Part shown: positions 1 to 53,013 of the stretch, in pieces
Position numbering within the stretch: position 1 is the stretch's first letter
How the letters are laid out: the number at the start of each line of letters is the position of its first letter
DNA from: a virus
DNA length: 53,013 nt
Reading direction: 5' to 3' (one strand)
IMG/VR virus record: IMGVR_UViG_3300030380_002303
Location: 1 to 53,013 of that record
Translations under genes and position numbers: made by a program
Notes under the pieces: generated by a model
Told to the model about the DNA's origin: nothing
Seen by the model: the letters and a program-made list of their open reading frames with translations, nothing else
The model's database searches: none

Positions 1-50
1 TTCAATCCCGGCTCAAGTAATTTAGCAAATTGCGCTCTATTCATAGACAT
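1..50 (-). CDS. major capsid protein, N-terminal fragment cut by the window edge
   Basis: Only the first 16 codons (MSMNRAQFAKLLEPGL) plus two bases of the next codon lie inside the window. They are identical at DNA level to the start of the complete gene at 51544-52455. There is no second complete capsid gene, so this fragment is best read as the place where the circular map closes, not as a second copy. The ribosome site (aaggagag) lies just upstream, in the 12-base gap after the decoration gene. Confidence 0.9.
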   Translation of the reverse strand, partial: MSMNRAQFAKLLEPGL

Positions 51-608
51 AAATTACTCTCCTTATATTCCTGCAGTAGCTTTTAATAAGTGCTCATTAA
101 TGAGTACTTCAAGCTGTGCATATTGAGCAAAACTATTAGATGGGTCTTCCCATAAACCAATAACTTTGCATGTTGCTGTTCCAGTGCTTGTGGTTCCTGC
201 TAAGTCAAAACCAGATTGACCTGTTGTTGTTGAACCTGCACCAGCTACTACGTCAGCACATGCACCAACATCTGTTTGTGCAGGTGTGCCTTCTGATTGT
301 ATTCTAAACACAATATATGGGTCATCATACACATAAGCCACAATATCTGTAGCCACTGTGCCTGACGGCCAAAATTTTGAATACACATATTCTCCATCAC
401 TTGCAGTGTATGAAACCCCTGCAAATACACCTATATTATTTGTTTCTGCTGCAGTATGAGGTGTGATTACACCATCTGTTGTCAACACACATAGGTCACC
501 AGTAAAAATATTTTCTGCTAGACCTGATGTTATAGTATATTTGTTTGCTCTTGGGGCATTACCACTCATATGACGGACTACCTTAAAACCATAAGGTGCA
601 TTAGGATT
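1..608. repeat. left copy of a 608-bp direct terminal repeat, diverged from the right copy
   Basis: Bases 1-608 align without gaps to 52406-53013. Bases 1-76 and 541-608 are identical, while about 60 mismatches are concentrated in 77-540, inside the decoration gene; overall identity is about 90 percent by hand count. A replicated terminal redundancy would be identical, so this looks like the overlap of a circular or permuted genome assembled from a mixed population carrying two alleles. A true duplication is the alternative. Confidence 0.9.
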
Positions 609-614
609 TGCCAT
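63..614 (-). CDS. capsid decoration/structural protein, allele 1
   Basis: 183 aa, no signal peptide or membrane segment; Gly-, Thr- and Ala-rich, as expected for a beta-rich virion protein. It starts MANPNAPYGFK, a start I associate with a family encoded next to major capsid genes in marine phages. It lies directly upstream of the capsid gene in the direction of transcription and downstream of the 161-aa capsid accessory gene. It matches the right-edge copy at all but about 18 of 168 aligned residues; differences cluster in residues 42-64 and 118-150 and at the C-terminus. A head surface protein is the likeliest role; the exact position in the capsid is not shown. Confidence 0.7.
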   Translation of the reverse strand: MANPNAPYGFKVVRHMSGNAPRANKYTITSGLAENIFTGDLCVLTTDGVITPHTAAETNNIGVFAGVSYTASDGEYVYSKFWPSGTVATDIVAYVYDDPYIVFRIQSEGTPAQTDVGACADVVAGAGSTTTGQSGFDLAGTTSTGTATCKVIGLWEDPSNSFAQYAQLEVLINEHLLKATAGI

Positions 615-636
615 AATATTTTCCTTCCGTTAGCGG

Positions 637-1122
637 TTAATCCTCCATGGCAGATAAATTTTCTCTACCACGACTACTGCTAGACTGTCTATCTTGGTAG
701 ATAGGTTGTCCAACTTTACGACCTAAAGAATCTAGTTCACCAGTAAGGGCTTCATTTTGGTCATTGCTTTTTCCTTTGTAATAATCCTTCATCGCTTGAT
801 GTTTTTCTTTTGGCATTTCACATAAAAGCATTCCCTCAATACCTATACAACCTGCCCATTGACCATGGTTGATAGTTGGAAATTTTTGGTCTTTTACTGT
901 ACTAGATTTTCTCGGCTCCCAACCTTCTCGCATACGTTTGTATACGTTGTCTGGAGTTTCCTTACCCTGAATCGTGGTACTTACCCATCGTTGAACCATG
1001 CCCGGTCGTGCTTCTGGTGCATCCAACAATGCTGGTGGAGTCCAATTTGTTTGAGGTCTACTTTCCCCATCTCTAACTGATACTCTCAAATCTTCGTTTC
1101 TTACATTTCTATTTATAGACAT
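637..1122 (-). CDS. capsid-module accessory protein of unknown function
   Basis: 161 aa, soluble, hydrophilic, with a charged C-terminal third. A central conserved-looking stretch contains GKETPDNVYKRMREGWEPR (about residues 52-70) followed by HGQWAGCIGIEGMLLCEMP (about 86-104). I recognise this as a gene type found between scaffold and capsid genes of marine podovirus-like phages, without a known function. Its start overlaps the stop of the scaffold-like gene by one base, so the two are translationally coupled. Probably a head assembly or minor capsid component; this rests on position only. Confidence 0.6.
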   Translation of the reverse strand: MSINRNVRNEDLRVSVRDGESRPQTNWTPPALLDAPEARPGMVQRWVSTTIQGKETPDNVYKRMREGWEPRKSSTVKDQKFPTINHGQWAGCIGIEGMLLCEMPKEKHQAMKDYYKGKSNDQNEALTGELDSLGRKVGQPIYQDRQSSSSRGRENLSAMED

Positions 1123-2045
1123 TAGCTATTTCTCCCTTTTAATGTTGAGATTTCCTTAGCATATTTTTTTAATGCGTCTGGGTCTGTAATACCTAATTCT
1201 CTAGCCATAGCAAGTTCCTGCGAAGACATAGTTAATCGTTTTCCTTTATAACCAGAGCCACCTGTAGTTGGTGCAACTGTTTGTCTACTTTTTGCTTTTG
1301 GTTGTTCAGAAACGACTTCATCTTGTGATATTAACTCGGGAAATCTTTTTTGTAAACGATTATTTAGTTCTTGATAATATGTTGGAGAATTTTTATCAAA
1401 ACCCTCTATATCTAATTGAACATCTATTGCTCTTGCTAAAGCTGTTTCTTGGTCAAATCCTTTTGCATTAAACCAATTATTTTTTTGCCACCAATCTTGT
1501 GCAAGTGCAGGTGCAGGGTTTTGTTGTACATAATTAGCTTTATCTACTGTTGGTGATACATTTTGTGCTTTGTTTTGTTTTTCTATTCTTTGTAAAGCTA
1601 AACTTGTTTTTAAATCAACTAATTCTTCATTAAATTTAACTTGTGCTTCTGTATCGCCTTCTTCAATTGCTTTTGCAAGAGCTTTTTTAGTTAAATTATA
1701 ATGTTCTGCAAGTTGATTTTGCCCTGCTTTTTCATTATTCTGTTCAATTTTTGCTAATCTTTGTGATACAGATTGCAATTCATTTTGCAGATTATTTGCT
1801 CTTTCTTCAGCTTCATTTTTATCGGCAAGTATTTTTTTTATTCTTTTTTGTACACTTGCACTATATTTTGCATCTTCAATTTTTTTCTTTTCTTTTTTAT
1901 CTTCTTCTTCTTTTACATTAGATTTTTCAACTTCATCTGTAATTTCTAATTCTATTTCATTATTTTTATTTTTTGTTTCTTCAATAGCTTCATTTATTTC
2001 AGCATTAACTTTATCTAATGCTTCATTTTGTTCAACATTTTCCAT
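1122..2045 (-). CDS. putative capsid scaffolding protein
   Basis: 307 aa. The N-terminal half is extremely rich in Glu and Lys and predicted almost entirely helical or coiled coil (about residues 1-160). A Gln- and Asn-rich middle follows, then a compact C-terminal segment with basic residues that could bind the capsid protein. This composition, and its place just before the capsid genes, is typical of podovirus scaffolds, which line the procapsid interior and leave before DNA packaging. No catalytic motif is visible. The ATG is preceded by a clear aggagat site. An internal head protein is the alternative. Confidence 0.65.
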   Translation of the reverse strand: MENVEQNEALDKVNAEINEAIEETKNKNNEIELEITDEVEKSNVKEEEDKKEKKKIEDAKYSASVQKRIKKILADKNEAEERANNLQNELQSVSQRLAKIEQNNEKAGQNQLAEHYNLTKKALAKAIEEGDTEAQVKFNEELVDLKTSLALQRIEKQNKAQNVSPTVDKANYVQQNPAPALAQDWWQKNNWFNAKGFDQETALARAIDVQLDIEGFDKNSPTYYQELNNRLQKRFPELISQDEVVSEQPKAKSRQTVAPTTGGSGYKGKRLTMSSQELAMARELGITDPDALKKYAKEISTLKGRNS

Positions 2046-2058
2046 ATTTATCTCCTAA

Positions 2059-2457
2059 TTATATGTATGCAGTTACTTCAACTTCATCTGGTAATATTGC
2101 AGTTATTTCATCATCATTAAGAAGTAAAAATCTTACATTATTAACAACAATTTTTTGCCCTGCATATTTGCCATAAGTTACTTTATCGCCAATTTGTGGA
2201 ATAATTTCTTGTTTCCACTTAGCACCTGTTTCTCTTTCTCTATAGGCAAGTTCGCCAAGAGCCATAACAGTGCCATGAGCAGTTAGAATTTGCTCATTTT
2301 CTTTAACTTTGTCTGGCAAAAGTATGCCACCTTTTGTTTCTGCTTTGATATCATTAGGTTGTATTAAAACTTTCCAATTCATTGGTCTTGGAAGTTGGTG
2401 AGTACCAATAGATGCCTTTGTAACACTATCAGTAATAATTGCGTGTTGATGACTCAC
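2059..2457 (-). CDS. GroES-like co-chaperonin
   Basis: 132 aa. The N-terminal part reads like the Cpn10 fold: a beta strand (about residues 28-32), then KAETKGGILLPD (about 38-49), which matches the mobile-loop/GGI region of GroES, followed by ENEQILTAHGTVMALG. The C-terminal part, GDKVTYGKYAGQKI and FLLLNDDEITAIL, matches the second half of the Cpn10 barrel. Phage co-chaperonins such as T4 gp31 replace host GroES on GroEL to fold the capsid protein. The position three genes ahead of the capsid gene fits that use. No GroEL partner is encoded, so host GroEL would be required. Confidence 0.85.
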   Translation of the reverse strand: MSHQHAIITDSVTKASIGTHQLPRPMNWKVLIQPNDIKAETKGGILLPDKVKENEQILTAHGTVMALGELAYRERETGAKWKQEIIPQIGDKVTYGKYAGQKIVVNNVRFLLLNDDEITAILPDEVEVTAYI

Positions 2458-2459
2458 GA

Positions 2460-2654
2460 TTACATCTCCTTATCTATTTTTTTTAATGTCTCGTCAATGA
2501 TTTCAGATGATTGTTCCAATCCTTCTGCAACACCAACGGCTTTTTGATATTGAATGTGGTCAGACATTCTGCCTAAAACCATGTCATTCGCTATCTGTTG
2601 TTTTCTCTCCTGTAGGTTCTTCTTTATCTGATTTAACAGGTCTATTGTGTTCAT
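2460..2654 (-). CDS. small helical protein of unknown function
   Basis: 64 aa, nearly all helical and charged (MNTIDLLNQIKKNLQERKQQI...), with no membrane segment. Ribosome site ggaggctgaaata precedes the ATG. Its first 71 bases overlap the end of the 48-aa gene at 2584-2730 in another frame. Since both have good start contexts, the overlap appears genuine. It resembles short head-module helical proteins of other phages, whose function is unknown. Confidence 0.6.
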   Translation of the reverse strand: MNTIDLLNQIKKNLQERKQQIANDMVLGRMSDHIQYQKAVGVAEGLEQSSEIIDETLKKIDKEM

Positions 2655-2730
2655 TTATTTCAGCCTCCCCAGACATAGAAACACCTGTTACATTAACTGT
2701 AACATCTTTTCTTTCTTTATGCTCTGCCAT
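2584..2730 (-). CDS. 48-aa hydrophilic protein overlapping its neighbours
   Basis: 48 aa beginning MAEHKERKDVTVNVTG and ending TDSE: charged, probably unstructured in its C-terminal half. Its ATG overlaps the stop region of the 34-aa gene upstream (start at 2730, that stop at 2719-2717). Its last 71 bases overlap the next gene in a different frame. A run of three overlapping tiny genes in the leftward operon suggests translational coupling. No function recognised. Confidence 0.5.
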   Translation of the reverse strand: MAEHKERKDVTVNVTGVSMSGEAEINEHNRPVKSDKEEPTGEKTTDSE

Positions 2731-2821
2731 AACTTTTCTTGCCTTTTTTCTTCATTGGCTTTTTTTTCATAGCAGTTTTTGTTGTTTTGTTCATGCCTTT
2801 TTTCTTTTTACCATGATACAT
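2717..2821 (-). CDS. 34-aa Lys/Met-rich protein
   Basis: 34 aa, MYHGKKKKGMNKTTKTAMK..., about 40 percent Lys, with two Met-Lys-rich repeats. A strong ribosome site (aaaggaggaaag) sits just ahead of the ATG, which supports translation despite the small size. It is the first gene of the leftward block left of the inserted rightward cassette. Very short, Lys-rich proteins are frequent in this phage (see 8.9-10.6 kb) and may bind nucleic acid; that is inference. Confidence 0.5.
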   Translation of the reverse strand: MYHGKKKKGMNKTTKTAMKKKPMKKKGKKSYGRA

Positions 2822-2919
2822 TTTCTTTCCTCCTTTCAAAAGTTTAGAAAATAATGTTCTGTTTAACATAATTAAATGTAACACTTAATTAAATTAATTA
2901 AAGTATTATTTAAAAAAAA

Positions 2920-2961
2920 ACACTTTTTGTGTTGACATATCATAATAAATAATGTTATTAT
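2920..2961 (+). promoter_or_regulatory. early-type operator-promoter of the inserted cassette
   Basis: Palindrome acactttttgtgt (2920-2932, one mismatch from ACACA-N3-TGTGT) fused to TTGACA (2932-2937), with TATTAT at 2956-2961 (18-bp spacer). It faces rightward towards the gene at 3010 and shows the same architecture as the early promoters at 22.66, 27.42, 29.33, 29.68 and 30.19 kb. The 2822-3009 gap holds otherwise only AT-rich DNA. Confidence 0.75.
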
Positions 2962-3009
2962 ATATTTATAAATATAAAATGTATAAACATAAATAAGGGA
3001 GAAAACAAA

Positions 3010-3366
3010 ATGCAGACTACATTAAATACAAATATAACAGGTAAGGGTAATTATAGAGATTATGTTAATAAAGCTCCACACCCTACAAATTCATATTTTA
3101 ATTTTGAAAGACAATCTTCAAAAAAACATATGTTTGGTTGGAATACAGATGTTCCTGCTTGGAATATACAATTTACATTAGATGGTTATAATTATAAGAC
3201 TGTCGGTGTTATAACTGTCTTTTCAGATGGTGTTATGGGTTCTTTAGATGATACAACAAATTCTTTAATGAATGTATCTGGTAAAGACCCTTTTGAGTTA
3301 TTTGTTGAATTAGTAAATAAAGCTAATTTTGATAAATTAGAAGATAAATTTAGTGTTAAATATTAA
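3010..3366 (+). CDS. unknown protein of the inserted rightward cassette
   Basis: 118 aa, soluble, mixed alpha/beta by appearance, with aromatic-rich middle (HMFGWNTDVPAWNIQF, about residues 40-55). No domain recognised. It has its own operator-promoter and the phage early box agggagaaaacaaa before the ATG, and lies opposite to all surrounding late genes. It is therefore probably expressed early or independently of the virion genes. It could be an accessory host-takeover or exclusion gene, but nothing in the sequence shows this. Confidence 0.7.
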   Translation: MQTTLNTNITGKGNYRDYVNKAPHPTNSYFNFERQSSKKHMFGWNTDVPAWNIQFTLDGYNYKTVGVITVFSDGVMGSLDDTTNSLMNVSGKDPFELFVELVNKANFDKLEDKFSVKY

Positions 3367-3380
3367 TAGGGAGAAAACAA

Positions 3381-3611
3381 ATGAAAGATAAAATTACAAA
3401 ATCAGAAGCAAAGAAACTCTGTGAGCAACAGGGTTTCACTCTTGATGTGTTAAATCAAATGTTTGATGTTACACGAGAACCTAGAAAATATACATTTACA
3501 GTAGAAAATGAAAGACAATTTGCCATCAAGGTTCTAAATCCAATTTCAAATTTAAATCAAAGAGAAAGGGAAAGAGTATTGCAAAGAGCAATAAAAATGA
3601 ATAGGATTTAA
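3381..3611 (+). CDS. small unknown protein of the inserted cassette
   Basis: 76 aa, charged, with a predicted helix-rich N-terminus (KSEAKKLCEQQGFTLDVLNQMF). The ATG follows the box gggagaaaacaa closely, 14 bases after the preceding stop, so it is co-transcribed with the 118-aa gene. The C-terminal LNQRERERVLQRAIKM is a basic amphipathic helix. A small DNA- or protein-binding regulator is possible. Function not recognised. Confidence 0.65.
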   Translation: MKDKITKSEAKKLCEQQGFTLDVLNQMFDVTREPRKYTFTVENERQFAIKVLNPISNLNQRERERVLQRAIKMNRI

Positions 3612-3653
3612 TTGTACATATAAATTGTACATTTACGCATCCTCCCTTGAAAG

Positions 3654-3682
3654 CTCCTGCTATTTATTTAGTAGGAGTTTTT
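3654..3682 (+). terminator. intrinsic terminator closing the rightward cassette
   Basis: Stem ctcctgct / agtaggag (8 bp including one G-T pair) with an 8-base loop, followed by ttttt. It lies 43 bases after the stop of the 76-aa gene and overlaps the end of the convergent late gene. It would prevent early transcripts from running into the antisense strand of the late operon. Confidence 0.75.
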
Positions 3683-4158
3683 ATGTTTTCAATTGGTGTT
3701 ATTTTATTTTTCAAAGATTTTAAAAAATTACGAACAGGTCTTATTGCAACTGCAGTAAATGGAACACCTTCTGCAACACCTAATTGCATATCTAATAATG
3801 GCAATCCCAATTTAGCAATCCCTTGACCTTTGTTAGTAATTAAATCAGCAATTGTCATTCCTGCTATTGTTGGACCTTTTGTCATTGCTAATGTATAAAA
3901 CATTTTTCTTTCTGTTTCATCTGGTATTAATTTTTCTAATTCTCTTTTGCCTTCTTGTCCTGCAAATAAAGTACCCAATGTTGTAAAATCTAATAAACCC
4001 ATTTCTTCTTCTGTTCCAGAAAATGATTGTGCGATATCTTGATTTGTTTTTTCACCTTTTCTTACAGATGGGTCCATCACACCGAAACCCTGCAAATAAT
4101 CAAATACATCTGTTAATGTATCTTCTGTTCCTTTTCTAAATGTTTTATCATGTTCCAT
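3664..4158 (-). CDS. virion-associated protein of unknown function
   Basis: 164 aa. The C-terminal half is hydrophobic and Gly-rich (TKGPTIAGMTIADL ... GIAKLGLPLLDMQLGVAEG, about residues 93-130), and could contact membrane. The N-terminal half is charged. Its start overlaps the stop of the preceding gene by one base, so it belongs to the leftward late operon. Located among putative injected proteins, it may enter the cell with the DNA; this is positional inference. Confidence 0.5.
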   Translation of the reverse strand: MEHDKTFRKGTEDTLTDVFDYLQGFGVMDPSVRKGEKTNQDIAQSFSGTEEEMGLLDFTTLGTLFAGQEGKRELEKLIPDETERKMFYTLAMTKGPTIAGMTIADLITNKGQGIAKLGLPLLDMQLGVAEGVPFTAVAIRPVRNFLKSLKNKITPIENIKTPTK

Positions 4159-4571
4159 TAAAATCTCTTTTCAAATGTAATATTTGCACCAGTTGGTTTT
4201 GATATGTCATCTTCAAATCTTGTGTCTAATCTTACAGATGATGTGTCATCAATAGGTAAACCTAAATAAGCTCTCATTTGTCTTAAAGACAATCCAGAAC
4301 CAAATTTTTGTGATGCAGGTGCTCCCATTTTTTGTAAATCTTGAGGAAAATTAGTTTCTCCCTCAACAAAAAAAGGTGAAATGCCTCCACCAAATTGAAC
4401 ACCAGATGGTGTTTCAAAATCTAAATCTATATTACCCATAATCAAATCAGTTTCAGTTGTTATTGGATTTGGTGATATTGGTATGTAATCTCTTTGTTTT
4501 AGCTTTTTACCTTCTATTTCTATTCTTGGTATTTTCATATTTAAACTTTTAAGAAATTCATTTACATTCAT
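4158..4571 (-). CDS. late-operon protein of unknown function
   Basis: 137 aa, Pro-rich in the middle (DYIPISPNPITTETDL), with a Gly-rich section GVQFGGGISPFF. No catalytic motif or membrane helix is visible. Start and stop each overlap the neighbouring gene by one base, a tight coupling typical of this operon. The C-terminal segment (SSVRLDTRFEDDISKPTGANITFEKRF) reads like a beta-barrel or strand-rich repeat. No family recognised. Confidence 0.5.
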   Translation of the reverse strand: MNVNEFLKSLNMKIPRIEIEGKKLKQRDYIPISPNPITTETDLIMGNIDLDFETPSGVQFGGGISPFFVEGETNFPQDLQKMGAPASQKFGSGLSLRQMRAYLGLPIDDTSSVRLDTRFEDDISKPTGANITFEKRF

Positions 4572-4762
4572 TATACTTGTCCTGCTGATAATGTTTTTGC
4601 TAATATTTTAAGTGTTTCATTAAATGATTTGTCAAGTTTTTTTGCTAATTGAGCAAATTTTTTTGGACTTACATCATCTGTAGTTATTTTTCTTCTTTCT
4701 AAATATTTTTTAGCGGCTCTAATTTCTGCATTTGCCACTTTTTTTATAGCTGTTTTTGCCAT
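4571..4762 (-). CDS. small basic helical protein
   Basis: 63 aa, roughly one third Lys or Arg, two predicted amphipathic helices (residues 5-24 and 32-58). No membrane segment. It starts two bases after the ART-like gene ends and overlaps the next gene by one base. May be a small DNA-binding or assembly protein; function unknown. Confidence 0.5.
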   Translation of the reverse strand: MAKTAIKKVANAEIRAAKKYLERRKITTDDVSPKKFAQLAKKLDKSFNETLKILAKTLSAGQV

Positions 4763-4764
4763 AT

Positions 4765-5256
4765 TTACTCCTTTGGAAAATAACCAAATTCATTTAGGTC
4801 ATTGCCATCTGAAAACAAATCTTTAACTTTTACTTTCATTGATAATACTTTTCCAGATTGTTGTCCATCTATACCATATCCACTTTGACCATGCATTTCT
4901 GCATAACTTCTACTTAAAGTTACAAAATCTCCATGATTTATTGTATTTATATTATCATCATCAGGCACTGCTCTAAATATAGTTACCTCTGCTTCTGGGT
5001 CTCCTTTTACATTCTGGATGATTTCAAAACTCTCTCTATCAAATATGTTATTAGGATTACCATAATATCTTAATCCTTCTGGCGAATAAATGTCATCTGG
5101 AAAAACTTCTCCACCTTTTGTCATATCATCTAACCTTGCACCATCTGGTCTTGGTTGATGTTGCAATCTATATGATGTATCTAATGCACCAGATTTATCA
5201 GGTAGTTTTTGTACAGCCTTATTTAACATTTGTATCATTTTTCTATATTTAGACAT
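4765..5256 (-). CDS. putative ADP-ribosyltransferase-like (ART-fold) effector
   Basis: 163 aa. A pattern I associate with ART-like domains of phage polyvalent proteins is visible: VTIFRAVP with R95, then GDFVTLSRSYAEMHG with S115 (the S-T-S position), then KVKVKDLFSDGNDLNEFGYFP with E156. This gives the R-S-E order of arginine-type mono-ADP-ribosyltransferases. The second acidic residue of the usual ExE is replaced by Asn (N155-E156), so activity and target are uncertain. The gene overlaps the 978-aa polyvalent-type gene by one base. If packaged and injected, it could modify a host protein such as RNA polymerase, as T4 Alt does; that is inference. Confidence 0.55.
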   Translation of the reverse strand: MSKYRKMIQMLNKAVQKLPDKSGALDTSYRLQHQPRPDGARLDDMTKGGEVFPDDIYSPEGLRYYGNPNNIFDRESFEIIQNVKGDPEAEVTIFRAVPDDDNINTINHGDFVTLSRSYAEMHGQSGYGIDGQQSGKVLSMKVKVKDLFSDGNDLNEFGYFPKE

Positions 5257-8192
5257 TATAAAACTTCATCTTCTACAATATCTTCTTCAGAACCTAATAA
5301 TTTTGATGTAACAACACCTGTTAAACCTGTTCCAATAATTGGTGTATATAATGAAACACCACTATCAATATATTTTTTTGCATTTGTATCTACTTTTTTA
5401 AGTGTGCCATCAATATTATAAGCACCTTCTTTTTTTAAATATATTGTTGGTGAATCTTTAATATAACCTCCATCAGTCTCAATATTCATGCCTTCTTCTA
5501 ACACTTGAATAAAATCATAATCTTCTGGTATATGTTCATCATAATCTAATGAGTCATCTTTATATTTATCTAAAAATGATTTATCTGTAAATATTGTTTC
5601 GTTTTCAATTTCAACACCTGTTTGTTTAAATAAATCATTTAATACTTTTGGTATTGTTTTATCATAATAATCTTTTAATTCAGGACTATTCCATCTTTGA
5701 GCATGTATTAATCCATTTGAAAATGAAACACCATCATATCCATTTTTAGATGCGTATGTTAATGCGTTCTTAATAGCTAATTCAGTAAATCTTTCTGTAG
5801 AACCTACAAATGGTGCTGATGGATATGATTCTGACAATGGATTTATTCTTGTATTGTAACTTACAGCTTTGGATAAATTTGTTTTTAAATTTTTTAATGT
5901 ATCAAAGACTTCTTGTTTTGCATTTGGACTATAATCAAATGTTTTTAATTCATCAGCATCAAATTTATCTGCTTTATTCAAAATACCATCTAATTCACTA
6001 TTATAATACATAGCTTTGAAAGTTTTAAATTTTTCTTGTGCTTTTTGTACAGGCTCATTACTAAATTCATGTACATCTACATCTACATTATCTAAAAAAT
6101 CTTGTTTAGAAATATCTTCTAATCTTAAAAAATTGTCTAATGCATTATTTTCAAGTTCTTTAAATCTTTGTTTTGAATAATATAATTTAAACAAATCTTC
6201 TATCTCATTTGATGAAAGAAATGCTTTTGTATTTCTTAATAAACTATTTAATTCAGAATTAAATGTAGATTTAATAACAGGGTTTTCAGTCTCTCCTCTT
6301 TGAATTTGTCTTTTGTATCTTTCTTGCAATTTTATTAATTCTTGATTATTAGTTTGTTTTTTCAAAAGTTTATCTTTTAATATATCAAAAAACACACCTG
6401 CTTTTAATGTTTCAATTTGTTCCTCTATATATTGTGGCTCTACATAATCATCTACATTTGTGTATAATTTATCTTCGTAACCAATAAGACTTTTTTCTAC
6501 ATCTGCCTGTACCTCTGGTTTATAAACATATGTATTATTTTTTAATAATTTATCTATATTAGCATCTGATACAACTTCTTTGAATTGAGCAACATTATTT
6601 TTAGAAATGCCTTGATTTACTAAATTCTGTAATTGTTTTGGCTTTAATGTTAAATATTTATATTTTGTCATTTGTTTTTTAATTAAATCTTCTAATGAAT
6701 AACCAATATTTTTTAAACCAGATTCATCTAAATATTTTGAACTAATTGGTGCATCTTTATGTCCAACAAATGATTGTCCAATGCCTGTAATCTTTGAATC
6801 TTGTGCATTTGGCATAATTGTTTGTCTTACACCTTTATATTCATCAATGTTTGTTATTTGTTTTAAATTATTAAAATCATCCAATATATCACCATAAATT
6901 ACAGAATTTTTTGTATTTATAAAATTCTTTTTTTCTGATTGTCCCATTAACAATTTACCACGACCTCTTTGTGATAAATCTGATTGTATTTCTTCAACAT
7001 ATAATATTTTATTACCATCAATATCTGTTCTATCTTTTGTTCTTAACCATGTTAAAACATTCGGTTCATAAAAATGTGTTGAATTTACATATTCAGGTTT
7101 TATTCTCATTATTTCTTTTGTTTCAGGATTCATCTGAAATTTGCCGGGTTCACCAGAATATGCTTCTACAACATTACCATCTTCTAATGCTTTTACTCTA
7201 TCTGCATCAAAGATAATTTCTTTATCACCAAATTTAACAGACCTCATTCCTGTTTCTGTTGTACTGTAAGTTGCATCTTTGGGAATAATTTTTGCTTTTG
7301 ACATTATTTCTTTTGTATCTGTTAATTTACCTAAATTTTCAGAATATTTGTCTGGCAAACTTTCCATTGATAATACAATTTCTTGATAATTATCACCACC
7401 GGGCAAAGTATAAGCCTCATGTCTTGGCGATAAATCATATCTTGATTGTTGTATTGGATTATTTTTCCTAAATTTTTCTTCTCTTAATGAATTAACAATC
7501 AAACCTGATTCATTTAATGATGGGAAAAGACTATTTTGTCCATCAGGAACAAACAATTTACCATTTTCATAGACCTCATAACCATAATCGTCACTTCCTC
7601 TTATATCATATATATCTTTGCCTTCTTGAAATCTATATTGTACCAATTCTGGTCTTATATTAAATTCACCACCCATAAATTTCACATTGTCTGGATTTAA
7701 TTCTTCAATCTCAATTGCTGATATTGTTTCTTTTAAATCATCTGTATGTGGTAATAATTTTGGTTTATCTATCAAAGATTGATATAATTCTGGTTCAGTA
7801 AAATCAGAAGCTCCTATATCACTAAAATCAATTTTATAAAATGCATAATCACCTTGACCTGCTTCTTTCATTTTCTTTTCAGATTTAACAATTTGGTCTA
7901 TTTCTGTTTTATTATCTGATAGATAATTTAATAATTCTTCTTTTGTAACTTTTGGTGTTGTTGCAAAAGCATCTTCAACACCTGTAAATAACATTTCTTC
8001 TTTAACAGATTTGCCACCAATTTTTTTCATTTGTGAAAACATTTGTTCTGGTGTGCCTTTTTTTTGTTCCATTATGTCCAAAACTTTTTCTGTAGGTGAA
8101 AAAAAGCCTTCTGGATTTAATGCACCAAAACCTTTTTCTTCTGGTTTTAATGCACGAGCACCAAATTTCAATATGTTTAATAATTTACTCAT
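5256..8192 (-). CDS. large putative polyvalent/virion-internal protein
   Basis: 978 aa, soluble. The N-terminal region contains FTGVEDAF ... VTKEELLNYLSDN (about residues 69-91), followed later by NYQEIVLSMESLP (about 268-280), HFYEPNVLTWLRTKDRTD and VEEIQSDLSQRGRGK (about 370-410). Near the C-terminus is APFVGSTERFTELAIKNAL ... NGYDGVSFSNGLIHAQRW. These motifs match modules I know from very long phage polyvalent proteins that appear to enter the cell with the DNA; enzymatic roles are mostly unproven. The gene overlaps the oxygenase gene by 4 bases and the ART-like gene by one. It may be a split form of the fused proteins seen elsewhere. Confidence 0.6.
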   Translation of the reverse strand: MSKLLNILKFGARALKPEEKGFGALNPEGFFSPTEKVLDIMEQKKGTPEQMFSQMKKIGGKSVKEEMLFTGVEDAFATTPKVTKEELLNYLSDNKTEIDQIVKSEKKMKEAGQGDYAFYKIDFSDIGASDFTEPELYQSLIDKPKLLPHTDDLKETISAIEIEELNPDNVKFMGGEFNIRPELVQYRFQEGKDIYDIRGSDDYGYEVYENGKLFVPDGQNSLFPSLNESGLIVNSLREEKFRKNNPIQQSRYDLSPRHEAYTLPGGDNYQEIVLSMESLPDKYSENLGKLTDTKEIMSKAKIIPKDATYSTTETGMRSVKFGDKEIIFDADRVKALEDGNVVEAYSGEPGKFQMNPETKEIMRIKPEYVNSTHFYEPNVLTWLRTKDRTDIDGNKILYVEEIQSDLSQRGRGKLLMGQSEKKNFINTKNSVIYGDILDDFNNLKQITNIDEYKGVRQTIMPNAQDSKITGIGQSFVGHKDAPISSKYLDESGLKNIGYSLEDLIKKQMTKYKYLTLKPKQLQNLVNQGISKNNVAQFKEVVSDANIDKLLKNNTYVYKPEVQADVEKSLIGYEDKLYTNVDDYVEPQYIEEQIETLKAGVFFDILKDKLLKKQTNNQELIKLQERYKRQIQRGETENPVIKSTFNSELNSLLRNTKAFLSSNEIEDLFKLYYSKQRFKELENNALDNFLRLEDISKQDFLDNVDVDVHEFSNEPVQKAQEKFKTFKAMYYNSELDGILNKADKFDADELKTFDYSPNAKQEVFDTLKNLKTNLSKAVSYNTRINPLSESYPSAPFVGSTERFTELAIKNALTYASKNGYDGVSFSNGLIHAQRWNSPELKDYYDKTIPKVLNDLFKQTGVEIENETIFTDKSFLDKYKDDSLDYDEHIPEDYDFIQVLEEGMNIETDGGYIKDSPTIYLKKEGAYNIDGTLKKVDTNAKKYIDSGVSLYTPIIGTGLTGVVTSKLLGSEEDIVEDEVL

Positions 8193-8848
8193 GTATCTTT
8201 TTTTGCCTGTAAACTAATATTTGCAGAAAATGACCTTCTTTCACCTTCACCAAAAAATGGATATACTGTATGAAATAAATGAGCAGGAAAAATAAATATA
8301 TCTCCTACAATTGGCATACAACATAGATTGCCCGGTGTTACAACAGAACTTGAGCCAAATATAAAATCAATATATCCTTCTGTTGCATATTTTTCTTTGA
8401 CATTTCTTGAGTTTTTATGACTTATTCCCTCTGGTACTTTTAAATATGCAACACATGAGAAAGTGCCATTTGTGTGTATATGAGTAGGATTATAATCTCC
8501 TTCAAATGACCTTACAAACCATGAACTGTGTATTAATATTTCTTGTGCTGTCTTTTCATCTGACCTTACATGATTTTCTTTCATAAATTCATCATGTAAT
8601 CCTCTTGTAAGATTACCAAGAAAACCACCAAATGCATGTAATTCTGGGTCTTTTATATTACATCTTAATTCTTCTGCAACATGACCTACTAATTCATGTG
8701 ATTCATCTAATTCTTCTCTTTTATTGTCATCTTCTAAAATTTTGTCGCATTGTTTGTTTAATGCATCAACAAATTGTTTTGGCATTTTTGCATGTAATAT
8801 ACGAGGTCCAAATGGTCTTAATATATTAACTTCAAGTTGTTCTGACAT
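8189..8848 (-). CDS. 2OG-Fe(II) oxygenase superfamily protein (TIGR02466-like)
   Basis: 219 aa. Core motifs: NPTHIHTNGTFSCVAYLKVP with H123 and H125 (first metal-ligand segment), GDIFIFPAHLFHTVYPF with H193 (distal ligand), and GERRSFSANI with R204/R205 (2-oxoglutarate carboxylate binding). The order and spacing fit the TIGR02466 family common in cyanophages and pelagiphages. The substrate is unknown: protein hydroxylation or nucleic-acid modification are both conceivable. It lies within head genes but is transcribed with them, so it acts late or is packaged. Fold assignment is good; function is open. Confidence 0.8.
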   Translation of the reverse strand: MSEQLEVNILRPFGPRILHAKMPKQFVDALNKQCDKILEDDNKREELDESHELVGHVAEELRCNIKDPELHAFGGFLGNLTRGLHDEFMKENHVRSDEKTAQEILIHSSWFVRSFEGDYNPTHIHTNGTFSCVAYLKVPEGISHKNSRNVKEKYATEGYIDFIFGSSSVVTPGNLCCMPIVGDIFIFPAHLFHTVYPFFGEGERRSFSANISLQAKKDT

Positions 8849-8861
8849 AGATATTCCTCCT

Positions 8862-9119
8862 TTACCATGCCTTACAAGACCAATATCTAGCTTTTGTTTT
8901 AGGTCCCGGATTGTCGCAATTGTGTCTTGCTCTAAAATTCTTTCTACGACCTTTTTGATTTTTCTTAATTCTCATATTAGGGTCACCAAAAGTTACTCTT
9001 TTTACTTTATCTCCATCCATCACATAGACAACTGACTTCTTTTTACCATATGATGTTTCACCTTTTGCAATTCTTCTAGGTTTATTTAATGTAACTTTTC
9101 TGCCTTTATATGTTGCCAT
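8862..9119 (-). CDS. DUF5754-like small basic protein
   Basis: 85 aa, strongly basic. The C-terminus is distinctive: RRKNFRARHNCDNPGPKTKARYWSCKAW, seen in a family I recall as DUF5754 from marine phages and large viruses. The two Cys and one His in this tail could bind metal. The N-terminal half holds a possible beta hairpin (KSVVYVMDGDKVKRVTFGD). It overlaps the preceding gene by one base. It may be a packaged nucleic-acid-binding protein; no experimental function is known to me. Confidence 0.6.
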   Translation of the reverse strand: MATYKGRKVTLNKPRRIAKGETSYGKKKSVVYVMDGDKVKRVTFGDPNMRIKKNQKGRRKNFRARHNCDNPGPKTKARYWSCKAW

Positions 9120-9574
9120 TACATACCTTCCATAAACACTTCTTCTAATACAGTTTCAATAAGATTAGTTGCTTCTGAATCACCTGCACCAAAATCTTCA
9201 TATTTATCTTGAATTGTATTCATATATTTTCTTGCATCATCATAATTATTCATTTCAATTGCTTTAGATAATTCATTCATCAATGTTTTATTAACAAATT
9301 GATAACCTTCAACTTCTTCAAATAATTGAAATGGATTTGCCTCTGATAAATCTATCATTTTCATTGCTTCATTAGTAATGTCTATTTTCTTTTGAGTTGG
9401 CAAACCACCTGTTTGAATATTTACATTTGCAGGTGGTTGAAATGGTGTATTTCTGGCATCTTCTATCTTTTTATCCATAAATTCGCCTAATGCACCTCTA
9501 TCAAGGTCTGATTCAGATAAAAATTTACCCCCTAATGAACCTAACATTTCAATTAATTTAGGTATCTTTGCCAT
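9119..9574 (-). CDS. helical late protein of unknown function
   Basis: 151 aa, acidic, mostly helical, without membrane segments. It contrasts with the run of very basic proteins encoded on either side. The N-terminus KIPKLIEMLGSLGGKFLSESDLDRGALGEFMDKKI resembles the opening of other proteins in this operon (short amphipathic helix plus Gly). One-base overlaps with both neighbours. No family recognised. Confidence 0.5.
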   Translation of the reverse strand: MAKIPKLIEMLGSLGGKFLSESDLDRGALGEFMDKKIEDARNTPFQPPANVNIQTGGLPTQKKIDITNEAMKMIDLSEANPFQLFEEVEGYQFVNKTLMNELSKAIEMNNYDDARKYMNTIQDKYEDFGAGDSEATNLIETVLEEVFMEGM

Positions 9575-9735
9575 TACTTTTTCTTTTGAGCAGGTGTATG
9601 AACTTTTTGTATTTCAAATGATGCTTTTTTAACTGCACCTTTGTGTGGTTTATAATCACCTTTCATCAATTTAAAACCTTGACCAGATTTCATCCAATGA
9701 AAACCTTTTGGTGCTTCAACTGATTTTTTTGCCAT
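9574..9735 (-). CDS. 53-aa Lys-rich protein
   Basis: 53 aa, MAKKSVEAPKGFHWMKSGQ..., about 28 percent Lys. I place the start at 9735 because a strong site (aaaggagaaaaaag) precedes that ATG; upstream in-frame ATGs lack one and lie deep in the previous gene. The sequence GFHWMKSGQGFKLMKGDYKPH suggests a small compact fold rather than a disordered tail. It overlaps the previous gene by 20 bases. Function unknown. Confidence 0.6.
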   Translation of the reverse strand: MAKKSVEAPKGFHWMKSGQGFKLMKGDYKPHKGAVKKASFEIQKVHTPAQKKK

Positions 9736-10030
9736 CTTTTTTCTCCTTTTGTTTTTTAAGAGTTTGTTTTGCTTTTTTAAATATATCAGCAACTTGATTT
9801 TTTTTCATCACTTTTGCTCTTTGTTCACCAACTGTTAATATCTGTATCTTTCTTGCATATGGTTTTTTTAATTTTCTTACCTTTGTTACTGTATTTCTTG
9901 CATCTGTTGGTGTTTTAAATTTTATAGATACAGTATCTTTTGGGTTTTCATCTGTATATAATCTTCTATCACTTCCTTTTGGTTTTTTGCCTGTTCCTTT
10001 TTTTGGGTCAGGTTTTCTTTTTGGTGCCAT
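9716..10030 (-). CDS. basic protein with a conserved RRLYTDENP-type motif
   Basis: 104 aa, very basic. The motif GSDRRLYTDENPKDTVSIKFKTPTDA (about residues 19-44) is one I have seen in short phage and marine viral proteins and as a tail on larger ones; its role is unknown to me. The C-terminal half (KKPYARKIQILTVGEQRAKVM) is helical. It overlaps neighbours on both sides by about 20 bases. Nucleic-acid binding is plausible from charge alone. Confidence 0.55.
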   Translation of the reverse strand: MAPKRKPDPKKGTGKKPKGSDRRLYTDENPKDTVSIKFKTPTDARNTVTKVRKLKKPYARKIQILTVGEQRAKVMKKNQVADIFKKAKQTLKKQKEKKDGKKIS

Positions 10031-10289
10031 TGTTTTTCTTTTTAATAATTGTTTTTACTTTTTTCAAAGGATTTGCTCGTTTTCTTTTTACAGCAGATTT
10101 TATTTGAGATTTTGTCATTTTGTTGGCTTTAGCTTGAGGTACACATTTTGGATATCCTCTCTTGCTTTTTTTTGCAGATTTTCTTCCACATTTTTCATAG
10201 CCACCACCTTTTTTAGGTGCAGATATATCTACCCATTTTTCTTTTTTAAACCAATTGTGTAATGTACCTTTACCTCTTGGTTTAGCCAT
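10008..10289 (-). CDS. DUF5872-like small basic protein
   Basis: 93 aa, about 35 percent Lys/Arg. Motif KWVDISAPKKGGGYEKCGR ... RGYPKCVPQAKANKMT (about residues 19-60) contains two Cys and fits a family I recall as DUF5872 from marine phages and eukaryotic DNA viruses. The remainder is a Lys-rich tail. Neighbouring genes are also tiny and basic. A packaged DNA-condensing or zinc-binding protein is a reasonable guess, not shown. Confidence 0.55.
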   Translation of the reverse strand: MAKPRGKGTLHNWFKKEKWVDISAPKKGGGYEKCGRKSAKKSKRGYPKCVPQAKANKMTKSQIKSAVKRKRANPLKKVKTIIKKKNNGTKKKT

Positions 10290-10291
10290 GA

Positions 10292-10477
10292 TTATGTCTT
10301 TTTAGTTCTGTAGCCACCACCAGCTTTTTTGTATTCTCTAACAAGATAGGCATTTGCATATGCTGATGGATATACATCAAATTTAGCCTTTGTCTTTGCT
10401 TTTATTCTTGCATATAACTTAGGATTTGTAGGTACAGCTTTTGATTTTTTAGACTTTGATTTTTTTGGTTTTGCCAT
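10292..10477 (-). CDS. 61-aa Lys-rich protein
   Basis: 61 aa, starting MAKPKKSKSKKSKAVPTNPK, with a folded-looking middle (YARIKAKTKAKFDVYPSAYANAYLVREYKKAGGGY). The FDVYPSAYANAYLVREYKK stretch is a recurring motif in short basic proteins of marine phages. It overlaps the preceding 48-aa gene by 29 bases in another frame. Function unknown; candidate nucleic-acid-binding virion protein. Confidence 0.55.
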   Translation of the reverse strand: MAKPKKSKSKKSKAVPTNPKLYARIKAKTKAKFDVYPSAYANAYLVREYKKAGGGYRTKKT

Positions 10478-10595
10478 TTTTCTTCTTCTTTTTATTTTTT
10501 GCTAATTTTTTAAAATCAGCGCCTGTTATTTTATTTCTTGGCTTTGCAACTCTTGCTATTGCCTTTTGTTTAGATGAATATTTGCTAAATGGCAT
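10449..10595 (-). CDS. 48-aa basic protein in the small-gene cluster
   Basis: 48 aa: MPFSKYSSKQKAIARVAKP... then NKITGADFKKL and a Lys tail. The pattern of conserved N-terminus plus ITGADF is one I associate with small genes in marine phage late operons. Its ATG overlaps the stop of the gene upstream (TAATG), indicating coupled translation. Its stop lies inside the next gene. Too short to classify, but the coupling and composition support it. Confidence 0.55.
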   Translation of the reverse strand: MPFSKYSSKQKAIARVAKPRNKITGADFKKLAKNKKKKKNGKTKKIKV

Positions 10596-10894
10596 TACAT
10601 CATCTCTGGCTTTGATGAACCTAACATATCATTCATCATTTCATGTACATTAGAACTGTCCATTTTAATAATTTTAACCTTTACATTATCATCATGTTCC
10701 ATTTCTTGCATATCTTCTGTTTCTTCCATATCTTCTGGTGGTAACATTTTACCTTGATAACATAACAATAGAAAATTAACTAATTGTTCATCGCTTAGTT
10801 CTAGGCCTTCCGCGTCCCTTGGAAACCCCATCTTTTCCATAAACAACTCTTCGTTTTTCTCCATGTTGCTTATTTCTATCATTTGCTCTGCCAT
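10595..10894 (-). CDS. acidic small late protein
   Basis: 99 aa, very Met-, Glu- and Asp-rich (LPPEDMEETEDMQEMEHDD, about residues 50-70), probably with a helical N-terminal domain. It is the acidic counterpart to the cluster of basic proteins just downstream. Its start overlaps the previous gene's end by 16 bases with ribosome site aaaggagaat. A chaperone or partner for the basic proteins is possible; no family recognised. Confidence 0.5.
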   Translation of the reverse strand: MAEQMIEISNMEKNEELFMEKMGFPRDAEGLELSDEQLVNFLLLCYQGKMLPPEDMEETEDMQEMEHDDNVKVKIIKMDSSNVHEMMNDMLGSSKPEMM

Positions 10895-11967
10895 TTGATT
10901 CTCCTTTCACTAATCCAACCAACTGAGTAACTAATTTTTTCGCCAATTGTTTTACATAATTTAATAAAAATATTATTTTTGCCATATTTTCCTCCAGAAA
11001 TTTCATATGCCATTTGGTTAGACCATTTGACAAAGATTGGATAAAAAGCATTGTAAATTGTTTTATTTGTTTCAATCTTTTTAGCAAACCATTTACCCCA
11101 TATTTCATAACCTTTATATGTATAAAAATTAATTTTTCTACCATAGATTACATCACATAGATATATTTTTCTAGGTAATAATCCTTTTTTGTATAATGCA
11201 GTACAAATAAATGTGCTTTCTGCATCTGCAGTATCGCCTTGTTGTTCTAATGTAACCGCTCTAGAAAATGCAGGGTCATAAATGTTTTTACCTTCTTTGT
11301 CAACTGCACCTTTAATATTTGATTGAGTTATTGAATCGCCTGCAAATTGGTCTGTAGATTTTAATTCATCATCATAGAAACCACCTTTGATAGCATCTTG
11401 TATATTACTGAAACCATACATTCCAATATCTTCTTCTATTTGCGCTTTATCTTCAGCACTTATACCACTTTTAAAACCAGTGCCTGATATATTTTGTGCA
11501 GTTCTACCACTACGAAATGGTTGAGTTGTGTATACTTGTTTTAATTCTGAGTCATCTTCTAATTCTTGTTTATCATACATTTTATTCATCAACGGTGCTA
11601 AATCTAATTTAGGAAAATTTTTCATGCCAAATTCTTGAACATCTGCTCTTGTATAATTTGGACCATAATTATCAACTAATTGTTGTTGCAATTGTTTTGT
11701 CGCTGAAAAATCACCTGTTGTAAATGCATCAAATGTACTTCTTGGTTTTTCACCTAATGCTTTTCTTGCAATTTGGTTTACCTGTTGTTGATTAATTATA
11801 TCTCCAATTTGACCAAATTGTCCAACAAATGGTAGTGTGCCAAAAATTGCACTTTTTGGTGTTAATGTAAAATCAATACCAAATCTTGATAAAGGTTTTA
11901 CACCTTGTCTTTGTGATAGTAGACCTTCTTTTAATACACCAAATTCATTTGTGGTAATAGGAGCCAT
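10879..11967 (-). CDS. virion-associated protein with a Cys-containing C-terminal module
   Basis: 362 aa. The N-terminal 240 residues are Gln/Asp/Gly-rich and include a hydrophobic Gly stretch (KSAIFGTLPFVGQFGQIGDI). The C-terminal ~110 residues (from FICTALYKKGLL near 252) form a distinct aromatic domain with GYEIWGKWFAKKI. A recognisably similar C-terminal module ends the protein at 36779-38164 (VICNELYRQNL ... GYHTWSINVVQKM). Two virion proteins sharing an end module suggests a common docking site. It lies next to the portal-associated genes. Precise role unknown. Confidence 0.5.
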   Translation of the reverse strand: MAPITTNEFGVLKEGLLSQRQGVKPLSRFGIDFTLTPKSAIFGTLPFVGQFGQIGDIINQQQVNQIARKALGEKPRSTFDAFTTGDFSATKQLQQQLVDNYGPNYTRADVQEFGMKNFPKLDLAPLMNKMYDKQELEDDSELKQVYTTQPFRSGRTAQNISGTGFKSGISAEDKAQIEEDIGMYGFSNIQDAIKGGFYDDELKSTDQFAGDSITQSNIKGAVDKEGKNIYDPAFSRAVTLEQQGDTADAESTFICTALYKKGLLPRKIYLCDVIYGRKINFYTYKGYEIWGKWFAKKIETNKTIYNAFYPIFVKWSNQMAYEISGGKYGKNNIFIKLCKTIGEKISYSVGWISERRIKWQSK

Positions 11968-12540
11968 TTACATATTTCTTTGTTTATTTCTTGTTCGCAT
12001 CATTTCTTTGACATCTTCAGCAGGTCTCATTGGTATTTCTCCACCCAATGCACCTAAAGCGCCTTTTGTAGCGCCTTTTGTTTCTGGTGTTACCATGCCA
12101 CCAACAGGTCTTCCCATCATGTTCATAATTGCATCTGCAGGACCGCCTGTTCCTTTCGCATTCATAGATTCGCCTTCTCTTACAACACTTCTTGGGTCTA
12201 ATTGTTTCATCAATTCAAATTGTTTTCTTCTTAATTCTTTTTCAATATCACCAGACAAAGCCTCGGTTGCTTGTTCTTCTGTAAGACCCATTGAAATCAA
12301 CATATTCATTTCATCTATTAATTCATCAGATAAAAGGCCTTTCATTCTCATTGATGGTAAATCTGCACCCATTAAAGCTCTTAAATTACCTTCTGAATCT
12401 CTTAAATTTTTAGTAACTGTTGTTTGTTCTGGATTACCCATTGGATTACCCATTCCTCTAGCTTCCATTGATGCCACTCCAACATCTGATGCTCTTGTTT
12501 CTGGTGTAGGTCTATCTCCTACTTGTGGTTCCATTGCCAT
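11968..12540 (-). CDS. portal-adjacent protein with a DPRSVVREGE motif
   Basis: 190 aa, Met- and Gly-rich with a helical middle (DELIDEMNMLISMGLTEEQATEALSG). LDPRSVVREGE occurs at about residues 115-125; the same 11 residues occur in the ejection-type protein at 33696-35087. The motif recurs in phage internal virion proteins in my recollection. It starts one base after the portal gene and is coupled to it. Likely a minor virion or assembly component. Function unproven. Confidence 0.5.
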   Translation of the reverse strand: MAMEPQVGDRPTPETRASDVGVASMEARGMGNPMGNPEQTTVTKNLRDSEGNLRALMGADLPSMRMKGLLSDELIDEMNMLISMGLTEEQATEALSGDIEKELRRKQFELMKQLDPRSVVREGESMNAKGTGGPADAIMNMMGRPVGGMVTPETKGATKGALGALGGEIPMRPAEDVKEMMRTRNKQRNM

Positions 12541-12541
12541 T

Positions 12542-14965
12542 TTAGCCTCCTTTTGCTAAATTTTTTTGTTGTAATATTTGTATTTCTGCTTCTAATTTCT
12601 TCATTTTTGCCATCAAATCTTGTTGTAATTTAGCATTATCAATTGCCATATCTTGTTTTGCTTCTGCATCTTTTATAGCCATATCTTGTTGTGCTTTTGC
12701 AGTTTCTATTTGCATATCTGTTTGCGCTCTCATCTGTGCAATTTGTGCTTCTAATTGTGCAAGTTGTTGTGCATATTGTAAAGGGTTACCTTGTTGTTGT
12801 TGTTGTCCCATATTTGTTATGGCTTTAATTTGTTCCATTTGTGGTGATTGTTGTACAACTTCTGATGCTCTTTGAGATATTTCCATATCTAATTGTGGTG
12901 ATATATCATCAAATTTAAATTTAGGGTCACGAATATCTGGTAATTTTGCTAATTCAAGACCAATTGCTGATTGCATTCGTTGTCTATACAATAATGCAAC
13001 ATGTTCTGCAATATGAGCAATTAATATTGGTTGCAAATTTCTAGCACCGGGATTACCACCTAAAGATGGGTCTGATAGAAATTGCATATGTACAGAAATA
13101 TGAGCATCATGGTCTTGTTCTGGAAATGCTCTTATTGGTTTTCCATACATTACACTCATGTTCTCATCAACTGGGTCTATTCTTGATGCCTGTTCTGGTT
13201 CTTTTAATATTTCATCAATGTTAGGTATTCTAATCGCTTCTAACATTCTTTTATGTGCTTCATATTGGTCATAAAGATTTGGTGCAGATTGCATCAATTG
13301 TAATACGGATTGTCCTTGTGCAATTCTTTGTGCTGTAGAAAATACATTAGGGTCTGAAACTGGTAAAATATCTATTTTTGCATCAAAATCTGTAGAATTA
13401 ATAAATTGTGTTACACCAGATAATGCAAATTCAAATTGTGCAGGTAAAAATTTAGAATTGTTTTTTGCAATTAATTTAAATTCTTGTCCTTGTGAATAAT
13501 GTAATCTTTTATGTATTGCAGAAAATGATTTAGCACCTTGTTCTATTAATGCAACTGTTGAACCTACTGGTGCATTTGGATTTACATCGCCAACATTTAA
13601 ATCGGCAGTACTTGCAAATCTTCTTCCTGCTTCTACAATTGCGTTCATAAGATTAAATAATGTACCAGATGGTTCTTTAAATGGTAGTGGCATTATTGCC
13701 TTGTTAACATCATCTACTGTCGCATCTAAATCAGCAAACTCACCGGGATTTACCTGTAAATCACCACCTGTAACACGACCTTTTAATTTAAAACCACCCT
13801 GCATGTTAGAAAAAGCGGCACTATCTAATAATGCTCTCAATGAACCTGTGGCGGCTCTGCCTAATCCACCTATTAAATGATAAAGACCAAAACCATAAAA
13901 GCCTGTGCCGGGCAAAAATCTATATGAAACAAAATAATCTTGTTTTAATTTTTTATCATCATCTTCTTCATAATTACGTCTTATTGATACTATCTTTTGT
14001 GAATCATAATCTATCGTAACAACATAAGGAAATGCCACTATGTCATTGTTTTCTTCTGTATCTGAATAACCATCTACACCATCAAATGTTTCATACACAT
14101 GCATTTCTATTAATGTTACTTGTTCATTGTATTCTGTATCTTCATATGTAGATAAACCTTCTATTTCAGAACCAATATTTTCAACAGGGTCATCTTCTGA
14201 ACCTACAAATTTTATTGGCAAATAAAATCCATTATCCACATATTTATTGTAATCATTTCTTGGTATCCTAATTACATGTGAATATCTAATAGAAGTTTGT
14301 AAATCTTTACTATCTGGCGCAACAATAAAATCTTCTGCTTTTACAAATTGTGAACATTGTCTACCAAGATTAGCATCATAATATACTTTTTTAAATGCAT
14401 GTCCTATTAATGGTAATTGAAATAACATTGTATCTAAATCAGGAAAGTATTCAGGCATTTCCTGTGTTATCTGATAATTCATGTAATCACGAACTCGTCG
14501 TGCTTGGTCTTCTAATTCTTCTGTAGGTTCACCAATAATAGTTGTTTTTACAGGACCACCAGATGGATATAATTCTGCAATTGCTCTAGCATTAAATTGT
14601 GTGGCTGATTCTGCAATCATAGGATGTACAACAGTGGATAATCCTCTTGTTGCTCTTTGTTCTTCTTCTTCTGTTAATCCACCATCTGGCTCTAATGATT
14701 GCAAACCTTCTTTATATCTTTCTTCCCATTCACTTCTTGCTTCTTTATCACTTTCAAATGCATCTAATAGATGTTGCGCTTTTCTATTTAATTCATTTTC
14801 ATCTATTTCTTCTGCAAGATTGCTATCATGTTCTGATGTTATCTCTACAATATCATCTAATGATTTATCGCCAATTGCTACTTGGTCATCGCCAATATTT
14901 TCAACTTCAAGATTATCGGCAGGTGCGCCTTCTTGAAATGGTATTACATTAGGTTCTTTAGCCAT
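12542..14965 (-). CDS. portal protein
   Basis: 807 aa, the length expected for a P22/podovirus-type portal. N-terminal acidic segment, then a mixed alpha/beta body including AIAELYPSGGPVKT (about 137-150) and FYGFGLYHLIGGLGRAATGSLRALLDSA (about 365-392), the latter a hallmark-like segment of large podovirus portals. The C-terminal ~130 residues are a long coiled coil rich in Gln, Met, Ala and Lys (crown/barrel-like). It lies downstream of the terminase genes, as is usual. It forms the dodecameric DNA gate and motor dock at the capsid vertex. Confidence 0.85.
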   Translation of the reverse strand: MAKEPNVIPFQEGAPADNLEVENIGDDQVAIGDKSLDDIVEITSEHDSNLAEEIDENELNRKAQHLLDAFESDKEARSEWEERYKEGLQSLEPDGGLTEEEEQRATRGLSTVVHPMIAESATQFNARAIAELYPSGGPVKTTIIGEPTEELEDQARRVRDYMNYQITQEMPEYFPDLDTMLFQLPLIGHAFKKVYYDANLGRQCSQFVKAEDFIVAPDSKDLQTSIRYSHVIRIPRNDYNKYVDNGFYLPIKFVGSEDDPVENIGSEIEGLSTYEDTEYNEQVTLIEMHVYETFDGVDGYSDTEENNDIVAFPYVVTIDYDSQKIVSIRRNYEEDDDKKLKQDYFVSYRFLPGTGFYGFGLYHLIGGLGRAATGSLRALLDSAAFSNMQGGFKLKGRVTGGDLQVNPGEFADLDATVDDVNKAIMPLPFKEPSGTLFNLMNAIVEAGRRFASTADLNVGDVNPNAPVGSTVALIEQGAKSFSAIHKRLHYSQGQEFKLIAKNNSKFLPAQFEFALSGVTQFINSTDFDAKIDILPVSDPNVFSTAQRIAQGQSVLQLMQSAPNLYDQYEAHKRMLEAIRIPNIDEILKEPEQASRIDPVDENMSVMYGKPIRAFPEQDHDAHISVHMQFLSDPSLGGNPGARNLQPILIAHIAEHVALLYRQRMQSAIGLELAKLPDIRDPKFKFDDISPQLDMEISQRASEVVQQSPQMEQIKAITNMGQQQQQGNPLQYAQQLAQLEAQIAQMRAQTDMQIETAKAQQDMAIKDAEAKQDMAIDNAKLQQDLMAKMKKLEAEIQILQQKNLAKGG

Positions 14966-14974
14966 ATTTTACCT

Positions 14975-15424
14975 TTATTGAAATTTATTCATTTCTGTTA
15001 TAATTCTATTTAATTCTTCATCTACTTCAATAGGATAAGTTGTTTTTACTTTATCAACATCAGTAGGCATTTCTTCCATTCCAACAGGTGATGCCATGTT
15101 TTCATATACATTATAATCATTAAAATAATTTTTCATTATTTGTCCGACCTTTTTTGTTTCTATATCATCACTTCTTAAAAAATCATCAGCAATTTCAACA
15201 ACTTCATCAAATGGCATTTCTGCATTTAATTCATTTATTATCATATTTGCGACATCATCTCGTGATGAAATCTCTAATAATTTATCTATATTTGTTTCAT
15301 TGTTGACAATTTTAATGTCTTTAACTATTGCTTCTGGAGCGAACCCATCATCTGACATTATTCTTTGGTTAGATAAAAGTTCTCCTAATGCACCAATGCC
15401 TTGTTTAAATATTTTACTAACCAT
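14975..15424 (-). CDS. small acidic protein between terminase and portal
   Basis: 149 aa, acidic and helical, without membrane segments or catalytic motifs. Its start overlaps the end of the TerL gene by 8 bases and it precedes the portal gene by nine bases. It has no recognisable family. Position suggests a head-packaging accessory protein. The N-terminus (VSKIFKQGIGALGELL) resembles those of the 978-aa and 151-aa late proteins, a short amphipathic helix with Gly, which might be a shared packaging signal. Confidence 0.5.
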   Translation of the reverse strand: MVSKIFKQGIGALGELLSNQRIMSDDGFAPEAIVKDIKIVNNETNIDKLLEISSRDDVANMIINELNAEMPFDEVVEIADDFLRSDDIETKKVGQIMKNYFNDYNVYENMASPVGMEEMPTDVDKVKTTYPIEVDEELNRIITEMNKFQ

Positions 15425-16853
15425 ATAGTGTTAATCTCTTTCTTTCTACAATTTCATCTTCATCATAATCTGTAGAATGTGTAATAAACCAACCTTTTCT
15501 CAACCTTAACCATGCTTGAGTACATGTGTCAACTATATCATCATTATCTCCAGTTGGAAAGGCTGAACATATATCAATTAAATTTTTAGCCCATTTTCTT
15601 CCTGCAGGATAAAATATACGACCATCTTCTAACAAGGCTGAACATGCGTGTGCTCTTGCTTGTTTATCTCTATCTGGCATATATTCTAATACTGGTACTC
15701 CTGCCATTCTTAAATCTTGTAATAAACTTTGACCACTTGCCTTTTTCTCTATTAATACAACATCTGGTTCGTAATCTTCATATGCTTCTTGAGCAATCCT
15801 TCTTAAATCTGGATAATTAACTCTATCATACCACATTTCAATTACAATCGCATTATAATATCCATTTCTTTTAAAAACTCCCCATGTTGTTCTTGCAGAA
15901 TAACTAGATGCTTCTTTTGTAGAATATGCTGTATCATATGATTGTATTAGATATTCTATGTTTGGTAAATCTTCTTCCCATGGTTCCCACCATTCTGCTT
16001 TTAATATACCACCACCTTTTGGCATTGGTCTTTGTTGCAATTGACCAGATGCACCATAAGAACCTAAACTTGTTTCTAAATTCTTTAATGTTTTTTCATC
16101 TATTCTTGATGACCATAATAATTCACCTTCTTTTTTTCTAGGGTCAATAAAGCCAAGACTTGATTTTACTGGTGTAGGGTGTGTTTCTTCATATCTTGCA
16201 GGTAAACATAAATGGTCCCAATCTTTGTATTCATTGGATAATATATGACCTGTTAAATCATTTTCATGTACACGTTGCATTATAATTATAAATGCACCAT
16301 TTTTAGGGTCATTTAATCTTGTTTGCATAGCTTGGTCCCACCAATCTAATACACCTTGTCTTACAACACCAGATTCTGCTTCTCTTACATTGTGTGGGTC
16401 ATCTATTAATATTATATCACCACCTTCACCTGTTAATGCACCATCAACTGATGTAGCTATTCTTTGTCCTGTTTTATCATTTTCAAATCTTTGTTTTTGA
16501 TTTTGGTCGGTTGTAAGACTAAATATTTCACCAAAATATTCTTTATACCATTGGCTTTCTATTAATCTTCTACATTTAACACTATCTCTTATTGATAAAG
16601 ATAAGGCATAACTTGCAAATAAAAACTTTTTTGTAGGGTCTATTGTCCATGTCCAAGCAGGTAATGCTACCGAAACAGATATAGATTTCATATGCCTAGG
16701 TGGTATATTTATAATTAATCTTTTTATATCTCCATTAACAACAGCTTGTAAATGGTCAGATATTGCATCTATGTGCCAATTATCATTATAAATTCTGTTA
16801 GGCTCAATTGTTTGCCATGCTTCTTTGATGAACAATTTGAGGGAGCGCCTCAT
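15417..16853 (-). CDS. terL: terminase large subunit
   Basis: 478 aa from the start chosen here. ATPase part: a deviant Walker A (PPRHMKS, residues 51-57) after a beta strand LIINI, and Walker B IILIDDPHN. Nuclease part: IQSYDTAYS (first Asp), VLIEKKASGQSLLQDL, and DNDDIVDTCTQAW with the last acidic residues of the RNase H-like fold. This is the two-domain motor that cuts and pumps DNA into the head. Upstream in-frame ATGs to 16922 exist, but ATG 16853 follows gccgagaaa and gives the usual family start (FIKEAWQTIEPNRIYNDNWHIDAI). It overlaps TerS by 50 bases. Confidence 0.9.
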   Translation of the reverse strand: MRRSLKLFIKEAWQTIEPNRIYNDNWHIDAISDHLQAVVNGDIKRLIINIPPRHMKSISVSVALPAWTWTIDPTKKFLFASYALSLSIRDSVKCRRLIESQWYKEYFGEIFSLTTDQNQKQRFENDKTGQRIATSVDGALTGEGGDIILIDDPHNVREAESGVVRQGVLDWWDQAMQTRLNDPKNGAFIIIMQRVHENDLTGHILSNEYKDWDHLCLPARYEETHPTPVKSSLGFIDPRKKEGELLWSSRIDEKTLKNLETSLGSYGASGQLQQRPMPKGGGILKAEWWEPWEEDLPNIEYLIQSYDTAYSTKEASSYSARTTWGVFKRNGYYNAIVIEMWYDRVNYPDLRRIAQEAYEDYEPDVVLIEKKASGQSLLQDLRMAGVPVLEYMPDRDKQARAHACSALLEDGRIFYPAGRKWAKNLIDICSAFPTGDNDDIVDTCTQAWLRLRKGWFITHSTDYDEDEIVERKRLTLYG

Positions 16854-17298
16854 TTTCTCGGCTCTCACTTGGTTCAACGATAGCATGTTTAAGCACTCGT
16901 TCAATGGTGTTGAGGTCATCATCTGTTAATTTACTAATGTCTAGCACCTTTCTTTCTTCAATATTTATGTCCTGTGTAATCTCATGTCTATCTCGTTGAC
17001 CAAGAATTTGTTTGCCAAGCCATATTGCCATTGGTGTTGAATTTGTTTCTTCCATTATCTGTATTTGTTTTCTTCTTAATGACAACATACCTGTTGCACG
17101 ACCTTTTAGTATTGATTCTCTTACTTCATTATCATTTGTAAATTTATCTTCTAATGTTCTTAATGGTATATTGAAATAAAAAGCTATTTCTGGCATTGTA
17201 CAATTTAATCGTGACAATTTTTCTAATTCATTTAAATTTAGCTCTGTTTTTGGTCTTCCTACTTTTTTCTGAATTTTTTTAGCCTTTGTTTTTTTCAT
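16804..17298 (-). CDS. terS: putative terminase small subunit
   Basis: 164 aa. A basic N-terminus is followed by a helix-turn-helix-like segment: LEKLSRLNCTMPEIAFYFNIPLRTLEDKFTND (about residues 26-57). A helical oligomerisation region (ATGMLSLRRKQIQIMEETNSTPMAIWLGKQILGQRDR) and an acidic C-terminus complete the protein. This is the architecture of small terminases, which recognise phage DNA for packaging. It is the first gene after the leftward late promoter and directly precedes TerL. Assignment is by architecture and position rather than close similarity. Confidence 0.75.
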   Translation of the reverse strand: MKKTKAKKIQKKVGRPKTELNLNELEKLSRLNCTMPEIAFYFNIPLRTLEDKFTNDNEVRESILKGRATGMLSLRRKQIQIMEETNSTPMAIWLGKQILGQRDRHEITQDINIEERKVLDISKLTDDDLNTIERVLKHAIVEPSESRENEALPQIVHQRSMANN

Positions 17299-17438
17299 CT
17301 TCTTTTCATTCTTTCATTTATGTATTTTTGATAAAAATAGTTACTTATTTTGCTAAATATTCCATGTAATTTTAAATAAAATTTTTCCACCTTTTTTTAT
17401 ATACCACGAAAATTATTTATTTATCAACACAAAAAATG
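17299..17438 (-). promoter_or_regulatory. leftward late promoter region
   Basis: This 140-bp gene-free gap between the glycosyltransferase and TerS genes carries, on the minus strand, TTGATA (17427-17422) and TATATA (17403-17398) separated by 18 bases. The bases before the -35 read acattttttgtgt, a degenerate half of the ACACA-N3-TGTGT operator of the early promoters. It is the best candidate to drive the long late transcript; about 100 bases of leader would follow. Confidence 0.6.
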
Positions 17439-18794
17439 TCATTGTTTTTGCCAGAAAGCCTTATTTTTATAGAATCTTTGTATATATCCTAATTCATATA
17501 AAGCTAAATTAGCCTTAAACATTGGCATTGATTGAGTTTTACTTAATCCACAATCTCTTATCATTTTTTCTACATCAGATAATTCTAATTGTTTTCTATT
17601 GTTGATTACTTTAAGAAAACCCTGTTTGTTATGTTCTTTCATGCCTGTGAATACATTTTTTCTAATTAAAGATGAAAACAATTCATGTAATTTATCTACA
17701 TAATCATCAACATTAAATGTTTTTGCTCTTTCTTGATTTTTATAACCATAATTTTTATTTACATCTTTGTTCTTAATTAAATGTATTAATTTTTCTTTCT
17801 GTTCATTTTCAGAATTAAATAATTGCCAATTATCTTTACCTAATAATTCTGGCATTGTTGTTCTATTAGGAACTATTGTAGATAATCCATAAAACATGCT
17901 CTCTAATATAGATATACAAAATGTTTCATGTTGTGAATTAAATGTATTTGAATGACATTTAGGTATTTCATTTAGATATAATTCTTTTGTAGGTAAATCT
18001 TTAACCATTACATATGGCTTTTCATTAATAATATTAATTCTATCGCCACCTGCTTTAGTTACCAATACATTGAATTTATATCCTTCATCATATAATTGGT
18101 CAAATACCTCAAATGTCGTTCTCCAATTTTTATAATCTTGAAATCTATGATTAAATAAGAATGTAAATTTATCGTATTTTTCTACGTTTTTATATTTATA
18201 ATTTTTATCAAAGAAACCAAATTTTAATATTTTTCTCTTTTCACTGATTTTATTCTCAAGATTAGGTAAATATTCTCTTATATTATCTAATGTCATGTTC
18301 CAACAATGGTCAGAATTAAATAAATTGACATCAGCACAATAATCTCCACACAATTGCATAAATACAAAATGTAAATTAGGTTCTAATGGATATGGTAAAC
18401 TCTCATGTAAGATATAATGATGTTGATTAACAACAGTTGGCACCATATGAAAATTTGCCATAAAATATTTTAACTGTGGTGCTAATTCTGGTATCTGATT
18501 CCATATTAAATAAGGTCCATATGTATCATATATTTTTTTAATAAAGAATGTATCAAAATGGATATTATTTTGTTTTTTACCCTGTGGTATTGCCTGTGGT
18601 ATTCTTAATATGTTTGGTAATCTAAAAAAGCCATCATCATAATATCTAAAACCTTTTGATGCAGGAAATGGCATTAAGAATGAATATTGAGGATATTTTT
18701 CTTCAAATTTAGTTATTACAGAAGAAAGAAACACATAATTACTATCAGAATTGATTGTTTGAACAGACCACATTGGGTTTACAAATATAATCAT
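17439..18794 (-). CDS. GT4-like (GT-B fold) glycosyltransferase
   Basis: 451 aa. The C-terminal nucleotide-sugar-binding half shows the group-1/GT4 signature: SQHETFCISILESMFYGLSTIVPNRTTMPELLG (about residues 287-319), with the E-x7-E-type pair. An N-terminal Rossmann-like half and a ~75-residue helical C-terminal extension (from about 375) complete it. No membrane segment. It ends the replication operon, right after a ParB-like gene, unlike LPS- or fibre-glycosylating genes that sit with tail genes. Substrates could be phage DNA bases or host glycans; the sequence does not decide. Confidence 0.75.
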   Translation of the reverse strand: MIIFVNPMWSVQTINSDSNYVFLSSVITKFEEKYPQYSFLMPFPASKGFRYYDDGFFRLPNILRIPQAIPQGKKQNNIHFDTFFIKKIYDTYGPYLIWNQIPELAPQLKYFMANFHMVPTVVNQHHYILHESLPYPLEPNLHFVFMQLCGDYCADVNLFNSDHCWNMTLDNIREYLPNLENKISEKRKILKFGFFDKNYKYKNVEKYDKFTFLFNHRFQDYKNWRTTFEVFDQLYDEGYKFNVLVTKAGGDRINIINEKPYVMVKDLPTKELYLNEIPKCHSNTFNSQHETFCISILESMFYGLSTIVPNRTTMPELLGKDNWQLFNSENEQKEKLIHLIKNKDVNKNYGYKNQERAKTFNVDDYVDKLHELFSSLIRKNVFTGMKEHNKQGFLKVINNRKQLELSDVEKMIRDCGLSKTQSMPMFKANLALYELGYIQRFYKNKAFWQKQ

Positions 18795-18795
18795 A

Positions 18796-19386
18796 TCACA
18801 TGCCTTGATTTGTATTTAATAATTTTTCTAATGCTTGTTCATTTGAATTTACATCAGAATGATTATCTACATATTTATTTAATAATCCCACTACATGTTG
18901 ATATTTATCTAAATCTTCATATGAAAACACTATTGATTTTGTATATTTATCTTGTTCAACAACTAAATCATTAAATTGCAAATCATCATTTTCTGTATCA
19001 AAATCTAATAAATTTTCTAATTCTGTTTTCTCAAAACCTGTTAATTGTAAATCAAATTTAAGATTTAATAATTCTTTCAATTCATCACCTAATAAAAAAT
19101 AATCCCATTCTGAATCTTCATTTAATCTATTATCAGCTATTCTTAAGGCTTTTGTTTGTTCATCAGTTAATTTTTGTTTTAAAACTGGAACTTTTTTTAA
19201 TCCTAATTCTTTTGATGCCATTAATCTTGTATGACCAATTATTACAACATCATCTTCATCAACAACTATTGGTTGTGTAAAACCATATTCTTTTATTGAT
19301 TGAGCAATTTTACCTACTTTTTGGTTTTTTCTTGGGTTTTTTTCAAATGGTATTAAATCATTTATTGGTCGCATTTCTACTTGCAT
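18796..19386 (-). CDS. ParB/sulfiredoxin-like domain protein
   Basis: 196 aa. The N-terminal ~100 residues match the ParB N-terminal nuclease/CTPase-like fold: PINDLIPFEKNPRKN, IAQSIKEYGFTQPIVVDEDDVVIIGHTRLMASKELGLKKVPV. GHTRLMAS is the usual GxxR box. The C-terminal part is acidic, with no HTH visible. In phages such proteins often pair with DNA methyltransferases or base-modifying enzymes; here the partner is a glycosyltransferase one base downstream. Catalytic role (nuclease, NTPase or kinase) is unknown. Confidence 0.8.
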   Translation of the reverse strand: MQVEMRPINDLIPFEKNPRKNQKVGKIAQSIKEYGFTQPIVVDEDDVVIIGHTRLMASKELGLKKVPVLKQKLTDEQTKALRIADNRLNEDSEWDYFLLGDELKELLNLKFDLQLTGFEKTELENLLDFDTENDDLQFNDLVVEQDKYTKSIVFSYEDLDKYQHVVGLLNKYVDNHSDVNSNEQALEKLLNTNQGM

Positions 19387-19394
19387 TATTCCTC

Positions 19395-19622
19395 CTAAAA
19401 TAAATTTATCTGATTATCTTCATCTACTATAACACCTTTTTCCTCTATCTGTTTGTTTTTCATAAATTTTTCATATGTTATAGTTTCTGATTGCATTTTG
19501 TCATATAATTTTTTATCTACAGATTTAACCCAATCCATTAATTCTTCAAATGCCTTATCTACTTGTTCTTGCTGTTTTTTTGTAAGACCATTATCAAATA
19601 TATCGTGCATTGTTTTACTCAT
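19395..19622 (-). CDS. small helical protein ending in a sliding-clamp-binding-like motif
   Basis: 75 aa from the start chosen here, helical and charged (KKQQEQVDKAFEELMDWVKSV). The last residues DNQINLF match the bacterial beta-clamp-binding consensus QL(S/D)LF at Q, L and F. ATG 19622 overlaps the stop of the upstream ORF (ATGAGTAA), which argues for this start; an in-frame ATG at 19694 would add 24 residues and clash with that ORF. As the phage has no DNA polymerase, a clamp-binding adapter in the replication operon makes sense. Function is inferred from the tail only. Confidence 0.55.
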   Translation of the reverse strand: MSKTMHDIFDNGLTKKQQEQVDKAFEELMDWVKSVDKKLYDKMQSETITYEKFMKNKQIEEKGVIVDEDNQINLF

Positions 19623-19767
19623 ATTTTGATAACCTTTTACAATTACATTTTGATTTGAAACCATATCCCCAAAATGGAAACCAAATGTATTCATTACAAT
19701 TATAACATTGTAGTGATGTATTATATGGTGGTTTAATTTTAACAGTATATTTTATTGTTTTATTCAT
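19615..19767 (-). CDS. 50-aa zinc-ribbon-like protein
   Basis: 50 aa, MNKTIKYTVKIKPPYNTS then LQCYNCNEYIWFPFWGY and KSKCNCKRLS. The Cys pattern C-x2-C-x17-C-x-C could bind one zinc. Its ATG overlaps the stop of the primase-helicase gene (ATGAATAA) and its stop overlaps the start of the next gene, so it fills the apparent gap in the operon exactly. No strong ribosome site, consistent with coupled translation. Role unknown. Confidence 0.5.
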   Translation of the reverse strand: MNKTIKYTVKIKPPYNTSLQCYNCNEYIWFPFWGYGFKSKCNCKRLSKYE

Positions 19768-21487
19768 AACATCTTGTTCTATAATTAAAATTAAATTCTC
19801 TTTGACCTATTTCTCCATAAATACCTTGTTCTCTAATTTTTCTTGTAATAATTTTGGTTATATTTTCTTCAAAATCTCTATGAATAACTAATCCTACATC
19901 ACACATATTAGCCCAATGTGCAGAGCCACTTACTTGATACAAATCTGGTGGTGGTAAAACTCCTGCATCATTTCTTTGTAATTTATGTGGGTGAGCAACC
20001 ATCCAAACTACAACTTGATGATTTCTAGCAAATCGCTGACATTTTGCAATTATGTCCCTAATGTGTTCATCTTCTCTTTTATTATTTTCTCTATCTGCAC
20101 TAATTTGATTAAAAGGGTCAATGACAAGACCTTTGATACCATATCTTTGTTTTGCTGATTTTGCCTTTTGCAAAATATAATCTATTGTTGGTATTACATC
20201 AGATGTTTCTAAAAATTTGAAATGATTATTTAGAAAATCCATACCATCAATTAATTCTTTCTGTGAAATTCTATCATAGGGTCCAATATCAAATGGTTTT
20301 CTACATCTTTTTTCTAACAATCTTCTAATGTGATTTGGTGTTGAATGTTCTGGTGAAAACACAAATAATTTCCAATTTTGTTGTTCTGCTAAATTCATTA
20401 GTATTTGGTCAAGAAAATTAGATTTACCATGATTTGGTATACCTGTTATAAGATTAAATGTAGATGGCATAATTTTGTATATTTCATCTAATTTATCAAA
20501 ACCTGTTGATATGGCTTTCTGTACATTGCCATCATACATATTTTGAATTGTATCTTTATATTCAAATGCAGTATGTAAATCTTCAATTGGAAATTCTTTT
20601 GCATTATAAATACATTCTTTTAATTTATCTTTACCAAATCTTACAAGGCACTCATTTGCATCTTTAACTTGTTTCTCATCTTCTAATGCACTATCTTTGT
20701 ACAGAGGAAAATGGACAACTTTACATATATCCCTGCCAAATCTATGCAACAATTCAAGTTTAAGGGAATTTCCTGCTTCATCATTATCTGTAGCAATGAT
20801 TACTTCTTCAGCATCAAATATCCATTCGCTCTGTTCAAAAGCAGAAAACCTTTTATCTTGCATATCAAATTTTGGTTCTTTCGGTGCACCATCTGGTAAA
20901 CTTACTGTATTTGTAAATCCTGCTTCAATCATTGACAAAACATCAATTTCACCTTCTACAAATATAATTTGTTTCTTTATTGGTGTATCTTCATTTTTAA
21001 GCCAATGTTCATACAAACCATCAATGTTATATAATGTTTTTAATGCATCTTTAGATTGATGAAATCTTTTATCTTTTGTTCTAAATTTTATATTTATAAT
21101 TTCTTTGTTGTAAAAATATGGAAAACATAATTTGTCATTTTGTGTATATAATCCCATAAAATGAGTGGTTGAATGTGTTATTCCTCTTTTTTCTAACCAA
21201 TTTTGTGCTTCATCAGATAATTTTTTATTTTCTGGAACAAATGGAATTACATTCTTTTTTGTTTCATGTGAAACATTTTTTTTCTTAAAATTAGGTGAAT
21301 CATATACAGAACCTTTCCAATCGCAATGATGACAATGCCATATTGCAATATCATGTTCTACATTTATTGATAAACATGCATCATATTTATTTTTTCTAGT
21401 ATGTGAACATTTAGGACAAATTGTTTTTTGTTGTCCATAACTTTGTATCTTAATATTTTCTTGTAATAATTTTTCGTGAATATTCAT
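19760..21487 (-). CDS. DNA primase-helicase (T7 gp4-like)
   Basis: 575 aa. Zinc-binding domain: C24-P-K-C27 and C52-H-H-C55. TOPRIM primase core: VEGEIDVLSM (E178, E180) and ATDNDEAGN (D234, D236). C-terminal DnaB/RecA-like helicase: Walker A GIPNHGKS (349-356), Walker B GLVIDPFN (about 453-460), and a VWMVAHPHK segment. It primes and unwinds phage DNA, as T7 gp4 does. The ATG follows the phage box gggagaaaaca. It is the only replication enzyme recognised besides the initiator-like protein; no polymerase accompanies it. Confidence 0.92.
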   Translation of the reverse strand: MNIHEKLLQENIKIQSYGQQKTICPKCSHTRKNKYDACLSINVEHDIAIWHCHHCDWKGSVYDSPNFKKKNVSHETKKNVIPFVPENKKLSDEAQNWLEKRGITHSTTHFMGLYTQNDKLCFPYFYNKEIINIKFRTKDKRFHQSKDALKTLYNIDGLYEHWLKNEDTPIKKQIIFVEGEIDVLSMIEAGFTNTVSLPDGAPKEPKFDMQDKRFSAFEQSEWIFDAEEVIIATDNDEAGNSLKLELLHRFGRDICKVVHFPLYKDSALEDEKQVKDANECLVRFGKDKLKECIYNAKEFPIEDLHTAFEYKDTIQNMYDGNVQKAISTGFDKLDEIYKIMPSTFNLITGIPNHGKSNFLDQILMNLAEQQNWKLFVFSPEHSTPNHIRRLLEKRCRKPFDIGPYDRISQKELIDGMDFLNNHFKFLETSDVIPTIDYILQKAKSAKQRYGIKGLVIDPFNQISADRENNKREDEHIRDIIAKCQRFARNHQVVVWMVAHPHKLQRNDAGVLPPPDLYQVSGSAHWANMCDVGLVIHRDFEENITKIITRKIREQGIYGEIGQREFNFNYRTRCYE

Positions 21488-21499
21488 TGTTTTCTCCCA

Positions 21500-22129
21500 T
21501 TAACCTACTAATTTATTTAAATTCATTTTTGTTTTTTCGTCAACTGTTTCCCATCTTCTTTGATTTAACCATGTTGTAGCATGAGGTATAAATTTATGGT
21601 CTTTGTCTTTTACACTCTGTTTATATTTAACAGTAAAACTATACAATTCATCAAAATTTAAAATTTTGTCAGTTATCTTTTCAAATAAATCAAATGCCTT
21701 TTTCTTTGAACCATCTTTTCTTGGATAAAGATTCCACCATTCATTAAAATCATCTGTATATACAATATGTTTATTATTAATGGTTACATGGCGTTTCGGT
21801 GTGATACTCACGTGAGTGTCATTCTGATACTGATGAGTGTCAATCTGACACCCTACCTGTAAATAATACATATTTGATGTTTGTCTTTGAGAATCATTTA
21901 AATAATTTTCATATCTTTCTTTTACATTTATAAAATTGTTTTCTTTCAATGATTTAATGCATCTTATAATTGTTGAACGACTTAATTCTGTTATCTGCAT
22001 TAGTGTTTTAAAACTTGGGAAACATTTATTTTCATCATCACAAAAATTAGCTAATGTTAGTAATACTAATTTATTATTACCAGAACCTGTTTTTTGTTTA
22101 GATGCCCAATCTAATGCAGACCAACTCAT
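21500..22129 (-). CDS. replication initiation-like protein (winged helix, lambda O/DnaT-like C-terminus)
   Basis: 209 aa. N-terminal winged helix-turn-helix (LVLLTLANFCDDENKCFPSFKTLMQITELSRSTIIRCIKSLKENNFI, about residues 20-66) of the type found in phage replication proteins. The C-terminal part (FNEWWNLYPRKDGSKKKAFDLFEKI ... FIPHATTWLNQRRW) matches replisome-organiser tails that load helicase. I choose ATG 22129 because it overlaps the upstream stop as ATGA and follows cggag; an in-frame ATG at 22159 lacks a ribosome site. It likely recruits the primase-helicase encoded next. Confidence 0.8.
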   Translation of the reverse strand: MSWSALDWASKQKTGSGNNKLVLLTLANFCDDENKCFPSFKTLMQITELSRSTIIRCIKSLKENNFINVKERYENYLNDSQRQTSNMYYLQVGCQIDTHQYQNDTHVSITPKRHVTINNKHIVYTDDFNEWWNLYPRKDGSKKKAFDLFEKITDKILNFDELYSFTVKYKQSVKDKDHKFIPHATTWLNQRRWETVDEKTKMNLNKLVG

Positions 22130-22449
22130 AAAATCTCCGTGATGATAATTGGTGGACAATATGTTGCTAATATTTTTTTTCTTAAAATATAATCTCTAGT
22201 TTTAGTTATTTTTGATTTAACATCTTCAACAACAACATCACCTTTCCTTGTTTTGTATCTAAAATCGGCAGTATATCTACCTATCTTTTTCCCATTTACC
22301 ATTAAAGGAAATTGTGGTTGTAATTCTAAATTAAAAATCATCCTCTGCATCTCCATTTTTTCAAGAATTAAATATCTTTGTAATTCTTTTTTGCTATCAA
22401 ATTTTTTCCCTTTGTAAATTTGTTTCTTTGCGTTGTATTTGTTCTTCAT
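22126..22449 (-). CDS. DUF1064-like phage endonuclease (PD-(D/E)XK type)
   Basis: 107 aa. Family features: NKYNAKKQIYKGKKFDSKKELQRYLILE (with E22), LELQPQFPL, then RYTADFRYKTRKGDVVVEDVKSK, where D-x(n)-EDxK forms the PD-(D/E)XK catalytic core. The family is fused or related to T7 endonuclease I-type resolvases and found in replication modules. It overlaps the HTH gene by 53 bases and the initiator by 4. It probably resolves branched replication or recombination intermediates. Confidence 0.8.
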   Translation of the reverse strand: MKNKYNAKKQIYKGKKFDSKKELQRYLILEKMEMQRMIFNLELQPQFPLMVNGKKIGRYTADFRYKTRKGDVVVEDVKSKITKTRDYILRKKILATYCPPIIITEIL

Positions 22450-22627
22450 ACAAATCCTGTCCTGTTACTTGTCCATTTGTAAAATCAAATATTTTTTTTG
22501 CATCATCACTTCTTGGCAATCTATCGCCTTTAGCCCATGCTTCTACACTTCTTGGTTTAGTTCCTAATGCCTCTGCAAAGGTTTTATAATTATAATTATT
22601 TGTTTTAATATATTGTTTTAATCTCAT
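22397..22627 (-). CDS. Cro/YdaS-like HTH regulator, nearly leaderless
   Basis: 76 aa. Helix-turn-helix: YNYKTFAEALGTKPRSVEAWAKGDRLPRSDDAKKIFDFTNGQVTGQDLYEE, the classic Cro/YdaS pattern including the A-x3-G turn and the DRLPR segment. It is the first leftward gene of the divergent control region. A TATAAT (22641-22636) ends only 8 bases before the ATG, leaving 0-3 bases of leader, like lambda cI from PRM. A copy of the repeated ACACA-N3-TGTGT operator lies 35-47 bases upstream. It is the natural candidate for the protein that binds this palindrome at all six sites. Confidence 0.85.
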   Translation of the reverse strand: MRLKQYIKTNNYNYKTFAEALGTKPRSVEAWAKGDRLPRSDDAKKIFDFTNGQVTGQDLYEEQIQRKETNLQREKI

Positions 22628-22635
22628 TCTTTATT

Positions 22636-22679
22636 ATTATACCATTTTTTTTTATTTGTAAACACATTTTGTGTTGACA
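22636..22679. promoter_or_regulatory. divergent operator-promoter between the HTH regulator and the recombination operon
   Basis: Palindrome acacattttgtgt (22662-22674), perfect ACACA-N3-TGTGT. Rightward: TTGACA at 22674-22679, with an imperfect -10 (tataaa near 22694, short spacer). Leftward: TTTACA (22662-22657) and TATAAT (22641-22636) with a short 15-base spacer. Both -35 boxes touch the palindrome, so one bound dimer could control both directions. Confidence 0.75.
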
Positions 22680-22719
22680 TATTGGTTTAAATGTATAAAA
22701 ATAAATTAACATAAAGTCC

Positions 22720-22768
22720 GTGGCAACTTAAAGAATTTCGCCTTAACAATTGTTCCTTAGGTTGCCAC
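22720..22768 (+). ncRNA. structured leader of the recombination operon
   Basis: The outer stem gtggcaac (22720-22727) / gttgccac (22761-22768) is a perfect 8-bp helix. It extends by several further pairs (ttaaag / ccttag) and encloses a self-complementary aacaattgtt. It sits in the 5' leader 18 bases before the first gene. It lacks a T-run, so it is not an ordinary terminator; an antitermination, stability or translation-control element is possible. Confidence 0.6.
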
Positions 22769-22786
22769 ATTAACAAAGAAAGAAGA

Positions 22787-23551
22787 ATGAAGATGAAAAG
22801 CAACAATCCATTTTTTAATCACGATATTTTTTGGTTATCTCATAGTTCTATATCTACATGGATTAGTTCACCATCAAAATTTATTGCTCAAAAATTGTTT
22901 AAAATAGATGATTATGGTTCTGCATCAATGCATAGAGGAACAGCATCTGAATATGCATTACATAAAAAATATGAAGAAGGCATATTTGATATACAACATG
23001 CAGAAAATAAATTTACTGAATTATGTAATTTTGGAGGTATAGATTGGGGAGATGCCACAAGATATAAAGAAAATATACAATTAAAAGAATATGGGAATAT
23101 TCTTAACAAAAACTTTAATTATAAAAATTTAGAAACATATCAAGAAAAAATTGAAATACAATTTGATGAATTACCAATACCAATTATTGGCTATATAGAT
23201 TTTGTATTTGATGATGTTGTTGTAGATTTAAAAACAACTGCAAGAATGCCATCAAAAGCAACCGAGTCCAATAAAAGACAAATGGCAATTTATAAAATGC
23301 ATTACAAAGATAAAAAATCAGAAGTGTTTTATGCAACACCAAAAGATTTTAAAGTTTTTAAATTGGATAATTTAGAGATTTACCAAGAACAAATAAAACA
23401 GATTGCTCTTGGCATAATGAAATTCTTATCTATCAGTGATGATAAAGAAGAATTAGCTTCCATGGTTTACCCAGATGTAGATGATTGGAGGTGGTCAGAA
23501 GAAATGATAAATGAAGTAAAACAAAAAGTTCAAGCATGGAGGAATATATGA
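22787..23551 (+). CDS. RecB/Cas4-like PD-(D/E)XK exonuclease
   Basis: 254 aa. SHSSISTWISSPSKFIAQKLF (N-terminal motif typical of this nuclease family), MHRGTASEYALH (motif with conserved His/Gly), and IIGYIDFVFDDVVVDLKTTARMPSK with D...DLK, the catalytic D-(E/D)-x-K. A later Q272-like position is seen as NKRQMAIYKM. It degrades one strand from double-strand ends and feeds the ERF protein encoded next. It is the first gene after the divergent operator. ATG 22793 is an alternative start. Confidence 0.85.
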   Translation: MKMKSNNPFFNHDIFWLSHSSISTWISSPSKFIAQKLFKIDDYGSASMHRGTASEYALHKKYEEGIFDIQHAENKFTELCNFGGIDWGDATRYKENIQLKEYGNILNKNFNYKNLETYQEKIEIQFDELPIPIIGYIDFVFDDVVVDLKTTARMPSKATESNKRQMAIYKMHYKDKKSEVFYATPKDFKVFKLDNLEIYQEQIKQIALGIMKFLSISDDKEELASMVYPDVDDWRWSEEMINEVKQKVQAWRNI

Positions 23552-24117
23552 AGAACGAAGAAAAATTAGCAAAAGACCAAACTATTATTGAAGAAGATGT
23601 AAAAGATGATGCAGATGTTATTGGTATGCCATCAACATTAAATTTATCTCAAGCAATGAATTTGTTTCAACAAAAAAATATTCAAGCAGTAAAAGATAAA
23701 AACAATCCGTTTTTTAAATCTACATATGCTGATTTAACATCTATTATAAATGCAGTAAATCAAGGTGCAGAATATGGATTAGCTTTTTCACAAAGTGTCC
23801 ATTATGAAAGAGTTATTTTAGATAGAAAAAGGGAAGATACACATAAAGATGGAACTGTATCTGTAACAACTGGTCAAGCAATTGAAAGAGATATATATGT
23901 TGAAACATTTGTTTGGCATAAAAGTGATGTTCACAAAGAAGATATACTTACTTGTAGAGTTCCTGTTCTTATAAAAGGTACAGACAAGGATGACCCACAA
24001 AAAATGGGTTCTGCCATCACATATGCAAAAAGATATGGTCTACAAGCATTATTTGGACTCGGTCAAGATGATGATGGAAATTTAGCAAGTGGAAAGGGCA
24101 AAAAAGATGAACAGTAA
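23548..24117 (+). CDS. erf: ERF-family single-strand annealing recombinase
   Basis: 189 aa. Family signatures: NPFFKSTYADLTSIINAVN (about residues 49-67), then GSAITYAKRYGLQALFGLGQDDDGN (about 154-178), the hallmark C-terminal box of ERF. It forms rings that anneal complementary single strands, as in P22. The start overlaps the exonuclease stop as ATGA with ggagg five bases ahead. Together with the exonuclease and the SSB-like protein it makes a complete annealing-type recombination set. Confidence 0.88.
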   Translation: MKNEEKLAKDQTIIEEDVKDDADVIGMPSTLNLSQAMNLFQQKNIQAVKDKNNPFFKSTYADLTSIINAVNQGAEYGLAFSQSVHYERVILDRKREDTHKDGTVSVTTGQAIERDIYVETFVWHKSDVHKEDILTCRVPVLIKGTDKDDPQKMGSAITYAKRYGLQALFGLGQDDDGNLASGKGKKDEQ

Positions 24118-24544
24118 AACATATGATAATACCAATAGTGGTGTTTTATGGTCAATACCGAAAGATAATGAAAATAAACCAGAAATGTCATTGATACAAC
24201 AAGGTAAATTAAACATAAATGGTAATGAAATGAGAATTGTTGGCATAAAAAGATTAAATAAAGATGGTCAAGAAATGGTTGGATTATATCGTGAAATTGG
24301 CACAATAAAAGAAAATGCTAAAAAATTTTCAGACAAAGACCCAGATGCTAAAGGTGTTGTTAATAATATTGTTGATGATGGTGGATTTACTTGTTCTGCA
24401 TGGAAAAGTGTATCTGAAAAAAACAATCATTATGTAAGTCTTAAAATAAGAGCATTTGATGAAAGACCAGAACAACAAGAAACCACAGAATCAGAAGATA
24501 AAGAAATAGACACGTCTAATTTAGATGATGATATACCATTTTAA
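24107..24544 (+). CDS. SSB-like single-stranded-DNA-binding protein
   Basis: 145 aa. The last residues DDDIPF exactly reproduce the acidic interaction tail of bacterial SSB proteins. The body has strand-like segments (KLNINGNEMRIVGIKRL, FTCSAWKSVSE, HYVSLKIRAF), compatible with an OB fold, but not close to E. coli SSB. The start at 24107 follows aaaggg and overlaps the ERF stop by 11 bases. It probably coats ssDNA and recruits host or phage replication proteins through the tail. Confidence 0.75.
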   Translation: MNSKTYDNTNSGVLWSIPKDNENKPEMSLIQQGKLNINGNEMRIVGIKRLNKDGQEMVGLYREIGTIKENAKKFSDKDPDAKGVVNNIVDDGGFTCSAWKSVSEKNNHYVSLKIRAFDERPEQQETTESEDKEIDTSNLDDDIPF

Positions 24545-24555
24545 AGGAGGAAATT

Positions 24556-24867
24556 ATGCAGATAAAAGACTTAATTTTAAGTGAAGTGCAATCACACCCA
24601 CGAAGTACAAGGTCTGATGCACCAATAGGTTCTGAAAATCTTTCACAAGAAGAAAATGTAAAAAGATATTTAGAACAAATGAACATGATAACACCTTATT
24701 ATGCCTTAAATGTCTATGGTGCATTTAGATTAAGTGCCATTATTTTTAATTTAAGAAAAGAAGGTTTAGATATAATTACTGAATTAGTTACATCAAAAGG
24801 TAAAACATTTGCCTGTTACATGTTAAAGGCAAGATATGAAGAATTACAAACACAAGCCAATTCGTAA
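24556..24867 (+). CDS. HTH_55-like winged helix protein
   Basis: 103 aa. The middle, ITPYYALNVYGAFRLSAIIFNLRKEGLDIITELV (about residues 46-79), fits the HTH_55 pattern: two helices, a LR-x-G recognition helix and a beta wing (SKGKTFACYML). The gene follows the SSB-like gene with ribosome site aaaggagga. Such proteins occur in phage early regions as putative DNA-binding factors in replication or regulation. Its target is unknown. Confidence 0.7.
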   Translation: MQIKDLILSEVQSHPRSTRSDAPIGSENLSQEENVKRYLEQMNMITPYYALNVYGAFRLSAIIFNLRKEGLDIITELVTSKGKTFACYMLKARYEELQTQANS

Positions 24868-25285
24868 TAAAAATTTTATGATATTTGTAGCGAATAAACC
24901 ATGTTCGTTACAAAATCATTCTTCTTATAGATGTAGTGGTGGTGTACAAGCACATCATCTTTTAAAACCATGGGACGGATATCGTGGTATGGGATTAAAA
25001 GCAGGTGATAATAATTGTATGCCACTATGTCAAAGGCATCATGCTCATTTACATGACAAACATGGCAATGAGGACACATTTTGGAGAATATTTAAATTAC
25101 CAGAAGATTATGGTCGTATTGTATCTAAATCTTTATGGCAATCTTTTAATATAGGAGTATCTATGCAAGAAAAATTAGAAAAATTTAGAGAATTAATAAC
25201 TGAAATTGACATATCACAATATAAACAAAGAGAATATGTAATCATTGTAAATTCTATTTATAAAAGTATTTTTGAGGATAAATAA
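24836..25285 (+). CDS. DUF968/REF-like HNH nuclease
   Basis: 149 aa. PCSLQNHSSYRCSGGVQAHHLLKPWDGYRGMGLKAGDNNCMPLCQRHHAHLHDKHGNEDTFW (about residues 22-82): the pattern C ... C ... HHLLK ... GLK-x2-D-x-N-MPLC-x2-HH-x2-LH is that of DUF968/REF recombination nucleases. Their HNH motif is here AHH ... N ... HH. It likely cuts branched DNA or D-loops together with the recombination set. The start has aaagg six bases ahead and overlaps the previous gene by 32 bases. Confidence 0.75.
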   Translation: MKNYKHKPIRNKNFMIFVANKPCSLQNHSSYRCSGGVQAHHLLKPWDGYRGMGLKAGDNNCMPLCQRHHAHLHDKHGNEDTFWRIFKLPEDYGRIVSKSLWQSFNIGVSMQEKLEKFRELITEIDISQYKQREYVIIVNSIYKSIFEDK

Positions 25286-25617
25286 TGCAAGAAATTATTT
25301 CAGAAGAAGATATCCATAAAGCTATGGATTGGTTACAAAAGAGTGCTAATGAATGTGCAAAGGATAAAGCCACATTAGATTATTTAAATGCCTATACAAA
25401 ACCATGTAAGGCTTTATTGATGAAAAAATTTAGTCATTTACCAATTTCAGCACAAACTAGAGAAGCAGAAGCACATGAAGATTATATTAAACATATTGAA
25501 TCAGTAAAAATTGCATCTGAAAAACATTATAAAAATCAATACTTTAGAGAAACTGCACTTGCAAAAATTGAGATATGGAGGACTCAAAATGCAAATTTTC
25601 GTGCAATGAAAATATAA
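25285..25617 (+). CDS. small helical early protein of unknown function
   Basis: 110 aa, highly helical and charged (DIHKAMDWLQKSANECAKDKATLDYLNAYTKPCKALLMKKF). Its C-terminal half has regularly spaced Glu, Ala and Lys, compatible with a coiled coil. Overlaps the HNH gene stop by one base. This type of protein follows DUF968-like genes in other phage early operons in my recollection; no function is known to me. Soluble, probably cytoplasmic. Confidence 0.6.
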   Translation: MQEIISEEDIHKAMDWLQKSANECAKDKATLDYLNAYTKPCKALLMKKFSHLPISAQTREAEAHEDYIKHIESVKIASEKHYKNQYFRETALAKIEIWRTQNANFRAMKI

Positions 25618-25650
25618 TAAAAAAAACTTTTATAAATATAAAAAAAAGAG

Positions 25651-25680
25651 TTGACCTATCTCCTACCTATGTAATTATAT
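25651..25680 (+). promoter_or_regulatory. early promoter lacking the palindrome
   Basis: TTGACC (25651-25656) with TTATAT (25675-25680, 18-bp spacer) or TATAAT at 25678-25683. The bases ahead of the -35 are aaaaaaagag instead of the ACACA-N3-TGTGT palindrome. It precedes the gene at 25713. It therefore serves as an internal contrast to the six palindrome promoters. Confidence 0.5.
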
Positions 25681-25712
25681 AATTATCATTAATTCAAATT
25701 GGGAGAAAACAA

Positions 25713-25934
25713 ATGATAATAGAACTTTACGAAGACGTTAAACAATTAGATAAAGCTAAACATAATTTAATTTTAGCTCTAAATAATCATAATTCAAATA
25801 CAACTAAAGAAGATATCAAAAATGCTTTTGATATTATTGCTTATATGATTTCTACAAAAGAATCAGAAATTACAAAGATACAAGATGAACATAATAGACG
25901 TTCATTAGAAGATTTATTAGGGAGGAAAATCTAA
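25713..25934 (+). CDS. small early helical protein
   Basis: 73 aa, alpha-helical, charged (YEDVKQLDKAKHNLILALNNHN ... HNRRSLEDLLGRKI). The ATG follows the phage early box gggagaaaacaa. No membrane segment, Cys or recognisable motif. It is the first gene after the promoter at 25651 and is followed by two coupled genes. Function unknown. Confidence 0.6.
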   Translation: MIIELYEDVKQLDKAKHNLILALNNHNSNTTKEDIKNAFDIIAYMISTKESEITKIQDEHNRRSLEDLLGRKI

Positions 25935-26152
25935 TGAGTATGTTTAATTATTTAGAAGAACAAGGCAATAAATTTCTTAACAAAAAAGTTCCTAATATAG
26001 TTGCTAATTCTGATTGTATTGAGGAAGCAATTGATAAATCATATAAATTATATCAATCACAATATAGTGGTTGTCCTAATTTAAGTCATTGTGGCTTTGA
26101 TGAAAAAATTACAGAAATATGGAATGAATATTGGGAGAATTACAATGAATAA
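25934..26152 (+). CDS. small early protein
   Basis: 72 aa, soluble, with three Cys (C28, C54, C60) and a Tyr-rich, aromatic C-terminus (CGFDEKITEIWNEYWENYNE). The start shares one base with the preceding stop, with aggga just ahead. Its end overlaps the start of the 419-aa gene (ATGAATAA). No family recognised. Confidence 0.55.
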   Translation: MSMFNYLEEQGNKFLNKKVPNIVANSDCIEEAIDKSYKLYQSQYSGCPNLSHCGFDEKITEIWNEYWENYNE

Positions 26153-27404
26153 GCCAATTTTATGTTCAGAAATATTATCTGCACTTACACAACCAAAAAG
26201 AGCAATAGCCCTCTATCAAGGAGGGCGAACTGCAGATACTATGATAAGACAAAAACAAACTGAATTTGTTAATGCCAAGAAATTTGTAATAGATGCAAAT
26301 ATGATAGAACATGCTTGGAATATGTCATTGTCAAAACCATCTGTTTTATTAGAAATCTTTGAAGATGCAAAAATACCATTTGATAATTTATGGATAGAAT
26401 GGAATGAGCATATAAGACAGGATATTATGAAGAATTATTTTGAAAAAAATAATATGAAATATAAAAATCACAATGAATATCCAGATAATGTCGGTTATCA
26501 TATTTATAAACATAAAAATAAATTAGATGAAGAATATTTTATTTATGAAAATTGGTGGTTTACAGGTGGTAAATTTAAACATTTATCTATGCAAGAAACT
26601 GGGTTGAAAGATAAATTCTTTACTCCAACTATGGCTTTTACAATTACTGATTTCATTACAAATTGGCAAGATGAGCTTGCCAGAATTGATATATTAGATG
26701 AATTGCCAAAAACAGGAAGATGTAAAGATGAAGATGAATTAAAAATACAAGCATTTTCAATAGGTACATCTTTGTTAGGTAGAAGTTATAGTTTTAAATA
26801 TATACCTAAAAAATTTATTTTGAAACTAGAAGAAAAACAAAGACTTGCTGATAATGATGAATATGTAAAATACATTAAGAAAATAATTAAATATGATAAT
26901 AATCACGAATTTAATTGTTTTAAAGAATTATGTTACACATTAGCTTTAGCACAAAGTGCATCAATGCATTGGTCAATACCAGAGTGGAAATTTAAAGAAG
27001 GTTATACTCCTGAAGAAATCGCTCAACATCAAGGACATGCCATGATTACTATGGAGGGCGATGCAAGATTTTTAATTTCATTATTTGCACTCATGAATCA
27101 AAATATCCATGATAAAACTTTAATTGAACCTAGTAATAAAATTATACATACAAAATTGGGTAAAAGAGTGCCTAGAAATGATTATTACGTTCTAAATGTA
27201 AATATATCAGATTACAAAGTAAGAAAGATTTATAAATCTAAATTTACAGGCAAAGGTAATCCTAAAAGAGAACATGACAGGAGAGGTCATTTCAGACATT
27301 TAACAGATAATCAAGGTAATCTGAAAAAGAAGATATGGATTAAACATCAAACTGTCGGCAATAAAGAATTAGGCAGAATAGATAAAGATTATAAATTAAC
27401 TTAA
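26145..27404 (+). CDS. 419-aa early protein of unknown function
   Basis: 419 aa, soluble, aromatic-rich. Stretches such as VIDANMIEHAWNMSLSKPSVLLEIFEDAKIPFDNLWIEWNEHIR and the strongly basic C-terminus (HTKLGKRVPRNDYY ... GNPKREHDRRGHFRHL) look conserved. The HDRRGHFRHL segment recalls C-terminal motifs of phage early proteins of unknown role. No catalytic site is identifiable. Start 26145 chosen because gggag lies eight bases ahead and the ATG overlaps the previous stop. It is the largest unassigned early gene, so a takeover or replication role is worth testing. Confidence 0.65.
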   Translation: MNKPILCSEILSALTQPKRAIALYQGGRTADTMIRQKQTEFVNAKKFVIDANMIEHAWNMSLSKPSVLLEIFEDAKIPFDNLWIEWNEHIRQDIMKNYFEKNNMKYKNHNEYPDNVGYHIYKHKNKLDEEYFIYENWWFTGGKFKHLSMQETGLKDKFFTPTMAFTITDFITNWQDELARIDILDELPKTGRCKDEDELKIQAFSIGTSLLGRSYSFKYIPKKFILKLEEKQRLADNDEYVKYIKKIIKYDNNHEFNCFKELCYTLALAQSASMHWSIPEWKFKEGYTPEEIAQHQGHAMITMEGDARFLISLFALMNQNIHDKTLIEPSNKIIHTKLGKRVPRNDYYVLNVNISDYKVRKIYKSKFTGKGNPKREHDRRGHFRHLTDNQGNLKKKIWIKHQTVGNKELGRIDKDYKLT

Positions 27405-27420
27405 AATAGTTAAAAAAACT

Positions 27421-27462
27421 ACACATTATGTGTTGACATATATGTATTTATAATTATATAAT
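27421..27462 (+). promoter_or_regulatory. early operator-promoter
   Basis: Palindrome acacattatgtgt (27421-27433, perfect ACACA-N3-TGTGT) fused to TTGACA (27433-27438), with TATAAT at 27457-27462 (18-bp spacer). It precedes the gene at 27493 by about 20 bases of leader carrying the gggagaaaac box. Confidence 0.8.
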
Positions 27463-27492
27463 ATATATATAATGTTTTTAGGGAGAAAACGA

Positions 27493-27849
27493 ATGTTAAA
27501 AATAACTTTAAAATATATAGAAGAAGATAAAGGATATCCTTTAACAGATTGGGAAAAGGAATATTGTTATCAAAATATAACTTCAATTATGCAATATCGA
27601 AAAGAGATGGTGTATCAATCTATATCAGATATTTCAAAAGAATTAACTGGTTGTAGACATAGACTTGATATTGATAAATATACTCTTGTAGAATTACAAT
27701 CTATTCTTGATGATTATATTCAACAGAATAAAAAAATAAATCAAAGAATTGCAGACAAACAAGCTGAAAATTTTGTTAAGAATAAATTATTAGCAAAAAG
27801 TATTGGTGTTTCAATTGAGGATTTAATCAAATGGGAAGTGGCTTATTAA
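27493..27849 (+). CDS. small early protein of unknown function
   Basis: 118 aa, alpha-helical and charged, with a C-terminal segment KLLAKSIGVSIEDLIKWEVAY that could pack as a small helical hairpin. The start at 27493 is preferred because the phage box gggagaaaacga lies just ahead of it; an in-frame ATG at 27472 falls at the likely transcription start. Driven by its own palindrome promoter. No family recognised. Confidence 0.6.
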   Translation: MLKITLKYIEEDKGYPLTDWEKEYCYQNITSIMQYRKEMVYQSISDISKELTGCRHRLDIDKYTLVELQSILDDYIQQNKKINQRIADKQAENFVKNKLLAKSIGVSIEDLIKWEVAY

Positions 27850-27893
27850 CCACTTCCCCTATAACCAAACGGAGGAATGTAAGGTTATTCCTC
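27833..27893 (+). promoter_or_regulatory. two tandem hairpins before the DUF932 gene
   Basis: First hairpin: gggaagtgg (27833-27841) / ccacttccc (27850-27858), a perfect 9-bp stem with an 8-base loop, overlapping the stop codon of the previous gene. Second: gaggaat (27872-27878) / attcctc (27887-27893), 7 bp with an 8-base loop. Neither is followed by a T-run. They may protect or process the mRNA, or attenuate transcription between the two genes. Confidence 0.65.
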
Positions 27894-27925
27894 TTAAGTA
27901 TCATAAAATAAAAAAGGAGACAATT

Positions 27926-28828
27926 ATGTTAGATACTAAACTTTACGAAGAACAACTTGAGAAAATTAATTTTCAAGTGAATATTGAAGAAATAGATGGC
28001 ATACCTACAGATATGGCACAAAAGATTGTTAGAACTGATACCAATCAGCCATTAGGAATTGTTAAATCTAAATATAAGCCAATTAATCATAAAGAAGCAT
28101 TTTTAGGTGCCTTAATGCAAATGGATAAAGGCGGTGTATCTTTTAAAAATTCAGAAATCAAAATAGATGCATATGAAAATGGTGCTATGGCTAAAATGGA
28201 AGTCTTATTAAAAGACCATAACACAAAGATAGGTGAACATGATTTATCTTTAAAATTCATTGCAAGAAATTCTTACAATGGCAGATGGAAATTTCAATCA
28301 TTCTTTGGTTGGTTAAATCATGTTTGTTTCAATACATTAGTTACTGGTCAAAAATTAGCATATACATCAAATAGACATACAAAATCTTTTGATATTAGTA
28401 TGGCTAATAATAAGATTTCAAATGCAATTGAAGCAGTTACAAAAGAAACTGATAGATTTCAAAAATGGTGGGATACACCTGTTGAAGATAATGCAATTAA
28501 AGATATGTTTACAAAGACAATTGCAAAACAAAAATTATCAAAAGGTAGTCAACTAGCAGGTATCAATCAAACAAATAAGAAACAATTAGCAGTTCTTATG
28601 GGTTTATATGATGAAGAAGTAACACAAATACATGGTAGAGGTGATTATGGCAGAAATAATGCTAAAGGCTCTCTATGGTGTGCTTATCAATCAGCAACAG
28701 CATGGTCTACTCATCTTAATGATATTGTTAAAGATGAAACAAAAAAATACATTGTTGAAGTTGATAGACAAAATTCAGTATCAGATATGATAAATTCTGA
28801 TGCTTGGAAGCAATTAGAAACTGTTTAG
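27926..28828 (+). CDS. DUF932-family phage/plasmid-like protein
   Basis: 300 aa. Family features: PLGIVKSKYKPINHKEAFLG (about residues 46-65), LSLKFIARNSYNGRWKFQSFFGWLNHVCFNTLV (the phage/plasmid-like core, about 109-141), and a helical C-terminal region ending ... GRGDYGRNNAKGSLWCAYQSATAWSTHL. DUF932 proteins are common in phage and plasmid early regions; their role is unproven, with DNA binding or replication support proposed. The ATG has aaaggagac ahead. It is the largest product of this segment. Confidence 0.8.
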   Translation: MLDTKLYEEQLEKINFQVNIEEIDGIPTDMAQKIVRTDTNQPLGIVKSKYKPINHKEAFLGALMQMDKGGVSFKNSEIKIDAYENGAMAKMEVLLKDHNTKIGEHDLSLKFIARNSYNGRWKFQSFFGWLNHVCFNTLVTGQKLAYTSNRHTKSFDISMANNKISNAIEAVTKETDRFQKWWDTPVEDNAIKDMFTKTIAKQKLSKGSQLAGINQTNKKQLAVLMGLYDEEVTQIHGRGDYGRNNAKGSLWCAYQSATAWSTHLNDIVKDETKKYIVEVDRQNSVSDMINSDAWKQLETV

Positions 28829-28837
28829 GAGGAAAAT

Positions 28838-29113
28838 ATGAGAATATTGCTTTTAATTATAATTATGGGAATTGCATCTTGCAGTTCCCCTAAACATAAA
28901 ACAGTAACTTTAGGTTCTGAAGTGCCACAAGGTAAAGCTGAATTGATACATGAAAAACATATGTTTCAAATGTCTAGGCAAGAAACAATAAATGCCATCA
29001 ATGATTGTCATTCTGCAAATTTAAGAGCAATCATTTATCATAGTAGATTAAAAGTAACTGGTAGATTTATACCAATACCTGTATCTATTCAATGTGCGCC
29101 TAAAATTCAATAA
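28838..29113 (+). CDS. small early lipoprotein
   Basis: 91 aa. Signal sequence RILLLIIIMGIASC with the lipobox G-I-A-S-C15, so the mature protein would be lipid-anchored at Cys15. The mature part is short, with two further Cys (residues 58 and 87). Ribosome site aggagga. Early phage lipoproteins often block superinfection (for example T5 Llp); here that is a guess from the features only. A regulator of host envelope is another option. Confidence 0.65.
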   Translation: MRILLLIIIMGIASCSSPKHKTVTLGSEVPQGKAELIHEKHMFQMSRQETINAINDCHSANLRAIIYHSRLKVTGRFIPIPVSIQCAPKIQ

Positions 29114-29120
29114 TAAGGAG

Positions 29121-29146
29121 AGGGAGAAACTTTAAAATTTCTCCCT
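29121..29146 (+). terminator. hairpin after the lipoprotein gene
   Basis: Stem agggagaaa / tttctccct, a perfect 9 bp with an 8-base loop, 8 bases after the stop. The downstream sequence (taattatg) is only weakly T-rich, so this is a weak terminator or an mRNA-end stabiliser. Confidence 0.55.
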
Positions 29147-29239
29147 TAATTATGCAGATTCTAAATTATTTAATTAATTAAGATTCATAACTAGAATTTT
29201 ATATTAAAATAAAAAAATTTATTTGTCCATATTTTTTTA

Positions 29240-29302
29240 GGACTGGCACTGAGTTCGATTTGGATTCCAGAAGCAGTTCGAATCCAATTCCAGACTGAGT
29301 CC
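29240..29302. other. 63-bp imperfect palindrome in the 29.1-29.4 kb gap
   Basis: Outer arms ggact / agtcc, inner perfect arms ttggattc (29260-29267) / gaatccaa (29280-29287) with a 12-base loop, and actgag present in both halves. It is noticeably less AT-rich than the flanks. It lies in a 291-bp non-coding gap before an early promoter. It might be a structured RNA, a replication or recombination site, or a protein-binding site. I could not fit a tRNA cloverleaf. Confidence 0.55.
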
Positions 29303-29329
29303 AACTAATAAAAAATAGTTTAAAAAAGA

Positions 29330-29370
29330 ACACATTATGTGTTGACTTTTATAATTATAAATATTATAAT
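29330..29370 (+). promoter_or_regulatory. early operator-promoter
   Basis: Palindrome acacattatgtgt (29330-29342, perfect) fused to TTGACT (29342-29347), with TATAAT at 29365-29370, exactly 17 bp later. It drives the small gene at 29405. Confidence 0.85.
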
Positions 29371-29404
29371 ATATGTATAATCATTAAGAAAGGGAGAAAA
29401 CAAT

Positions 29405-29629
29405 ATGATTTATTCTTATGATGCAATTGATAAAATTGAAAATTTTTCTGATGAACAAGTAATACAATTTTATCATAATGCTTATGAAACATTCGTTTTT
29501 GCTTTAGGACATTCTAAAGGACAACGTAATGAATTTGCGAAGAATTTTTACAAAGAAGAACTCGCAAAAAGAGGTATTAAAAACATACCTGATAGAAAAG
29601 GTGTTTTTAATGGTAGTGGAACTTCTTAA
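29405..29629 (+). CDS. small early protein of unknown function
   Basis: 74 aa, soluble. A central helix (EQVIQFYHNAYETFVFALGHSKGQRNEFAKNFYKEELAKRG) looks like the core. Ribosome box gggagaaaacaat precedes the ATG. It is a single-gene unit: own promoter with palindrome and own terminator 17 bases after the stop. Function unknown; such single-gene early units usually encode host-takeover factors, which is inference. Confidence 0.65.
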   Translation: MIYSYDAIDKIENFSDEQVIQFYHNAYETFVFALGHSKGQRNEFAKNFYKEELAKRGIKNIPDRKGVFNGSGTS

Positions 29630-29645
29630 CAAACAGAATAAAATT

Positions 29646-29669
29646 GAGGGATTAATTTCCCTCTTTTTT
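29646..29669 (+). terminator. intrinsic terminator
   Basis: Stem gaggga / tccctc (6 bp) with a 6-base loop, followed by tttttt. It closes the single-gene unit and lies only about 11 bases before the next operator-promoter. Confidence 0.8.
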
Positions 29670-29679
29670 ATATTTTTTA

Positions 29680-29720
29680 ACACAATATGTGTTGACATTT
29701 AGAATTATAAATATTATAAT
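29680..29720 (+). promoter_or_regulatory. early operator-promoter
   Basis: Palindrome acacaatatgtgt (29680-29692, perfect) fused to TTGACA (29692-29697), with TATAAT at 29715-29720 after 17 bp: the best match to consensus of all copies. Confidence 0.88.
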
Positions 29721-29752
29721 CTATATATAAAGATTTTCATGGGAGAAAACAA

Positions 29753-30193
29753 ATGACAATAAAAATAACAAAAAAAATAAACAAAATAAAAATTGATGAT
29801 ATACCATTAATTCAAACTGTTTTTGCAAAAAGATGGTATTGTGGAAAGTATGAATATCATAGTTTAGCAGGAGGAGCACCAGACAAATGCAAACCTATTG
29901 GAATATTTACAAGTCCAAAAAATAATAAACAATACATGATATTAAAAGGATTTGATAAAGGTTGCATGGTTAGATTTGCAACATATTATAATGTTGTTGA
30001 ATTACATTCTGAAATTCATACTAATGAGATTGAATATAATAAATTCAATAACCCATTGGAGAAATTACAATTTGATACAATTTTAGATGAAAATATTGGT
30101 TTGTATTCCCAAAAAAGATTTCCTAATCTTAATGAAATTAAATATTATTTTGAAAATACAGAACAATTTAAATTTTTTGAATCTAAATTATAA
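29753..30193 (+). CDS. early protein of unknown function
   Basis: 146 aa, soluble. The middle segment (WYCGKYEYHSLAGGAPDKCKPIGIFTSPKNNKQYMILKGFDKGCMVRF) has three Cys, and several strands can be imagined, so a small beta-rich fold is possible. The ATG follows gggagaaaacaa. It has its own palindrome promoter, and the next palindrome begins immediately after its stop codon. Not recognised. Confidence 0.6.
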   Translation: MTIKITKKINKIKIDDIPLIQTVFAKRWYCGKYEYHSLAGGAPDKCKPIGIFTSPKNNKQYMILKGFDKGCMVRFATYYNVVELHSEIHTNEIEYNKFNNPLEKLQFDTILDENIGLYSQKRFPNLNEIKYYFENTEQFKFFESKL

Positions 30194-30236
30194 ACACAAA
30201 ATGTGTTGACTTATTAACCAATTAATATAATATAAT
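30194..30236 (+). promoter_or_regulatory. early operator-promoter
   Basis: Palindrome acacaaaatgtgt (30194-30206, perfect) fused to TTGACT (30206-30211). Candidate -10 boxes tataat at 30226 or 30231 have non-ideal spacing (14 or 19 bp), so this copy may be weaker or need its regulator. It drives the last three rightward genes. Confidence 0.7.
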
Positions 30237-30262
30237 AATATAACGTTTTATGGGAGAAACAA

Positions 30263-30508
30263 ATGACACCACAAGAAAAAGAATATAATCAATATCTTAA
30301 AGATAACATTACACATTATCTTGTAAGTGAATTTCTAGGCAGAGGTCAATACAGAAAGACAAAATTTATCTCTTTTAACAAAGCAAAATGTTTTTATTTT
30401 TCTTTGAAAGAAGATAATCCTATTTGTCAATGTGCATTATATGGCATATCAGAGCCTAAAGACAAATTATATCCTATCAATGTATTGATGGAGAATTTAG
30501 ATGTATAA
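30263..30508 (+). CDS. small early protein
   Basis: 81 aa, soluble, aromatic-rich (YNQYLKDNITHYLVSEFLGRGQYRKTKFISFNKAKCFYFSL). Three Cys in the middle (CFYF, CQC). Box gggagaaacaa ahead of the ATG. First of three overlapping genes; its stop overlaps the start of the next by 8 bases. Function unknown. Confidence 0.6.
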   Translation: MTPQEKEYNQYLKDNITHYLVSEFLGRGQYRKTKFISFNKAKCFYFSLKEDNPICQCALYGISEPKDKLYPINVLMENLDV

Positions 30509-30692
30509 ATTAGAATTATCAAAAGAAGAATTACATTGTATAATTATGGCAAATATGGATTATGCTGAAAAATTATGTACTCAACACAATGATAAACCAT
30601 TTGATGCTCAAAAAAGGTATGAATTGGTTGTTAATTTAGAAACAAAATTACAAGGTGTTTGGAATAAAGGAGATAAGATTGATGGAAAATAG
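30501..30692 (+). CDS. small early protein
   Basis: 63 aa, helical (LSKEELHCIIMANMDYAEKLCTQHNDKPFDAQKRYELVVNLETKLQGVW). Ribosome site gatggag seven bases before the ATG. Sandwiched by overlaps with both neighbours, suggesting coupled translation. No family recognised. Confidence 0.55.
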   Translation: MYKLELSKEELHCIIMANMDYAEKLCTQHNDKPFDAQKRYELVVNLETKLQGVWNKGDKIDGK

Positions 30693-30846
30693 ATATTATG
30701 TTAAGATAAGATTATATGATAATTTACCAGATATGCCACAACATGGAAAATATTTACAATTTATGATTGAAGCAGATTCAGAAGAAGAAATAAAAATGAT
30801 GATTTCAACAAAGCATACTATAACATTGCTACAACTTGTTGATTAA
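30682..30846 (+). CDS. last rightward early gene, small protein
   Basis: 54 aa, MENRYYVKIRLYDNLPDM..., beta-alpha in appearance (KYLQFMIEADSEEEIKMMI). The start is placed at 30682, eight bases after aaggag and overlapping the previous stop; an in-frame ATG at 30655 lacks a site. It ends 156 bases before the convergent late operon. Function unknown. Confidence 0.55.
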   Translation: MENRYYVKIRLYDNLPDMPQHGKYLQFMIEADSEEEIKMMISTKHTITLLQLVD

Positions 30847-31002
30847 AGAATTGGGCTCCGTGGAAAGCATTTGTTTTCTCCCAACCCCACTATAAATAGG
30901 CATGCTAAGGTCGGAGATAGGTATGCCACCGTTAATAGAAATATCCAAATAAGAAAGAATATCCCCAAACACCTAAAGTTAAATATATAAAATCTTCGTT
31001 AT
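30847..31002. other. convergent non-coding junction with a hairpin and an inverted early ribosome box
   Basis: On the minus strand, gggagaaaacaaatg (30882-30868) is an exact copy of the early translation-start box, but it opens only a 13-codon ORF. A hairpin ggcatgct (30899-30906) / aggtatgcc (30919-30927), with G-T pairs, lies next to it and could end the leftward late transcript. No terminator with a T-run faces the rightward genes. The box suggests an inverted, decayed early gene unit. Confidence 0.5.
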
Positions 31003-31485
31003 TCATGTATTTTTCTGTTTGTACAAATATAAAAGTAAAAATATAAAACCAATGATTGTTAATGTTAATAAACCAATAGCAAAACCATTTATGATTTTAT
31101 GTAATCTTTCTTTTCTTTTATAAAAATTTTCCTGTCTTTCTTTTCTTATTTTACCTTCCATAGCAAGTAATTCATTCCATGCTTGTGGTCCAAATGAAAG
31201 ACTTAAATATTGTTTTAATTCATATCTTTGTTGTTCTAATTTTTTTTTAGCGGCAAAAGCTTCAAGTGCTTGTTGTTCTATAGAACTTGCATACATAAGT
31301 TTTTTAAATAATGGTGGATTTTTTGCTTCTTTTTCTGCTTGGTCAACATCTGATACTGCACTCATCCATTTTCCAATTTGTGATGCCATCTGGTCTATAT
31401 CTTGACCAATTGCAAATCCTTGTTTTATGGTATTAAATGCTTTAGTGGCAACACCAATAGCACCTGCAATTGTTAATGGGTCCAT
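31003..31485 (-). CDS. virion or lysis-associated protein with a C-terminal membrane helix
   Basis: 160 aa. Pattern DPLTIAGAIGVATKAFNTIKQGFAIGQDIDQMASQIGKWM at the N-terminus, then NPPLFKKLMYASSIEQQALEAFAAKKKLEQ, a charged helix, and a C-terminal transmembrane helix (FAIGLLTLTIIGFIFLLLYLY, about residues 134-154). This family is common at the end of late operons of marine podo- and myoviruses; its function is unknown to me. The final place in the late operon and the membrane tail suggest an envelope role at lysis or entry. Confidence 0.6.
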   Translation of the reverse strand: MDPLTIAGAIGVATKAFNTIKQGFAIGQDIDQMASQIGKWMSAVSDVDQAEKEAKNPPLFKKLMYASSIEQQALEAFAAKKKLEQQRYELKQYLSLSFGPQAWNELLAMEGKIRKERQENFYKRKERLHKIINGFAIGLLTLTIIGFIFLLLYLYKQKNT

Positions 31486-31486
31486 T

Positions 31487-31678
31487 TTACCTCACAAGCA
31501 AACCTATTAATAAGACAATAGTTGTACCTGCTGTTCCTATCATAATATGTTCTATTCGTTTAATTCTCAATATAGTTTCTTTCCATCTTTCAGCACAAAC
31601 TGCTTCATGTGTGTCTATTTGAGATTTTACCTCTTGTGTACTTAATTTTGGCATATAATATTGTATTACTCCCCACAT
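31487..31678 (-). CDS. small single-pass membrane protein, XhlA/holin-like
   Basis: 63 aa. A charged amphipathic helix (THEAVCAERWKETILRIKRIEHI) is followed by a C-terminal membrane helix (GTAGTTIVLLIGLLV). This arrangement recalls XhlA-type proteins that help holins. The ejection-protein gene upstream ends exactly where it starts. A role in lysis or in membrane penetration at infection is plausible; a separate holin lies at 41107-41484. Confidence 0.5.
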   Translation of the reverse strand: MWGVIQYYMPKLSTQEVKSQIDTHEAVCAERWKETILRIKRIEHIMIGTAGTTIVLLIGLLVR

Positions 31679-33699
31679 TATGTTGAATCTAAAGTTTGCA
31701 TAATTTTTCGTTTTGCAGATGTAGATAAACCTTTTACAAACTCAGGCACTGCATCATTTTGTTCTGATGCTAAAGCACCAAGTGAAAAATTAATGTTTGG
31801 CTCATCAAATGAAACATTTGTTGCAGTTGTTTGTCCACTTGCCGATGCAGTTCCACCTCTTACAACATTAATAATTGTATTTAGTTTTTGTAATGCTAAT
31901 TGCCTTGAATTAATATCAGTAAGAGCTTTTTTTAACAATTCTGCATCTTCTGTAACAATTAATTGTACAACTTGTTCTAATTGTTTGTCTGATAAACCTT
32001 TTGTTTTTTCTGGTAAAAATTTTTTAATTAAAGGAATTCCAGATAAAAAATTTCCACTTATCACACTTGCTAAATTACTTGCATCTTCAACAGTTCCAAT
32101 ATTTTTTACTCGTTCTTGTGTAATTGCAGTTGGACTTCCACCTAAAATTTTACCTTTTGCCATAATAGAACCTTCAGCAATTTCGCCTTTTGTTAATAGG
32201 TCATCTAATTGATTTTTTGGAAAAATTTTAGTTAATATTATTCTTTCTTTACTATCAGGACGATTTAAATCTCTTATAAATGTATTTTTCGCTGTCCTAG
32301 ATTTTGATATCTTGTTTTTTATTGAACGAGCTATACCTTCTCTAAATGAATTTAATAACTCTGAATCATTTAAATTTATTACTTCATTAATTCTTATTTC
32401 TGCTTCATCAACATTTTTACCTAATAATTTATTTCCTTCTTCAAATAAATCACTTCCTAATTCTATTTTAGCCCAATTTGCTCTTGTATTTTTTAATTCT
32501 GGTGATATTTCATCTAATTTATTTTTTAAAGACATTGCTAAATTAGTAACAACATCTGCCTCTTCATTTTTTGGCATTCTTCTTAATTCTAAAGCTTTAT
32601 CTCTGATAATTCTATATATGCTTTCTCCAGTTTCTAAATTAATATCTTTGGATAATATATAGCCATCTTTTGTTTTTTCAAACAATGTTGGCAACCCTTT
32701 TGCTTTTAAAATTCTGTTTACATCTTTTGTCAATCTTTGTGGCTCATAACTATTTACAATGTTTAAAACTAAATTATTTAAATTTTCATCACTTAAATTA
32801 TCATATTGTTGAAAAATTTTATTGTATGCTTCTGACTCTAATTTTTTTACTTCTTTTGTTGATTTTTGAACTAAATCTAAAATATTTGCAGAACCTTTTT
32901 TTGGTGCTAATCCTTTTATTGTTGTATCTACAACTGATTTAATATTTTTATCCTCTCTTTTAGTCAATGAATCTCTTAATTGACCTGCACCAGCAGTTCC
33001 TTTAGAATAAATAGCTCTTATTTCAGTAGCAACTTCAGGACTTAATTCAGGAAATGTTTTACCTTTTCCAACTTCTTCAATTACTTCTTCTATTGGTATT
33101 CCTGCAGTATTGGCTATTCTTACAATTTCATCTTCTGCTTTTTTGCCTATTTGTCCTAAAATTGCTCTTTTTAATTTCCCTGTAGTTCCTTTTATAACTT
33201 TTCCACCTACATCAACAGTTTTTGAAAAAATTGGACCTGCTATTGCTGATAATGTTGTATCTACTGCAACATTAATTGGATTTTCAACAATTCTTTCTAC
33301 AACATCACCTTCTTTTTCTCCAACAGAAGAAACTAAACCACTTGTTCCTGCAATAGCCATCGCTCTAGCACCTGTTACAGGTAAACTTGCGCCAAATGTA
33401 AATGGCATAGTTAAAATTCCAGTAGTCAAGGCTCCACCAATCTCATATTTTAATGAACCATCTTTTGTTCTAGCTTTTTCAATTAAATCTCGTTCAATCT
33501 TTATTAATTCATCATAAGATTTATCAGAATATAATGATTGAAAACCAGCAATTGCTTCATCACTAAAATTCATAGATAAACCTTGAGAAAATAACCTTAT
33601 TCTATCAAAATTATTTAAACCTTCTTCTTTTGTAGGTGCATTTTTGATATTTAATTTTTTTGCTTTATCTTCTATTCTTTTTATTTGTTCTTCACTCAT
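31678..33699 (-). CDS. putative internal virion/DNA ejection protein
   Basis: 673 aa. A hydrophobic Gly/Ala-rich segment (residues about 86-175: IGGALTTGILTMPFTFGASLPVTGARAMAIAGTSG ...) is embedded in a long helical, charged protein, as in podovirus ejection proteins that enter the envelope to form a DNA conduit. The remaining ~480 residues are helical with coiled-coil character. It overlaps the upstream ejection-type gene by 4 bases. The last third contains LGGSPTAITQERV and GNFLSGIPLIKKFLP. Assigned on architecture and position. Confidence 0.6.
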   Translation of the reverse strand: MSEEQIKRIEDKAKKLNIKNAPTKEEGLNNFDRIRLFSQGLSMNFSDEAIAGFQSLYSDKSYDELIKIERDLIEKARTKDGSLKYEIGGALTTGILTMPFTFGASLPVTGARAMAIAGTSGLVSSVGEKEGDVVERIVENPINVAVDTTLSAIAGPIFSKTVDVGGKVIKGTTGKLKRAILGQIGKKAEDEIVRIANTAGIPIEEVIEEVGKGKTFPELSPEVATEIRAIYSKGTAGAGQLRDSLTKREDKNIKSVVDTTIKGLAPKKGSANILDLVQKSTKEVKKLESEAYNKIFQQYDNLSDENLNNLVLNIVNSYEPQRLTKDVNRILKAKGLPTLFEKTKDGYILSKDINLETGESIYRIIRDKALELRRMPKNEEADVVTNLAMSLKNKLDEISPELKNTRANWAKIELGSDLFEEGNKLLGKNVDEAEIRINEVINLNDSELLNSFREGIARSIKNKISKSRTAKNTFIRDLNRPDSKERIILTKIFPKNQLDDLLTKGEIAEGSIMAKGKILGGSPTAITQERVKNIGTVEDASNLASVISGNFLSGIPLIKKFLPEKTKGLSDKQLEQVVQLIVTEDAELLKKALTDINSRQLALQKLNTIINVVRGGTASASGQTTATNVSFDEPNINFSLGALASEQNDAVPEFVKGLSTSAKRKIMQTLDST

Positions 33700-35087
33700 C
33701 TATTCTCCAATAAATCATCAATTCTTCGTTCTATTGCAAATAAAATTACAGGATTACTTTTTACATTTTTTGCTCTTAGCATAAATTGCAATTGTGAAAG
33801 ATTTAAATTGTTTACAAAATCTTTTAATTTCTTATCTACATCTTCTGGTATTGGTTTAAGTGTTCCAATATCATCTGCATCTTCTTTTTGTATATATAAA
33901 TCATAATTTATATTTCTTGGTATTCTTACATTATATCCTGTTACATCATATTTTTTTGGCTTAATTAAATATAAATCAGAATCTATACCAAATGCTTTAC
34001 TAAATAATTTTTCTTTTGTATTTTTATTATCCAATAAACTAATTTGTTTATCGTAATATGCATAAGCACCATCTCTAAAACTTTTTCTTTGTGTATCAGT
34101 TAAACGACCTTCACCTAAAAGACTATTATATACATTAGCTAAATAATTAAACATACTTGATGTTGATTGAGCTTGTTGTTGTTCACCTTCTCTAACAACA
34201 GAACGAGGGTCTAACATTTTCATGTATGCAAATATCATACTTAAATCAGCAACTTTTGGTTCATCTAAAGTATATGCTTGGTCATATGACACTAATACTT
34301 TATTAAATGTTTGTTCTAATTCTTGAAAATCTTTAACTTCTTTTGATTTTAGATATTCTTTTGATAATTTCATTAAATTATCTTTTTGAATTTTATTTAA
34401 TTCTACAACTGGTTTTGTGTCTGTTTCTGAAATTGTAACTGTAGATACATTATCATTTTTAGATTGAGCATTAATACTGTAATCAATAAATTTATTGTTA
34501 TCATCAAATACTCTTTTACCTGCTTGTGGTCCATCTTTGTAAATCTTTCTACCAAAAGGGTCATCAATTATCTTTATGTCTGTTGTTTTTGGTATTTGAG
34601 TAGTTAATTTATTTTGAGCATCAGGTTGTAATACACTAAATTGTTTTTGTGTAAGAAAAAGATTATCACCTTTTTTGTATGTAACACCATTAATAGTAAC
34701 AGGTTCTTGTGCAATATATTCTTTAGAAGCACTTGTTTTTCCAAATTTATCAAATAGTTGTAATCCTAAAGTTGCTCGTGTCATATCTCGTTTTTCTTGA
34801 GCCTCTTTATCAGCTAAATATTGTCTTGCACCTGTTACAACACCACTACTTATAGCGCCAACTGCTGTTGCACCGGGTTGTGATGCTTTTTGAGCAATAT
34901 CTGCTGATGCAATTAAAGTAATTAAAGCTGGGTCAATAGGTTTTCTTCTAGGTGCTAATTGATTAATAATATTTTGTAATGCACCACCTTGAACTTGATT
35001 CATGTTAGTGGCTGAAACACCTCTTACATTACCCATAGATTTGAGTAAATTTAATATGTTGTCTGAACCTGTACTTTCAATTGCCAT
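33696..35087 (-). CDS. putative internal virion/ejection protein with a DPRSVVREGE motif
   Basis: 463 aa. A Gly-rich N-terminal half is followed by a helical C-terminal domain with LDPRSVVREGEQQQAQS (about residues 295-311), a motif also carried by the portal-adjacent protein at 11968-12540. In my recollection this motif recurs in phage virion proteins near ejection genes. The first 110 residues (ITLIASADIAQKASQPGATAVGAISSGVVTGARQYLADKE) suggest a helix-Gly hinge. It probably leaves the head with the DNA. Function unproven. Confidence 0.55.
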   Translation of the reverse strand: MAIESTGSDNILNLLKSMGNVRGVSATNMNQVQGGALQNIINQLAPRRKPIDPALITLIASADIAQKASQPGATAVGAISSGVVTGARQYLADKEAQEKRDMTRATLGLQLFDKFGKTSASKEYIAQEPVTINGVTYKKGDNLFLTQKQFSVLQPDAQNKLTTQIPKTTDIKIIDDPFGRKIYKDGPQAGKRVFDDNNKFIDYSINAQSKNDNVSTVTISETDTKPVVELNKIQKDNLMKLSKEYLKSKEVKDFQELEQTFNKVLVSYDQAYTLDEPKVADLSMIFAYMKMLDPRSVVREGEQQQAQSTSSMFNYLANVYNSLLGEGRLTDTQRKSFRDGAYAYYDKQISLLDNKNTKEKLFSKAFGIDSDLYLIKPKKYDVTGYNVRIPRNINYDLYIQKEDADDIGTLKPIPEDVDKKLKDFVNNLNLSQLQFMLRAKNVKSNPVILFAIERRIDDLLENR

Positions 35088-36055
35088 TATGATTTTCTCG
35101 TTCCTAATGCATATAGACTTGCAAGAGTGCCTAAACCACCTAATGTTTGTCCATAAATACTTGGTTGTTGTAAATATTGTGTGCCAGATGCCATTTGTTT
35201 TGTTAATGTATCATAAGGAATACCTTGTAAAGCACCTAAAGCAAAATTCAACATTTCAAATGGATATGAAGATTGTGCTAAAAAATCACCATAAGCTGTA
35301 TCTAATGCTCTCTGGTCTAATTCTCTTTCTGCTTGTCCTGCAGTTAACAATCCACTTGCTTCTTGTTCTTGTAATGCCTGTGTTAATGGTGCTAATGCAG
35401 ATAATTCCTGTGTAGCTCTTAATCTTGATGCTTCATCTGTTTCAAAATCTGTTCTATCTGCCATTCTATCAGAATCAAATCTTTGTGATGCAAATTCTAA
35501 TGCTTCTCGTCCTGCTTGTCTGCGTAAATCTGAACCTGCTCTGGCTATTTCTGCATCTGTTAATGCTTCTCTTACACCTAATCTTGAACCACCAAATGCA
35601 CCTGCTCTTATAGCATCTGCACTATTTTGTGTTTGTCTTTGTTGTCGTTCTCTCTCTAATTGTTCCAATGCAGGGTCAATAGCTGTTTGATATACATCTT
35701 GATATTGTCTGGCTGTGTCCATATCAAATGGTCCAAAACCTTCATATCCTTGACCTAATGTTCCTGCCATTGCAGTTGCATCATCTAACACACCTTGATA
35801 GGCTGTATTGTCTGCTAATAAATCTAAACCTGCTCTTTCTCTTTCTGTTAATCTTAATGGATTACCTTCTGCATCTGTTCCATAAGTTGCAAATCTAGGA
35901 CCCTCAAATTGTGGCATTTCACTTGATGCTAATTCCCTAGCTTGTTCATAGATTTCTTTTCCACCTGCCGCTACAAAACCGGGCAATTGTGTTGTGCCGA
36001 CAGTTTCTTTATAATCTGGTAATGGTGTTGCTGATGTAGTACACAAACCACCCAT
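35087..36055 (-). CDS. putative ejection or tail-associated virion protein
   Basis: 322 aa. The central helix contains AIRAGAFGGSRLGVREALTDAEIARAGSDLRRQAG (about residues 150-184), a stretch I know from DNA ejection-type proteins. Ala-, Gln- and Arg-rich long helices surround it. The C-terminal segment is Gly/Leu-rich and slightly hydrophobic (IYGQTLGGLGTLASLYALGTRKS). First of three consecutive large ejection-type genes, all coupled by short overlaps. Confidence 0.6.
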   Translation of the reverse strand: MGGLCTTSATPLPDYKETVGTTQLPGFVAAGGKEIYEQARELASSEMPQFEGPRFATYGTDAEGNPLRLTERERAGLDLLADNTAYQGVLDDATAMAGTLGQGYEGFGPFDMDTARQYQDVYQTAIDPALEQLERERQQRQTQNSADAIRAGAFGGSRLGVREALTDAEIARAGSDLRRQAGREALEFASQRFDSDRMADRTDFETDEASRLRATQELSALAPLTQALQEQEASGLLTAGQAERELDQRALDTAYGDFLAQSSYPFEMLNFALGALQGIPYDTLTKQMASGTQYLQQPSIYGQTLGGLGTLASLYALGTRKS

Positions 36056-36493
36056 TTAAACCTCCATAAATGTTGAGCCTACTTTTTGTAGACCTATTTT
36101 TGTAAAAAATTTATCTTTTCTATCCATATCTCCAGAAAAAATGTGTCCTAATCTTAATTTTAATTTTGCTTCTTTTGTTATTTTCATAAAACTTTTTAAT
36201 AATCTTATAGCAATTGTACTCTTTCTATTGTTTTTATAAACATAAAACCATGCATCAGCTATATATTTTTCATCTGACCACCAATCCTCAACAATTTGAC
36301 CACCAATACTACCAACAATCGTTTTATCTTTCTCAGCAACTAATATTAAACCATTATGTATTAAATGACTGATTTTATTGATTAATTTAACAGAATTTAT
36401 ATTTGGTATATTAATAATTGTCTCCTTGTGCATTGTGTACAATAAATGAATTAATGCAGAAATATCTAAAATTGTAGCTTTTCTTATAATCAT
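36056..36493 (-). CDS. GNAT-family N-acetyltransferase-like protein
   Basis: 145 aa. GNAT features: IRKATILDISALIHLLYTM at the N-terminus, GLILVAEKDKTIVGSIGGQIVE (beta strands 2-4), VYKNNRKSTIAIRLLKSFMKITKEA (region of the acetyl-CoA loop; the canonical Q/R-x-x-G-x-G/A is degenerate as RKSTIA), and KFFTKIGLQKVGSTFMEV (family C-terminus). Podoviruses often carry such a gene among ejection genes; the substrate is unknown. Overlaps the next-upstream gene by 4 bases. Confidence 0.75.
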   Translation of the reverse strand: MIIRKATILDISALIHLLYTMHKETIINIPNINSVKLINKISHLIHNGLILVAEKDKTIVGSIGGQIVEDWWSDEKYIADAWFYVYKNNRKSTIAIRLLKSFMKITKEAKLKLRLGHIFSGDMDRKDKFFTKIGLQKVGSTFMEV

Positions 36494-36789
36494 GTAACAT
36501 TAGCCAAAGCACCCATATTATCTTCTGGCATTGATTGTCTTTGTGGTTCTTCTTGCATCTGATTTTCTTCCATGCCACCAATCTGTTCAATCAATTGTGC
36601 TAATTCTGGTAATAATTTAATTAAAACACTCATAACATCTGGTGTAATTGCAGAATCTAATTTTTGCAATTCTTCTGGTGTCATTTCTGCTAATCTTGAC
36701 ATTAAAACAATCTGTATACTTTCAGATGGTTTTTTTAAATTTTCTTTTGCTTCTTCTGGCATATTTATACCCATATCTTCAAGTGCCAT
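36490..36789 (-). CDS. small acidic helical protein
   Basis: 99 aa, acidic, Met- and Gln-rich at the C-terminus (EENQMQEEPQRQSMPEDNMG), helical in the first 75 residues. It overlaps the upstream gene by 11 bases and the GNAT gene by 4. It resembles the 99-aa acidic protein at 10595-10894 in composition. Possibly a virion chaperone; no family recognised. Confidence 0.5.
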   Translation of the reverse strand: MALEDMGINMPEEAKENLKKPSESIQIVLMSRLAEMTPEELQKLDSAITPDVMSVLIKLLPELAQLIEQIGGMEENQMQEEPQRQSMPEDNMGALANVT

Positions 36790-38164
36790 TATTTTCTCCT
36801 GTATATAAAATAGAATAATCTTTTGGTTTATTAAAATAACCTATTACATAACAAAATGGTTCAAATATCTTTCTGTAGATTTTACCAAGATAATCTGGTT
36901 TATTAGATAATCCCATTATGTATTTGATTTCATTGCATCTATGTTGAGCAACATGCTTCCACAACTTTACATATTTACCTTTTCTCATCTTTTGAACAAC
37001 ATTAATTGACCATGTATGATAACCAATCACATGCTGTTTTGATAAATGTTTAAAAGTATATTGATAATCTATTAAAACATCTTCTTTTGTCATTAGATTT
37101 TGTCTGTATAATTCATTACAAATAACACGACCACCAATTGCTCTACCTAATGTTCCACCTACAATCGCACCGATAGGACCACCTAATGATGCACCGATAT
37201 ATGTACCTAATCCTGTTCCAACAGCAGATTTAGCCGCAGTTTCTGGGTCATCCCCTCCAATTAAATCTACAAAAAATGATGTAACACCTGCACCAACACC
37301 TGCACCAATATTTTTTCTATCCGTAAATCTTGAACCAAAACTTCTTTCTGATGGTTGACCTTTTGATTCAAAACCAGAATCTGCTATTTCTTTATATCTA
37401 TTTTGTTGTGTTTCATCTAAACCACCTACCATATTAGTGTCTGTTGTTTGTTTAGAAGTGGCAAATGCATCACCTACTTTCATACCTGCATCTGATTTTG
37501 TGGTTGTTGTTTGTGGTTTAAATGCAAAAACACCATCTTGTATTTCTTGTGCGTTTCCTGATTTAACAGCTTGGTCAAATAAATCACCATAACCTAATTT
37601 ATCTGCTGTTTCTTTTGTTGCTATTTTAGGATTAAAAATTAAATTTTGTTTTGATTCTGCAAATTTAGAAAAACCTTTATCTGATAAATCACCTAATGTA
37701 AATGTTTTTGTTCCAAAACCTACACCTGATTTTAAACCTTCTGTTAATTTTTCTGTAGTTGTAAGACCTGTTTGACTGCCTGTTGGTAATATATCAAAAG
37801 TGGTATCAAACATTGCAGAACCTACATTAGCGCCTAATTGTGTTCCTATCGCACCAACTGTATCTTTAATTAATTGTTTTTCTATCTGGTCTGGAGATAA
37901 GAAATCTGGTGATTGTCCTTGTTGGTTAACTAAATTTTTATATTGGTCTAAAGCTGTTTTATCAAATTCATCATTTGGATTATATGTTCTTTCGCCAGTT
38001 TGTATTGTTTTAACCCAATTTAAAACTGGCATATATTGTGTGCCATAATATTTTAAATCAAATGGTTGTTCTGGCTTTTGTGATTCTAATTGATAAACAC
38101 CATATGAAAATTCTTCATTAGGATTTACATTAGAATTTAAAGCACCATATGTGTTTACTGACAT
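36779..38164 (-). CDS. virion protein with Gly-rich hydrophobic segment and shared C-terminal module
   Basis: 461 aa. N-terminal ~290 residues are Gly/Thr/Gln-rich. A Gly/Ala hydrophobic stretch (KSAVGTGLGTYIGASLGGPIGAIVGGTLGRAIGG, about residues 314-347) could insert in a membrane. The C-terminal ~110 residues (from VICNELYRQNL) resemble the C-terminus of the protein at 10879-11967, including the GYHTW counterpart of GYEIW. It probably belongs to the ejection apparatus. A tail or head-gating role is the alternative. Confidence 0.55.
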   Translation of the reverse strand: MSVNTYGALNSNVNPNEEFSYGVYQLESQKPEQPFDLKYYGTQYMPVLNWVKTIQTGERTYNPNDEFDKTALDQYKNLVNQQGQSPDFLSPDQIEKQLIKDTVGAIGTQLGANVGSAMFDTTFDILPTGSQTGLTTTEKLTEGLKSGVGFGTKTFTLGDLSDKGFSKFAESKQNLIFNPKIATKETADKLGYGDLFDQAVKSGNAQEIQDGVFAFKPQTTTTKSDAGMKVGDAFATSKQTTDTNMVGGLDETQQNRYKEIADSGFESKGQPSERSFGSRFTDRKNIGAGVGAGVTSFFVDLIGGDDPETAAKSAVGTGLGTYIGASLGGPIGAIVGGTLGRAIGGRVICNELYRQNLMTKEDVLIDYQYTFKHLSKQHVIGYHTWSINVVQKMRKGKYVKLWKHVAQHRCNEIKYIMGLSNKPDYLGKIYRKIFEPFCYVIGYFNKPKDYSILYTGENNGT

Positions 38165-38484
38165 TAACTTACCTCCAATAAACTTACAATAACATGTAAT
38201 CTATTAGCATTTCCTGCTTGACTTTTTAAAATCTCGCTTTCTTGTATTATAAGTGGTTGTGTTAATAATTCAACCGTAGAATTTGCAGATACAGATTTAG
38301 TTTTATAAATAGAAAAAACATCAGAGCCAGATGTTAATGTAACATCTATTGTTGAGCCACTTCCACTATCATCATTGACAAGAATACTTTTAACAATTGT
38401 TTGAGTTGCAGTAGGACAAGTATATATTGTTGTATTGTCTGTAGTTGTTAAATCTGCTTTTGCATTTTTATAATTATTAGGCAA
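38164..38484 (-). CDS. small beta-rich virion protein
   Basis: 106 aa, Thr/Ser/Val-rich with alternating strands (TTTDNTTIYTCPTATQTIVKSILVNDDSGSGSTIDVTLT). This is the pattern of a family of short tail- or head-associated beta-sandwich proteins in marine phages. It overlaps both neighbours. Likely a tail accessory protein, by composition and context. Confidence 0.55.
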   Translation of the reverse strand: MPNNYKNAKADLTTTDNTTIYTCPTATQTIVKSILVNDDSGSGSTIDVTLTSGSDVFSIYKTKSVSANSTVELLTQPLIIQESEILKSQAGNANRLHVIVSLLEVS

Positions 38485-38686
38485 AGAAAAATCCTTTTGC
38501 AGATGCTCTGTCTTCAGTTTCTTGATTAGCAGTTAATATTTGATTGCTATTTTGTAATTCTTTTAATTCTAATGCAGATATTAAATTTTGATTGAAAACA
38601 ATTGTTGCATTGAATTTACCCAAAAAAGCTTCTGCAGGTGCAGGTGCTGATATTGGTGTGGGTGGTGTTGGTAATCTTATTGTCAT
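38477..38686 (-). CDS. 69-aa virion protein
   Basis: 69 aa. Pro-rich N-terminus (MTIRLPTPPTPISAPAPAEAF) followed by a helical segment. It overlaps the tail-hub gene by 4 bases and the next gene by 8. Pro-rich starts like this occur in small tail-completion proteins of marine podoviruses; assignment is by context. Confidence 0.5.
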   Translation of the reverse strand: MTIRLPTPPTPISAPAPAEAFLGKFNATIVFNQNLISALELKELQNSNQILTANQETEDRASAKGFFFA

Positions 38687-40569
38687 CTTAAACTGTCCTC
38701 TCTAGCATTAATTCTAAAATCTCCAATAGACCAATCATCATCTGTTCCTGTGCTTGAATATTTTATTGCTATTTGTCTACCTTTTGCTCTTGTACTTACT
38801 TTTCTTGTTGATGATGTTACTGTAAATGGACCTTTTGTTATTTCTGTAGCCTGTGGATATTTTCTTGATTTAAATTCTACTAACAAATTTGTTTCTGAAG
38901 TCATTGATGCATCAGGCACAATTTTGTCAATCATGTATAATCTACTACCAGTTTCATCTATTTCTACTTCTGACGTTTCAATATGACAATTCATTGCAGA
39001 ACCATTATCACTTGTTCCTGTTTCATGATTATACAATCTACCATCTTTATCAAATGCAAATGGCACTGTTCTAAATCCTGTAGCATCTAACCAAGTATTT
39101 CTTTGTAAAGAACCAATAGACCATACATTTTCTTGATAATTATATGTTACATAACTATCTGGCTCTGGATTTGATTCCTCTTCATTAGCTGTACTTACAT
39201 AATACCATGTTAATTCACTAAATTTTTTATTATGTCCTACATGAATTTTGTCTTGATATCTAATTTGCATCCTATCAAATACAAATTGTTTTACAGGACA
39301 AGGTAACTCTTGCACATTACCATTATAGAAATAAAAATTACTTTTACCAATCCAATAGACACTGCCATCAACACTAATCGTTCCATTAATCGCAACAGCA
39401 CCACAATTTACAGCTAATAATCTAAATGAAAATGTAAATGGTGGACCTGTAAATGTCATGCCATAAACTGCTTCATCTGTATTTATAAAAGTTTCATCTT
39501 TAGTAGGTGTAATGGCAATAATTTTATTTCCAACTTCTAATCTTTGGTCACCTGCTGTATTTGTGGCTGTTACAGTAAAATTTGTAAAATCTTCTTGGTC
39601 AGAAAATCTTACTAACATAGGGTCAAAAACACCATCAATTATATTATTTGTTCCTGCTAATATTAAATGTCTGTCTGGAAAAGATATACTCATCATTCTA
39701 TTTTGAGTAGGTACACCTGATGCACCACCTAAACTAGAAGCTAAAACTGCTCTTTGATTTTCTCCACCAGATGTATCCCAATAATATAATCTACCTAATC
39801 TATTTAATGCTAATAAATCATCTCCCCATATTTGTAATGACCATTGAGTTGCTTCCAATGACACATCAGATGTTGCAGTTGACCTTGCAGTTCCCCAAGT
39901 ATCATCTCCCCATGCACCAACACCCCAACCTAAAGCAGGGTCTGAACTTTCAATGCCAACATTTTCTGCGTTGCCTATAAGATATTTTATATTCATTGTT
40001 CCACCACCAGAAGAAACTGTACTTGATGCAGTATCTGGAGACACAAAAGAATAACTGTTATCAGTAATTTTTGTGATTTGATAACCTTCAATACGATTTA
40101 ATGTATCAGCAGATATGCCACCTATAGCAGTTGCACTATCCAAAACAACAAAATCTCCTGTAACTGCGCCATGTGATGTATCTGTTACAGTAATTGTTGT
40201 TGAACCATCTGTTGTTGCTAACGGATTTGATAATGAAGATGATGTTTTTCTCAGTGGTGTTATATCAAATAAAACATCTGCTTTTAAAATATATAAATGT
40301 GATGATGTGCCTAAAGCAATTCTATCTGCACCATCATCAAGACTTCTCCAAAATATCATTTTTTTTGGTTTGCCTTGCACAAGTGTTGTTGTTGAAGTTG
40401 ATGTTGTTCTAAAATAATTTTCCTCTTGCCAACCACCTATTTTTTTTGGATAGCCATTTACAAATCTAACAAGATTTGAATCAACATAGAATGGACCATT
40501 TTTACCTGCTGAATATTCTGTAATATCTTTTACAACACCGGGTCTAAATTTTAACAATCTTAAACTCAA
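38683..40569 (-). CDS. P22 gp10-like tail hub/DNA stabilisation protein
   Basis: 628 aa, strand-rich. N-terminal FRPGVVKDITEYSAGKNGPFYVDSNLVRFVNGYPKKIGGW (about residues 8-47) is the opening I know from tail-hub proteins of the P22 gp10 type. Later: GWGVGAWGDDTWG (about 214-226), and WSIGDFRINAREDSLR at the end, matching the usual C-terminal IGxFRxxxR box. These proteins seal the portal channel and carry the receptor-binding tail parts. Coupled to lysozyme upstream by a 4-base overlap. Confidence 0.75.
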   Translation of the reverse strand: MSLRLLKFRPGVVKDITEYSAGKNGPFYVDSNLVRFVNGYPKKIGGWQEENYFRTTSTSTTTLVQGKPKKMIFWRSLDDGADRIALGTSSHLYILKADVLFDITPLRKTSSSLSNPLATTDGSTTITVTDTSHGAVTGDFVVLDSATAIGGISADTLNRIEGYQITKITDNSYSFVSPDTASSTVSSGGGTMNIKYLIGNAENVGIESSDPALGWGVGAWGDDTWGTARSTATSDVSLEATQWSLQIWGDDLLALNRLGRLYYWDTSGGENQRAVLASSLGGASGVPTQNRMMSISFPDRHLILAGTNNIIDGVFDPMLVRFSDQEDFTNFTVTATNTAGDQRLEVGNKIIAITPTKDETFINTDEAVYGMTFTGPPFTFSFRLLAVNCGAVAINGTISVDGSVYWIGKSNFYFYNGNVQELPCPVKQFVFDRMQIRYQDKIHVGHNKKFSELTWYYVSTANEEESNPEPDSYVTYNYQENVWSIGSLQRNTWLDATGFRTVPFAFDKDGRLYNHETGTSDNGSAMNCHIETSEVEIDETGSRLYMIDKIVPDASMTSETNLLVEFKSRKYPQATEITKGPFTVTSSTRKVSTRAKGRQIAIKYSSTGTDDDWSIGDFRINAREDSLR

Positions 40570-41009
40570 ATTATATCCTTCATTCTTTGTACTAATCTAT
40601 CTGCTCTGTTAGTTACTTGTCTATACCACTTGGAATTTTTCATCTCCTCGCTTGCAGAAACAAAATCCCTGTTATCAACATGTTTTTTCATTTTCAAAAA
40701 TCTGCTTAAACGAGGACGACCAAGATTAAACATCATATTGGCAATAATCAATTGTGCTTCTTCTGGTAAATCATAAAAATCATCATATAGATATGTACAT
40801 TCTTGTAATGTAACTTTTATATCTTCATCAAATAATTCATTAACTCTTTCTTCATCTATTTTAGTGCCTACTTCTAAATCATATTCTGGGTCTGTTTCTT
40901 TTATCAAATGTCCCACTCCACAAGTCGGTAGGGAAAGGTGGTCTAAATATATTTCATATTTTACACCTTCATCAATTTTTAATTCTTCTCGTAATTGTTC
41001 TATATTCAC
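40566..41009 (-). CDS. T4-type lysozyme endolysin (GH24)
   Basis: 147 aa. The catalytic triad of T4 lysozyme is visible with its exact spacing: E14 (DEG), D23 (YLDH), T29 (PTCGVGH). The rest is a helical C-terminal lobe (NMMFNLGRPRLSRFLKMKKH). It cuts peptidoglycan at lysis. No signal peptide, so it needs the holin. The start codon is GTG, overlapping the stop of the small upstream gene (GTGA), so translation is coupled. Third gene of the lysis cassette. Confidence 0.9.
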   Translation of the reverse strand: MNIEQLREELKIDEGVKYEIYLDHLSLPTCGVGHLIKETDPEYDLEVGTKIDEERVNELFDEDIKVTLQECTYLYDDFYDLPEEAQLIIANMMFNLGRPRLSRFLKMKKHVDNRDFVSASEEMKNSKWYRQVTNRADRLVQRMKDII

Positions 41010-41110
41010 TTTTTTAGCCTATCATTATCTATTACACCACAAATAGGGCATTTATACACACCTTTTATTTCTGTTTCATTCATGTTTACTTTACATCTTT
41101 CACACATCAT
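41006..41110 (-). CDS. 34-aa double-CxxC zinc-ribbon protein between holin and endolysin
   Basis: 34 aa: MMCERCKVNMNE ... VYKCPICGVIDNDRL. The two CxxC pairs (CERC and CPIC) form a typical zinc ribbon. The ATG overlaps the holin stop (ATGA) and its stop overlaps the GTG start of the lysozyme, so it is locked into the lysis cassette on both sides. No known function; it could regulate lysis timing or gene expression. Confidence 0.6.
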   Translation of the reverse strand: MMCERCKVNMNETEIKGVYKCPICGVIDNDRLKK

Positions 41111-41484
41111 TTTTTTGTGTCCGTTTTTTTCATCTTATCATAAGACCTCATTCCACCAATCCCTAACATGCCAAACATTAATGGCATCATTACTGACATA
41201 TCTGCTTGAGGTATATTAACACCAAATCCTGCACAAATTGGTGCCACCATGTAATTTATGCCAAGAGATAGACCAGAAATCCAGCCAATAAGTGGGCGCC
41301 ATGATGATTGAAACCAATTTCCTCTAGCATCTTCTTTAAGAACCTCAATTTGAGCAAGTGCTAATTCTTGACCATGTTTTTCAGCCATTGTAGCAATATC
41401 ATGTGCTAATTTATTTTTTGTGTCCTTATCTTCAATAAATTTGCCTAATAATTTAGTGGCAGGACCTATTAATGCTTGTATCAT
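41107..41484 (-). CDS. holin of the GTA 3TM type
   Basis: 125 aa. N-terminal amphipathic region (IGPATKLLGKFIEDKDTKNKLAHDIATMAEKHGQELALAQIEVLKED), then SSWRPLIGWISGLSLGINYMVAPI and a second hydrophobic block (MMPLMFGMLGIGGMRSYDKM). The WRPLIGW box is the hallmark of the GTA-holin/3TM family. It makes membrane holes that release the endolysin. Start overlaps the preceding small gene by one base; stop overlaps the zinc-ribbon gene. Confidence 0.85.
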   Translation of the reverse strand: MIQALIGPATKLLGKFIEDKDTKNKLAHDIATMAEKHGQELALAQIEVLKEDARGNWFQSSWRPLIGWISGLSLGINYMVAPICAGFGVNIPQADMSVMMPLMFGMLGIGGMRSYDKMKKTDTKK

Positions 41485-41678
41485 TAGTATAACCTCATAT
41501 TTTCATTAACATTGACAAGTTTGCAATAACAATTATAGTTTTTGTTTTCTTCACCAATTTTAATAGTTTGATTTGATAAAAATTTTTTAAAATATACACA
41601 ATTATTTATATTTGCTAAATGCATTATACCTGCAGGATTTCCTGCTAAATAACATAATAAAACAAATGCAGGTTTCAT
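41484..41678 (-). CDS. small exported protein of the lysis cassette
   Basis: 64 aa with an N-terminal hydrophobic segment (KPAFVLLCYLAGNPAGIMHLA) that can serve as a signal sequence or anchor. Three later Cys (NCVYF and YNCYCKLV) could form a disulfide. This short family accompanies lysis genes in marine phages in my recollection. It may be a spanin-like or lysis-timing protein. Not proven. Confidence 0.55.
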   Translation of the reverse strand: MKPAFVLLCYLAGNPAGIMHLANINNCVYFKKFLSNQTIKIGEENKNYNCYCKLVNVNENMRLY

Positions 41679-41995
41679 TTGCCATTCCTATTCATTAAAG
41701 CAGATGCACCCATATAGGCACCAACAATACCAGCACCAGAAATATAAAAAAGGTTAGAAACATCTGAAAGGGCTTTAACTCTATCAATATCCACCAAAAA
41801 GAGAGCAAGAGTAAAAACACCCATACCAACCAAACTGGCAGTTGCCATTCTTCTTTGCGCTCTTTGTTTTCGTAAATCATGTTCTAATTTTTTTATTTCA
41901 GTAACATGATTTAACTCTTCATCAGAAACTATCCCATCTCCATCTTCATCATATTCTGCATAAATAGATTGTTTCTGTAATTTTTTTTGAGGCAT
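41675..41995 (-). CDS. EF-hand membrane protein in the lysis cassette
   Basis: 106 aa. A canonical EF-hand loop YDEDGDGIVSDEEL (about residues 15-28, ligands D16/D18/D20/S24/E27) is followed by a basic helix and two membrane segments (MATASLVGMGVFTLALFLV and NLFYISGAGIVGAYMGASAL). A calcium-binding, membrane-bound protein next to the holin could tie lysis or entry to ion conditions. Overlaps the next gene by 4 bases. The EF-hand and membrane calls are clear; function is open. Confidence 0.7.
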   Translation of the reverse strand: MPQKKLQKQSIYAEYDEDGDGIVSDEELNHVTEIKKLEHDLRKQRAQRRMATASLVGMGVFTLALFLVDIDRVKALSDVSNLFYISGAGIVGAYMGASALMNRNGK

Positions 41996-41997
41996 TA

Positions 41998-42555
41998 TTA
42001 AATCTCATCTGGAAAATCATTTATAGGTGGATTATTGCCATCTGAAGGTGTATCAAATAATTTAGTAAAATCTGCAAGATTACTACAATTATTAATAGCT
42101 GTTTCAATAGATGCACATTTTGTCCTAATGGTATCTCTATATGTTGTTATATCATTAGGAATAGCTGTAGATTTTTCTGCATTTCTTACAATCATCCAAT
42201 CATGTTTAGATAATTTTTCTTGTGCTGTTTTTTTTGTTTGAGTTATCCAAATAGATTTCAAACCTAATGTTATGACTTGATTTCCATTTGCGTCTAAAAC
42301 AGCTTTTCCATCTTCATCAACTTCTTTTATATCTGTAAGACTGCGTTCTATTAGAGAACCATCTGTTTTTCTCCCAAAATAAAATCTATTATCAAAAGGT
42401 TCTTGAGATTTAGGTGCTTCTTCCCATGTTAAACCTTTGGCTTTTTTATCATCATCTGACCATCTTGACCATTGTGCAGGATGTTGAGTGCCATCATCAG
42501 ATACCCATGTTTTACCCTCTGTGATATAAGTTCCATCTTTTTTCTTCCAAGGCAT
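41998..42555 (-). CDS. tail-fibre-associated protein (assembly chaperone-like)
   Basis: 185 aa, acidic and charged, Trp-rich N-terminus (PWKKKDGTYITEGKTWVSDDGTQHPAQWSRWSDDD). It lies immediately downstream of the large tail fibre gene, as fibre-assembly chaperones do. The C-terminal helix pair resembles DUF4376-type tail assembly proteins (IRTKCASIETAINNCSNL). Probably folds or completes the fibre; the exact family is unsure. Confidence 0.6.
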   Translation of the reverse strand: MPWKKKDGTYITEGKTWVSDDGTQHPAQWSRWSDDDKKAKGLTWEEAPKSQEPFDNRFYFGRKTDGSLIERSLTDIKEVDEDGKAVLDANGNQVITLGLKSIWITQTKKTAQEKLSKHDWMIVRNAEKSTAIPNDITTYRDTIRTKCASIETAINNCSNLADFTKLFDTPSDGNNPPINDFPDEI

Positions 42556-42564
42556 TATTATCTC

Positions 42565-45500
42565 CTATCTTGCATTACTAAATTTAAATGGCTGTTCGGC
42601 GAAAGCCAAATATAAGAATGTTCCACCACTACTATTATAAACTGCTTCTGTTGACCTAATTTTAAATCCTTGAGATAAAAAATCTACATTAATTGAAGGA
42701 CTTAAAGTTGAGCCATCTATTTCAACATGATTTCCATTAGCAGAAAGATATCTATCTACTGCATTAAATGTATTTCTTTTATTATCTAACATTTGCCACC
42801 CACCACTATCATTACTTCTTTTTAGCATAATGAAGGCCGGTCTAAATCCAAGATATGCATAGGGTCCGTCAGTTGAGCCGTTTCCCGTATAACTGCCAAC
42901 CGCCGAATATCCCTCTACGTTGGCAAAGCAATACATAACATAAGTTTTTGTGCTTTGATTTACTGTGCTATCTGTATTAATTGTAACAACACTACTTGTA
43001 GGTGCTGTATTATTAAATGAACCACTATTTGAGCTAAATGCATTTCCATCAAAATACAATTGACCAGTAAAACCACTTTGGTCTTGCCCTATAACCCAAT
43101 TTGGAACACTACCACCTGTTCTATTTTTTAAAATGACCATGCTTGGTGCTACATTTAATCCATGTCCTAATGTAGCTAAAGAACCAGTACCAGTATAAGT
43201 TATAATACTAAATCCAGATGTTTCGTTTGTTTGTGTAACACATAGAAGTGAACCATCAAAGTTTGTTGAGCCAAAAGATGTGTTAGTGTTTATTTGACCA
43301 CCCATGCCTGAATGATAATGACACCAATAGTATAAAGTTGGTGCTGAACTGGCTACAGTAATTATAATTTGTCTTGTTGTTGCACTATTAAATTCACTAA
43401 CATAATCACTTTCAGTTTTTGTTACTCCATCCAATTTGTAAACAACACCTGTTGAATATGTACTTCCACCACCATGAGAACCATTTGATGTTGTACTAAA
43501 TTTCATAGGATGTCCATCTACAGAACTATCAGATAAGTCAAACGTATATGTTCCAAGTTCTTGCAAATCTAAAGTAACTGCACTTTGAGCAAATGTTGCA
43601 TTATCTGCTGAATTTCTAAATCTATATTTGTTTCCCCCATCAGAAACAACGACAACTTTATATGTTTTGGCAGGTGTTGAGCCACCACACTTCCAAGTCC
43701 AAACAACAAAAGTTGTTCCATTATTATTATCTAATCCTCCTGATACTTGAATACCATTTGTTACAATCTTAGGATGAGTGTCATTTGCTTCTGCATCTGT
43801 AGTGTTTGTATGCAGATTTGGAAAATTATCACCATTTCTTCTTGAACTATCTATTAAAGTATGTTGAGTTACTTGACTTCTGCCCTTATTCCAACTCCAA
43901 TCTGGTGTAAATGTATTCAAAGCAATATTTCTATCGCTTGTACCATCACCAGTATATAAAAATGTATTAAAATGGTCATCGGCTTGTGTGTCTTGTGCAG
44001 GACTGATAGTTAAATCTGGTAAATTTTGAGAACTCAAAGCTAAAAAACCACTAGGAGGTTCATACTGAAATTTACCAATGCCGTTAGAATCCGTATTTCC
44101 TGCTGTAGTTTCATTACCTGCAAATGTATCATCTGAACCAAAATTAACATTCAATGTATTATTAGATGTTTGTCTTACAAAAGAAGGTGTCAATCTACCA
44201 GTAACACCTGTAAATGCCGCATTTGTTGTTGTTCCTGCTTCTATCTGTGCTTTAACTGTAGCAGAATTATCACTTGTTCCTTTATTAAACCAACTGCCTT
44301 GTTTACCAAACCATATAGCACCATTATCTACATCAAGAGCAACCATTACAACATGTCCGTCTGCTACAGTTCCTCCATAACCACTTGTGTAGTTACTATT
44401 ATTGACTAATTGTGCCGCACCACTGTTATCATTTGTAACAAGAACCCACTCATATTGGTCAACACCACCATCTTCATTTGCCATAATATATTTTTCAGTA
44501 TCAAATACACCCATTGCAAATCTATTTGAACTGCTTTGTCTTACTTCCCAATACCATTTTCCACTATTAACAGCAAAAGTTGCAGGTGTCCTCCCACTAT
44601 TACTACCACTTGTGATTATTGCTTTTAAATTACCTTCTGACAGTGCAGACGCACTTTGTTTTCCTCCAGCATTTAAAACACAGAAACTATTTTCAGGACT
44701 ATCTAATACAAAATCAGTTGATAAAATATTTGTTGTTTTTGTTAAATGATTGCCAGAACCAGATGCATCTGCAATTGTATTATTAGGTTGGTCTGTTCCA
44801 GAACCATATGGGTCTGTTCTTGAACTACCAGTTGTGTTTAAATCAGATGCATTAAAATCTAATCTAAATCCACCAGTGCCAAAATGAGTATTGCCATCTT
44901 CATAAAATTCTATCTGACCAACATGTACAGATTCAGATGTATTTGGTGTTATCACAACCCAATGATAAGTGAAAGCTGTTGTTGTAAAACTGCTAATAGT
45001 TTCTTCAGATGTAATAGTAGTATCTGCAAAATATTTAATTGCACCTCTTTCACCATTCGTGCTTATTAGATTGTCATTTACAGATGAAGAAGTAAATAAA
45101 AGAGTTCCATCTGTAGCATTAGATGGTGCTCCATTTTTACCATAAAGTTTAACTGTAAATGTACTTCCACCACTGCCAACAAATCCAAAATTAGTTGGAG
45201 AATACAAAATAAAACCTGTTACTGTTTTTGAACTTCCCCAATTTTTACCTATGTAACCTGTAGCTTGACTGCCAGTTGTTGCCGCACCACTAGCATATGC
45301 TTGAAATCTTGTGCCATTAAAAGCACCTGCTAATCCACCTTGACCTGTTAAATCACCAATAGCTGTTCCTGTGCCTTGTGCTATTAAAGATGGTTTGGTT
45401 TCATAATTTTTAGGAATCCAAACTCCGTCTTTCGTCTCACCAAAAGCTGTTGGGTCTAAAGCAAATCCATTTACATAACAAGCATAAGATGAATAACCTG

Positions 45501-46038
45501 TTACATAACTATCTGAACCTCCTCCGGGTGGATAATAATTAGCTAAAAAATTGTGTTGAAAATTACCACCATAACCTAATTCTTGACGAACACCACTTCG
45601 TGTGCCACTACCCATAGATGTTAATTCAACACCATTAATATATCCCCTTTGTCTTTTATTTTGTGTGCCATTTGTAGTGTCCCAAGTCCATAACAAATTA
45701 TAATAATTACTTTCATCACGTAAAACAGCATTACTTGCAAAATAATTTACACCATAACCACCAAAAGCCATATTACCAGTGTTGTTGATTTGAATAAAAC
45801 TAAATTGTGATTCACTTCCACCACCATAATTCTGAAAAAAATATCTTCCATATGCTGTATCACTAAGATTTTGTCCTTTTAGCCATATACTAAAAGACCC
45901 ATTCATTCTATCACCTGCACTTGGAGTGTAATAAAAATAATTTGAATCACCATATTCTGTTCTTAATGATTGTGTTGCCACATCATTATAAAATCCAGTG
46001 CTTACTTCTCCAACACCAGATGCAGGAAGTATACTCAT
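42565..46038 (-). CDS. large tail fibre with SPRY and cupredoxin-like domains
   Basis: 1157 aa, strand-rich, Ser/Thr/Asn/Gly-rich. A B30.2/SPRY-like domain at about residues 480-600 begins with SGKWYWEVRQ. A second insert at about 810-920 has cupredoxin-like features: TYTFDLSD, GHPMKFSTTS (His ligand near 845), and LYYWCHYHSGMGGQINT (Cys, His, Met arranged C-x2-H-x2-M as in amicyanin). N-terminal residues likely attach to the tail. C-terminal repeats (SVGSYTGNGSTDGPYAYLGFRPAFIMLK) probably bind the receptor. Copper binding is inference. Confidence 0.75.
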   Translation of the reverse strand: MSILPASGVGEVSTGFYNDVATQSLRTEYGDSNYFYYTPSAGDRMNGSFSIWLKGQNLSDTAYGRYFFQNYGGGSESQFSFIQINNTGNMAFGGYGVNYFASNAVLRDESNYYNLLWTWDTTNGTQNKRQRGYINGVELTSMGSGTRSGVRQELGYGGNFQHNFLANYYPPGGGSDSYVTGYSSYACYVNGFALDPTAFGETKDGVWIPKNYETKPSLIAQGTGTAIGDLTGQGGLAGAFNGTRFQAYASGAATTGSQATGYIGKNWGSSKTVTGFILYSPTNFGFVGSGGSTFTVKLYGKNGAPSNATDGTLLFTSSSVNDNLISTNGERGAIKYFADTTITSEETISSFTTTAFTYHWVVITPNTSESVHVGQIEFYEDGNTHFGTGGFRLDFNASDLNTTGSSRTDPYGSGTDQPNNTIADASGSGNHLTKTTNILSTDFVLDSPENSFCVLNAGGKQSASALSEGNLKAIITSGSNSGRTPATFAVNSGKWYWEVRQSSSNRFAMGVFDTEKYIMANEDGGVDQYEWVLVTNDNSGAAQLVNNSNYTSGYGGTVADGHVVMVALDVDNGAIWFGKQGSWFNKGTSDNSATVKAQIEAGTTTNAAFTGVTGRLTPSFVRQTSNNTLNVNFGSDDTFAGNETTAGNTDSNGIGKFQYEPPSGFLALSSQNLPDLTISPAQDTQADDHFNTFLYTGDGTSDRNIALNTFTPDWSWNKGRSQVTQHTLIDSSRRNGDNFPNLHTNTTDAEANDTHPKIVTNGIQVSGGLDNNNGTTFVVWTWKCGGSTPAKTYKVVVVSDGGNKYRFRNSADNATFAQSAVTLDLQELGTYTFDLSDSSVDGHPMKFSTTSNGSHGGGSTYSTGVVYKLDGVTKTESDYVSEFNSATTRQIIITVASSAPTLYYWCHYHSGMGGQINTNTSFGSTNFDGSLLCVTQTNETSGFSIITYTGTGSLATLGHGLNVAPSMVILKNRTGGSVPNWVIGQDQSGFTGQLYFDGNAFSSNSGSFNNTAPTSSVVTINTDSTVNQSTKTYVMYCFANVEGYSAVGSYTGNGSTDGPYAYLGFRPAFIMLKRSNDSGGWQMLDNKRNTFNAVDRYLSANGNHVEIDGSTLSPSINVDFLSQGFKIRSTEAVYNSSGGTFLYLAFAEQPFKFSNAR

Positions 46039-46039
46039 T

Positions 46040-47275
46040 TTATGTCAAAGCTCCTGTAGCACCTACTAATATTGTATTATCACCACTTGATGCAGAACAA
46101 TAATAATTAAGCATATATGTTCCTGCAGTTGTTAATGTTGTTAATATATCTGCATTAATAGCCACACTTGCATGTGCTGATATAGTATGACCACCACTAT
46201 TTACTAACATAACAGTTCCAGATTGTCCTTCTGCAGGATTGCTAAATGTTAATGTGATATTACCAGATGGTGTACATTTAAAAAAGTTACTTACACTTAA
46301 ATCAAAATCACCATCATTATCTGTTGTTTGAGTACCTGTGCCTCTACCTGCAACTGTAACATCATTATTTATAGCCAATGAAACATTATCTTCAACTGTC
46401 ATTACTGCAGTGCCATCATATTGTTGAAATATAATATCTTTTGCATCAGTAAGTGGTTTAATGATTACATCACTTGATGAATTAGCAATATTTAATTTAT
46501 TACCAACTAATCCAAGACTTGCATTATCTTCTATTCTGATAACTTCTGTACCATCATATTGTGATATAACTAAATCATCAGAATCTACTGCAGGTTTCAT
46601 TATAACTTCACCTGCTGTTCCATCTAAATCAAAAGTAATTTGGTCAGTTCCACCATCTTGTAATTTAATATCACCAGTAGTTGAATTAAGATGTAATTCA
46701 CCAGTTGCATCAATAGATATTGGTTCTGCCGATATAGTTAATCCTGTTGTGCCATCATGTGTAAATGTAACATCATTACCTGCACCCATATTAATTACAG
46801 AACTATCAGATGTAAGACTTAAATCATCTTCAACACTTAAATCTGTAGTGGACAGATGTGTAAAAGCATCAACAACTGCACCACCAGAACCTGCACCATC
46901 AAGATAAACAACTTTTGTTTTACCATTTGGTATTGTTACAGTGCTACCAGAACCTTGTTTTATAATAATATCTTGAGAACCAGAACTTGCGTTCTCAATA
47001 ATATGCACTCTTTTTATTGTATTTGGTGCAATAGTTAAAGTTCTAGTAGCTGTGAGAGTTGCTGAAGTAACTTTAATATACATGGCTCTAGCATTATCTG
47101 CTGAACCATCTGCAACAGTTTCTGTAGCATTAGCATCAGATGCTATATTAACAGTGGCAAAACCTAATCCTTCACCAATTAGTTCAAGATTAGTGTTTGT
47201 AGAAGTTCCCCAAGTGCCAGATTCAGCACCTGTGGCTATTTCTTTTAGCCTTAAATTGTTTACATATGTTGCCAT
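46040..47275 (-). CDS. tail fibre/structural protein with internal repeats
   Basis: 411 aa, strand-rich. The N-terminus ATYVNNLRLKEIATGAESGTWGTSTNTNLELIGEGL matches a marine phage tail-fibre opening. The middle contains at least two related ~50-residue repeats (DLVISQYDGTEVIRIEDNASL and DIIFQQYDGTAVMTVEDNVSL), suggesting a triple beta-helix shaft. The C-terminal ~100 residues carry no hydrolase motif. It precedes the large fibre gene by one base and is probably its shaft or adaptor. Confidence 0.7.
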   Translation of the reverse strand: MATYVNNLRLKEIATGAESGTWGTSTNTNLELIGEGLGFATVNIASDANATETVADGSADNARAMYIKVTSATLTATRTLTIAPNTIKRVHIIENASSGSQDIIIKQGSGSTVTIPNGKTKVVYLDGAGSGGAVVDAFTHLSTTDLSVEDDLSLTSDSSVINMGAGNDVTFTHDGTTGLTISAEPISIDATGELHLNSTTGDIKLQDGGTDQITFDLDGTAGEVIMKPAVDSDDLVISQYDGTEVIRIEDNASLGLVGNKLNIANSSSDVIIKPLTDAKDIIFQQYDGTAVMTVEDNVSLAINNDVTVAGRGTGTQTTDNDGDFDLSVSNFFKCTPSGNITLTFSNPAEGQSGTVMLVNSGGHTISAHASVAINADILTTLTTAGTYMLNYYCSASSGDNTILVGATGALT

Positions 47276-47691
47276 TAGTCAATCCTTATAATTGCATTAG
47301 CTCCTGCCGCTGGAAAAACTATCTTAAAAGTTCCTGATGATACTGTAAAATCACCACCAAAATCTAAAACTGCGATAGCTTTATTACTATTAGATGAATT
47401 ATATATCAAAGCACCTCTAGCTGTAAATGATGCACTTGTAAATTCTGGGTCTGCCGCATCAAAAAAAGCTGTTGTACCTGATGTTGAAACAGTTGTACTT
47501 GTTAAAGTAACACCACCTGCTGTATAACCAGTTCCAGATACTTCGTTACTGGTAGAATAAGCTGTAGTTCCTTCTCCTAAACTTGCACTGCTTGTAAACA
47601 ATGCTAATTTTATTGTGTCAGTAGCCATCTGATGTCCTTCTTGAAGAATCTCAGATTTAAAACTGGTGCACATTGCTTGTGTGATAGCCAT
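47275..47691 (-). CDS. small beta-rich tail structural protein
   Basis: 138 aa. Starts MAITQAMCTSFKSEILQEGHQM, then KLALFTSSASLGEGTTAYSTSNEVSGTGYTAGG: a well-known type of short tail protein in marine podo- and siphoviruses. It is strand-rich with no membrane part. One-base overlaps on both sides. Probably a tail tube or fibre-base component. Confidence 0.65.
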   Translation of the reverse strand: MAITQAMCTSFKSEILQEGHQMATDTIKLALFTSSASLGEGTTAYSTSNEVSGTGYTAGGVTLTSTTVSTSGTTAFFDAADPEFTSASFTARGALIYNSSNSNKAIAVLDFGGDFTVSSGTFKIVFPAAGANAIIRID

Positions 47692-48317
47692 TATATGCCT
47701 CCTTCGTATTCACTCGCATAGTTTCGTTGCATTTCTTGTTGAAACAATGCTATTGCTTCATCAAATTGCTGTTTATACAAGTTTACAGTATCTGGAGCCT
47801 TAAGAAAAGTAGAAGTTTCATAAAGACACGCAGATAATAAAACTTGCTCTGCATTATCACCTATCCAACTATTTGCGTTCAAGGTGGATAATCCTGTTTC
47901 TAAACCTATAAAATCAATCTCAAATGCCAAAGTTGCAGATGGCACAGGACTTACTAACACTTGTATTCCAGAAGTTGTAGCTTTTTTTGTAGCATAAAAT
48001 TCTGGTTCTCCTTGTGTTGTAACATTAGGTCTAAAATCTTTTATATAACTGTCTGTTCTATGTTTTAAATACACAACATTGCTTGATGATGTTGTTATTT
48101 GTACTTGTCTAATCATTCTAGCATTTGCTACATTTATTGTGGCAGTGCCAATAGAAAAATTACCAGTATTTGTTTGTCTATAACATGGTAAATTAGGCAA
48201 TCTAGCAAATATCATATTTTCTGATTGTTTAATTATTTCTGGTATAGATGTATCTAATTCTGTGGAATCATCTTCTATAAAATTTTTTATGTTTGTTTCT
48301 AATTGTGTAAAATTCAT
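47691..48317 (-). CDS. head-to-tail adaptor-like protein
   Basis: 208 aa. N-terminal LETNIKNFIEDDSTELDTSIPEIIKQSENMIFARLP matches the opening of phage adaptor proteins that sit below the portal. The body is strand-rich with ARMIRQVQITTSSSNVVYLKHRTDSYI, and the C-terminus helical (VNLYKQQFDEAIALFQQEMQRNY). It follows the Gly-rich repeat gene by one base. A head completion role is likely. Confidence 0.65.
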   Translation of the reverse strand: MNFTQLETNIKNFIEDDSTELDTSIPEIIKQSENMIFARLPNLPCYRQTNTGNFSIGTATINVANARMIRQVQITTSSSNVVYLKHRTDSYIKDFRPNVTTQGEPEFYATKKATTSGIQVLVSPVPSATLAFEIDFIGLETGLSTLNANSWIGDNAEQVLLSACLYETSTFLKAPDTVNLYKQQFDEAIALFQQEMQRNYASEYEGGI

Positions 48318-49856
48318 TTAATTACCCCATGTTCCATCACCCCAAGTGCCACTACCCCACTCTTGGTTTACAGTAATACTTTCAGTTCCAATAGCACCAG
48401 TACCTGCTACTCCAGTTTCAATTACTTGTGAGGATGATACTTCATTTCCTATTTCACCAGTACCTGCTACACCTGATGTGCCAGTGACGTTGATTTGAAC
48501 ATTACCATTACCAGATACTCCAAATCCTTCAACTGCACCTGTACCTGCTACTCCAGTTTCAACTGCATTAATTTCCAATGCCTCTGTTCCAATAGAACCA
48601 TCACCTGCTACACCTGTCTCAGTAATAGATGCTTCTGGTGTTTCTGTGCCTATTGCACCAGAACCTGCGACACCAGTTTCTGTAATTGTACAATCAACAA
48701 TTATACTTTCTGAACCAACAGCACCAGTACCTGCTACTCCAGTCTCAGTTAGTGATGCGACTGGCACTTCTGTACCAATTGCTCCTGTACCTGCCAATCC
48801 TGTTTCTGTTATAGATGCAAGTGGTATTTCTGTGCCTGTAGTTCCTGTTCCTGCCACTCCTGTAACACCTATGTCAGTGCCAGAGAATGTAATAAAATCA
48901 CCTATTGCACCTGTTCCTGAAACACCAGTTTCTGTTATAGTAACATCTGCTTCAATACTTTCTGTTCCTGTAGCACCAGTGCCTGCTACACCAACCTCTA
49001 TTATAGATGATTCTGGTGTAATTGTGCCTATGTTTCCTGTTGCCTCAACACCTGTTTCATCTATAGATGCTAATGGTACTTCTGTTCCTATAGCTCCTGT
49101 ACCAGATACACCAGTTTCATCAAACACAGCATCTGATTCAACACTTTCAACACCTGTTCCACCTGTACCTGCAACACCTGTTGCTACGACTTGAGAAGAT
49201 GGTATTTCTGCACCTGCAACACCAGTACCTGCAACACCAGAAGTTCCTGTTACTTTAAGTTGTACATTGCCATTACCTGATACACCAAATGGCTCAATAG
49301 CACCTGTTCCTGCAACACCTACTTCTGTAATACTTGCTTCTAATATTTCTGTTCCTATTGCACCTGTGCCTGTTACACCAGAGGATGTTACATCTGCATC
49401 AAATTGTATGGTTTCTGTGCCTATTGCACCTGTACCTGCAACACCTTGTTCTTCAATTTGTGCTTGAATTTCAGAAGTACCAATATTACCAATTCCATTT
49501 TGACCAGATGGACTTGGTGTTGAGTCTTGGTTTATTTCTGGTGTAAAACCCCCTATTCTACCAAATGCAGGTATTCCAATAGATGTTTGACTTCTCTCTA
49601 ATCTTGAAACAAAAGGATTTTTTGTAAAACCAATTTGTATTTCTACATTATCTGGGTCATTATCTGGTCTTGGATTAAATAATGCAGTAGCATCTACAAC
49701 ATTTTTTGCAGGTGTTAATTGTGGATGTTTAGGGCTATATTCTTCTGGCTCTACTCTTAAATTATCCCAAGTTGTTTTAAGTTGAGTATAACGTACCTTA
49801 AAACCAGATATATCACTGATTGCTTTAGATTTTTTACCTGAAGCAAACCTAGCCAT
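48318..49856 (-). CDS. Gly-rich repeat fibre/structural protein
   Basis: 512 aa. The N-terminal ~130 residues are non-repetitive. From about residue 137 to 495 there are about 17 copies of a unit built on GVAGTGAIGTE, separated by short variable strands. A larger duplicated block of about 45 residues, each holding FGVSGNGNVQ and GTSGVAGTG, occurs near residues 192-235 and 440-485. The C-terminus is EWGSGTWGDGTWGN. Such regularity implies a beta-solenoid or collagen-like fibre. No catalytic motif. Confidence 0.7.
   Translation of the reverse strand: MARFASGKKSKAISDISGFKVRYTQLKTTWDNLRVEPEEYSPKHPQLTPAKNVVDATALFNPRPDNDPDNVEIQIGFTKNPFVSRLERSQTSIGIPAFGRIGGFTPEINQDSTPSPSGQNGIGNIGTSEIQAQIEEQGVAGTGAIGTETIQFDADVTSSGVTGTGAIGTEILEASITEVGVAGTGAIEPFGVSGNGNVQLKVTGTSGVAGTGVAGAEIPSSQVVATGVAGTGGTGVESVESDAVFDETGVSGTGAIGTEVPLASIDETGVEATGNIGTITPESSIIEVGVAGTGATGTESIEADVTITETGVSGTGAIGDFITFSGTDIGVTGVAGTGTTGTEIPLASITETGLAGTGAIGTEVPVASLTETGVAGTGAVGSESIIVDCTITETGVAGSGAIGTETPEASITETGVAGDGSIGTEALEINAVETGVAGTGAVEGFGVSGNGNVQINVTGTSGVAGTGEIGNEVSSSQVIETGVAGTGAIGTESITVNQEWGSGTWGDGTWGN
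48372..49450 (-). repeat. tandem degenerate DNA repeat coding for the GVAGTGAIGTE array
   Basis: The plus-strand view shows repeated gcaccagtacctgctactcc-like blocks, about 17 of them, mostly 60-70 bp apart. They encode the repeat units of the 512-aa protein. The units have drifted, mainly at third codon positions, so the array is old. Repeat-number changes by slippage or recombination would be expected. Confidence 0.8.
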
Positions 49857-50554
49857 TATCTTAAATTTAATCCTGTAGGTTGTAGTTTTAGACTTACACC
49901 ATCATTATCATTTGTTGATGCATATTCAAATGCTTCGTTGTAAATCTGTTTAAGTAATGCATATTTGTCTGGTGCATATTTAATAGATAATTTACTAGCT
50001 AATCCTGCACAAATACATTCTGACCATGTATAAGGAATATCTGTATCTTCATTAGATGCAGTTATATCTTCTAATTGATTCATTGACCAATAATTTAATC
50101 TATATGTGTTTCTATCTGGTGTTTGCCATACAAACAATTTATAAATATTGTTTGAGCCTGATTGTCTACCTTTATCTAACATATATTGATTTGGTTTACC
50201 TGTATCTGATTTATTTGGTATTTGATTGTATTCGGATATTGTAACTCTATTTATTATAGTATCTGTTCTTGTTGCATCAGCACTATCAAAAATAACAACA
50301 TCTAATAAATCAGTAATACCTGCAGGCAAATCATAAGAAGATGTGTCTGCTGTTAGATTTAAAGTTCTTTGTGTTACAGTCCAATAATTTATGCCTCTAT
50401 TAGCCCATTCAGAAAATAATAAATTAAGACTTCTTCTGGCAGATATGGCTTGATATCCAGTTCTTGTTTGAATATCAATACCACATCTTTCATATGCTTC
50501 TGTAATTATCTCTTCAACATTTGGTCTAAATGCAACTGTTCCTGATGTTGCCAT
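49856..50554 (-). CDS. P22 gp4-like tail accessory/head completion protein
   Basis: 232 aa. N-terminal VEEIITEAYERCGIDIQTRTGYQAISARRSLNLLFSEWANRGINYWTV (about residues 13-60) is the hallmark opening of gp4-like adaptors in podoviruses. The C-terminal part (YTWSECICAGLASKLSIKYAPDKYALLKQIYNEAFEYAS) is helical. It binds under the portal and receives the tail. Its start is 10 bases after the next-upstream structural gene. Confidence 0.8.
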   Translation of the reverse strand: MATSGTVAFRPNVEEIITEAYERCGIDIQTRTGYQAISARRSLNLLFSEWANRGINYWTVTQRTLNLTADTSSYDLPAGITDLLDVVIFDSADATRTDTIINRVTISEYNQIPNKSDTGKPNQYMLDKGRQSGSNNIYKLFVWQTPDRNTYRLNYWSMNQLEDITASNEDTDIPYTWSECICAGLASKLSIKYAPDKYALLKQIYNEAFEYASTNDNDGVSLKLQPTGLNLR

Positions 50555-50563
50555 TTTTTATCC

Positions 50564-50974
50564 CTAATATTTTTTCTTCATTGTTAAAACAATCTGATAC
50601 GAATCGCCTGCACCTGCACCAGTGGTGGTAAATTTAATATCACCAGTTGGACTTGTGCCAGTTTGTTTGGTATTTGGTAAACCCCCAACATCAGTATAAT
50701 CAACTTCACCAGATTGTCCTTCATCAAGATTAAGCATAATTATATTTGTACTAGCACCTGCCAAGACTTGTACAGTCATGCCTTTAACAACCCATGTGCA
50801 TTTAAGTATTTTCACTCCTGTACATGAGTCACCATTTGCGTTTGCTTGTAATGTTGAAACATCAACTTTAGTTACTGCAGATTCATTTCCAGTATCTACA
50901 TATTGATATTGAAATGCCATTACAATTTCTCTAGTGTTTTCAGAAAGAATAGTGCTTGATGTAATATCAGCCAT
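50564..50974 (-). CDS. small structural protein of the head-tail region
   Basis: 136 aa, strand-rich. FQYQYVDTGNESAVTKVDVSTL and KCTWVVKGMTVQVLAGASTNIIMLNLDEGQSGEVDYTDVGG look like a beta-sandwich. It resembles head-decoration or tail-connector proteins of marine phages. Ribosome site taggga precedes the next gene. No motif allows a finer call. Confidence 0.55.
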   Translation of the reverse strand: MADITSSTILSENTREIVMAFQYQYVDTGNESAVTKVDVSTLQANANGDSCTGVKILKCTWVVKGMTVQVLAGASTNIIMLNLDEGQSGEVDYTDVGGLPNTKQTGTSPTGDIKFTTTGAGAGDSYQIVLTMKKKY

Positions 50975-50987
50975 TTAATCCTCCCTA

Positions 50988-51455
50988 TTAACTGTCAGCA
51001 AATGGTGTTGCTACTGAACCAGAACCAATTAAAAGACCTTGCACCATGTATTCAGCAGTTGCTAATGCAGTTATTTCTACATAAGAACCTACTTTACCAC
51101 CTTTAGTGCCATTATTCATATCAATAACATCATTTGTTGCACCGGGTACAAATGCTTTTTTTGCGTCATCATCTACTGCAACCATTATTGAGCCTACATA
51201 TTTGTCTGTTCCATCTGTTTTGATTTTACCTGTCATATTAGTGCCAATAAAAAAGGTGTATTTAGCACCTAATTCTGCTGATTTAATTGATGGTAGTGTA
51301 ATGACACCATTTGCATCATTGACTTCAATAATACGACCTGCATGGTCATTAAATGTTAATGTTGTATCTACTGTAATATCTACAATATTATTTGAACCTG
51401 CTTGTATAAAACCATTGTTTGATACAATCGGTCCTGAAAATGTTGATTTAGCCAT
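50988..51455 (-). CDS. putative head fibre/decoration protein
   Basis: 155 aa, Gly/Ala/Thr/Val-rich. AKSTFSGPIVSNNGFIQAGSNNIVDITVDTTLTFNDHAGRIIEVNDANGVITLP reads like repeated strands found in head fibres. It lies just downstream of the capsid gene and its terminator-like hairpin, so its dosage may be lower than that of the capsid protein. Assigned by composition and position. Confidence 0.6.
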   Translation of the reverse strand: MAKSTFSGPIVSNNGFIQAGSNNIVDITVDTTLTFNDHAGRIIEVNDANGVITLPSIKSAELGAKYTFFIGTNMTGKIKTDGTDKYVGSIMVAVDDDAKKAFVPGATNDVIDMNNGTKGGKVGSYVEITALATAEYMVQGLLIGSGSVATPFADS

Positions 51456-51511
51456 GTTAATTCTCCTTGTCTTGGCTATTGTCTACTTTCGTAGTCAAGG
51501 TTAATTATTAT

Positions 51512-51533
51512 GGGTGGGCTGTTAAACCCACCC
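51512..51533 (-). terminator. hairpin behind the major capsid gene
   Basis: Stem gggtggg / cccaccc (7 G/C-rich bp) with an 8-base loop, in the 88-bp gap after the capsid stop. The following minus-strand bases (ataataatt) form only a weak T-tract. A second small stem-loop (ctac-gaaa-gtag) follows. It probably acts as a leaky terminator or mRNA 3'-end protector that raises capsid protein relative to downstream genes. Confidence 0.65.
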
Positions 51534-51543
51534 TGTATTGCGA

Positions 51544-52455
51544 TTATGCCGCACCTTCTGTTCCAAAAAGACCTCTCCAGTCTGTAAAACCAAAAGAATA
51601 TCTTTCACGAACTTTGTAACGAACATTGCCTGTTTCAAAATCTCCTTCAACACCTCTTTTAAGTGGTGAACGTTGAAACATTTTCATTCCATCAGGCACA
51701 TCTGTCTTGATAAAAAATGCATCACTATCAGTTAATCTTCTCATAATGTGATAACCTCTTGGCATATATCCACCATTATTTAATGCATTAATATCATTAT
51801 CTGAAGTACCACTTCTCAATTGTGAATCTAATATTCTTTGAGCAGTAAAGGTATAGGCAGTTGGAATAATTAACATTGTTCCTTGTGCCGCTATTCTTAA
51901 ACCTTTATCGTCTTTCATATCAGCAATTTGAATTAAAAGTGATTCAATAGATGTTTCTGATAAATCAGCCGCTGTAGCCAAAGTATTACTTTGATTACCA
52001 CTTGCAGTTGGATGTGATGTACTTAATAAAGCGACACCATCACCACCTGCATGAACTCCTGCTGATGTTGAATTGTTTAAAATGTTAGCCGCTTTAATTT
52101 CTTTAGTTGCTGACATACTTCTAGCTAATGCTTTAGTATATCTTGAAGCGATAGAACCATATAATCCATCTTCTTCTGCTTCCTCAGTAATTGAAAAGGC
52201 TAATGCGATAGTTTCATGCTGATATCTGGCAGTAAAACCTTGTGAAGCTGAATCATAAGATATTGGTGCACCTTCGTCTTTTGTTGGTGCATTACCAAAA
52301 CCTGTTAATAATACATCTTCTTCAAAAGCTTTATTTGAAGTGTTAGCATCAAATACAGCCTGATATTCAGCAGGATATGAGTCGTACTCAAGACCAAAGA
52401 GAGTATTCAATCCCGGCTCAAGTAATTTAGCAAATTGCGCTCTATTCATAGACAT
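51544..52455 (-). CDS. major capsid protein
   Basis: 303 aa. Features typical of HK97-fold capsid proteins of this group: N-terminal arm (MSMNRAQFAKLLEPGLNTLFGLEYDSY), a spine-helix region (DGLYGSIASRYTKALARSMSATKEIKAANILNN), an A-domain-like segment (MLIIPTAYTFTAQRILDSQLRSGTSDNDINALN), and the C-terminus YSFGFTDWRGLFGTEG. It forms the icosahedral head. The start overlaps nothing and has aaggagag ahead. Scaffold, GroES-like and decoration genes upstream fit capsid assembly. Confidence 0.85.
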   Translation of the reverse strand: MSMNRAQFAKLLEPGLNTLFGLEYDSYPAEYQAVFDANTSNKAFEEDVLLTGFGNAPTKDEGAPISYDSASQGFTARYQHETIALAFSITEEAEEDGLYGSIASRYTKALARSMSATKEIKAANILNNSTSAGVHAGGDGVALLSTSHPTASGNQSNTLATAADLSETSIESLLIQIADMKDDKGLRIAAQGTMLIIPTAYTFTAQRILDSQLRSGTSDNDINALNNGGYMPRGYHIMRRLTDSDAFFIKTDVPDGMKMFQRSPLKRGVEGDFETGNVRYKVRERYSFGFTDWRGLFGTEGAA

Positions 52456-53013
52456 AAATTACTCTCCTTATATTCCTGCAGTTTGCTTGAGGATATGCTC
52501 ATTAATGAGTACTTCAAGCTGTGCATATTGAGCAAAACTATTTGATGGGTCTTCCCACAATCCAATAATTTTACATGTTGCTGTTCCATTAGACATAGTT
52601 CCACTTAAATCAAAGCCAGATTGACCTGTTGTTGTAGAACCTGCTCCTGCTACGACATCAGCATTTGAGCCAACATCTGTTTGTGCAGGAGTGCCTGCTG
52701 ATTGTATTCTAAAAACAGTGTATGGGTCATCATACACATAAGCCACAATATCTGTAGCAACTGTGCCTGATGGCCAAAATTTTGAATACACATATTCTCC
52801 ATCACTTGCAGTGTATGAAACCCCTGCAAATACACCTATATTATTAACTTCTGTTGCAGTATGCGGTGTGATTACACCATCTGCAGTAAGAATTACAAGG
52901 TCTCCAGTAAAAATGTTTTCTGCTAGACCTGATGTAATAGTATATTTGTTTGCTCTTGGGGCATTACCACTCATATGACGGACTACCTTAAAACCATAAG
53001 GTGCATTAGGATT
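52406..53013. repeat. right copy of the 608-bp terminal repeat, variant allele
   Basis: Aligns without gaps to 1-608 (offset 52405) with about 60 mismatches. The first 76 bases (capsid start and intergenic site) and the last 68 bases are identical, while the decoration gene between them is diverged. Many changes are at third codon positions, but about 18 residues change too, so both alleles look functional and selected. Confidence 0.9.
52468..53013 (-). CDS. capsid decoration/structural protein, allele 2 (two residues cut at window edge)
   Basis: 181 aa visible; only the first two codons (Met, Ala in allele 1) are missing at the edge. Same family as 63-614, with differences such as VILTADG for VLTTDG-type positions, TEVNN for AETNN, and ILKQTAGI for LLKATAGI at the end. 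It sits 12 bases upstream of the complete capsid gene. Two alleles at one locus suggest a surface protein under diversifying pressure. Confidence 0.75.
   Translation of the reverse strand, partial: NPNAPYGFKVVRHMSGNAPRANKYTITSGLAENIFTGDLVILTADGVITPHTATEVNNIGVFAGVSYTASDGEYVYSKFWPSGTVATDIVAYVYDDPYTVFRIQSAGTPAQTDVGSNADVVAGAGSTTTGQSGFDLSGTMSNGTATCKIIGLWEDPSNSFAQYAQLEVLINEHILKQTAGI

Follow-up and report, generated by a model that had tools for sequence, protein, structure and literature searches.

The window, a 53,013-base stretch of viral DNA (31% GC) that constitutes one whole IMG/VR record, carries the short palindrome ACACA-N3-TGTGT fused to TTGAC[A/T] promoters, which raises the question of whether this element is the operator of one regulator and which protein would bind it, in a kind of virus, the uncultured marine phages, whose promoters and regulators are largely unmapped. 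The ends of the window (1-608 and 52406-53013) match each other with 90.7% identity over ca. 610 bp, and because of this overlap the window very probably represents a complete phage genome of ca. 52.4 kb that is circularly permuted or terminally redundant. In the record's classification the genome is linear and free of end repeats, despite the overlapping ends. Plus-strand genes occupy 22.8 to 30.8 kb and code for a PD-(D/E)XK nuclease, an ERF annealing protein, DUF968/HNH and DUF932 proteins, and short unknown genes. Nearly all remaining genes are on the minus strand, where the first, at 22,627, codes for a 76-aa helix-turn-helix (HTH) protein, followed in order by the resolvase, replication initiator, primase/helicase, ParB-like, terminase, portal, and structural genes. 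The terminase shares 75% identity with its counterparts in the Roseobacter phages CRP-901 and CRP-902; the CRP-901 genome is likewise 53,013 bp in length, which appears to be a coincidence. Among cultured phages no close relative of the early module turned up, since neither the nuclease nor a 437-aa early protein matched anything in the phage collection.

A motif search over the full window located the element at 2920, 22662, 27421, 29330, 29680, and 30194, and these coordinates, as well as the overlap of each copy with a -35 box, agreed with the original prediction. The five perfect copies it had counted, ACACA-N3-TGTGT at all positions except 2920, compare with 0.13 on average, and never more than 1, in 300 dinucleotide-shuffled sequences. 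The looser form ACAC-N5-GTGT was observed 6 times versus 0.48 expected from dinucleotide shuffles, and all six copies, each oriented on the plus strand, run directly into TGAC[A/T], completing a TTGAC[A/T] -35 box. ACAC-N5-GTGT-TGAC[A/T] is thus a better consensus than the original one, as it occurs exactly six times in the window, each time fused to a -35 box. Likewise, ACAC-N5-GTGTTGAC was found six times in the window and not once in 300 shuffles. Eight copies of GTGTTGAC are present in total, six at the operator sites and two on the other strand as GTCAACAC (481 and 44458), and in both of the latter the left arm is absent.

Four of the sites lie in or downstream of the recombination operon, each before a short gene. 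The operator ACACATTATGTGT at 27421-27433 is followed by a -35 box (27433-27438), a TATAAT -10 box (27457-27462), and the gene 27472-27849, and the same operator sequence recurs at 29330-29342 with a TTGACT -35 box (29342-29347), TATAAT (29365-29370), and the gene 29405-29629. The third, ACACAATATGTGT at 29680-29692, has its -35 box at 29692-29697 and TATAAT at 29715-29720 and precedes the gene 29753-30193, and the fourth, ACACAAAATGTGT at 30194-30206, has a TTGACT -35 box (30206-30211) and TATAAT (30231-30236) before the gene 30263-30508. Most promoters had been said to have a good -10 box at 17 to 18 bp; five possess TATAAT (four sites, with spacers of 17 to 19 bp) or TATTAT (2920, with a spacer of 18), while the spacer at 30194 measures 19 bp and the -10 box at 22662 is poor (AAAAAT, spacer 17). 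An intrinsic terminator-like hairpin (29646-29663 plus a T-run) is situated immediately upstream of the 29680 operator. Just upstream of the 29330 operator, the intergenic region 29235-29305 holds a 65-nt structured stretch (z -2.8) with a tRNA T-arm-like GTTCGAATCC, in which ARAGORN called no tRNA and Rfam gave no match; nor did Rfam match anything over the whole window.

The remaining noncentral site, ACACTTTTTGTGT at 2920-2932, has a variant core and is followed by a -35 box (2932-2937) and TATTAT (2956-2961); it serves the small genes 3010-3366 and 3381-3611, which are embedded in the late region. We considered whether it is a decayed copy and rejected this, because the same core recurs at the central position in L177/L178/L181-L184 (AACACTTTTTGTGTTGACATA), a lineage sister to this one, and 2920 is therefore a valid variant.

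Could the repetition reflect copying of promoters rather than an operator? In that case a promoter-and-leader block would have been duplicated before small genes, and the palindrome would be an upstream extension of a host-preferred -35 region. The 29330 and 29680 promoters, which have a common spacer and leader, are clearly recent copies of each other, and GGGAGAAAACAAATG leaders are shared between promoters, but the other promoters are not copies of this kind. Over the six sites, mean pairwise identity was 89% for the left arm with its flanking A and 100% for the right arm versus 53% for the centre (whose bases are always A/T), 44% for the upstream flank, and 51% for the promoter spacer, and this difference indicated that the arms are conserved beyond simple promoter-block duplication. 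Moreover, promoters of this kind also serve lineages whose operators have other letters, and the promoter at 25651 has the leader without the palindrome. Duplication without an operator is, in our judgement, highly improbable.

The 25651 promoter (GTTGACC; -35 box TTGACC at 25651-25656, plus strand) drives the gene 25713-25934 and had been singled out as an early promoter without the palindrome. We confirmed this, although the GGGAGAAAACAAATG leader common to the operator-bearing promoters is present, and the operator is equally lacking from the corresponding promoters of lineages B and C (defined below). The segment 25651-25700 is a conserved early unit, apparently unregulated. It had further been reasoned that finding the palindrome at numerous host housekeeping promoters would point to a sigma-factor preference of the host. 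Scanning 84,980 species genomes of bacteria and archaea (257 Gb) for ACAC-N5-GTGTTGAC[A/T] plus TATAAT revealed 63 contigs, mostly from Clostridia, with one copy each; none of the 63 was an alphaproteobacterium by title. With no block repeated in these genomes and with the contrast provided by 25651, a host sigma preference was rejected.

The central operator, ACACATTTTGTGT within TGTAAACACATTTTGTGTTGACA (22662-22674, plus strand), is symmetrically set between two divergent -35 boxes. One of them, TTGACA at 22674-22679 on the plus strand, belongs to the promoter of the early recombination operon (22787-25617, plus strand; PD-(D/E)XK nuclease, ERF annealing protein, DUF968/HNH, and others). The other, a -35-like TTTACA at 22657-22662, points away on the minus strand and is spaced by 15 bp from a likely extended -10 box, TGGTATAAT read on the minus strand (22636-22641), of the HTH gene (22397-22627, minus strand). 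The start codon of this gene would lie ca. 8 nt past the -10 box, and its mRNA may have hardly any leader. Downstream of the HTH gene are replication and packaging genes (16804-22449, minus strand) for the resolvase, replication initiator, primase/helicase, ParB-like nuclease, and terminase small subunit.

The 76-aa protein, our candidate regulator, is of the Cro/C1 type: it matched the Pfam HTH_3 profile with 24.1 bits (cut-off, 23), and 7 of 15 relatives matched the profile at E ≤ 0.01. Its AlphaFold model (mean pLDDT, 93.6) predicted a five-helix fold (residues 3-9, 14-21, 25-33, 40-49, and 56-75), with helix 3 (25-33) as the recognition helix. The nearest solved folds in Foldseek were the YdaS N-terminal domain, the LexA-like 2kpj, and SinR, with P22 Cro and Xfaso Cro ranking lower; the probability was ca. 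1 for YdaS, SinR, and CylR2, and none reached E ≤ 0.001. A sequence search of the PDB with the HTH profile gave no match better than E = 0.012. In the 84,980 bacterial and archaeal genomes no relative of the HTH family was confirmed, so this search supplied no pointer to the host.

To compare operators between phages, we gathered relatives by HTH, nuclease, and DUF932 searches and obtained several uncultured phage lineages with the same gene order, i.e., A (the window, L124, and L125), B (L176-L178 and L181-L184), C (L193-L196, L063, and L033), E (L126 and L127), F (L185-L192, L211, L213, L219, and L224), G (L197), H (L128 and L198-L200), and M (L221 and L223). The exact motif ACACANNNTGTGTTGACW was found in at least 119 stretches of viral contigs, which by a rough estimate is about the chance level for the collection; exact-motif matches were therefore used only from genomes that had repeats or a -10 box. 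The divergence between the HTH and nuclease genes reads AACACATTTTGTGTTGAC in lineage A, AACACTTTTTGTGTTGAC in B, AACACATTAAGTGTTGAC in C, AACACATTTAAGGTTGAC in E, AACACAAAAAAGGTTTAC in F, AACATATTTTAAGGGTTTAC in L128, and AACCTATTTTAGGGTTGA in L197, and in L198/L200 and L199 it contains AACC and GGG halves wider apart. All relatives with an HTH protein at least 59% identical have an operator-like site at this divergence, and most of those below 59% have a partial site, though not L201 or L179. The distant HTH relatives L203 to L205, in other contigs, show TGTTGAC/GTAAACA boxes that overlap ahead of the gene in the opposite arrangement.

Orthologous sites were also detected at small-gene promoters, namely those of the 27472 type (L063:7688 and L033:74), the 30263 type (L063:9444 and L033:1772), and the 3010/3381 type (L036:1723 and L104:6390). 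In L197, three small-gene promoters carry AACATCATTTNAGGG-TTGACA, and GGG-TTTACT is present at several promoters of L217, L218, L220, and L223. Lineage F (L211 type) has T/AACCTTNNNTGTGTT, also written T/AACCTTNNNTGTGTTGAC, at the small-gene site, and its central site is the same word read on the other strand, AACCTT-N3-TGTGTT, the window sites being AACACA-N3-TGTGTT. Overall, in the better-sampled lineages the sites of a genome share one sequence, which differs between lineages as AACAC/GTGTT versus AACCC/GGGTT. Letters that are common within most genomes and different between lineages indicated a trans-acting factor. Thus, the proposal of a phage-wide operator for one regulator is well supported by sequence comparison in its trans-acting part, with orthologous sites in several lineages that are coherent within most genomes, but two-fold symmetry did not hold everywhere. 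Clean symmetry is confined to the close lineages of the window and to single sites elsewhere, and in the GGGTT lineages it is clear in some sites alone (L223 AAACCCTATTTAAGGGTTT; partly L197 and L198).

Which protein, then, would read these sites? The adjacent HTH protein is most likely the regulator, and we regard it as the best candidate because its gene always flanks the central site, its predicted fold is that of Cro/C1 proteins, and its recognition helix shifts with the half-site. Residue 30 of the helix is Ala or Ser in lineages with GTGTT half-sites and Lys, Arg, or Met where most half-sites read GGGTT, and in an alignment by eye it occupies the position of Gln33 of 434 repressor, a base-contacting residue. 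The tree places all Ala/Ser-30 proteins in one group (support 80/90, drawn as an open fork), and the covariation of residue 30 with the half-site therefore counts as one event. This single clade split tempers the assignment of the adjacent protein, made in the original prediction and supported in part by the location of its gene, its fold, and the helix shift. L221, with Met30, has mixed right halves (GTG, GGG, and CGG) at variable spacing. Lineages E and F combine one GTGTT half with one AACCT half, though in recognition helix they match lineage C entirely or nearly so, and the whole operator is not common to these three lineages of almost identical helix.

Alternatively, the element could be the operator of another DNA-binding protein, either of the phage, for example the adjoining replication initiator (21500-22159), which matches families that include HTH DNA-binding proteins, or of the host, a regulator whose site the phages copy. 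Genome-to-genome variation of the sites could then track differences between hosts. Initiators of the O/DnaD type, however, act at origins and not at many promoters, no contig of the 84,980 species genomes contained the promoter block in repeated form, and the site always borders the HTH gene. We therefore regard a different binder as distinctly unlikely.

The sites and promoters, their conservation, and their variation among relatives are computed results; binding by the HTH protein, its dimeric state, and its repressive effect are what we infer. The element is probably the operator of a dimeric Cro/C1-type regulator of the phage, likeliest the 22397-22627 protein, which would function as a Cro-like autoregulated repressor shutting the six promoters. 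Made from the divergent promoter beside the central operator, the protein would control its own gene together with the early operon, so that one dimer at the central site could control both genome arms. Its further targets would be the four short units at 27421, 29330, 29680, and 30194 and the small-gene unit inside the late region (2920). The bound protein would exclude sigma region 4, and the near-consensus promoters would be turned off as it accumulates. Early and accessory genes would in this way be silenced as replication starts, in a timing switch of the lytic cycle like that of lambda Cro.

Two observations speak against repression. The poor -10 box at 22662 suggests that this promoter might need activation, and every operator extends over the first base of its -35 box, its centre lying ca. 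-41 to -43 from the expected start, as estimated from the spacers. Class II activators sit at the same distance, e.g., lambda cI at PRM. The same HTH protein might accordingly activate from this operator through contact with sigma region 4, or might do both, as a repressor of its own gene and an activator of the small genes. The location of the centre at all six sites and the weaker TTTACT -35 boxes in some relatives, along with the central -10 box, fit such activation, but five of the six window promoters are near consensus (TTGAC[A/T] plus TATAAT or TATTAT) and would not need an activator, and the proteins are small, single-domain, and Cro-like. We consider activation rather unlikely, if less so than a different binder, and retain the repressor.

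The proposed repressor resembles lambda Cro, a small single-domain HTH protein that is encoded at a divergent early promoter and acts at the operators of OR and OL, which overlap promoters, with autoregulation and early shut-off. The window shares with lambda the small single-domain HTH protein at a divergent early promoter, operators over promoters, proposed autoregulation, and a probable early shut-off; it differs in having one operator per promoter and six dispersed promoters, compared with the clustered triples of lambda, and in that no CI partner or integrase was found. The c1 repressor of P1 acts at many single operators over the phage genome, located at promoters; these are asymmetric 17-mers that serve lysogeny. 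Single operators are scattered over promoters of separate units in the window too, whereas those of its lineage are palindromic and there is no sign of lysogeny. Mycobacteriophage L5 and other cluster A phages have dispersed, directionally oriented sites whose sequence differs between related phages along with the repressor, and the L5 stoperators are asymmetric, number 20 to 30 per genome, lie mostly outside promoters, and block elongation (PMC6550527, PMC9283540). The window sites are similarly dispersed, oriented, and divergent between relatives; unlike stoperators, all six are symmetric and located at -35 boxes, and an L5-type system was excluded on the basis of these promoter-bound symmetric sites.

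Among ca. 55 proteins of the window scanned against PHROGs and/or Pfam, many of them matchless, none was named as an integrase or a CI-type repressor, and the authors of the CRP-901 study judged those phages strictly lytic (PMC10149686). For these reasons, early-to-late timing is favoured over immunity. CRP-901 and CRP-902 (OQ401623 and OQ401624) also have an HTH gene divergent from early genes and a repeated promoter element before small early genes, TTGTAATCTGTGACA-N2-TGTCA followed by a TATA-rich -10 box and an GAGAGAGAGGAA leader, in four copies (L130:12025, 12655, 13274, and 14287) and three copies (L131:12539, 13757, and 14306), respectively. They differ from the window in the element, in the HTH protein, in their GC content of 45%, and in the absence of the element from the HTH divergence; judging from these sequences, the architecture of repeated operator-promoters on small early genes recurs there with other letters. 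The word "promoter" is not used in the CRP-901 paper (PMC10149686). The Pelagibacter phages Skadi and HTVC203P have an HTH gene (protein 36 to 40% identical) divergent from a nuclease and annealing-protein operon, but no ACAC-N5-GTGT or GGGTT operator was seen in their divergent region. The control described here is thus of a known kind, in a previously undescribed phage group.

More tentatively, this uncultured marine phage family may be lytic and use a single minimal Cro-like protein to dim, across the whole genome, small early genes that are transcribed separately, the regulator and every operator shifting letters together as lineages split. The lineages would then form a natural series of regulon re-wiring (AACAC to AACCC, residue 30 from Ala/Ser to Lys/Arg/Met), a possibility that we hold to be somewhat less than even. 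The coherently changed operators of the relatives would make such joint change of a regulator and its multiple sites testable with small proteins and 30-bp duplexes, and sequence alone sufficed to obtain a complete six-promoter regulon and its candidate regulator in a probably complete genome.

The leader of the early operon (22705-22780), which links the central promoter to the nuclease gene, contains a strong hairpin, GTGGCAACTTAA...TTAGGTTGCCAC, with a folding energy of -20.1 kcal/mol (z -4.5). L126 and L178 have a near-identical hairpin, L127 and L213 have an unrelated stem in its place, and L185-L192 lack it, a distribution that points to a swappable leader element.
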